Part shown: positions 1 through 34,047 of the stretch, one piece after another
How positions within the stretch are numbered: position 1 is the first letter of the stretch
Layout of the letters: each line of letters starts with the position of its first letter
NCBI GenBank assembly: GCA_903938365.1
Contig: CAJACZ010000120.1
Coordinates: forward strand, 1 to 34,047
Length of the DNA: 34,047 bases
DNA from: an uncultured Pseudomonadota bacterium
GTDB taxonomy: Bacteria; Pseudomonadota; Gammaproteobacteria; Steroidobacterales; Steroidobacteraceae
Reading direction: 5' to 3'
Made by a program: the position numbers and the translations under genes
The notes under the pieces: model-generated
Seen by the model: the letters and a program-made list of their open reading frames with translations, nothing else
Database searches by the model: none
What the model was told of the DNA's origin: nothing

Positions 1-513
1 CGCGACCTGCCCGAGCCGGACATCGTGATGCCGGACCTGCTCTTCGACACCGACCGTTACGAGCTCAAGCTGGGCGAACGCACGCTGACGCTGCGCTACC
101 TGGGCGTGAACCACGGCGACTGCCTGGTCGTGATGACGCCCGACCACATCGACATCCCGTTCATCGTCGATCTGGGCACCGCCGGCGGCATGCCGCTGCC
201 GTTCATCCCCGACTATTCGCTGCACCACTGGGTGCGCAGCCTGCGTGAGCTCGAGGGCTGGAGCTTCACGCACTACGTGGGGGGCCACGGCATCCCGCTC
301 GCACCGAAAGCGCGCCTGGCGGAGCGCCGCGAATACGTCGAGGCGCTGCTCGCCGAGACCCGCGCTGCGCTCGATGCGGGGATCCCGGAAGCGGAGATAC
401 CGGAGTGGGTCGCCGCCCGGCTGCAGCCGCGCTTCGCGCATCTGCGGGGTTTCAAGGGCATCGTCCGCGACAACGTGCGCCGGACGCTCACCTACTACGG
501 CATGGGCTGGTGA
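1..513 (+). CDS. MBL-fold metallo-hydrolase, 3' part (5' end outside window)
   Basis: The frame is open from the first base, so this is the C-terminal part of a longer protein; the GTG at 25 is unlikely to be the true start. The visible part has the second half of a metallo-beta-lactamase fold: LGVNHGD, where His would be the third metal-ligand motif, then IVDLG with the bridging Asp, then YVGGHG with the last metal His. The N-terminal HxHxDH motif must lie upstream. The motif spacing and the tail after GGH resemble the complete MBL protein at 30875-31744, so the two look like members of one subfamily. The substrate is unknown. The stop overlaps the GTG start of the next gene, which suggests co-transcription. 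Confidence 0.75.
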   Translation, partial: RDLPEPDIVMPDLLFDTDRYELKLGERTLTLRYLGVNHGDCLVVMTPDHIDIPFIVDLGTAGGMPLPFIPDYSLHHWVRSLRELEGWSFTHYVGGHGIPLAPKARLAERREYVEALLAETRAALDAGIPEAEIPEWVAARLQPRFAHLRGFKGIVRDNVRRTLTYYGMGW

Positions 514-1100
514 CCGTGCTCCGGCGCCTGTGTGTGTTCTGCGGCGCCCAGCCCGGTGCGCGACCCGCCTACCGCGAGGCCGCCGCAGCTTTCGGCCGGC
601 TGCTCGCCGAGTCGGGCATCGGGGTGGTCTACGGCGGCGCCTCGATCGGCCTGATGGCGGCGGTCGCTGATGCGGCGCTCGAGGCGGGCGGCGAGGTGAT
701 CGGCGTGATCCCGCAGGCGCTGGTCGACCGGGAGGTGGCGCATGACGGGCTCAGCGACCTGCGGATCGTGCACTCGATGCACGAGCGCAAGGCGCTGATG
801 GCGGAACTCTCGGACGGATTCGTGGCGCTGCCGGGCGGCGTCGGCACGCTCGAAGAGCTCTTCGAGGTGTGGACCTGGTCGCACCTCGGCCTGCACAGCA
901 AGCCCTGCGCGCTGCTGGACGTGCAGGGGTTCTACAGCGGCCTGCACACCTTCGTCGACCACATGGAGACCGAGGGCTTCCTGCGCCCCGGAGTGCGCGA
1001 CATGCTGATCGTGGAGCGCGAGGGCCCGCAGCTGCTCACCGCGCTGCGCGGCTACCGCGCGCCCCCCGTCGAACCGGTGCTGCGCGCCGACGAGGGTTAG
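510..1100 (+). CDS. LOG family (TIGR00730) Rossmann-fold nucleotide phosphoribohydrolase
   Basis: 196 residues from GTG 510, which overlaps the upstream stop (GTGA); GTG 516 is an alternative start. The family signature PGGVGTLEE lies at about residues 108-116, preceded by the conserved MHERK segment at about 91-94 and an N-terminal CVFCGA strand-turn. LOG-family proteins hydrolyse nucleoside 5'-monophosphates such as cytokinin riboside monophosphate or AMP to base plus ribose 5-phosphate in the cytoplasm. Length and motifs are those of an intact member. Whether it makes cytokinin or recycles nucleotides cannot be told from sequence. It is probably co-transcribed with the MBL gene. It meets vapC convergently, with stops overlapping by 4 nt. 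Confidence 0.88.
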   Translation: MTVLRRLCVFCGAQPGARPAYREAAAAFGRLLAESGIGVVYGGASIGLMAAVADAALEAGGEVIGVIPQALVDREVAHDGLSDLRIVHSMHERKALMAELSDGFVALPGGVGTLEELFEVWTWSHLGLHSKPCALLDVQGFYSGLHTFVDHMETEGFLRPGVRDMLIVEREGPQLLTALRGYRAPPVEPVLRADEG

Positions 1101-1531
1101 ACGGCGGTCGGCGTGGGCGGCAGGCCGGCGCGGCCTGCGGCACGATTGAGCTCGGCATCGAACGAGACCAGCGGCAGGCCGCGACGCAGGGCGACTTCGA
1201 GGTAGGAGGCGTCGTAGGCGGAAAGCGCATACCGCCGCGCAAGGTCAAGGGTAGGTCCGAGGGCCAGTTCTGGGGACTCGGCATCGAGGCGCAGAGGCAG
1301 GGCGCGCAGCAGCGTCAGGAAGGCCTCGACATGCGCGACGGAAACCAGGCCGCGCGCCTCGGCACGCGCGATGACGTTGGCCACCTCGAGGAATCCGATG
1401 GCCGGCATGACAGCTTCGGCGGGGGCCTCCTTGAGCCGGGCCAGCCACGCGAAGGCCTCGGTGGCATCGCGTTCGCTGCCGTTGCGCAGCAGCCAGGTCA
1501 GCGCGACCGAGGCGTCAAGCACGAATCTCAC
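1097..1531 (-). CDS. VapC-type PIN-domain toxin
   Basis: 144 residues, the usual size for a PIN-domain ribonuclease toxin. It begins FVLDASVAL, with the first acidic residue at Asp6. The others fit at Glu49 (FLEVANV), Asp107 (SAYDASYLE) and Asp125 (SFDAEL), completing the Mg2+-binding quartet. Such toxins cleave RNA, typically tRNA or rRNA, when not bound by antitoxin. The ATG overlaps the antitoxin stop by 4 nt, the standard toxin-antitoxin layout with the antitoxin first. Its RNA target cannot be predicted from sequence. Confidence 0.88.
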   Translation of the reverse strand: MRFVLDASVALTWLLRNGSERDATEAFAWLARLKEAPAEAVMPAIGFLEVANVIARAEARGLVSVAHVEAFLTLLRALPLRLDAESPELALGPTLDLARRYALSAYDASYLEVALRRGLPLVSFDAELNRAAGRAGLPPTPTAV

Positions 1532-1791
1532 TCCCGGCCTTCCTCGATCAGTGCCTTGATCGAGACATCCTGCCTCACAGGGTGAGCCGACTTGAACGCA
1601 AGAAAGCGGTCGATCGCAGCAGATACGTCTATGGCAACGGGATCGGCGACAGGCACGAGCTCCGCGACCGGCCTGCCTCGATTCGTGATGCGGAAACGCG
1701 CCCCGCCCGCGACCTGCCGGAGCAGTTCCGGCAGATGCGTCTTGGCCTCGTAAGCGCCGATGTCGGTGAAAGTCGCCTCAGACTTTTTCAT
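1528..1791 (-). CDS. Phd/YefM-type antitoxin
   Basis: 87 residues. The N-terminal half (GAYEAKTHLPELLRQV, then ITNRGRPVAELVPV) is the typical Phd/YefM DNA-binding fold. The C-terminal tail, roughly residues 53-87, would wrap the toxin. It is translated just ahead of vapC with a 4-nt overlap. Members of the family repress their own operon, and a palindrome lies directly upstream of this start. There is no Shine-Dalgarno sequence before the ATG, and a -10-like hexamer ends only 6 nt from it, so the mRNA may be leaderless. Confidence 0.87.
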   Translation of the reverse strand: MKKSEATFTDIGAYEAKTHLPELLRQVAGGARFRITNRGRPVAELVPVADPVAIDVSAAIDRFLAFKSAHPVRQDVSIKALIEEGRE

Positions 1792-1792
1792 C

Positions 1793-1825
1793 AGACTAGT
1801 CTACCGACCAGTCTGCAGGCGTCAA
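1793..1825 (-). promoter_or_regulatory. Toxin-antitoxin promoter with palindromic operator
   Basis: Read on the minus strand: TTGACG (1820-1825, 5/6 to the sigma70 -35 consensus), a 16-nt spacer, then TAGACT (1798-1803, 4/6 to the -10). The perfect 10-bp palindrome AGACTAGTCT (1793-1802) covers the -10 and ends next to the antitoxin ATG. A related half-site (CCAGTCT) sits about one helical turn further upstream. This is the expected place for an autoregulatory operator. The predicted start of transcription is at or next to the ATG. Confidence 0.55.
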
Positions 1826-1844
1826 GGCGTGGCCCGCAGGCGTC

Positions 1845-4109
1845 TCAACCCTCGGCGAGCAGTTGCCCCACGGCCGCTTCGCTGTCGGCGCGCACGCGCT
1901 GGAGCATGGCGTCGAGGGTCTCGGGCATCGCGATGGCATAGCCCTGCGCGTAATCGACGCCGATCGCGGCGATCCGCGCGCGGATCTCGGGGTTCTCGAC
2001 GTACTCGGCGACCGTGTCGATCTGCATCTCGCGCGCCAGCGTGACGATGGCGCGCACGGTGGCGTCGGAGCGCTGGTTGGTCAGGATGTCGCGCACGAAG
2101 CTGCCGTCGATCTTCACGATGTTGACGGGCAGGCTCTTGAGATAGGAGAGCGAGTTCACGCCGATGCCGAAATCGTCGAGCGCGAAGCGGCACCCGCGCG
2201 CCTTGAGCCGCGAGATCAGGTCCGTGGCCTTGGCGAGGTTGGACAACGCGACACTCTCGGTGATCTCGAAGGTGACCAGCGCCGGGGCCAGCATGGAGCG
2301 GGCAATCAGCGCTTCCACCCGTTCCCAGAACGCCGGGTCCATCAGCGATGGCCCGGACACGTTGATCGACAGCCGGATGCGGCGCTCGTACAGCAGGCCA
2401 CGATGGCGGCCAAGCTCGGTGAACGCGTGCCGCACGACCCAGTCGTCCACCTCGCCGAGCAGCTGGTAGCGCTGCGCGGCGGACAGGTAACGCCCGGGGC
2501 TGAACGGCCGGCCGGCATCGTCCAGCCCGCGCAGCAGCAGCTCGTAGCCCTCGTATTGCTGGCCCTGCAGCGGCACGATGCGCTGCGCCAACAGGGTCAT
2601 GCGATCGTTGTCGAGCGCGTGGCGCAGCTGCGCCACGGTGGTGATGTCCGCATAGCGCCGGGCCAGCGTGTTGTCGCCGTCGCGGTAGCACTCGACGCGG
2701 TTGCGTCCGCGGTCCTTGGCGGCGCGGCAGGCCAGCTCCGCCAGGGCCTGCGCCCGCGTCAGGTCGGGCACGTTCTCGTCGATTTCGGCGCAGCCGATGC
2801 TGATCGTGACCGCCACGTGTTCGGGGAGCGCCGCGACCGAGGCGTTGTGCATCGCCGAGTGCAGGCCGTTGGCGATGACTTCGCCCTCGTCCAGCGTCTT
2901 GCCGGGCAGGAACACCGCAAACTGGTCGCCGCCGATGCGCGCGGCCACCGCGTCCGCCGGCAACGCCGGCGCCTGCAGGTTGCCCGCGAAGCGCACGATC
3001 AGTTCGTCGCCCCGGTCGAAGCCGAAGCGATCGTTGACCAGATGCAGCTGGTCCATGTCGATGTGCAGCAGCGTGCCGCGGCCCGCCTTGGGGTTGCTGG
3101 CAGCGAGTTCCCGAATGTAGGTCTCGAGCGCGCTGCGGGTATGCAGACCGGTCGCGAGGTCGAAGCGCCGCGCCAGCAGCGTCGCCACCTGGCTGCTGAG
3201 GTGCTTGCACAGGTAGAGGTGCCGGCGCTCGAAGTTGCTCTTTTCGACGGGGCGCAGGAACACCAGCACGCCCGATACCTTGCCGCTGCCGCCGAGCACG
3301 GGCACCGCGATGACCTTGAACGGCATGCGTTCGCCGGCACGGTCGGCAAGCTGGTTGACCACGACGACGCGCTGCTGCTCGAACGTGGCGTGCAGCAGGC
3401 TCGCGCGCAGGCGCGCGAGCAGCCGATGCGCGTCGCTGTCGGCGGCGTTGCCGGCATGGACGACCAGGTTGACCTGGCGGTCGGGCATCAGCACCGCGCT
3501 GAGCGTGCACCCCATGCGCTCAATGGCCGCGCGCAGCACGCGGGTCAGGATGGCATTGTTGTCCGCACCGCCCCCCTGATCGGCCGTGAGGTCGATGAGC
3601 CATTCGAGCTCGCGCGTACGGTCCGAAAGCGTCGCGTCCTCGCCGTCACCCCCCTCGTCGCCGGACGCACCAGCGGTGACGCCAGGGCTGGCGGTGGCCG
3701 GGCCCGCACTGCCGCGAGCCTCGACCAGGCTGCGCCCGAGCAGGTTCATCACCGGGCCGAGCATCTGCCCCACCTGGTTGCTGGGCGGGGCGGGCTCGTT
3801 TTTGCCGGAGCCGCCCGCGATCACCACCGAGCAGGCGCCGACCGGCTTCTGGTCGACGATCGCCGGCAGCACGTAGGCCGCCAGCGAACCGCCCAGCGGC
3901 ACGGTGACCACGCCGCCCGTGACACCACCCGACAGAACCCGCATGACGGCGGCCTGCAGCGGCGGCGGCGGCGCCGGGCCGCGGGACCAGAGGACGGTGG
4001 CCGCCGCATCGAAAAAAGACACAGCGCGCGTGCGCGGGAACATGGCGACGGTGATGTCGGCATAGTCCGAGAGCAGTTTCCCGTCGACGGGATGGGGGCG
4101 CTTTGCCAT
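1845..4109 (-). CDS. Sensor-GGDEF-EAL c-di-GMP protein, degenerate GGDEF
   Basis: 754 residues. Residues 1-130 match nothing I recognise and include a proline run near 45-50. A linker rich in Gly/Ala/Asp spans about 132-160. A GAF-like domain occupies about 170-315. A GGDEF domain (about 320-475) carries GGDQF at 393-397, so the cyclase Glu is Gln. The C-terminal EAL domain (about 490-745) reads YELL at 522-525 but keeps Glu523, Asn583, Glu615, Asp645/Asp646, Lys666, Glu702 and Gln722. Family knowledge suggests an inactive cyclase and a likely active c-di-GMP phosphodiesterase, perhaps allosterically controlled. No membrane segment is evident, so it is probably cytoplasmic. The gene appears to be single. 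Confidence 0.88.
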   Translation of the reverse strand: MAKRPHPVDGKLLSDYADITVAMFPRTRAVSFFDAAATVLWSRGPAPPPPLQAAVMRVLSGGVTGGVVTVPLGGSLAAYVLPAIVDQKPVGACSVVIAGGSGKNEPAPPSNQVGQMLGPVMNLLGRSLVEARGSAGPATASPGVTAGASGDEGGDGEDATLSDRTRELEWLIDLTADQGGGADNNAILTRVLRAAIERMGCTLSAVLMPDRQVNLVVHAGNAADSDAHRLLARLRASLLHATFEQQRVVVVNQLADRAGERMPFKVIAVPVLGGSGKVSGVLVFLRPVEKSNFERRHLYLCKHLSSQVATLLARRFDLATGLHTRSALETYIRELAASNPKAGRGTLLHIDMDQLHLVNDRFGFDRGDELIVRFAGNLQAPALPADAVAARIGGDQFAVFLPGKTLDEGEVIANGLHSAMHNASVAALPEHVAVTISIGCAEIDENVPDLTRAQALAELACRAAKDRGRNRVECYRDGDNTLARRYADITTVAQLRHALDNDRMTLLAQRIVPLQGQQYEGYELLLRGLDDAGRPFSPGRYLSAAQRYQLLGEVDDWVVRHAFTELGRHRGLLYERRIRLSINVSGPSLMDPAFWERVEALIARSMLAPALVTFEITESVALSNLAKATDLISRLKARGCRFALDDFGIGVNSLSYLKSLPVNIVKIDGSFVRDILTNQRSDATVRAIVTLAREMQIDTVAEYVENPEIRARIAAIGVDYAQGYAIAMPETLDAMLQRVRADSEAAVGQLLAEG

Positions 4110-4115
4110 GGCGCA

Positions 4116-4121
4116 ATTATG
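4116..4121 (-). promoter_or_regulatory. -10-like hexamer for the GGDEF/EAL gene
   Basis: CATAAT on the minus strand (5/6 to consensus) ends exactly 6 nt before the ATG at 4109, which would put the transcription start on the initiation codon. No Shine-Dalgarno sequence is seen. No convincing -35 is found at 16-18 nt, so this is a weak call. Confidence 0.3.
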
Positions 4122-4190
4122 TTCCAGAGTTCAGGCCGGTGATCGGGCGAACAAAGGGCAAAGGCAATTATTTTCACGCGCTGCGCAGAG

Positions 4191-4221
4191 CCTGTGCCCG
4201 CAGCGTGACGCGGGTCACAGG
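4191..4221 (-). terminator. Stem-loop downstream of the AI-2E family gene
   Basis: CCTGTG/CACAGG plus CCCGC/GCGGG form an 11-bp stem with one bulged base and a loop of about 8 nt. It lies 26-56 bases past the stop at 4247. No U-run follows on the minus strand, so it is at best an imperfect terminator. A nested GTGAC-4-GTCAC palindrome (4205-4218) means it could instead be an operator for the GGDEF/EAL gene. Confidence 0.35.
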
Positions 4222-4246
4222 CCGCCGCCGGCCCTGCGGCGCTCCC

Positions 4247-5332
4247 TCAGGCGGCTTCCTCGGGCGGCTCCGGCGGCCGCTGGTCAGCCAGCCATTCGCG
4301 CCACACGGCGATCAGCACCGCCAGGATGACCGGACCGATGAACAGGCCCACCAGGCCGAACGCCGCAAGGCCGCCCAGCACGCCGAACATCACCAGCAGG
4401 AACGGGATGCGCGTGGCCCCGCTGATGACCAGCGGCCGCACGATGTTGTCGATCCAGCTGACCGCCGTGAGCCCCCAGACGAACAGCCCCAGCGCCGCGA
4501 CGCTGTCGCCCTTGAGCAGCAGCCACAGGCTGGCGCTGCTCCACACCAGCGGCACCATGAACGGGATCAGCGCGATCAGGAAAGTCACGGCCGCCAGGAA
4601 CAGCGGCGCATTGATGCCCGCCACCCAGTAACCGAGGCCCGCGAGCGCGGCCTGCGCCAGCGCCGCCAGCACGAGACCATAGACCACTGCCTTGACCGTG
4701 TCGCCGACGGCAACCAGGTAATGGCCGACCCGCACGGTGCCGAAGAACTGCTGCAGCAGCTTCGCGACCTGCGCGGCGAACTGCTCGCCGTCGCGGTAAA
4801 TGAAGAACAGGCTGACCATCGCGATGATGAGCTTGACGATGTTGCGCCCGACGCCGCCGAGCACGTCGGCCACGTTGCCCGAGAACTGGTCGAGCAGGCG
4901 TTTGATCTCGCCGTCGAGGCCCGTGGGGTCATGCGCCACGCGCTCGAGGAGGTCCTGCAGCGCCGAGCCGAGCAGCGGGACCTGCGCGATGAACTCCGGC
5001 AGCGTGAAGCCCTTGCCGAGCAGGCTCGAGAACTCGCGATACACCCCCATGGCCTCGGTCTGGATCAGCGTGACGAACCAGACGATGGGCACGATGATCG
5101 CCGCGGACAGCGTCAGGGTCATCAGCAGGGCGGCGACCTCGCGCCGGCCGGCGCAGAGCTTCACGAGCCGCTCGTGGGCGGGCCAGGTGACGAAGGCGAG
5201 GATCACCGCCCAGATGACCGGCACGATGAACGGCTGCAGCACCTGCACGGACAGCAGCACGAGGCCGACGAGGATGGCGGTGACGATCAGCCGCCGCAGC
5301 CAGACGGCCCGGCCCAGGTCTTCGATATCCAT
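4247..5332 (-). CDS. AI-2E family (PerM-like) transporter
   Basis: 361 residues with about seven or eight hydrophobic segments, two near the N-terminus (around 15-50), one around 70-90 and the rest after about residue 165. The middle (about 95-165) is hydrophilic, as in this family. The C-terminal third (IDNIVRPLVISG, then FGVLGGLAAFGLVGLFIGP) is the most diagnostic part. It sits in the inner membrane. Members have been linked to autoinducer-2 export or Na+/H+ exchange, and the substrate cannot be assigned here. It begins 1 nt after the DUF3429 gene stop, so the two are very likely co-translated. Confidence 0.88.
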   Translation of the reverse strand: MDIEDLGRAVWLRRLIVTAILVGLVLLSVQVLQPFIVPVIWAVILAFVTWPAHERLVKLCAGRREVAALLMTLTLSAAIIVPIVWFVTLIQTEAMGVYREFSSLLGKGFTLPEFIAQVPLLGSALQDLLERVAHDPTGLDGEIKRLLDQFSGNVADVLGGVGRNIVKLIIAMVSLFFIYRDGEQFAAQVAKLLQQFFGTVRVGHYLVAVGDTVKAVVYGLVLAALAQAALAGLGYWVAGINAPLFLAAVTFLIALIPFMVPLVWSSASLWLLLKGDSVAALGLFVWGLTAVSWIDNIVRPLVISGATRIPFLLVMFGVLGGLAAFGLVGLFIGPVILAVLIAVWREWLADQRPPEPPEEAA

Positions 5333-5333
5333 G

Positions 5334-5834
5334 TCAGCGCAGCCCCACCGAGTCGGAAAGGATCATCGTGAGCGCCAGCATCGAACACACCGCGAGGCTG
5401 AGGTTGCGGCGCATCCGCAGGTAGTCGGGCGGCAGGTCGGCGCCACAGCGCCGGTGCTCGTAGATCCAGAACAGGCCAAAACCCGCTACCAGCAGCGCCA
5501 GGCCCTTCTGGCCGCCGGACAGCACGGCCGCCGTGCCGAGCACCGCGGGCAGGATGGCGCCAGCGACGAGCCCCGTCGACCAGGCCCAGCGGCGCGCGAG
5601 CGCCAGGCCCCAGTGCACCGCGCCCAGGAACGCGAGGATGGTCGCGCCATAGCCGATGGCCAGGCGCTGCGCGAAGTCGCGCTGGCCGAGTTCAGGCGCC
5701 AGGCCCACGCCCAGCAGGGCCGCGAGGAACGGCAGCAGGCCCAGATAGCCGGTGGCTTCGGCGAGGGGCGAGAGCGCGGGGGATGGCGGGTTCGTCGGCG
5801 CAGACAAAGGCGAGGGTCTCCGTAGGGCCGTCAT
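5334..5834 (-). CDS. DUF3429 family membrane protein
   Basis: 166 residues from ATG 5834. The frame stays open further upstream, but an earlier start would run into the divergent TlpA gene. After a Pro/Ser-rich N-terminus there are about five hydrophobic segments, including ATGYLGLLPFLAALLGV, the AFLGAVHWGLAL segment and a C-terminal LAVCSMLALTMIL. The AVHWG motif in the second helix and the size fit DUF3429 (TMEM69-like), whose function is unknown. It is the first gene of a two-gene unit with the AI-2E family gene. Confidence 0.72.
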   Translation of the reverse strand: MTALRRPSPLSAPTNPPSPALSPLAEATGYLGLLPFLAALLGVGLAPELGQRDFAQRLAIGYGATILAFLGAVHWGLALARRWAWSTGLVAGAILPAVLGTAAVLSGGQKGLALLVAGFGLFWIYEHRRCGADLPPDYLRMRRNLSLAVCSMLALTMILSDSVGLR

Positions 5835-5859
5835 TGTCGCAGGACTCGGGGGCTGGGCA

Positions 5860-5865
5860 TAGAAT
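5860..5865 (+). promoter_or_regulatory. -10-like hexamer for the TlpA gene
   Basis: TAGAAT (5/6 to consensus) ends 6 nt before the ATG at 5872, so transcription would start on the A of the start codon. No Shine-Dalgarno sequence is present. The -35 is unclear. Confidence 0.35.
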
Positions 5866-5871
5866 CGGCAC

Positions 5872-6444
5872 ATGTACCGACCCTCACGCCCCTGGTTCCT
5901 CGCCCCACTGATCCTGGCCGCCAAGGCCGCCGTGATCGCGGGCTTCCTGCTCGCCGTCTCGCAGGCCTCGGCCGCGTCCGCGGCGCCCCCGGCGTCAGCC
6001 GTGCCCCCGACGTCAGCCGTGCCCCCGGCGCAGCTGATCAAGGCGGCCGAACTGCGCGCGCTGCTCGACCGGCAGCGCGGTCGCGTCGTGGTCCTGAACC
6101 TCTGGGCCACCTGGTGCGTGCCCTGCCTGCGCGAGATCCCCGACCTGGTGGAACTCGAGAAGGAGTTCGCCGCGCGCGGCGTGACGCTGATGGGCCTCGG
6201 CATGGACGAGGGCAGCTCGCTGCAGGGCATGGTGGAACCGTTCCGCCGCAAGCACTTCCCGGAGTTCCGCACCTGGCTGCGCAACGAGCCGGACATGGAC
6301 ACGCTGGTCAGCGTCGTCGATCCGGCCTGGAACGAAGTCCTGCCCACCACCTACCTGATCGGTCGCGACGGCAAGCTGGCGCGCAAGATCCAGGGCAAGA
6401 AGACGCTGGCGGAGTTCCGCAAGCTGCTCGGCGAAGTGCTGTGA
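5872..6444 (+). CDS. TlpA-like thioredoxin-fold protein, exported
   Basis: 190 residues. A hydrophobic segment at about 10-30 ending in ASAASA is a signal peptide or membrane anchor, so the protein acts outside the inner membrane. A Pro/Ala-rich linker follows, encoded by an 18-bp repeat. The thioredoxin domain carries LWATWCVPC with the redox pair Cys82/Cys85, and VLPTTYLIG supplies the cis-Pro loop. TlpA/ResA-type proteins reduce disulfides, for example during cytochrome c maturation or to rescue other periplasmic proteins. The stop overlaps the rhomboid GTG start (GTGA), so the thiol protein, the protease and the reductase form one transcript. Confidence 0.87.
   Translation: MYRPSRPWFLAPLILAAKAAVIAGFLLAVSQASAASAAPPASAVPPTSAVPPAQLIKAAELRALLDRQRGRVVVLNLWATWCVPCLREIPDLVELEKEFAARGVTLMGLGMDEGSSLQGMVEPFRRKHFPEFRTWLRNEPDMDTLVSVVDPAWNEVLPTTYLIGRDGKLARKIQGKKTLAEFRKLLGEVL
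5985..6029 (+). repeat. 18-bp tandem repeat, about 2.5 copies
   Basis: The unit GCCCCCGGCGTCAGCCGT starts at 5985, recurs at 6003 with one change, and recurs partially at 6021. It encodes the repeated A(V)PP-x-SAV linker between the export signal and the thioredoxin domain of the TlpA-like protein. Copy number may vary between strains. Confidence 0.85.
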
Positions 6445-7064
6445 ACGTCGGCGCGCTGGTCGCCGGCAACCCGGCGGCCTCGCTGATCCTCGCGCTGAAC
6501 ATCGGCGTCAGCCTGCTCGCGCTGTACGGGCTGCCAGCGCTCATCGAGCGCAACCTGCTGCGCCCCTACTGGCTGCAGCGCCGCAACGAATGGCACACGC
6601 TGCTGACCAGCGGCATCATCCACGCTGACCTGGGCCATCTCGCCTTCAACTCGCTGTCGTTTTATTTCTTCGGCTTCGCGCTGGAGCGGCACATCGGCAC
6701 GCCGGCGTTCGCGCTGCTCTACCTGGTCGGCCTGCTGCTGAGCAGCGCAGGCACCTGGTACAAGCACCGCAGCGATCCGGACTACGCCTCGCTGGGCGCC
6801 TCCGGCGCGGTGCTCGCGGTGATGTTCGCCTCGATCGTTTATTTCCCCGACCAGTCGATCTTCATCCTGCCGATCCCCTTCCCCATCCCCGCGCCCTTGT
6901 TTGCCGTGAGCTACCTGGCCTACACCTGGTGGTCATCGCGCAACGGCCGCGGCCGCATCAACCACGACGCCCACCTCGGGGGCGCCCTCACGGGGCTCGC
7001 CTTCGTGGCGCTGAGCGATCCAGGCGCCTTTCGCGCCGCCATCCAGTGGGCCCTCTCACCATGA
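6441..7064 (+). CDS. Rhomboid family intramembrane serine protease
   Basis: 207 residues from GTG 6441, which overlaps the TlpA stop by 4 nt. It has about six hydrophobic segments. The helix with HADLGHLAFN (His61, His66, Asn70) supplies the oxyanion side. The catalytic Ser is Ser121 in GASGA, and the base is His178 in HDAHLGGALTG, so the Ser/His dyad is complete. Rhomboids cleave transmembrane helices near their outer end. The ATG of the Tat-signal reductase overlaps this stop (ATGA). The substrate is unknown, but the two neighbours both carry N-terminal export signals. Confidence 0.9.
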   Translation: MNVGALVAGNPAASLILALNIGVSLLALYGLPALIERNLLRPYWLQRRNEWHTLLTSGIIHADLGHLAFNSLSFYFFGFALERHIGTPAFALLYLVGLLLSSAGTWYKHRSDPDYASLGASGAVLAVMFASIVYFPDQSIFILPIPFPIPAPLFAVSYLAYTWWSSRNGRGRINHDAHLGGALTGLAFVALSDPGAFRAAIQWALSP

Positions 7065-8014
7065 ACACTCACGACCCTTCACGACGGGAATTCGTGCAGC
7101 ACGCCTCGACGCTGCTCGCCGGCGCCGCACTGGCCGGCCTGCCGGCGCGCGCCGCCCCTGCGCCCGCGACACCGGGAGGCCGCATGGCACTCGGCGACCT
7201 GCGCGTCGCGCGCATGGGCTTCGGCGCCATGCGCATCACCGGGGCGGGCATCTGGGGTGAGCCCGCCGATGCCGCCAGCGCTCGCGCGCTGCTGCGTCGC
7301 GCGCTCGAACTCGGCGTGGATTTCATCGACACCGCAGACTCCTACGGGCCTGCCGTCAGCGAGCGGCTGATCGCCGAGGCGCTGCACCCCTACCCGGCAG
7401 GGCTGGTGATCGCGACCAAGGGCGGCCTGGTGCGGCCGGGCCCGGACCAGTGGGCGCAGGACGCACGCCCCGAACGGCTGCGCGCCGCCTGCGAGGCGAG
7501 CCTGAAGCGGCTCAAGCTCGAGCGCATCGACCTCTACCAGCTGCACTCGCCCGACGCCAACGTGCCCTACGCAGATTCGGTGGGTGAGCTCGCGCGCCTG
7601 CAGCAGGCCGGCAAGATCCGCCACATCGGCGTATCCAACGTGGATGTCGCGCAGCTCGCGCAGGCGCGCGCCATCGTCGAGGTCGTGTCGGTACAGAACC
7701 GCTACAACGTCGCCACGCGGCAGTCGGATCCGGTGCTCGAGGCCTGCGAACAGCACGGCATCGCGTTCATTCCCTGGGGCCCGCTCGCGCAGCGGCAACG
7801 CGCCGCGGAGCAGCCGGACCCGCGGGTCGCGGCACTGCGCGCCATCGCGGGCGAGCGCGGCATCACCGAGAGCCAGGCCACGCTCGCCTGGCTGCTGGCC
7901 CGTTCGCAGGCGATGCTGCCGATCCCGGGCACCTCGCGCATCGTCCACCTCGAGGAGAACGTCGCCGCGGCGGCGATCCGCCTCAGCGACGCAGAGATGA
8001 CACGAGTCGGCTGA
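7061..8014 (+). CDS. Aldo/keto reductase with Tat signal peptide
   Basis: 317 residues from ATG 7061. The N-terminus has a textbook twin-arginine signal, SRREFVQ at 7-13, then a hydrophobic run ending LPARA, so the folded protein should be exported. The AKR barrel follows with the catalytic tetrad Asp90, Tyr95, Lys120 and His162 (YQLHSPD). The C-terminal PIPGTSR segment binds the NADP phosphate in this family. It reduces a carbonyl substrate that cannot be named. The 3' end overlaps the convergent DUF2238 gene by 32 nt. A nicotinamide enzyme in the periplasm is unusual, since the cofactor would have to travel with the folded protein. Confidence 0.88.
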   Translation: MNTHDPSRREFVQHASTLLAGAALAGLPARAAPAPATPGGRMALGDLRVARMGFGAMRITGAGIWGEPADAASARALLRRALELGVDFIDTADSYGPAVSERLIAEALHPYPAGLVIATKGGLVRPGPDQWAQDARPERLRAACEASLKRLKLERIDLYQLHSPDANVPYADSVGELARLQQAGKIRHIGVSNVDVAQLAQARAIVEVVSVQNRYNVATRQSDPVLEACEQHGIAFIPWGPLAQRQRAAEQPDPRVAALRAIAGERGITESQATLAWLLARSQAMLPIPGTSRIVHLEENVAAAAIRLSDAEMTRVG

Positions 8015-8642
8015 TCTCCCGGTCGTGCCGGCGCGACAGCAGCAGCTGCGCGCCGATCGCCCCGCAGAGCGCCAGGAACATGTCCCACTGGGTGTCCCAG
8101 ACATCGCCCTGGGTGCCGAGGAAGGCCTCGGCGCTGCCGCCCCCGAGCAGTGCGGCCCACCATTCGATGAATTCGTAGCAGGCGCTGATCGCGAGGCACA
8201 TCCCGGAAACGATCAGGAACAGCCAGCCGCCGCGGCGCAGCGAGGTGTGCCGCAGCAGCAGCTCGCGCGCCACGATCGCCGGCACAAAGCCCTGCGCGAG
8301 GTGGCCGATGCGATCGTAGGGATTGCGCGCGAGGTCCAGGAGGTCCTGCAGCCAGAAGCCCAGAGGCACCAGCGCGTAGGTGTAATGGCCGCCGAGCATC
8401 AGGATGGCCGCGTGCACGGCAATGAGCACGTAGCAGATCCAGGTGAGCGGGAAGCGCCCGAGCGTGTATCCCAGCAGCGGCACCGCGATGATCACGGGCA
8501 TGACCTCGAGCCACCAGGTCAGGCGGTCGGTCGGGCCGATGCCCGACCAGACGAGGCCCACCGCCGCCACGAGGCACAACGCGACGAAAGCACGGCGCGA
8601 CAGCGCCAGCGCAGCGGCATCAAAGGGCTGCGCCGGCCTCAA
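7983..8642 (-). CDS. DUF2238 (YjdF-type) membrane protein
   Basis: 219 residues if it starts at TTG 8642, which overlaps the stop of the upstream hydrolase gene as TTGA; an upstream GTG in frame is possible. There are about six hydrophobic segments. Family-typical motifs are ARNPYDRIGH in the middle and CYEFIEWW plus GDVWDTQWDM in the last third. The function of the family is unknown; it is an inner-membrane protein. It is the last gene of the central minus-strand run and overlaps the aldo/keto reductase 3' end by 32 nt. Confidence 0.75.
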   Translation of the reverse strand: MRPAQPFDAAALALSRRAFVALCLVAAVGLVWSGIGPTDRLTWWLEVMPVIIAVPLLGYTLGRFPLTWICYVLIAVHAAILMLGGHYTYALVPLGFWLQDLLDLARNPYDRIGHLAQGFVPAIVARELLLRHTSLRRGGWLFLIVSGMCLAISACYEFIEWWAALLGGGSAEAFLGTQGDVWDTQWDMFLALCGAIGAQLLLSRRHDREISRLVSSLRR

Positions 8643-9514
8643 GCGGCGAACCACTCGGTGATGGCGCGGGCGACGGCCTGCGGGTCTTCGTGGTGCAGCA
8701 TGTGTCCGAGCTCCGGCAGCATGGCGACGGTGAGCCTTGCGAAATGCGGGCCGAAGAGGTCGTCCTGCGCGTCCTCCATCAGCCGGATGCGATACTCGGA
8801 CTGGCCGCCGAGCACCAGCAGGGTTGGCGCCGTGATGCTGCGCCAGCAGGCCTCGGTCTCTTCGCGGCGGTACAGCACCGGGTTGACGACGCGGTGCCAT
8901 GGATCGAAATGCAGCTGCAGCGGCGGGCCGGTGTCGCGCGTCCAGGCTTCCGCCACGAACTCGGCGTTCCCGCGCGGCAGCCGCGGGTTGCGGCGCGCGA
9001 GCAGCGCCGCAAGCTCGCCCACGGACCCGTAGCGCGAACCGCGCGGCGGGTTCTTCAGCTGGTCCAGCCATTCCCCGTACTTCGCAGGCGCCTGGTCAGG
9101 CCTGCTGCGCGGCAGGCCGAAGCCTTCGAGCGAGACCAGCCGACCCACGCGCGCCGGGCGGATGCCCGCATAGAGCGAGGCGACATTGCCGCCCATGCTG
9201 TGCCCGACCAGCGTCACCGGCCGATCAGGCAGCAGCGCATCGAGCAGCACCTCGAGGTCGGCAATGTAGTCCGGGAACCAGTAGGGCTGGCCGGTCGACT
9301 CGCTGCCCCCGAAGCCGCGCCAGTCGACACCGATGAAGCCCCAGTCGCGCGGCAGCTGGTCGACCAGGAACTGGAAGGTGTCGGAACAGTCCTGGAAGCC
9401 GTGCAGCAGCACCAGCGGGTTGTCGACCGGCGGGCCCCAGCGCAGCACGCGATGGCGCAGGCCGCGGACCTGCAGGCACTCGGCACGGGACGGAACGATG
9501 GGCTGGTAGCGCAT
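8639..9514 (-). CDS. Alpha/beta hydrolase, Ser nucleophile
   Basis: 291 residues. PLVLLHGFQD (33-42) is the oxyanion-hole HG motif. GHSMGG places the nucleophile at Ser106, and the catalytic His is probably His271 in ELGHMLHH. No signal peptide, so cytoplasmic. The family includes esterases, C-C bond hydrolases and epoxide hydrolases, and nothing here fixes the substrate. It lies downstream of the LysR gene in the same direction with a 32-nt gap that contains a -10-like box. It may be the last catalytic step of the catabolic operon or have its own promoter. Confidence 0.87.
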   Translation of the reverse strand: MRYQPIVPSRAECLQVRGLRHRVLRWGPPVDNPLVLLHGFQDCSDTFQFLVDQLPRDWGFIGVDWRGFGGSESTGQPYWFPDYIADLEVLLDALLPDRPVTLVGHSMGGNVASLYAGIRPARVGRLVSLEGFGLPRSRPDQAPAKYGEWLDQLKNPPRGSRYGSVGELAALLARRNPRLPRGNAEFVAEAWTRDTGPPLQLHFDPWHRVVNPVLYRREETEACWRSITAPTLLVLGGQSEYRIRLMEDAQDDLFGPHFARLTVAMLPELGHMLHHEDPQAVARAITEWFAA

Positions 9515-9523
9515 GGGGGCGCC

Positions 9524-9529
9524 ACTATA
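9524..9529 (-). promoter_or_regulatory. -10-like TATAGT upstream of the alpha/beta hydrolase
   Basis: TATAGT on the minus strand (5/6 to consensus) ends 9 nt before the ATG at 9514, giving a leader of only 2-3 nt. The -35 is not convincing, and there is no Shine-Dalgarno sequence. Confidence 0.3.
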
Positions 9530-9546
9530 CCAAGCCAGAGCGCCGC

Positions 9547-10446
9547 TCAGCTCACCCCGCCCTGCGAGGCCCGGGCGGTCTCGCGGATGATGCGGATGAC
9601 CGCGCGGTGCGTGCTCTCGAGCGGCCGGCTCGTCGCCGTATCGAGCGCCATGACACGGGTGATCCGCGGCGCGGCGATCGGGGTCACGACGAGCCGCCCC
9701 TGCTGCACTTCCCGGGTGACCGAACCCGCCGGCAGGATGGTGGCCGCCACGCCCTCCGCGGCCAGTTCCTTCATGACGAGCAGCGAATCCATCTCGAAGC
9801 GCACGTTGAGGGTGCCCCCGTGTTCGGCGACGCTGCGCTCCACGAGGATGCGCAGGCCATGCGGCCGCGCGGGCAGCACGAGCGGGATCCCGATGAAATC
9901 CTGTGCGGAGATGACCGGCGGCAGCCGCAGCGAAGGGGCGTGGACCAGCGGCAGTTCCTCCACCAGCAGGCGCTCCGCGTGGCTGCCCTGCAGCTTGTGC
10001 TGCTCGTAGATGATCGCAAGGTCCACCTTGCCAGCGGCCAGCCATTCGGCGACATCGCCACTGAAGCCCTCCCGCACATGCAGCCTGATCAGCGGATACT
10101 GCTCGGACAACGCAACCACGATCCGGCGCAGCAGCACGGCGCTGACCGAGGGCGGCAGGCCGAGGGTCACTTCGCCCTTGGGCGATTCGCGAAAGGCGTG
10201 GATGTCCCGCTCCGCGACCTCCAGCCGCTTGAGCACCTCGCGCGAGTGGACGAGAAAGCTCATGCCGGCGGCCGTCAGCGTGACCCCCCGACCGTTGCGG
10301 TACAGGAGCGCCGCGCCCAGCCGCTCTTCGAGCGCGCGGATCTGCCGGCTCAGCGCAGGCTGCGCGATGCTCAGAGTCTTGGCCGCGCGCGAGAACGAGC
10401 CGCGTTCCGCGACCTCGACGAAGTACCTGATCTGGCGCAGCTCCAT
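9547..10446 (-). CDS. LysR family transcriptional regulator
   Basis: 299 residues. The N-terminal helix-turn-helix runs from MELRQIRYFVEVAERGSFS through AQPALSRQIRALEERLG. A C-terminal type 2 periplasmic-binding-like effector domain spans about 90-295. Its start is 17 nt past the stop of the racemase-fold gene and on the same strand, so it probably lies inside the operon it controls rather than divergent to it, the more common LysR layout. The inducer is probably a substrate or intermediate of the pathway (inference). LysR proteins bind T-N11-A type sites, but no clear one was found in the short gap here. Confidence 0.92.
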   Translation of the reverse strand: MELRQIRYFVEVAERGSFSRAAKTLSIAQPALSRQIRALEERLGAALLYRNGRGVTLTAAGMSFLVHSREVLKRLEVAERDIHAFRESPKGEVTLGLPPSVSAVLLRRIVVALSEQYPLIRLHVREGFSGDVAEWLAAGKVDLAIIYEQHKLQGSHAERLLVEELPLVHAPSLRLPPVISAQDFIGIPLVLPARPHGLRILVERSVAEHGGTLNVRFEMDSLLVMKELAAEGVAATILPAGSVTREVQQGRLVVTPIAAPRITRVMALDTATSRPLESTHRAVIRIIRETARASQGGVS

Positions 10447-10463
10447 CCGGCAGCCGCGCGGGG

Positions 10464-11219
10464 CTAAAGCTGCCCGATGCGGCTCTGCCAGCCGTTCAGC
10501 AAGGGGTGGGGCCCCGGTGGCAGCTCGAGCTGCACGCGCTTCGCCAGCGCCCAGGCCATGCAGAGACTGGTCGAGAGCACCGGCAGGTCGCAGGACTGCG
10601 CGAGCGTGTCGATCGCGCGCAGGCTGGGCATCCCGGTGCCCGTGAAGAGCACGCACTGCGCGCGGCCGAGGTCCAGCTCGCGCACCGCGGCCAGCGCATC
10701 GTCGCTGCCCAGTTCATAGATGGTGCGGGTGTCGCTGGTGCGGGTCACGACGCGGTGCTTGGCGACGATGTCCAGGCCGGCCGCCTGCAGGTACGCGGCG
10801 CCGGCGTCCACGACGAACTGGGGATACGGGGCAACCACCGCCACTCGTTCCACCTCGAGTGCCGCCAGTGCTTCGAGGATGGCCGCACCGCCGGTGACGA
10901 TCGGGTAGCCGTAGCGCGCGGAGAAGCCGGCGACCAGTTCGGCCTCGCGCGCAGCCCCCACCAGGTAGGACGACGCCGTGCAGGCGAAACCCAGCGCGTC
11001 GAGCTTCAGCGTGTCGTAGCTGGCCAGCGTCTTGCCCAGGTCCTCGATGTAGCCGATGAAGCGCAGCCGCGGCTCGGGGTCCGGGTTCACGAGGCGCGTG
11101 GCGAGCACGCTCACGCCGCTCGGGAACAGGATGTTCATCTCCGGCTCGACCACCGGGTTGGCCTGCGGCACCGCCATCCCGATCCGCGCCCGCGAGCCGT
11201 ACTCGCGCCCGCCGGTCAT
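10464..11219 (-). CDS. Asp/Glu racemase superfamily (maleate isomerase / arylmalonate decarboxylase-like)
   Basis: 251 residues. Two-fold fold: MAVPQANPVVEPEMN near the N-terminus, GFACTASS with Cys80, TGGAAILEAL, and a C-terminal VLFTGTGMPSLRAID followed by PVLSTS. Family enzymes work with one or two Cys flanking the active site. Here the first is Cys80, but the second-half position, which by hand alignment matches Cys188 of Bordetella arylmalonate decarboxylase, is Gly194. It could be an isomerase, racemase or decarboxylase of a small acid. The ATG overlaps the nitrilase stop by 4 nt, so it is translationally coupled to an amidase and probably acts on the amidase product. Confidence 0.8.
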   Translation of the reverse strand: MTGGREYGSRARIGMAVPQANPVVEPEMNILFPSGVSVLATRLVNPDPEPRLRFIGYIEDLGKTLASYDTLKLDALGFACTASSYLVGAAREAELVAGFSARYGYPIVTGGAAILEALAALEVERVAVVAPYPQFVVDAGAAYLQAAGLDIVAKHRVVTRTSDTRTIYELGSDDALAAVRELDLGRAQCVLFTGTGMPSLRAIDTLAQSCDLPVLSTSLCMAWALAKRVQLELPPGPHPLLNGWQSRIGQL

Positions 11220-12265
11220 GGCCGCTGCACCACGCCGGAGGCCGACAGTCGGTCCATCGTCTCGCGCATGATTTCCGCGATGCGCGCCTTGGAGCCCATG
11301 GGTTCATCCACGAAGCTGTTCGGCGGATAGAAATGCGCCTGCTCGTACACGCGCATGTACATTTCGGTGCGCTGGCGGGCGATGCGGTTCAGCGGCCCCA
11401 CTTCCTGACGGGCGAGGCGCAGGCCGGTCACGTCGATCATCGCGTTGGTGCGCGTGCTCTCGCCCGGCCCGCCGCTGTCCGCGAGGGTCAGGCCGTTGTA
11501 GTCGATGATCTTGGAGTGCCCGAGATTATTCGAGCTGGCCGGCGAGCCGACGACGCCGCCCGAGTTGGACGACACCAGGTAAACCATGTTCTCGGAGGCG
11601 CGGGTGCGCTTGGCCGATTCCCAGGCGATGAAATCGCCGGCGCCGTGATCGCTGGTCGGGTGCAGGATCACCTCGGCGCCGCGGAACATCAGCACGCGGC
11701 AGGCCTCGGGATACATGATTTCCCCGCAGGGGATCATGCCGATGTTGCCGATCTCGGTCCGCGCCACCGGGAACGCACCCTCGACGCCGTAATGGTCGAA
11801 ATAGCGGTCCATGAAGTCGTGCGGGGACGGCGAGTGCACCGTATTGACCCGCTTGTACTTGAGGATGATCGAGCCCGAAGGGTCGATCAGGAACGAGCAG
11901 TTGAAGTAGCGCCCGGGCCACTGCGGGTCGCGCTCGTAGGCGTTCGCGCCGATGTACACACCGAAGCGCTGCGCCATCTTCTGCAGCCGCTCGGTCTCGG
12001 GGCCGGGGATCTCGATGCAGGCCTTGGCGATCCATTCCGCCGCGGACTCGCGCATCGGGAAGCCCGTGAGCGCGAACTCCGGGAACAGCAGCAGCTGTCG
12101 CGTGACGCCGCCGGAGCGGCCGACCGCCGCGGCGATGAACGACTCCCAGCGATCAAGGCTGCGATGGATGATCGCCAGCGCCTCCTCGCGGGTGGAGACA
12201 TCGTTCACGACATGGTTGAGCGTCTGGATGCAGGTGGCCCGCCAGGGTAGGAGCATCTTGGTCAT
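11216..12265 (-). CDS. Carbon-nitrogen hydrolase (nitrilase superfamily)
   Basis: 349 residues. Catalytic Glu63 lies in LFPEFALTGF and nucleophile Cys180 in GMIPCGEIMYPEACR. The lysine region reads KYKRVN (136-141), so the gap-free lysine position is Arg139, with Lys138 beside it. HPTSDHGAGDF follows the nucleophile helix. Members hydrolyse amides, nitriles or N-carbamoyl groups in the cytoplasm. The context, sandwiched with 4-nt overlaps between the ABC ATPase and the racemase-fold gene, suggests it acts on the imported compound. A paralogue of identical length lies at 31744-32793, with the nucleophile replaced by Ser. Confidence 0.87.
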   Translation of the reverse strand: MTKMLLPWRATCIQTLNHVVNDVSTREEALAIIHRSLDRWESFIAAAVGRSGGVTRQLLLFPEFALTGFPMRESAAEWIAKACIEIPGPETERLQKMAQRFGVYIGANAYERDPQWPGRYFNCSFLIDPSGSIILKYKRVNTVHSPSPHDFMDRYFDHYGVEGAFPVARTEIGNIGMIPCGEIMYPEACRVLMFRGAEVILHPTSDHGAGDFIAWESAKRTRASENMVYLVSSNSGGVVGSPASSNNLGHSKIIDYNGLTLADSGGPGESTRTNAMIDVTGLRLARQEVGPLNRIARQRTEMYMRVYEQAHFYPPNSFVDEPMGSKARIAEIMRETMDRLSASGVVQRP

Positions 12266-13962
12266 CCTCGGATGGGTTTCAGGGAATCCTGCGTCTCGAG
12301 TCGCGGCACCGCCGCGAGCAGGGTACGCGTATAGGGATGCTGCGGCGAGGCCAACACGGTGGCGGTGTCGCCAGTCTCGACGATGACACCGCGCTGCATG
12401 ATCGCGATACGGTCAGCGATGTGCCGCACCACTGCGAGGTCATGGGACACGAAAAGATAGGCGAGCCCGGCGGCGTCCTGCAGGTCCATGAGCAGGTTGA
12501 GGATCTGCGCCTGCACCGACACGTCGAGCGCCGAGGTGGGCTCGTCCAGCAGCAGCAGCCGCGGCTGCACGGACAGGGCGCGCGCCACCGCGATGCGCTG
12601 CCGCTGACCGCCCGAGAACTCATGGGGACGGCGGTCGATCGCGTCCTGACTGAGCCCCACCCTGTCGAACAGCGCGGCGGCGAGCCGGCGGCGTTCGGCG
12701 CGGCCCTTCCGCCCGGCCACGGTCAGCGGCTCGGTCACGATGCGCCACGCCGGCCAGCGCGGATCCAGCGAGCCCTGGGGGTCCTGGAACACCATCTGCA
12801 CGCCGGAGCGGGGCATGCGCAGCGGGGCCCCTTCGTACAGGACGTCGCCCTCGTGGGGCACCAGTCCCACCAGCGCGTTGAGCAGGGAGCTCTTGCCGCA
12901 ACCGGACTCGCCGACCAGCGCCAGGGTCTCGCCCGGCCGCACCACCAGCGACACACCGTCGACCGCGGGCAGCGGCGCGGTGGCGCGGCCCCACAGGGCG
13001 TCAGGCTTCGGGTAGCGCACCGTCAGGCCACGCGTCTCGAGGATCGGCGGCCGCGTGTCATCGAGCACGCGCGGCGGCAGCGGCGCGGCGCGAACCACCG
13101 GTTCGCCCCCCTCGAGCATCGCGGCCGCGACGGTCTCGAGCCGCGCCCGCGGCAACCCGCGACCCGGAAGCGCGCTCAGCAGCGCGCGGGTGTAGGGATG
13201 CTTCGGCTCGCGGATGATGTCGCTGGCCAAGCCCTCCTCCACCACCTCGCCCCGGTACATGACATAGACCCGGTCGCAGGTCTCGTTCACGACGCCGAAG
13301 TCGTGGGTGATCAGCAGCACGGAGGTCCCCTTGGCGCGCGCACGCTGCCTGAGCAGTTCGAGCACCTGGGCCTGCACCGTCACGTCGAGGGCGGTGGTGG
13401 CCTCGTCGGCAATGATCAGCGCGGGATCGCAGGAAAACGCCATCGCGATCATCACCCGCTGCCGCATGCCGCCCGAAAGCTCGTGCGGGAACGAGGCCAT
13501 GGCCCGTTCGGGATCCGCGATGCGCATGTCCGCGAGCAGCGACAGCGACAGCGCGCGGGCGGCCTGCAGGCTGCCGCCGCGATGCCGCCGGATCACTTCG
13601 CACAGTTGCCGCTCGATCCGCACCACCGGGTTGAGCGCGGTCATGGGCTCCTGGAAGATGACCGACACATCCGCGCCCCGCATGCGCCGCAGCTCGGCCT
13701 CGCCCATGGCGAGGATGTCGCGGCCCAGCACGGAGATCCGCGCGCCTTCGCCATAGCGCGCGACACCCGCAGGCAGCAGCCGCAGCAGCGACAGCGCGGT
13801 CACCGACTTGCCCGAGCCCGACTCGCCCACCAGACCGACGATCTCACCGGCGCCGATGCGCAAGCCGACCTCGTGCAGCACCTCCTGTGCGCTGCGGTCG
13901 CGCGACATGCGCAGCGACAGCGAGCGGACTTCGACCACCGGCAGCGGCGCTGCGGCGCTCAC
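12262..13962 (-). CDS. Oligopeptide-type ABC importer, fused two-ATPase subunit (DppD-DppF type)
   Basis: 566 residues from GTG 13962, which overlaps the permease stop as GTGA. The frame stays open well upstream, but this start fits the operon overlaps. Two complete ABC domains: the first has Walker A GESGSGKS (46-53), signature LSGGMRQR and Walker B IIADEATTALD; the second has GESGCGKS, FSGGQRQR and LLLLDEPTSALD. Each carries the HPYTR segment typical of peptide and nickel importers. The fusion replaces the usual DppD and DppF pair, as in YejF or GsiA. It powers uptake by the two permeases encoded just upstream. Confidence 0.93.
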   Translation of the reverse strand: MSAAAPLPVVEVRSLSLRMSRDRSAQEVLHEVGLRIGAGEIVGLVGESGSGKSVTALSLLRLLPAGVARYGEGARISVLGRDILAMGEAELRRMRGADVSVIFQEPMTALNPVVRIERQLCEVIRRHRGGSLQAARALSLSLLADMRIADPERAMASFPHELSGGMRQRVMIAMAFSCDPALIIADEATTALDVTVQAQVLELLRQRARAKGTSVLLITHDFGVVNETCDRVYVMYRGEVVEEGLASDIIREPKHPYTRALLSALPGRGLPRARLETVAAAMLEGGEPVVRAAPLPPRVLDDTRPPILETRGLTVRYPKPDALWGRATAPLPAVDGVSLVVRPGETLALVGESGCGKSSLLNALVGLVPHEGDVLYEGAPLRMPRSGVQMVFQDPQGSLDPRWPAWRIVTEPLTVAGRKGRAERRRLAAALFDRVGLSQDAIDRRPHEFSGGQRQRIAVARALSVQPRLLLLDEPTSALDVSVQAQILNLLMDLQDAAGLAYLFVSHDLAVVRHIADRIAIMQRGVIVETGDTATVLASPQHPYTRTLLAAVPRLETQDSLKPIRG

Positions 13963-14837
13963 GGTTCGATGCCCCGGCCGCGGCGCCTGGAGTACGCGGC
14001 GAGCCCGTCGCCCAGCACGTTCATGGTGATGACCGTGAAGATGATCGCGCCGGCGGGGACCAGCAGCAGCTGAGGCGCCACGAGCACGTACTGGCGGCTC
14101 TCGGCCAGCGAATTCCCCCAGGTGGGCACGCCGAGCGGCGCGCCGATGCCGAGGAACGACAGCGCACTCTCGGCGATCAGCAGCGCCGCGAAATGCAGCG
14201 CGAAGATCACCAGCAGGCTCGCGCGCAGGCCGGGGAGCACGTGGCCGAACATCACGGCGAGGCGGCTTACGCCGGCGAGCCGCGCCGCCTTGACGAAATC
14301 GCGCGAGTACAGGCTCGAGGCCTCGGCGTAGACCACGCGCATGAAGATCGGCCAGGACAGGAACCCGAGGGTCAGCACGAGCGTGACGAAGCCGTCGCCG
14401 ATCACCACGACCACGACGATCGCGGCCACCAGCGACGGGAAGGCCTGGAAGATGTCGGCGACCTGTCGCACGACGTTCCGGGTCCAGCCCGGCCGCTCGG
14501 CCGCCAGCAGGCCGAGCGTGGCGCCGATGAAGAGGTTGATCACGTTGGCGGTGAAGGCGCAGGCCATGGACCACTGCAGTCCGGCCAGCATGCGGCTCCA
14601 CATGTCGCGACCCATGTGGTCCGTGCCCAGCAGGTGCCCCTCGGCACCGAAGGGCAGGAACCGGCGCATGAGGTCGCTGGCCATCGGATCGTGCGTCTGC
14701 AGCGCCACCCCGAACAGCGCCAGCAGCAGCACCAGCAGGAACAGCGCGATGCCAAGCGCGAGTTCCGCCACGCTCAGTGCGCGGCGAGCCGCGTCCCACA
14801 GGCGCGAAACGCCCGAGGCCTGCGCGACGGGCCTCAT
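13959..14837 (-). CDS. ABC importer permease, DppC type
   Basis: 292 residues from ATG 14837 (ATGA overlap with the upstream permease). After a first membrane helix (about 22-45) comes the DppC hallmark HLLGTDHMGRDMWSRML, then further helices. The coupling-helix EAA-like loop reads around VYAEASSLYSRDFVKAARLAGVS. It forms the inner-membrane channel with the DppB-type subunit. Length is normal for the family. Confidence 0.92.
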   Translation of the reverse strand: MRPVAQASGVSRLWDAARRALSVAELALGIALFLLVLLLALFGVALQTHDPMASDLMRRFLPFGAEGHLLGTDHMGRDMWSRMLAGLQWSMACAFTANVINLFIGATLGLLAAERPGWTRNVVRQVADIFQAFPSLVAAIVVVVVIGDGFVTLVLTLGFLSWPIFMRVVYAEASSLYSRDFVKAARLAGVSRLAVMFGHVLPGLRASLLVIFALHFAALLIAESALSFLGIGAPLGVPTWGNSLAESRQYVLVAPQLLLVPAGAIIFTVITMNVLGDGLAAYSRRRGRGIEP

Positions 14838-15775
14838 GCCGGCGCGTCCGCGAGGCGCGGATCCAGGCGCCGGAAGGTGAAGTCCATGAGCACGTTCACC
14901 CCGAACACCAGGATCGCGATGACGAAGACTTCGGCCTGCACGACCGGGAAGTCCAGGGTCTGCACGGCCTCGAGCAGCAGCGACCCCATGCCGGGCCAGG
15001 AATAGATCGACTCGATGATCGCACTGCCGCTCAGCAGCCCGGCGAACTGCACCCCGATCAGCGCGGAAGCGCCGAGCAGCGCGTTGGGCAGCGCATGCCG
15101 CCACAGCAGGGTGTGGAACGGCGCCCCGTAGGCGCGGCCGGTGCGGATGTAGTCCTCGCGCAGCGCCTCGGTGACGTTGGCGGCGACGATGCGCGTCAGG
15201 CTGGGCGCGGAGAACGTGGCCAGGGACAGCGTCGGCAGCACCCAGGTCTTCCAGTCCGAGGCGCTGTAGCCCACGGACGGCAGCCACATGAGCTGGATCG
15301 CCAGCAGCTGGATGAACAGCAGCGCCAGCACGAAGCCGGGCGCGCCCTGCAGCACGAACACGATGCCGGAGACGAGGCGGCGCCCGGCCCGCTCGGGCCG
15401 CGCCCCGAGCCAGGCCCCCAGCGGAATGGACACGACGATGCTCAGGAACATCGCCATCGAGGCCAGCTGCAGCGTCTGGGGAAAGCGCTGCATCACGGTG
15501 CCGAGCGCGGAGTCCCCCGTGATCAGCGAAGCGCCGAAGTCGAACCGCAGGACGTTGCCGAGGTAGCTGAGGTATTGACCGAACAGGGGCCGGTCCAGCC
15601 CGTACTGCAGGCGGATGGCCGCCAGCTGCTCCGGCGTCGCACCGACCCCGGCCAGCACGTACGCCGGATCGCCGGCCTGGCGCAGCAGGAAGAACAGCAG
15701 CGTGCTGATCGTGAACAGCAGGACCAGCAGTTTTCCCAACTGCGGCAGCACCGCGCGGAGCAGTCGCTCGCCCAT
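14834..15775 (-). CDS. ABC importer permease, DppB type
   Basis: 313 residues from ATG 15775, whose A is shared with the stop of the substrate-binding protein (TGATG). The N-terminal helix is followed by YGLDRPLFGQYLSYLGN, a DppB hallmark. The EAA-like loop reads TEALREDYIRTGRAYGAP, and SGSAIIESIYSWPGMG is also typical. It has about six membrane helices and is an inner-membrane partner of the DppC-type permease. Confidence 0.92.
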   Translation of the reverse strand: MGERLLRAVLPQLGKLLVLLFTISTLLFFLLRQAGDPAYVLAGVGATPEQLAAIRLQYGLDRPLFGQYLSYLGNVLRFDFGASLITGDSALGTVMQRFPQTLQLASMAMFLSIVVSIPLGAWLGARPERAGRRLVSGIVFVLQGAPGFVLALLFIQLLAIQLMWLPSVGYSASDWKTWVLPTLSLATFSAPSLTRIVAANVTEALREDYIRTGRAYGAPFHTLLWRHALPNALLGASALIGVQFAGLLSGSAIIESIYSWPGMGSLLLEAVQTLDFPVVQAEVFVIAILVFGVNVLMDFTFRRLDPRLADAPA

Positions 15776-17310
15776 CACGGCAGGCGCCGCGCAAGGCGTT
15801 CGAGGTGGAGCATGTCCTGCACGGGCGCATAGCCGTCGAGATTGGCCGCCACCACGTCGAAGTCGGGGCGCTGCCACAGCATGAGCCCGGGCGGATGATC
15901 CCGTTCGTAGCGTGCGATGGCCGCATACAACGCCTGTCGCCTGCCGAGGTCGGACTCGACCATGGCCGCGTGCAGCTGCCGGGTCAGCACGGGATCGCAG
16001 TGGAAGGGCTGGCGTGAAGGACTGCTCTTGAGGCACGAGCGATGCCGGTAGTCGTTCAGCGGATCCGTGCCCCGCGTGTTCCAGCTGAACAGGTCCACGT
16101 CGAGCTTGCCGGAGAAGATGTCCTGCATCTGGCGCGCGGGCGGCCGTCCGCGGATCTCGACGTCGATGCCGATCTTCTTGAGGTCGGACGCGATCTGCTG
16201 GTAGTAGAGCGTGTCCCCCACCACCTCGCCGGTGGTCACCATCATGGTGAGCGCGAAACCCTCGGGGTAGCCCGCCTCGGCCATCAGGCGCCGCGCCGCC
16301 GCCGGGTCATGGGGCAGCGGGGCGAGTGCCGGGTCGTAGCCGAAGGCGCCGGGGAAACTCAGCTGGCTCGCCGGACCGGTGGCGCCTCCGAGCACGTACC
16401 GCGTCAGCAGCGCCCGATCCACCGCGAGCGTCATCGCCCGCCGGACGCGCGGATCCTTCAGCGGCGTCGCGGCCCTGCGCTCGGTGCGGAACGCGAGCAG
16501 GTCGACCTGCGGCGTGAGCCGCGCCACCACCCTGCCCCCTGCCCGCGCGACCGCCGCCGTGGTGTCCGGCGAGACCACCATCGCCATGTCGACCGCGCCG
16601 GACAGGAAGGCCTGCACGCGCGCCGTCGCATCCGGGATCATCAGCAGTTCGAGCCGGGCCGCAGCGGGCCTGCGCCAGGCCTGGGTATTCGCCTCCAGCA
16701 CCAGCCGCCCTTCCTCGCGCCCGGCCAGCACGAACGGCCCCGAGCCCAGCGCGTTGCGGGCACCCGCCGGCAGCTTCAGGGTGCGCCAGTGGGCGGGCGC
16801 GGGGATCCGCCAGATGCTCGCGTGCAGCGGCAGCAGGGGATCGGGCTCGCTGAGCCGGATCCGCGCGGTCAGTGCGTCGACCTGCTCGACCGACTCGATC
16901 TGTGCGAGCGTGCTGCCGATGGTCTCGCCACGGCCACGCAAGGTGGCCATGTGGCGCGCCGACTCGACCAGCGCCTCAGCCGTGAAAGGCTCGCCGTTGC
17001 TGAAGCGGACGCCCGGTCTGAGCCTGAACAGCCACTCGGTCGGGCTCTCCTGCTCCCAGGACAGCGCCAGTGCCGGTACCACCTGACCACTGGCATCCAT
17101 GCTGGTGACGGTGTCGAAGACCGCCTGTAGGGCCAGCGTCGAGGGAATGGTGATGCCCTGGTAAGGGTTGCCGATGGCCGGCGGAATCACCGGGACGGCG
17201 ATGCGGATCGGGGTGTCCCGCCCGACCGGCGGCTTCTCGGTACACGCCGAGGTCACGCCCAGCAGCAGGAGCGTCACGGCCGCCAGGGTGAGCCGCGGGC
17301 GCGGGTTCAC
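15775..17310 (-). CDS. Family 5 extracellular solute-binding protein, probable lipoprotein
   Basis: 511 residues. A short signal peptide ends VTSA/C23, a lipobox-like site, so the protein is probably lipid-anchored rather than free in the periplasm. The SBP family 5 fold follows, including LALSWEQESPTEWLFRLRPG and FSNGEPFTAEALVESARHM, with DPLNDYRHRSCLKS late in the protein. It captures the transported solute, a peptide or another oligopeptide-sized compound. It is coupled by 1- or 4-nt overlaps to the monooxygenase before it and the permease after it. The ligand is unknown. Confidence 0.9.
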   Translation of the reverse strand: MNPRPRLTLAAVTLLLLGVTSACTEKPPVGRDTPIRIAVPVIPPAIGNPYQGITIPSTLALQAVFDTVTSMDASGQVVPALALSWEQESPTEWLFRLRPGVRFSNGEPFTAEALVESARHMATLRGRGETIGSTLAQIESVEQVDALTARIRLSEPDPLLPLHASIWRIPAPAHWRTLKLPAGARNALGSGPFVLAGREEGRLVLEANTQAWRRPAAARLELLMIPDATARVQAFLSGAVDMAMVVSPDTTAAVARAGGRVVARLTPQVDLLAFRTERRAATPLKDPRVRRAMTLAVDRALLTRYVLGGATGPASQLSFPGAFGYDPALAPLPHDPAAARRLMAEAGYPEGFALTMMVTTGEVVGDTLYYQQIASDLKKIGIDVEIRGRPPARQMQDIFSGKLDVDLFSWNTRGTDPLNDYRHRSCLKSSPSRQPFHCDPVLTRQLHAAMVESDLGRRQALYAAIARYERDHPPGLMLWQRPDFDVVAANLDGYAPVQDMLHLERLARRLP

Positions 17311-18950
17311 ACACGCGCACCACGGATCGTATCGACCAGGCCTGCGGCGTCGGCGGGCACCTGATCGCCGCGCCAGGCCACGTGGCCGTCGGGCCGCACC
17401 AGCACGAGTCGTTTTTCGTAGAGCGCGGCGGCCGGCGCATCGCGGACGTCGCTGACTCCGATCGGCAGGCCGACCGCGGCAGCCGCCGCAACCAGCCGCG
17501 CGTCGTCGGCCTGCGGCTCACCGAAGCGCAGCAGCACGAAATCGCCGCCCACGAGGTCCAGCATCGAGCGGCCATCCGGCAGCCAGGCATGGGGCGCGCG
17601 CATGCCGGGCCAGCTCGACGGGACCACCTGGCAGGGATCGTCGGGCGGTTCGGGCGTGCCGTCGCCGACGATGACGGGCGAATCGACGTAGCGGTAGCCG
17701 AGGTGCGTGCCGGCGCTGTTGAACTGCCGCGCCAGCCACTTGATCTTGCGCGCGAGCAGGCTGCGCGCCGCGTCGCCTGCCGGTCCGGGCGCGTCGATGT
17801 CCGCCGGCGTCTCGTCCATGACCATGTCGATCTTGTCGGAGTTGGTCGCGGAGATCAGGCTGTTGCGCACGGCCACCGGCTTGCGTTCGATTTCGTAAGT
17901 GTCGAGCAGCGCCGAGCCGCCCCAGCCCCGCAGCACCGCGTCGAGCTTCCAGGCGAGGTCACAGGCGTCGCCGATGCCGGTGTTCATGCCCACCCCGCCG
18001 GTGGGCGCGAACAGGTGCGCCGCATCGCCCGCGAGGAACACGCGGCCGTCGCGGTATCGGCGCGCCACCGACTGGTGATGGTGCCAGTGCATGGTCTGCA
18101 AGAGCTCGAAGGCGAACGGCTTGCCCATCGCGCGATGCAGGATCGCCTCGGCGTCCAGGTTCTCGGTCGATCGGGTCGGATCCAGCAAGTAGTACTGGTA
18201 GTTCCACAGCTCGACGCCATCGATCGCCGTGAACACGCCGAAACTGTCCGGCGTGAACACGAAGTAGAGGTTCGCCATGCCGAGCCCGTGCGCGGGCAGG
18301 AAGTCCCTGCTGCGGAAGAAGAAGCTGACGTTGCCGCGCATCTTGCCGCGGCCGTTCCTGCGGATCCCGAGCTGCCGGCGGATGCCGCCGGTGCCCCCGT
18401 CGCAGCCGACGAGATAGCCTGCGCGGACCTGCTCCTCGCGCCCCGTGGCCACCTCGACGAGCCGCGCGATCACGTGATCGTCGAACTGCTGGAAATCCTC
18501 GAAGCGCCAGCCGTGGCGCATGTCCAGACCGGGCAGCGTGCGCGCCTTGTCCAGCAGCACCGGCTCGAGCGCCTGCTGGCCGATCTGCGTCTTGGAATAA
18601 GGCGACCAGTTCAGTTCGCGATGCCGCGCCAGCGCAGCCGGATCCCGCGTCCGCCCCTCGTCGATCGAAGGGGAGCGGAACCGGTGCAGCTCGGTGCCCG
18701 CGAGCCGGGTCGTGAAAATGATGTAGTAGGGGTGCGCGTTCGGGACGGCGGCGGCGAAGATCGGCTCGTCGAGGCCCCAGCGCCGGTACAGCTCCATGGA
18801 ACGTGCGCCGAGCAGCGTCGCCTTGGGGTGCGCACCGGGCCCGGTTCTCTCCTCGACGAGCAGCGCGCGCTGGCCGCGCAACGCCAGGTCGATGCCCAGG
18901 CTCAGGCCCACCGGGCCACCGCCCGCGATCAGAACCGGGGTCTCGATCAT
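17307..18950 (-). CDS. FAD-dependent class A monooxygenase (PheA/TfdB type)
   Basis: 547 residues. The N-terminal FAD dinucleotide motif is IAGGGPVGLSLG (8-19). The DG motif appears as VGCDGGTGGIRRQLG, and the GD motif as FLAGDAAHLFAPTGGVGMNTG. A C-terminal thioredoxin-like domain (about 430-547) is typical of the phenol/chlorophenol hydroxylase branch. It hydroxylates an aromatic or heteroaromatic ring using NAD(P)H and O2 in the cytoplasm. Its position between the amidohydrolase and the binding protein, with 4-nt overlaps on both sides, argues that the imported compound carries a ring to be oxidised (inference). Confidence 0.9.
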   Translation of the reverse strand: MIETPVLIAGGGPVGLSLGIDLALRGQRALLVEERTGPGAHPKATLLGARSMELYRRWGLDEPIFAAAVPNAHPYYIIFTTRLAGTELHRFRSPSIDEGRTRDPAALARHRELNWSPYSKTQIGQQALEPVLLDKARTLPGLDMRHGWRFEDFQQFDDHVIARLVEVATGREEQVRAGYLVGCDGGTGGIRRQLGIRRNGRGKMRGNVSFFFRSRDFLPAHGLGMANLYFVFTPDSFGVFTAIDGVELWNYQYYLLDPTRSTENLDAEAILHRAMGKPFAFELLQTMHWHHHQSVARRYRDGRVFLAGDAAHLFAPTGGVGMNTGIGDACDLAWKLDAVLRGWGGSALLDTYEIERKPVAVRNSLISATNSDKIDMVMDETPADIDAPGPAGDAARSLLARKIKWLARQFNSAGTHLGYRYVDSPVIVGDGTPEPPDDPCQVVPSSWPGMRAPHAWLPDGRSMLDLVGGDFVLLRFGEPQADDARLVAAAAAVGLPIGVSDVRDAPAAALYEKRLVLVRPDGHVAWRGDQVPADAAGLVDTIRGARV

Positions 18951-20314
18951 CGACTTCGCCTCTTCTCGTTGACGGGAATGCCGAGTGCGCCCAGGTCGAT
19001 CCGGCGACCGCCCTTGAAGACCGCCTCGATCGCCTGGTACGCCGCCACGTCGCGGGACGGATCCGCCTTCAGCAGCACCATGTCGGCCAGCTTGCCGGGC
19101 TCGATCGAACCCAGCTCACCCTCGCGGCGCAGGTAGCGTGCGCCGTTCAAGGTAGCGATGCGCAGCAGGTCCGGCAACGGGATTCCCGCCTGCGCCAGCA
19201 ATTCGAGCTCCATGTGCACCGAAGCGCCCAGCGTGCGGTCAGTACCCAGCGCGAGCGGCACTCCCGCTTCATGCAGCCGCTTCACGGTGCGCGCGAGATG
19301 GGGATTCATCACCTTGAACTGCGCGGACATGCCACTGGCGATGTAGCGCTGCCGCTCCTCGTTGCGGAGAAAGGCCAGCTCCGCAGGATCGACGGTGGCG
19401 CGGAACAGCGGCGCATCGAGGAACCCGGGCTCGTCGGCCACCCGGGCGATGTGACCGAACACGGCCAGCGTGGTCGACACCGGGATACGGCGCTCGGCGA
19501 GCGCCTGCGCGAACGCCGGCGTCACCGCCGCGCGTACGGGATGCGCGAAGGAATCGATGCCGGCCTCCAGCGTCGCCAGCGAGTCCCACTCCGTGGTCGT
19601 GTGGACGGTGGTAGGGATGCCGCGGGCGTGCGCGAGCGCGATGACGCCCTTCAGGTTGTCCTGCGACAGTACTCCGGCGGCAGGCGTGCCGAAGGTGCCC
19701 AGGCGGTCGTAGAGGATCTTCTGCAGGTCGGGCTGGCGATCGAAATGCGCTTCGAGCCGCGCCCGGTCCGCCTCGAGGCTCGAGACCTTGATCGAGAACG
19801 CGTTGTCGCCGTAGCCCTGTGGCGCGGTGATGTTCGCGCCCGTCGCAAAGATGCGCGGCGCGAGCAGGGTTCCCGCGCGCTCCTCGGCGCGCAGCCCGAA
19901 AATGAAATCCGCGTTGTTGCCCGAGTCGAACACCGAGGTGACGCCGCAGTACAGGTAGGCCTGCAGTGTCCGCAGGGCCAGTGCGCGATCGACGCTCGTG
20001 CCCGGCACGCCGGGCCGCGCGACGCGGCCACCCTGCACGTGCACATGCGTGTCGATCAACCCGGGGATCAGGAAGCGCCCCGCGCCCTCGACTACGCTCG
20101 CGCCGGCGGGCACGGGCGCTCCGCCGGGCTGCACCGCCACCACGCGCTCGCCCGAGATCCACACCGACACGCCGGGCCTGGGCGCCGATCCCGTGCCGTC
20201 CAGCAGCGTGACGTCGCGGATGACGAGTTGCGGGCTTTCCCCGGCAGCCGCGAGACCCGCCGACAGGAGCAGCGCTCCTGCCAGCAGGCAGCCTCGGAGG
20301 GAACGGGTGCTCAA
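18947..20314 (-). CDS. Exported amidohydrolase (imidazolonepropionase/prolidase-like)
   Basis: 455 residues from TTG 20314, which overlaps the TonB receptor stop as TTGA; no ATG gives an equally complete signal peptide. Residues 1-25 form a signal peptide ending LAAAG. The metal site begins with DTHVHV (His90, His92). Further ligands fit His in TTVHTTTEWDS, His in SFAHPV and Asp in LALGTDRTLG. Such enzymes cleave amide, peptide or ring C-N bonds and act here in the periplasm. It probably trims the compound brought in by the TonB receptor before ABC import (inference). Confidence 0.87.
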   Translation of the reverse strand: MSTRSLRGCLLAGALLLSAGLAAAGESPQLVIRDVTLLDGTGSAPRPGVSVWISGERVVAVQPGGAPVPAGASVVEGAGRFLIPGLIDTHVHVQGGRVARPGVPGTSVDRALALRTLQAYLYCGVTSVFDSGNNADFIFGLRAEERAGTLLAPRIFATGANITAPQGYGDNAFSIKVSSLEADRARLEAHFDRQPDLQKILYDRLGTFGTPAAGVLSQDNLKGVIALAHARGIPTTVHTTTEWDSLATLEAGIDSFAHPVRAAVTPAFAQALAERRIPVSTTLAVFGHIARVADEPGFLDAPLFRATVDPAELAFLRNEERQRYIASGMSAQFKVMNPHLARTVKRLHEAGVPLALGTDRTLGASVHMELELLAQAGIPLPDLLRIATLNGARYLRREGELGSIEPGKLADMVLLKADPSRDVAAYQAIEAVFKGGRRIDLGALGIPVNEKRRSR

Positions 20315-22785
20315 AACTCGAGAGAGATGCGGACGCCCGCCGTACGCAAGCGCGGCAGCACCGCGAACACGGTCGGCTGCGAGACAGCCGTGGGACCCAC
20401 GCGGAAATTCGACGCGGAACCGCGCACTGCGGAGACCCAGTTGTCCTCGTCGAACACGTTTTCGGCATACACTTCGACGCGCAGACCATCGCGCTCGAGG
20501 CCGGCGCGCAGGTTCACGCGGGTCTTGTCTTCGAGCCAGCTCTGGTTGATCTCGTCGACATAGATCCGGCCGGTGTAGTTCGCCTCGCCGCGCGTGTACC
20601 ACTCCCAGTCGTTCCCGCCGAGACTGATATCGTCGCGGTACGTGGTGCTGAAACTCGCCTGGATACCGGGGAAGCCCACCGGCGTCTTGCCCGTGGCGTC
20701 CGTCTGGCCGGTGGGCGCCAGGGTGAGCGGCGTGAAGATCCGGCCGTATCGTGCGTGCACCCAGTCGAACTTGAGCGACATGTCGAGATTCGACGTGAGC
20801 CGTGCATCGACCGCGGCCTCGAGACCGTAGATCTCGGCTTCGGCGGGGATCACCGCGGGTGCGAACGCCCCGGGCAGCCCCGGTCCGCACACGTTGCCCG
20901 GACACGGCGTGTTCACGGTGTTCTTGAGGTTCTGCCAGTCCATGTAATACACGGCAGCGGCATAGCGCAGGCTGCCGAAAGACTGCTTCAGGCCGACTTC
21001 GTAGCTGTCTACGGTCTCGACCGGAACGTCGAAGGCATAGCCCGGGATCGCGGCGATGATCGTCTGCAGCGCCGGCGAGAGCAGCGTGAAGTTCGAGTTG
21101 GTGGTGCCGCGCGTGGCGCCCCGCGACCAGGAGCCGTAGAGCGTCGTGTCTTCCGAGGGCTTGTAGGTGGCGATGACGCGGGGCAGGAATTCCTCGTAGG
21201 TCGAGGACGTCTGGGTGGAGAGGCCGAAGGAGGTGGTCGCCTTGTCGACCTGGTACCGCCCCTCGAAATCGAGCGCGAACTGGTCGGTCACGTCGAACCG
21301 GATGCCGAAGAAGCCCGAGTAGTACTCCACTTCGCCCTGGCCACTGTAGGTGGCGGGTTCGGTGTAACTCACGCGGTTGGTGGCGTCGAGCACCGAGATC
21401 AGCGCACCGGTGCCACTCGGGCCGCCCACGGAACGCTGCTTGAAGTAGTTCGCGCCGACCAGGCCGCTGAGCCTGCCCCGCGGTCCCGAACTCAGGCGGA
21501 CGTCGAAGCTCTCGTCGGTAAGGATGTTGGTGGACACGACGTACTGGTTGCCGTTGTCATCGGTGCTGGCCTGCGCGGTGGTGGCCTCGCTGCGGCTCCT
21601 GGAGACCGTGACATCCAGCGTGGCGCCCCCCTGGAAGTCGTATCCGGCCTCGAGCGAACTGCGCGTGAACCGGCCGGCGAGCCCGGCCTCGGTGAGACGA
21701 GGCGTTTCACCGATGAACGGCAAGCCGTTGCGGACCAGTGGATTGTTCCGGTTGTCGTTCAATACATCGATCACGATGTTCGGGTTGTTCGACTTCGCGA
21801 AAGCCGGCGGCACCAGCGAGGTGGCGGCGCTCGCCGCACCCGGAGCGAGCTGGTCCGGCTTGGGGATGGAGCCGCAGAAGAAGAACGCGGTGCCGGTCCG
21901 ACAGCGTCCGGGCGCATCGAGCAGCTCCGGCCGGTTCGGGTTCAGGTTGGCCGTGCCGTTGCGCGAATCGCTCAGCGCGACCTCGCTGTGACGCAGGCGG
22001 ACCCGCACTTCATCGCTGGGCTTCCAGAGCACCTGGGCATTGAGGACCTCGGTGCTCTCGCGGCCCAGCTCACCCCCGTCGGTGGCGGTGAAATGGGCGC
22101 CCTTCTCGTTCGCGGCGCCGCTGATGCGGAAACTCAGCGTCTCGGAGATCGGTCCTTCGACGCTGGCGGCGAAATTCCGCGTGCCGCGCGTTTCGACGCC
22201 GCCCGAAATACGCGCGCGCAGCTCGTTCGAGGGCTCGCGGGTGATGAAATTGATCGCGCCGGAGAACGTGCTGCGGCCGAACAGCGCGCTCTGCGGACCC
22301 TTGATCACCTCGACGCGCTGGATGTCGTCGAAGGTCAGCGACTGGGCGCCCCCGAAGAGATACATCCCGTCGACGAAGATGCCTCCGAGCTGCTCGAGGG
22401 GATCGTTGCGGGGGATGGTCATGCCGCGGAAGCGCAGCGCCGGGGTGACGCGCGAGGAACTGAAGGTCACCTGCGGGGTGTAGAAGAACCCGGGCGCGAC
22501 CTGCGCGAGATCGGTGATGTCGCGCAGGTTCGCATTGGCGATTTCCTCGGCGCCGATCGAGGTGATCGACAGGGGAGCATCGTAGAGGCTCTCCTCACGC
22601 CGGCGGGCGGTGACCACGACATCCTCGAGCAGGAGCTCCGTCGCGGGCGCCGCGACAGTCGCGGCGGCTGGCGCACCCTGCGCAAACGCGGGGCCGCCCA
22701 GGGCACCCAGTGCCAGCGCGAGGGCGCTGGCGGCCGGGATCCCGGGTCGGGATCCACGGGCCGTGAACCGATCTGCAGTCGACAT
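20311..22785 (-). CDS. TonB-dependent outer-membrane receptor
   Basis: 824 residues. Signal peptide (about 1-36, ending AFAQ). A TonB box-like EDVVVTARR segment follows, then the plug with VIKGPQSALFGRSTFSGAINF. The rest is a long beta-barrel ending SLEF with the terminal Phe that BamA recognises. The start ATG 22785 has a good Shine-Dalgarno, AAGGGG, 8 nt upstream. It imports a scarce or large substrate across the outer membrane using TonB energy. It is the first gene of the central operon, so its leader is the likely control point. Nothing in the plug identifies the ligand. Confidence 0.95.
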   Translation of the reverse strand: MSTADRFTARGSRPGIPAASALALALGALGGPAFAQGAPAAATVAAPATELLLEDVVVTARRREESLYDAPLSITSIGAEEIANANLRDITDLAQVAPGFFYTPQVTFSSSRVTPALRFRGMTIPRNDPLEQLGGIFVDGMYLFGGAQSLTFDDIQRVEVIKGPQSALFGRSTFSGAINFITREPSNELRARISGGVETRGTRNFAASVEGPISETLSFRISGAANEKGAHFTATDGGELGRESTEVLNAQVLWKPSDEVRVRLRHSEVALSDSRNGTANLNPNRPELLDAPGRCRTGTAFFFCGSIPKPDQLAPGAASAATSLVPPAFAKSNNPNIVIDVLNDNRNNPLVRNGLPFIGETPRLTEAGLAGRFTRSSLEAGYDFQGGATLDVTVSRSRSEATTAQASTDDNGNQYVVSTNILTDESFDVRLSSGPRGRLSGLVGANYFKQRSVGGPSGTGALISVLDATNRVSYTEPATYSGQGEVEYYSGFFGIRFDVTDQFALDFEGRYQVDKATTSFGLSTQTSSTYEEFLPRVIATYKPSEDTTLYGSWSRGATRGTTNSNFTLLSPALQTIIAAIPGYAFDVPVETVDSYEVGLKQSFGSLRYAAAVYYMDWQNLKNTVNTPCPGNVCGPGLPGAFAPAVIPAEAEIYGLEAAVDARLTSNLDMSLKFDWVHARYGRIFTPLTLAPTGQTDATGKTPVGFPGIQASFSTTYRDDISLGGNDWEWYTRGEANYTGRIYVDEINQSWLEDKTRVNLRAGLERDGLRVEVYAENVFDEDNWVSAVRGSASNFRVGPTAVSQPTVFAVLPRLRTAGVRISLEF

Positions 22786-22793
22786 TTTTTATT

Positions 22794-22799
22794 CCCCTT
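22794..22799 (-). promoter_or_regulatory. Ribosome binding site of the TonB receptor
   Basis: AAGGGG on the minus strand, 8 nt before ATG 22785 with an A-rich spacer. It is one of the few strong Shine-Dalgarno sites in the window and marks the head of the operon. Confidence 0.75.
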
Positions 22800-22905
22800 G
22801 TGGCCGGGTGGTCTTCGGATCTGCGCGGCCGTGCTCCCGGACCTTGCAGGAGCATGCAGGTCGAATATCCCAGAAACGGAGGCCCGTTGAACTGCAGGGC
22901 AGAAC

Positions 22906-22936
22906 TACCAGCTATGCCGTTTCGGCATGGCTGGTA
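22906..22936 (-). promoter_or_regulatory. 31-bp inverted repeat, operator or terminator
   Basis: Two 14-bp arms with a single mismatch, which could pair as G-U in RNA on one strand, flank a 3-nt loop (left arm TACCAGCTATGCCG). It starts 18 bases after the ilvA stop. No U-run follows, which argues against a classical intrinsic terminator. The alternative is a binding site for a dimeric regulator of the TonB operon. Confidence 0.55.
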
Positions 22937-22953
22937 CGCGGCAGGTCATACCC

Positions 22954-24474
<1,521 letters not shown>

Positions 24475-24504
24475 GGCGGGGCGCTGTGCGGGGCGCGGGA
24501 CGAC

Positions 24505-24813
24505 TCAGCCGTCCGGCGTGGCCTTGACGGTCTCTCGGGCAAAGGCGCCATAAACGCGGCTGACGAACGCGTCGCGTTCGGCCTTGGCGCGCGCGACCTC
24601 TTCCGGCGCTGGCGTGTACTGCTCGATCAGTTCAGGGGTGACGACGCCCTTCTGCGCCAGCAGCGTTTCGACGACACGCATGCGCTCGCGCTGCACCCAC
24701 AGTTCCGCGCCGAGTTCGAGCGTGACCGCGATGAGGTTGTCGATCGCCGGATTATCGAAGAACGCAGGCTCGGGCGCAGGGGCCGGAGGCGTGTAAGTGC
24801 GGGTGTCTGTCAT
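24505..24813 (-). CDS. Small hypothetical protein
   Basis: 102 residues from ATG 24813. After a Pro-rich N-terminus there is a mostly helical body: IDNLIAVTLELGAELWVQ, then RMRVVETLLAQKGVVTPELI, then a charged C-terminal helix. I do not recognise a named family. The pattern of a helix pair plus the LLAQKGV-x-TPE turn looks like an uncharacterised family of short proteobacterial proteins. No signal peptide or membrane segment. It precedes ilvA by 30 nt and may share its transcript. A -10-like TATGCT lies 9 nt before the ATG, with no Shine-Dalgarno. Confidence 0.65.
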   Translation of the reverse strand: MTDTRTYTPPAPAPEPAFFDNPAIDNLIAVTLELGAELWVQRERMRVVETLLAQKGVVTPELIEQYTPAPEEVARAKAERDAFVSRVYGAFARETVKATPDG

Positions 24814-24916
24814 GGTGGACCGAGCATAGCGGAGTGGGAGACCGGAGGTATACCCTCCGCGCCGGGCGACGCCCCGAAGGACTCCTGTGGTTGCGCGCTT
24901 GCGCGGTTGCGGCAGC

Positions 24917-26401
24917 TCAACGCTCTCTGACGCGCTGCACGTAACGGAACTGGGTCTTGCCGATGTGCACGACGTCACCGTCGCGCAGCGGCGAGCGGGT
25001 CACCCGGCGGCCGTTGACCATCACGCCGTTGGTGCTGCGCAGGTCCTCGAGCATCGTCTGCGCCGGTCCGGCGATCACCACCGCGTGGTGGCGGCTGATG
25101 AACTTGGTGTCGATGCGCAGGTCGTTGTCGGCGCCCCGGCCGATCGTGGTGCGCCGACCGAGCACGTGGACGATCTCGGCGTCGCCGTCGGTCAGCACGA
25201 AGTAGCGCGCGACGCCGTCGGCGGTCGCACCACTGCCCGCCCCCGCACTGACCACGGCACCCAGCCCGCCGGACAAGGCGGGACTCGCCGGCCAGTCCTT
25301 CGCCAGCGAGGCCTGGTCCTGCTCGCCCACCGGACTGCGCTGGCGCAGTTCGCCCTCCAGCCTGTGGATCTGGTCCTCTGCCGCGCGCAGGTCGGATTCG
25401 AGTTCGTTGACCCGATCGCCGTTACGCTGCAGCTCGCTCTGCAGGGAACGCAGCGAGCCGAGCTGAAGCTCGCCGGCTTCCTGCGCAGCGCCCTGCTGGG
25501 CCTTCAGCAGCTGCGCGTGCAGTTCCAGCAACGCCGCGCGGGCTTCCTCGTGATCCGCGCCCAGCGTCGCGAAGGCGGACTCGCTGGCCCGGGCACGCTC
25601 TTCGGCGGAGCGCGCCACCGCCTCGGCAGCATCGACCCGGGCCTGCGCCGCCTGCAGGGCCTCGGCCAGCCTGTCGGCTTCGTTGCGGGACACGCGGCGC
25701 AGCTCGGCGAACTCGTCGCGGCGCGCCAGCTCGGCGTCGAGCACCAGCCCCTGCCACAGGCCACGCTGCCCTTCAAAGGTGGAGAGCCGTTCGCGCTGCG
25801 CCTCGAACATCGCCTTGAGTTCCTCGTACTGCAGGGCGCCCACGCGCTGCGCGCGGTCGCGGTCGTCGAGCGCGGCGGCGATGCGCTCCGCACTCGCGCC
25901 CAGCTCGGCGCGCAGCCCGGCCTCGCGGGATTCGGACTCGCGGCGCAGGCCGTCGAGGTCCTCGCCCACCTGGCGGGAGTGGTCGAGTTCGCGCTGCAGC
26001 CGCAGCTGCTCGCGACGCAGGTGGTCGATGCCGCGTTCGCGGTCGGTGACGGCCTCGCTGAGGCGCAGCAGCTGCGCGGTCAGCTCGCCGATATGGCGTT
26101 CGAGCCGCGCCACCTGCGAGTCGAGCGGTGTGGGCTCTGCGGGCGCAGGCGGCGGCGCAAGGGGCGCGGCGACACCGAGCGTTGGCAGCTGCTGGGTCGA
26201 TTCGAACAGCGCTTCGTTGAGCACGGGAATGCTCGGCTGCGTGCCGTCATCGAAGGCTTCGTCCGGCAACGGCCCGGCGCCATCGCCCGCAGCACGCAGA
26301 CGCGCTTCGTAGGCGGCGACGTCGAGCACGGGCAGGCGCGCCGTGGAGGACAGGTCCTCCGACAGCATTCCGGCTGATTCGCCGTCCGCGCGCCAAGCCA
26401 T
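24917..26401 (-). CDS. Coiled-coil protein with C-terminal FHA domain
   Basis: 494 residues from ATG 26401 (AAGGGG-like site upstream); ATG 26368 is the alternative. The N-terminus (1-95) is acidic and Pro-rich. About 95-375 is long heptad-like coiled coil, rich in Glu, Arg, Ala and Leu. A short Gly/Ser linker follows. The FHA domain fills about 400-494 with the canonical TIGRGADNDL, SRHHA and STNGVMVNG, so phosphothreonine binding should be intact. It probably works as a scaffold that reads a Ser/Thr kinase signal (inference). No kinase or phosphatase is encoded in the window, so its partner is elsewhere. Confidence 0.88.
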   Translation of the reverse strand: MAWRADGESAGMLSEDLSSTARLPVLDVAAYEARLRAAGDGAGPLPDEAFDDGTQPSIPVLNEALFESTQQLPTLGVAAPLAPPPAPAEPTPLDSQVARLERHIGELTAQLLRLSEAVTDRERGIDHLRREQLRLQRELDHSRQVGEDLDGLRRESESREAGLRAELGASAERIAAALDDRDRAQRVGALQYEELKAMFEAQRERLSTFEGQRGLWQGLVLDAELARRDEFAELRRVSRNEADRLAEALQAAQARVDAAEAVARSAEERARASESAFATLGADHEEARAALLELHAQLLKAQQGAAQEAGELQLGSLRSLQSELQRNGDRVNELESDLRAAEDQIHRLEGELRQRSPVGEQDQASLAKDWPASPALSGGLGAVVSAGAGSGATADGVARYFVLTDGDAEIVHVLGRRTTIGRGADNDLRIDTKFISRHHAVVIAGPAQTMLEDLRSTNGVMVNGRRVTRSPLRDGDVVHIGKTQFRYVQRVRER

Positions 26402-26487
26402 CCTGGTGATCCCCGCCCCTTGACCGTTCCCGTTCCCCTGTTGAGAGTGCCACACTGGGCGGTGCCCCCGCCATGTTGCCAGGATCC

Positions 26488-27231
26488 ATGAACTTCCCCG
26501 CCTCGCCCCGCCGCCCGACCGGCCAGTTCGGCTTCCTTCCTGCCCCTCAGCCACTGGGGCGCACCGTCGCCCGGGCCTTCGTCAGCCTCGCGCTGGTACA
26601 GCGGGTGGAACTCGAGGCCGAGGCCGCGGCCGAGGGCCTGCAGGACCTGCTGGATCTCTCGCTGGAATGGCTGCAGCAGCAGGGTTTCGCTGTCGAACTG
26701 GAGGACGCCGAGCGCACTGCGCTGGACACACCGCTGGGCGAACTGCCCGAAGCGACCCGCGAACATTTCGGGAGTTTTGCCGAGACGGCCTGCGTCATCG
26801 GCTGGGCGCTGCGCCGCACGGAAGTACCGGCGTTCGACGTCGATGCGGACGGCTCGACGCTCGCCGACGCCCTGGGGTGGCTGACGGAGGCGGGCGTGGC
26901 GCTGGCGACCGGCGCCCACCTGCGGCCGCGCGAGGAGGTCAGTGCCCTGCTGGACGCCATCGGCGCGGTGCACTGGCGACTGCTCGAGCATGCGCGCCAG
27001 CCCTCGCGTATCTCGATGCAGCGCTGGGCCGCAACCGTCCACGACTGGCCACAAGGCATGACGCCGCTGGACCTGGCGGACGGCGACCTCGCGCTCGACG
27101 GCAGGCCCCTGAACGGCCTCGACGATCGGAGCCTGCTCCGCGCCCTGCGGCGGGTCGGCGAGCGGCACCGGGCCGCACTGTGGCTGCTCGGCCAGGAACG
27201 CGCCTACGGCAGCGTCACGATCGGCGGCTAG
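26488..27231 (+). CDS. DUF4272-like protein
   Basis: 247 residues from ATG 26488, preceded by AGGA 4 nt upstream; ATG 26473 in the same frame is possible. The middle has CVIGWALRR with a following hydrophilic helix, and the C-terminus has ERHRAALWLLGQE then YGSVTIGG. Both resemble DUF4272 proteins, where a GWALG-type helix and an ERHRALNWL-type helix are conserved. The family has no known function. It is divergent from the FHA gene across an 86-nt gap, and its stop lies 9 nt from the next, convergent gene. Soluble, no export signal. Confidence 0.6.
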   Translation: MNFPASPRRPTGQFGFLPAPQPLGRTVARAFVSLALVQRVELEAEAAAEGLQDLLDLSLEWLQQQGFAVELEDAERTALDTPLGELPEATREHFGSFAETACVIGWALRRTEVPAFDVDADGSTLADALGWLTEAGVALATGAHLRPREEVSALLDAIGAVHWRLLEHARQPSRISMQRWAATVHDWPQGMTPLDLADGDLALDGRPLNGLDDRSLLRALRRVGERHRAALWLLGQERAYGSVTIGG

Positions 27232-27240
27232 CGGGAGCGG

Positions 27241-28092
27241 CTATCCGGCGAGGAAGTCACCGATCGCGTCGACCACGGCGCCCGGCGCCACCTCGAAGAG
27301 CCCGTGGCCATAGCCCTGAAGGTCGACGAACCGCGCATCGCGCAGCAGCCCGCGCGCCCTTGCGGTCGGCTCCCACAGGTCGTCCTTCGGCCGCAGCACC
27401 AGCGTCGGCTGCGCGACTTGCGCCAGCCGCTCGCGCACCGGGTAGTTCATCACTGCGTTCGCGCCCCACCAGGCCTGCGATCCGTTGCGCAGTTTCTCGG
27501 CGAAGCCCCGCGCCAGCATGTCGAGCGTGACCCCCGGACCGCGCCACTGCAGGCTGCGCTGCCACTCCGCCATCAGGTGACTGCCGTCCTCGGCCACCGG
27601 CAGCGGCCAGGGCCTGGCGCGGAACTCGGCCCGTTCCGCCTCATCGAGCACGGGCACTGCGACCAGCACCAGGCGGCGCACCCGTTCCGGCCGCGCGAGC
27701 GCGAGCTCCGTCGCGATCAGCGAGCCCGTGTGATAGCCGAGCAGGTCGACGGAACGGAAGCGCATGGTGTCGATGAAATCGAGCATCGCGGCGGCGTAAT
27801 CCGCGATGCCAGGCTCGCCCGCAGGACCGTCCGACTCGCCGAAGCCCGGCGTGTCCGGCGCATAGACCGAACGATCGCGCGCCATGAGTTCGAGGAAGGG
27901 CCGGAACACGCGGCCCGACATCGGGCTCTGGTGGAAGCACAGCAGCGGCGTGGCCTCGTCGAAGCCGCCACCCGGCGGCAGCGCGTGATGCACGTGCAAC
28001 TGGCCGTAACGGCTCTCGAAGTAAGTGCGGATCAGCCGCGGCCGTGGCTGCGGATCGGCAGGAGTCGAGCTTCGTTCACCGGACTTCGCCAT
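27241..28092 (-). CDS. Alpha/beta hydrolase with His at the nucleophile position
   Basis: 283 residues from ATG 28092. An in-frame ATG at 28161 would overlap the divergent gst promoter. The fold is clear: LLCFHQSPMSGR as the oxyanion region, DTPGFGESDGP, a nucleophile elbow, RPKDDLWEPT for the acid, and GYGHGLFEV for the His. However, the elbow reads GYHTG (119-123), so the residue that should be Ser, Asp or Cys is His121. The protein may be a non-hydrolytic member, or may use a different residue. It shares a divergent promoter region with the glutathione transferase. Confidence 0.82.
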   Translation of the reverse strand: MAKSGERSSTPADPQPRPRLIRTYFESRYGQLHVHHALPPGGGFDEATPLLCFHQSPMSGRVFRPFLELMARDRSVYAPDTPGFGESDGPAGEPGIADYAAAMLDFIDTMRFRSVDLLGYHTGSLIATELALARPERVRRLVLVAVPVLDEAERAEFRARPWPLPVAEDGSHLMAEWQRSLQWRGPGVTLDMLARGFAEKLRNGSQAWWGANAVMNYPVRERLAQVAQPTLVLRPKDDLWEPTARARGLLRDARFVDLQGYGHGLFEVAPGAVVDAIGDFLAG

Positions 28093-28118
28093 CTTGCTGG
28101 GCCTCGCTTGGGGTTCGG

Positions 28119-28148
28119 TTGACGTTGTGCGCCACAGACCCTCATAGT
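28119..28148 (+). promoter_or_regulatory. Sigma70-type promoter of the gst gene
   Basis: TTGACG (28119-28124, 5/6) and CATAGT (28143-28148, 4/6) are separated by 18 nt. The start would be near 28155, leaving a 35-nt leader with a weak CGGAG site before ATG 28190. Confidence 0.5.
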
Positions 28149-28189
28149 GCCATTTCAGCACCGCACCAGACCCACCCGGAGTCGCAGTA

Positions 28190-28843
28190 ATGAAGCTCTA
28201 TGGCATGCTCGTTTCCCCTTATGTCGCCCGCGTCGTCCTCGCCGGACGCGCCAAGGGGATCACCATATCGCCCACGGCTCCGCCGGGCGGCGGCATCAAG
28301 TCGCCGGATTTTCTTGCGCTCAACCCCATGGGCAAGATGCCCGCGCTCGAAAGCGACGGCCGTTGCATACCGGAGTCGATGGTCATCCTCGATTACCTCG
28401 AAGACGCCTATCCGCAGCACCCGCTGCTGCCGGCAGACCCGATGGACCGAGCGCAGGCGCGCCTGCTCGGCCGCATCGTCGACCTGTACGTCATGAACCA
28501 GCTCGGCGTGTTCTTCCGCAACATGAATCCTGCCGCCCGTAACGCCGCAGAGGTCGAGACCGCCACGCAGGCCCTCACCAAATCGCTCACCGACCTGGAG
28601 CACTTCATGGGCGAGGGCCCGTACGCACAGGGCGGCACCCTCGGGTATGCCGACGTGGCCATGCTGCCCTGCCTGCAGATGGTCGGCACGGTGGCGTCCG
28701 CGTTCGGCGTCGCCGACCTGTACGCCGGCCGCCCGAAGCTCACGCGCTGGTGGCAGCAGATGCAGGCCGATCCGGTCACCGGCCCGTTTGCGACGGAATA
28801 CACCGCCGCGGTCAACGCCTTCCTGGCCAGTCGCCGCGGCTGA
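28190..28843 (+). CDS. Glutathione S-transferase family protein
   Basis: 217 residues, normal GST length. The N-terminal thioredoxin-like domain (about 1-80) starts KLYGMLVSPYVARV, with Ser9 at the usual catalytic Ser/Cys position. It includes NPMGKMPALE, with the cis-Pro, and PESMVILDYLEDAYP, the glutathione-binding Glu-Ser pair. An all-helical domain follows, with YADVAMLPCLQM containing the conserved Asp of the N-capping motif. It conjugates or isomerises electrophiles with glutathione. The next gene on the strand is a quinone-reductase-like MDR, 63 nt on, so the pair may form a detoxification or catabolic unit. Confidence 0.92.
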   Translation: MKLYGMLVSPYVARVVLAGRAKGITISPTAPPGGGIKSPDFLALNPMGKMPALESDGRCIPESMVILDYLEDAYPQHPLLPADPMDRAQARLLGRIVDLYVMNQLGVFFRNMNPAARNAAEVETATQALTKSLTDLEHFMGEGPYAQGGTLGYADVAMLPCLQMVGTVASAFGVADLYAGRPKLTRWWQQMQADPVTGPFATEYTAAVNAFLASRRG

Positions 28844-28906
28844 GGGGCAACAACCCTGATGCTGCCCGCCCGTTCGCCCCGACAGTAAGCCTAAGGAATA
28901 ACCAGG

Positions 28907-29875
28907 ATGTTCGGATACCGGGTTGCCGAATTCGGCGACGTGGACGTGATGCGCTGGGTCGAGCTGCCGGATCCGGTGCCCGGCGCCGGCGAGCTGCTCG
29001 TGCGCGTCCATGCCTCAGGCATCAACTTCGCCGAGACGCGCATGCGCGCCGGCACCTACTCGGGCCAGCCCCTGCCCTTCGTCATGGGCATGGAGTCCGC
29101 AGGCGTGGTCGAGGCGGTCGGCCCCGGCGTCACCGAATACAAGGTCGGCGATCGCGTGTTCGGCCGTGCCCGCGGCTCGCATGCCACGCACGTGCTGTTC
29201 GAGGTGCTGCACACGCTGCCGCTGCCCGACTCCATGGACTTCGTCGCCGGTGCGGCGATCCCGGTGGGCTGGCTCACCGCCTGGCACGCCGTGATGACCG
29301 TGGCGCGCGCCCGGCCCGGCGAGCGCGTGCTCATCGAGGCGATCGCGAGCAGCGTCGGCAGCGCCGCGCTGCAGATCGCCAAGTGGCAGAACTGCTGGGT
29401 CGCCGGCACCGCAAGCCGCGACGACAAGTGCGCCCGTGCGCTCGCGGCGGGCGCCGACGCGGCCTACAACTACAAGACCGACGACCTCCCCACCCGCGTG
29501 ATGGCCGACACGGGCGGGCACGGCATCGACGTCGGGCTGATGACCATCGGCGAGGAGACCGCGCGCGCGCTGTTCGACTCGATGGCCTACGAAGGCCGCA
29601 TCGCGATGTACGGCAGCACCGGCGGCCGCCAGGTCTGCTTCAGCCTCAACATCGGCATCCGGAACCTGCAGCTGCTGGCGATGAGCATCTCTTCGAGCGC
29701 GCGCTTCGTCCCGGAGAGCATGCCGAGTTTCCGCAAGGTCGCCCTGCCGCTGTTCGCCTCAGGACGGTTCAAGGCGGTGGTGGACACCGTGCTTCCCATG
29801 AGCGAGCTCAACCGGGCGCACGCGATGGTCGATTCGCGCACGCACTTCGGCAAGATCGTCCTCGTCAACGACTGA
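28907..29875 (+). CDS. Zinc-free medium-chain reductase, quinone oxidoreductase type
   Basis: 322 residues from ATG 28907, with AAGGA 9-13 nt upstream. The N-terminal GroES-like domain includes GELLVRVHASGINFAETRMR, a quinone-reductase signature. A Rossmann domain follows with IASSVGSAALQIAK as the nucleotide loop. The zinc-binding residues of alcohol dehydrogenases are missing. It probably reduces a quinone or enone with NADPH. It ends 4 bases short of the stop of the convergent MDR gene. Confidence 0.87.
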   Translation: MFGYRVAEFGDVDVMRWVELPDPVPGAGELLVRVHASGINFAETRMRAGTYSGQPLPFVMGMESAGVVEAVGPGVTEYKVGDRVFGRARGSHATHVLFEVLHTLPLPDSMDFVAGAAIPVGWLTAWHAVMTVARARPGERVLIEAIASSVGSAALQIAKWQNCWVAGTASRDDKCARALAAGADAAYNYKTDDLPTRVMADTGGHGIDVGLMTIGEETARALFDSMAYEGRIAMYGSTGGRQVCFSLNIGIRNLQLLAMSISSSARFVPESMPSFRKVALPLFASGRFKAVVDTVLPMSELNRAHAMVDSRTHFGKIVLVND

Positions 29876-29879
29876 GGAC

Positions 29880-30869
29880 TCAGTCGCCGTAGCGGATGAC
29901 CACCTTGCCGTCGCGCTCGGCGCCGGTCCGGCCGGCGCGGTCGCAGGCCTCCAGCACCTGGTCGAGCGAATAGACCCCGGCGATCTTCGCCTCCAGGTAG
30001 CCCTCGGACATGAGCTTCGCCAGCCGGATGTAAAGCGCGCGCACCTGCTCGGGCGTGCGGTTGCGGAACTGCCGCGCGAAGCTCAGCCCCACCAGCTTGA
30101 TGCCGCTGCGGAACAGCAGGTAGAAGTCGATGTGGCAGAGCTGCTTGCTCATCGAGCCGAGGCTCACCACGGTGCTCTCGGGCGCCAGGCACTCCGCAAT
30201 GCGCTGCGTTGCGGGACCCGACACGGCGTCGATGCCGAGCTTGACGGGGGCGCCGCCCACCGCCGCGGCCACGCGCGCCGCCAGGTCGGGGCCATCGAGC
30301 AGCACCACGTCGGCGCCCAGCTCGCGCAGCTCGGCTTCCATCTCGGGCCTGCGGATCACATTGACCGTGCGCACGCCCTTGAGTTTCGCGAGGCGGATCA
30401 GGTACCGGCCACAGTTCGAGTTCGCGGCGTTCTGGATCAGCCAGTCGCCACGCTGCAGGTCCGCATAGTCCTCGAGCAGCACCTCGGCGGTCGGCCCGTT
30501 CACCGTGAGCAGGCTCAGCTGGATCGCATCGCCCGCCGGGGCGGGCAGGCAGGCCGCCGCGGCGCAGCGCACCTCCTCGCGGAAAGTGCCGCTCGCCAGC
30601 GCCGGGAACACGCGGTCGCCGACCTTGTACTGAGTGACCGCGGCGCCCACGCGGGCCACGTGCCCGATGCCCTCGAAGCCGGGCGTTCGCGGCACGGGGA
30701 AGCGGAAATGGTCGGCGCCCTCGATGGTGCGCAGATCCGCGATATGCATCGCGGCGGCCTCCATCCTCACGACGAGCTCGTCGGGACCGGGCTGCTCGGC
30801 GGGCAGGTCAACGACGCGCAGCACGTCGGCGGGCGCTCCATAAGCGGACTGGATGACGGCCTTGGGCAT
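29880..30869 (-). CDS. Medium-chain reductase, enoyl-thioester reductase (MECR/ETR) like
   Basis: 329 residues from ATG 30869. The Rossmann part reads IQNAANSNCGRYLIRLAK then VRTVNVIRR, very close to mitochondrial 2-enoyl-thioester reductases. Those enzymes reduce trans-2-enoyl-ACP or -CoA with NADPH. The loop where those enzymes carry their catalytic Tyr reads IEGADHFRFPVP here, with no Tyr, so the substrate may differ. The start lies 5 nt after the MBL stop, so nitrilase paralogue, MBL and this reductase probably form one three-gene unit. Confidence 0.82.
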   Translation of the reverse strand: MPKAVIQSAYGAPADVLRVVDLPAEQPGPDELVVRMEAAAMHIADLRTIEGADHFRFPVPRTPGFEGIGHVARVGAAVTQYKVGDRVFPALASGTFREEVRCAAAACLPAPAGDAIQLSLLTVNGPTAEVLLEDYADLQRGDWLIQNAANSNCGRYLIRLAKLKGVRTVNVIRRPEMEAELRELGADVVLLDGPDLAARVAAAVGGAPVKLGIDAVSGPATQRIAECLAPESTVVSLGSMSKQLCHIDFYLLFRSGIKLVGLSFARQFRNRTPEQVRALYIRLAKLMSEGYLEAKIAGVYSLDQVLEACDRAGRTGAERDGKVVIRYGD

Positions 30870-30874
30870 AGGAT

Positions 30875-31744
30875 TCAGTTCCCCGTGATGAGATAGCTCA
30901 GGATTCGGTCCGCGGTCTGCGGCGCCCATTGCGTGAAGCCGCTCCAGTGCCCGAAGCGGCCTTCGAGGTGGGTGGCGGCTGCGCGGGTGACCTCGCCGCG
31001 CACGCGCTCGGTCATCGCGACGCCGTCCTCGCCGGGCAGTGGCACCTGGCCGCCCGCGGCGCGGTATTCAAGATGGGTGGCGTCGAGCAGCCGCAACACG
31101 TATTCGCGGTAGTCGGCGACCCAGTGCCGCTCGCCGGGGCCGGTGTGGCCGCCGACGACGCAGTCGAAGTCCAGGCGCTCGACCTGCTCGAGCGTATGCA
31201 GGTAGCCGGCGAAATCGGTGTCGGGGAGGTTGCGGTAGGGCGCGATGCCCGGCTCGATGCCGTCCACCCAGACCAGCATGCGACCGCGGTCCGTGGGGAG
31301 CAGGAACAGCAGGTTGGAGTCCGAATGATTCGGGCCGAAATAGCGGACCTCGATGTGCGAGGCGCCATCGGCGATCACCGCGCCGTCGCCGAGCAGCTGC
31401 GTCGGCGGCAGCACGTCGGCATCGCCGCGACGCGCAATGCGTGCCTGCGCGGTCTCGTGGGCACAGACCTCGCAGTGCCCGCCCGACTCGAGCACGCTGG
31501 CGGCGAGCACGCGGCCACCGCAGATGTGGTCACGATGGTCGTGCGAGTAGACGATGCGCGCCAGCGGCCGGTCGGTGGCCTGCGCGATGGCCGAGCGGTA
31601 GGCCACGGCCGCTGCGTCGCTGATCGGGTCGATGGCGGTCACGCCCCGGTCCCCGACGACGAAGGTGCTGAGATAGAAGCCCTTGTTCCAGCGGAACAGG
31701 TGCACCCCGCGGCCGAGGCTCTCGAGCTGCCAGGCCGCCGTCAT
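30875..31744 (-). CDS. MBL-fold metallo-hydrolase
   Basis: 289 residues from ATG 31744, whose A is shared with the upstream stop (TGATG). Metal ligands: HDHRDH in VYSHDHRDHICGG, His in FGPNHSDSN, Asp in VWVDGIEPG, and His in VVGGHTGPG. All positions of a two-metal site are filled. No signal peptide. It probably hydrolyses a thioester, lactone or amide (inference from the family). It is a homologue of the partial gene at 1-513, and is translationally coupled to the Ser180 nitrilase paralogue. Confidence 0.87.
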   Translation of the reverse strand: MTAAWQLESLGRGVHLFRWNKGFYLSTFVVGDRGVTAIDPISDAAAVAYRSAIAQATDRPLARIVYSHDHRDHICGGRVLAASVLESGGHCEVCAHETAQARIARRGDADVLPPTQLLGDGAVIADGASHIEVRYFGPNHSDSNLLFLLPTDRGRMLVWVDGIEPGIAPYRNLPDTDFAGYLHTLEQVERLDFDCVVGGHTGPGERHWVADYREYVLRLLDATHLEYRAAGGQVPLPGEDGVAMTERVRGEVTRAAATHLEGRFGHWSGFTQWAPQTADRILSYLITGN

Positions 31745-32793
31745 CAGAGGATGCCGCGGGCCACCATGCGCTCGATGGCATCGGCCTGCCGTTTCTGGAA
31801 ATAACTGCGGTCGGGGACCAGGATGCGGTCGCCGTCGAGCAGGCCGTTGGGGCGCCGCAGGTCGGCCTTCGCGTAGGAGTCGGCGAACAGATCGAGCGCC
31901 TGCCGCGACAGCATGTTGGCCATCGCGGGGCGGCGGCGATAGGCGCGCAGCCCTGCCATGTCGAGGAAAGTGTTGGCCACCGAGGAAGCGCCGGCGCCCG
32001 CCAGCACCATCTGGTTGCCGTGGTAATCGATGATGTCCGAGTAGCCGTTGCTCGAGTCGATAGGGACGTCGATGCCGTGCAACGACGCGTTGTTCGCGGA
32101 CACCACGTAGGCGAGGTTCTCGAGTGCGCGGGCACGGCGCGCGATCTGCTTGATCGTGAGGTTGGGCGAGGCGACCTCGCTGGTGCAATGCAGGAAGATC
32201 TCGGCGCCGCGGATGGCATGGCAGCGCGCCACCTCGGGGTAGAGGATCTCCTCGGAAGCGATCGCCGCGAGCTTGCCGATGGCGGTGTCGGCCACCGGGA
32301 ACACGCCCTCGAGCCCGTAGATGTCGAGGTACTTGTCCCAGACGTCCTGCGGCGTGGGAGCGAAGATGCTGATCAGCCTGCGGTAGGTGAGGATGCGGTT
32401 GCCGGACGGGTCGAACACCCAGCAGGCCTGGAAATACAGCCCGGGGAAGTGCCGATCGGTCTCGTAGCCGTTGCCGGCGAGGAACACGCCGTGCTTCTGC
32501 GCGAGCGCGCCGAGTGCGTAGTCTTCGGGACCGCCCGGCGCGATGGCGCCCTTCTCGGCCCACTCGGGGATGGTCTCGCCCCAGGGCGGACCACTGAGGA
32601 TGTACTCGGGCAGCACCACGAGCTTGAGTTCGGAGCCGATCCAGCGCCGCGCCCCTGCGATGGCCGAATCGATCCGCTTGATGGAGGCCTGCATGCGCAC
32701 CGCCGAGGCCGCCCGGTCGCGGTCAGGATGCACGCCGTCGCAGTCGATCTGCAGCGCAAGGGCCACGAAGCGGTCGAGTTTCTCTGTGCTCAT
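31744..32793 (-). CDS. Nitrilase-superfamily paralogue lacking the catalytic Cys
   Basis: 349 residues from ATG 32793, with GGAGGA 5 nt upstream. It aligns without gaps over the first 200 residues with the protein at 11216-12265: Glu63 is kept (VLPEYIL), but KYKR becomes TYRR (136-139) and Cys180 becomes Ser180 (AAIASEEILYPE). The rest of the fold is conserved (DPSG, PTPQDVWDKYLDIYGLEGVFPV, YSDIIDYHG), and there is no frameshift, so it is a maintained protein. A classical Cys-Glu-Lys mechanism is not possible. It may be a regulatory or structural partner, perhaps of the coupled MBL hydrolase, or a Ser-based enzyme. Confidence 0.82.
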   Translation of the reverse strand: MSTEKLDRFVALALQIDCDGVHPDRDRAASAVRMQASIKRIDSAIAGARRWIGSELKLVVLPEYILSGPPWGETIPEWAEKGAIAPGGPEDYALGALAQKHGVFLAGNGYETDRHFPGLYFQACWVFDPSGNRILTYRRLISIFAPTPQDVWDKYLDIYGLEGVFPVADTAIGKLAAIASEEILYPEVARCHAIRGAEIFLHCTSEVASPNLTIKQIARRARALENLAYVVSANNASLHGIDVPIDSSNGYSDIIDYHGNQMVLAGAGASSVANTFLDMAGLRAYRRRPAMANMLSRQALDLFADSYAKADLRRPNGLLDGDRILVPDRSYFQKRQADAIERMVARGIL

Positions 32794-32856
32794 CGGGATC
32801 CTCCAGTGGCGGCTATTATCGGTCACGTTCCCCGTCCAGCGACAGGTTATACGCCC
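32794..32856. promoter_or_regulatory. Divergent promoter region, nitrilase paralogue / reductase
   Basis: 63 bases between two divergent starts. On the minus strand GATAAT (32815-32820, 5/6) lies 21 nt before ATG 32793, with the GGAGGA site between them. No good -35 was found. On the plus strand only a weak AGG precedes ATG 32857. Confidence 0.4.
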
Positions 32857-33858
32857 ATGCTCAATCAACAGCTTCGCATCAAGCGCCTCCCGGTGGGCGT
32901 TCCGGTACCCGAGGACTTCGAACTGGCCACCGCCACGGTTCCGGACATCGCCTCGGGTGACGTGCTGGTGCGCACGCACTGGCTGTCCCTGGACCCCTAT
33001 GTGCGCGCGCTGCTGTCCGGTCGGCACTTCCTGAAGATGCCGGGCCCCGGCGACGTGATGCCCGCCAAGGGCGTCGCCGAAGTGATCGCGTCCCGCAATG
33101 ACGTCTTCAACGTCGGCGACCTGCTCGTGATGGAAACGGGCATGCAGCGCTACGCCGTATCGCAGGCCGCCGACGCCTGGAAACTGCACCCGGGACACCA
33201 GCCCGCCTCCACCGCGCTCGGCATCCTGGGCGTGCCGGGCATGACGGCGTATTTCGGCCTGGGGGACGTCGCCCGGCTCCAGCCCGGCGAGCGGGTGCTG
33301 GTGTCCTCGGCTGCGGGGCCGGTGGGCTCGATGGTCGGGCAGATCGCGCGGCTGCGCGGCGCGAAGGCCATCGGCATCGCGGGCTCAGCGGAGAAATGTG
33401 CGTGGGTGGTGAAGCAGGCCCGCTTCGAGGCCTGCATCGACTACAAGCGCGAGGATGTGGCGGCACGACTGCGCGAACTCGCGCCCGACGGCGTCGACGT
33501 GTTCTTCGACAATACGGGCGGCGAACTGCAGCGCGAGGTGATCATGGGCCGGCACCTGGCGATGAACGCGCGGGTGATCCTCTGCGGCATGGTGACGCAA
33601 TACAACCTCGACACCCCGCCGCCGGGGCCCAACCTCGGCGCACTCATGGGCTGTCGCGGCAGGATCCTGCCGCTGATCGTGTACGACTACGAACACCGCC
33701 GCGAGGAGTTCCTGCGCGAGGCGCTGGCCTGGCACGGCGAAGGCCGCCTGGCCTGGCGCGAGGACATCGCCGAGGGCCTGCCCAATGCCGCCGAGGCGTT
33801 CTGCAGGCTGATGCGCGGCGAGAACTTCGGGAAGTCGCTGGTCAGAGTCGGTACTTGA
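32857..33858 (+). CDS. NADP-dependent MDR reductase (CurA / prostaglandin reductase type)
   Basis: 333 residues from ATG 32857. The N-terminus has DVLVRTHWLSLDPYVRALLSG, the central part GVPGMTAYFGLGDVARLQPGE, and the nucleotide loop SAAGPVGSMVGQIARLRGAK, all typical of the zinc-free CurA/leukotriene-B4-dehydrogenase subfamily. These reduce alpha,beta-unsaturated ketones or aldehydes with NADPH. The C-terminal GENFGKSLVRVG is intact. Divergent from the nitrilase paralogue; its 3' end overlaps the convergent TonB receptor by 17 nt. Confidence 0.9.
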   Translation: MLNQQLRIKRLPVGVPVPEDFELATATVPDIASGDVLVRTHWLSLDPYVRALLSGRHFLKMPGPGDVMPAKGVAEVIASRNDVFNVGDLLVMETGMQRYAVSQAADAWKLHPGHQPASTALGILGVPGMTAYFGLGDVARLQPGERVLVSSAAGPVGSMVGQIARLRGAKAIGIAGSAEKCAWVVKQARFEACIDYKREDVAARLRELAPDGVDVFFDNTGGELQREVIMGRHLAMNARVILCGMVTQYNLDTPPPGPNLGALMGCRGRILPLIVYDYEHRREEFLREALAWHGEGRLAWREDIAEGLPNAAEAFCRLMRGENFGKSLVRVGT

Positions 33859-34047
33859 CCGTCAGCCCGTAGGAGCGGGCCTCGCCCAGGCCCGCCACGT
33901 AGGAATTGGCGAAGAACACCACGAACGAGTTCGACACATATCTCTCGTCGAGCAGGTTGCGCGACCACAGCGAGACGTCCCACCGGCCCTTCTCCAGCCC
34001 GACGCGCGCGTTCAGCAGGGTGCGGTCGCTGGTGGTGCCGAGGTTCA
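33842..34047 (-). CDS. TonB-dependent receptor, C-terminal end only
   Basis: The last 67 residues are visible; the gene continues past the right edge. NARVGLEKGRWDVSLWSRNL is followed by LLDERYV, the typical penultimate-strand NL(L/F)D motif of these barrels. The protein ends SYGLTVKYRL, with a final Leu in place of the usual aromatic residue. It is convergent with the CurA-type reductase and overlaps it by 17 nt. It is a second receptor next to the second catabolic-looking cluster. Confidence 0.82.
   Translation of the reverse strand, partial: NLGTTSDRTLLNARVGLEKGRWDVSLWSRNLLDERYVSNSFVVFFANSYVAGLGEARSYGLTVKYRL

Follow-up and report, generated by a model that had tools for sequence, protein, structure and literature searches.

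The stretch of DNA analysed here (the window, 34,047 nucleotides) carries, near one end, a gene for a nitrilase-superfamily protein with Ser at the position of the nucleophilic Cys. This Ser-type gene is followed on the same strand by genes for a metallo-beta-lactamase-fold (MBL) protein and a reductase, and a Cys-bearing paralogue lies elsewhere in the window. The features concerned are as follows, with the basis for each assignment in brackets:

11216..12265, minus strand: Cys-type paralogue P0003 (Glu-Arg-Cys), 349 aa, member of a neighbouring clade (BLASTP, alignment, tree)
27241..28161, minus strand: alpha/beta hydrolase, a neighbour in some relatives (Pfam, neighbourhood comparison)
28190..28843, plus strand: glutathione S-transferase family gene, a frequent neighbour (Pfam, neighbourhood comparison)
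28907..29875, plus strand: second quinone-oxidoreductase-type gene, a frequent neighbour in the genus (Pfam, neighbourhood comparison)
29880..30869, minus strand: quinone-oxidoreductase/zinc-binding-dehydrogenase-type reductase, 329 aa (Pfam, NCBIfam, neighbourhood comparison)
30875..31744, minus strand: MBL protein, 289 aa, with an HxHxDH motif (Pfam, NCBIfam, neighbourhood comparison)
31744..32793, minus strand: Ser-type (Glu63-Arg139-Ser180) nitrilase-superfamily protein P0002, 349 aa (intact frame, Pfam CN_hydrolase, AF2 model)
32254..32256, minus strand: Ser180 codon TCC, nucleophile-Cys site (alignments)
32377..32379, minus strand: Arg139 codon AGG, catalytic-Lys site (alignment)
32605..32607, minus strand: Glu63 codon, general-base Glu site (alignment)
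32800..32804, minus strand: GGAGG Shine-Dalgarno-like site, 6 bases 5' of the ATG (sequence reading)

The intact 349-residue frame that the first-pass annotation placed at 31744-32793 is indeed present, on the minus strand, and so is the Shine-Dalgarno site it had described (GGAGG at 32804-32800, 6 bases before the ATG); the plus-strand reading of the same interval is not the gene and was discarded. The stop codon of the Ser-type gene overlaps the start codon of the MBL gene (TGATGA). MBL profile searches were run with a query carrying one extra leading codon, and the two resulting Pfam scores lay just below the curated cut-offs. The gene order in the window is thus Ser-type gene, MBL and reductase, whereas in most loci of the genus a reductase of the type encoded at 29880..30869, the usual downstream partner there, follows the Ser-type gene directly.

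P0002 matches PF00795 (CN_hydrolase) with 78.1 bits against a curated cut-off of 23.2 (E 8.5e-22), and this is the only Pfam family found at E 0.001. Its AF2 model (pLDDT 90.9, pTM 0.92) has the amidase AmiE (2uxy) as top-ranked solved fold (Z 31.6, rmsd 2.8, 286 residues aligned), and the other top-ranked solved folds are amidases and formamidases, the latter with Z about 30. Alignment with AmiE, by phmmer as well as by profile, places Glu63 on the catalytic Glu, Arg139 on the catalytic Lys and Ser180 on the catalytic Cys. AmiE and AmiF thus share with P0002 the fold and the general-base Glu, at 19-22% identity in the structural alignments, but the catalytic Lys and Cys of AmiE correspond to Arg139 and Ser180. 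P0002 scores far below the NCBIfam equivalog cut-offs for formamidase (46 bits vs 406), aliphatic amidase (45.2 vs 427) and N-carbamoylputrescine amidase (37.2 vs 410.25), and the amidase-signature Pfam model, which represents serine hydrolases with a Ser-cisSer-Lys triad, gives no match. By family match, fold and catalytic Glu, P0002 is a homologous member of the nitrilase superfamily, and by the absence of the catalytic Lys and the nucleophilic Cys it is a non-canonical branch.

Comparison with P0003 sharpens this picture. Both copies match CN_hydrolase above the curated cut-off and, as the first-pass annotation had it, are equal in length (349 aa each). BLASTP aligns them with 113/290 identical (39%) and 167/290 similar residues and 5 gap positions in total, residues 1-32 being left out of this local alignment. 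The claim that they align without gaps through residue 200 is nearly right: a single residue is gapped near residue 48, and the remaining four gap positions all come after residue 240. The replacement of Cys180 by Ser180 stands, since Ser180 aligns both with Cys180 of P0003 and with the catalytic Cys of AmiE. The second difference that had been pointed out, KYKR in P0003 and TYRR in P0002, is correct to the letter and fails as a distinguishing mark: the canonical Lys (the K of YRK in AmiE) lines up with the final residue of these segments, which is Arg in both copies (Arg139 in P0002), and because the Lys change is common to the Cys-bearing copy it does not mark P0002. The Glu-Arg-Cys clade formed by P0003 and its relatives therefore resembles P0002 in length and in having Arg at the Lys site, and differs from the Ser clade in its nucleophile turn (P-C-G vs A-S-E) and in F64, N122 and W215, where the Ser clade has Y64, Q122 and K215. 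The surroundings of P0003 (window 10464-22785), judged by eye from the translations, look like a catabolic or transport cluster, with a LysR-type regulator, a racemase/isomerase-like protein, a peptide-type ABC transporter with binding protein, an FAD monooxygenase, an amidohydrolase and a TonB receptor.

Relatives were collected from species genomes of bacteria and archaea, a scan that kept 80 of 175, from the window's own family and from phylum surveys, the last being samples with E-value limits. In the merged set of 155 distinct nitrilase-family proteins, 126 are Glu-Arg-Ser, 11 Glu-Arg-Cys and 9 Glu-Lys-Cys, and the rest comprise 2 Glu-Lys-Ala, 1 Glu-Lys-Val and 6 tandem-domain stretches with Gly at the Cys site. 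Glu63 and Arg139 are present in 126/126 Ser proteins, none having Ser180 without Glu63 or Arg139. Together with the Nonomuraea protein (L210) and three from the Bacteroidota survey (L213-L215), all four with Ser180, the 126 proteins of the merged set, the window's own included, bring the count to 130/130 clade proteins read with Ser at this position. Ser180 is therefore fixed among the orthologues read and not due to chance; Cys180 was looked for in close orthologues and found in none. Identity to P0002 is 78-84% for same-genus orthologues and about 50-56% for members from other phyla, with Ser wherever the position was read. The clade spans, by the labels of the database records, Pseudomonadota, Cyanobacteria, Acidobacteriota, Bacteroidota, Neomarinimicrobiota and Actinomycetota.

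The distribution of the Ser-type gene is patchy but wide. Within the window's family, matches at E <= 1e-60 occur in 43/217 genomes, with 47 clade places of which 43 were read at residue 180 (the other 4 lying in G116, G150, G167 and G168). The Pseudomonadota sample gave matches in 3/398 genomes, the window's own included (E <= 1e-50), and at E <= 1e-40 the counts were 15/292 for cyanobacteria (phylum of L059), 4/149 for Neomarinimicrobiota (phylum of L087), 3/149 for Acidobacteria (phylum of L060) and 4/198 for the phylum of L111, a member of the Saprospiraceae. Scores against P0002 leave a gap between the two types: in the family and Pseudomonadota scans clade members reach E about 1e-100 or better and Cys relatives about 1e-60 or worse, and in one set of relatives' ORFs no protein scores between 217 and 323 bits.

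Several records met along the way deserve comment. The orthologues on two contigs titled as 'Klebsiella pneumoniae' MAG (L041, L054) share 84% and 78% identity with P0002 and likewise adjoin the reductase gene; both records are probably mislabelled. The 11.85-Mb Nonomuraea replicon NZ_LT559118.1 (L210) is recorded as a plasmid but probably represents the Nonomuraea gerenzanensis chromosome. Nitrilase lineages with Ala at the Cys site and the Lys kept were seen in L204, L205, L211 and L212, the last two being haloarchaeal replicons, and one haloarchaeal relative, more distant from P0002, with Ala at this site is annotated 'nitrilase-related carbon-nitrogen hydrolase'. Long frames of about 630-1070 aa occur in the window's own genome (L006, L007, L008) and in relatives (L196, L197, L206); the former combine a stretch whose C-F-D motif is intact with another in which the Cys site holds Gly, and in the latter the stretch read was the Gly-bearing one. 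From their sequences, these appear to be tandem nitrilases in which one domain is dead.

Ser180 did not change in isolation. The 126 Ser proteins have 40 invariant columns, among them E63, Y137, R138, R139, D150, S180 and E182, and the entropy at E63, R139, D150 and S180 is 0 against 1.10 bits for the median column; at the level of these alignments, such conservation is unlike that of a drifting site. At nine positions (L14, Y64, Y91, Q122, W152, A179, S180, E181 and K215) a single residue accounts for at least 97% of the clade and is found in 0/20 Cys relatives, Glu-Arg-Cys and Glu-Lys-Cys taken together. Besides S180, 4/8 of these switched positions lie no more than two residues from E63, R139, D150 or S180 (background 19/331; hypergeometric 4.8e-4), a count in which D150 figures as catalytic by inference alone; with D150 left out, 3/8 lie near catalytic residues (background 14/331, p 0.003). 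D150 is invariant in the Glu-Arg-Ser, Glu-Arg-Cys and Glu-Lys-Cys groups, and its spacing from Arg139, 11 residues, equals that between Lys121 and Glu132 in MtCPA, a plant N-carbamoylputrescine amidohydrolase (PMC4812014, in excerpt). K215, considered as a candidate replacement base, is found in 125/126 Ser proteins, and Trp takes its place in 20/20 Cys relatives. The site matching K215 presumably neighbours a His of MtCPA. This His belongs to a docked secondary site outside the catalytic cavity (PMC4812014, in excerpt), and we therefore do not claim K215 as catalytic. A relocated Cys nucleophile was also sought and rejected: no Cys column is invariant, and the best, C18, is present in 108/126 Ser proteins and also in 8/11 Glu-Arg-Cys proteins.

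A tree was built by IQ-TREE quick search from 67 rows (45 Ser, 11 Glu-Arg-Cys, 9 Glu-Lys-Cys and 2 Glu-Lys-Ala), the Ser rows, save the window's own, being below 82% mutual identity; the Glu-Lys-Val protein and the 6 tandem-domain stretches are outside this set. All Ser rows fall on one side of a single branch (SH-aLRT 97), with the Glu-Arg-Cys group beside them (SH-aLRT 99) and Glu-Lys-Cys and Glu-Lys-Ala farther out; the tree is unrooted, SH-aLRT is its only support and it carries a long-branch warning with four Ser rows among those flagged. Since the Glu-Arg-Cys group is nearest, the topology suggests that Lys was replaced by Arg first and Cys by Ser second, provided that the root lies among the Glu-Lys-Cys or Glu-Lys-Ala proteins. 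The Ser180 codon is TCN in 125 proteins and AGC in one (L036), a switch that takes more than one step. For 20 sequences from the genus of the window, dN/dS has a median of 0.086 (range 0.012-0.39; dS defined for 162/190 pairs), values that are rough because dS is near saturation. Judged from these comparisons, the Ser-type gene is under purifying selection.

Gene neighbourhoods were then compared over the 80 loci, counting as downstream neighbour a gene that starts within 600 bp on the same strand. This neighbour is an aldehyde dehydrogenase in 53 loci, mostly cyanobacterial, a quinone-oxidoreductase-type reductase in 13, for the most part from the genus of the window, an MBL protein in 3 and a member of no tested family in 11; of these 11, five reach a contig edge within about 300 bp and one (L079) has an aldehyde dehydrogenase at 710 bp. 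The coupling to the MBL protein proposed in the first-pass annotation is therefore not the rule, and the MBL protein, which adjoins the gene in a minority of relatives only, can be ruled out as an obligate partner. In L018 (2513-3415) the MBL next to the Ser-type gene is apparently split into two adjacent frames, as is consistent with a dispensable MBL. An aldehyde dehydrogenase lies within 4.5 kb in 54/80 loci, 29 of which also hold a DUF3598 protein at some point in the locus sequence examined, most of these loci being cyanobacterial and so not independent. The nitrilase-aldehyde dehydrogenase pair recurs in Acidobacteria (L060), Neomarinimicrobiota (L087, L093), Saprospiraceae (L111) and Pseudomonadota (L118, L132, L133), and in Nonomuraea the order is aldehyde dehydrogenase, DUF3598, Ser-nitrilase. 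No aldehyde dehydrogenase is found within about 1.5 kb in the three Bacteroidota survey loci (L213-L215), and two cyanobacterial loci for which 3-6 kb downstream was available, L068 and L089, also show none. Of the 292 cyanobacterial genomes sampled, 15/15 with the nitrilase encode the aldehyde dehydrogenase, against 17/277 of those lacking the nitrilase (Fisher 1.1e-16, kinship ignored). On the gammaproteobacterial side, other downstream genes encode an ETF subunit (L058, L126, L131), an SDR (L134) and a flavin amine oxidase (L137); in L175 the downstream gene is an amidohydrolase and not an oxidoreductase, and for the neighbours in L128, L135 and L169 Pfam gave no match.

The catalytic motifs of the aldehyde dehydrogenase are intact in 78/80 copies, some of which are the same gene counted twice. 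The DUF3598 protein is modelled as a beta barrel (pLDDT 93.4) nearest to BFA1 and to 2o62, a DUF3598 structure from Nostoc. Fatty-acid-binding-like and lipocalin-type folds rank lower, and this lipocalin-like fold of the model suggests a hydrophobic ligand. Ten stretches around the aldehyde dehydrogenase in nitrilase-free cyanobacteria showed no consistent substitute for the nitrilase; in the nitrilase-free cyanobacterial loci L216, L219, L223 and L224 the same aldehyde dehydrogenase is near a gene of the isocitrate-lyase/PEP-mutase family. Because the partner varies between lineages and is not always an oxidoreductase, no substrate can be deduced from the neighbourhood.

The first-pass annotation had left the choice between a pseudo-enzyme and a Ser-dependent enzyme, a framing supported by the presence of Ser in all close orthologues read. 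Our leading reading, put forward tentatively, is that P0002 would serve a carbonyl catabolic module as a putative Ser-dependent (Glu-Arg-Ser) acyl hydrolase or transferase. In such an enzyme the active site would have been rebuilt from Glu-Lys-Cys through Glu-Arg-Cys to Glu-Arg-Ser. Glu63 would accept the proton of Ser180, which would attack the carbonyl of an ester, an activated amide or another acyl compound, the oxyanion would be held by Arg139 and the backbone NH of Glu181, with Asp150 as possible stand-in for the family's second acid, and the acyl group would be released by water or another acceptor. Its partner in a module processing a hydrophobic carbonyl compound would be an aldehyde dehydrogenase or another oxidoreductase, and in many cyanobacterial relatives the lipocalin-like DUF3598 protein would belong to the module too. 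We favour chemistry over scaffolding because Glu, Arg and Ser are invariant, the shell has changed in concert and the partner changes.

The MtCPA variant C158S (PDB 5H8K, 5H8L) is among the closest known counterparts, having Ser at the nucleophile site of the same fold; it is a laboratory mutation in one enzyme that keeps its Lys, whereas the Ser clade is natural and fixed and combines Ser with Arg and other clade-wide changes. In the variant, binding is preserved and reactivity is 'strongly diminished', and the oxyanion hole of MtCPA is made up of Lys121 N-zeta and the main-chain NH of the residue that follows Cys158 (PMC4812014, in excerpt). In P0002 these roles would fall to Arg139 and to the Glu181 NH. 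That a poorly reactive engineered relative is on record, and that the Lys is lost, argues against a Ser enzyme. TEV protease, with a fold that differs from the nitrilase fold, provides a laboratory product that is, in principle, a precedent for a Ser enzyme of this kind. Exchange of its nucleophilic Cys for Ser lowers activity by about 10^4, and near-wild-type activity was regained by directed evolution, the exchange being tolerated after compensating mutations (PMC4576821, in excerpt).

The loss of both Lys and Cys, with Arg and Ser in their place, is also how a pseudoenzyme would be expected to look, and P0002 might have lost its chemistry and been kept as a ligand-binding or scaffold subunit binding and regulating the adjacent aldehyde dehydrogenase or reductase. 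We regard this reading as doubtful, and as the most serious of the alternatives. Conserved pockets are possible in binding proteins too, and the conservation of the Ser clade across cyanobacteria may partly reflect shared descent; the cyanobacterial linkage to the aldehyde dehydrogenase (15/15 vs 17/277 genomes) also speaks for this reading, and in other lineages the Cys site is occupied by Ala or Gly. Published precedents point the same way, in that MtCPA C158S binds ligand and is far less reactive (PMC4812014, in excerpt) and human Nit1 with the catalytic Cys changed to Ala keeps its tumour-suppressor function and partner binding (PMC9913352, in excerpt). Against a pseudoenzyme, Glu63, Arg139, Ser180 and their shell are invariant over six phyla and changed as a set, and the adjacent enzyme type differs between lineages, which is unlikely for a dedicated binding partner.

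An active enzyme that makes no use of a Ser nucleophile is improbable, though the pocket region has been rebuilt beyond the nucleophile, with N122 to Q, W215 to K and G/Y181 to E fixed relative to the 20 Cys relatives. Here Glu63, Arg139, Q122, E181 and K215 would carry out non-covalent chemistry such as hydration, isomerisation or decarboxylation, and Ser180 would be a mere hydrogen-bond donor. We know of no such chemistry for the nitrilase fold, and Ser sits exactly at the nucleophile site in 130/130 proteins. A recent mutation, a sequencing error or a decaying pseudogene, for which nothing speaks beyond the single sequence itself, can be dismissed, given the Ser in all same-genus and other-phylum orthologues read and the low median dN/dS.

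Returning to the Ser-dependent acyl hydrolase or transferase, the wider proposal, which we make with more caution still, is that the clade could represent a natural Glu-Arg-Ser class within the nitrilase superfamily, arisen stepwise by Lys to Arg and Cys to Ser with its shell remodelled, spread over at least six phyla and often accompanied by an aldehyde dehydrogenase and a DUF3598 protein. A 2023 paper has all members of the superfamily share the Glu-Lys-Cys triad (PMC9913352, in excerpt), and among the listed titles and abstract openings of open-licence PMC papers on nitrilases and their context there is no description of a natural Ser-type nitrilase. The clade is deep and departs from Glu-Lys-Cys at two of three catalytic positions, with Glu-Arg-Cys relatives extant. 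Automated annotation by family name would assign possibly wrong chemistry to such proteins. In cultivable Nostoc, the neighbouring aldehyde dehydrogenase and DUF3598 genes offer a concrete way into the pathway, and the clade permits a direct test of either a natural nucleophile exchange in an enzyme family or the turn of an enzyme into a conserved non-enzyme.
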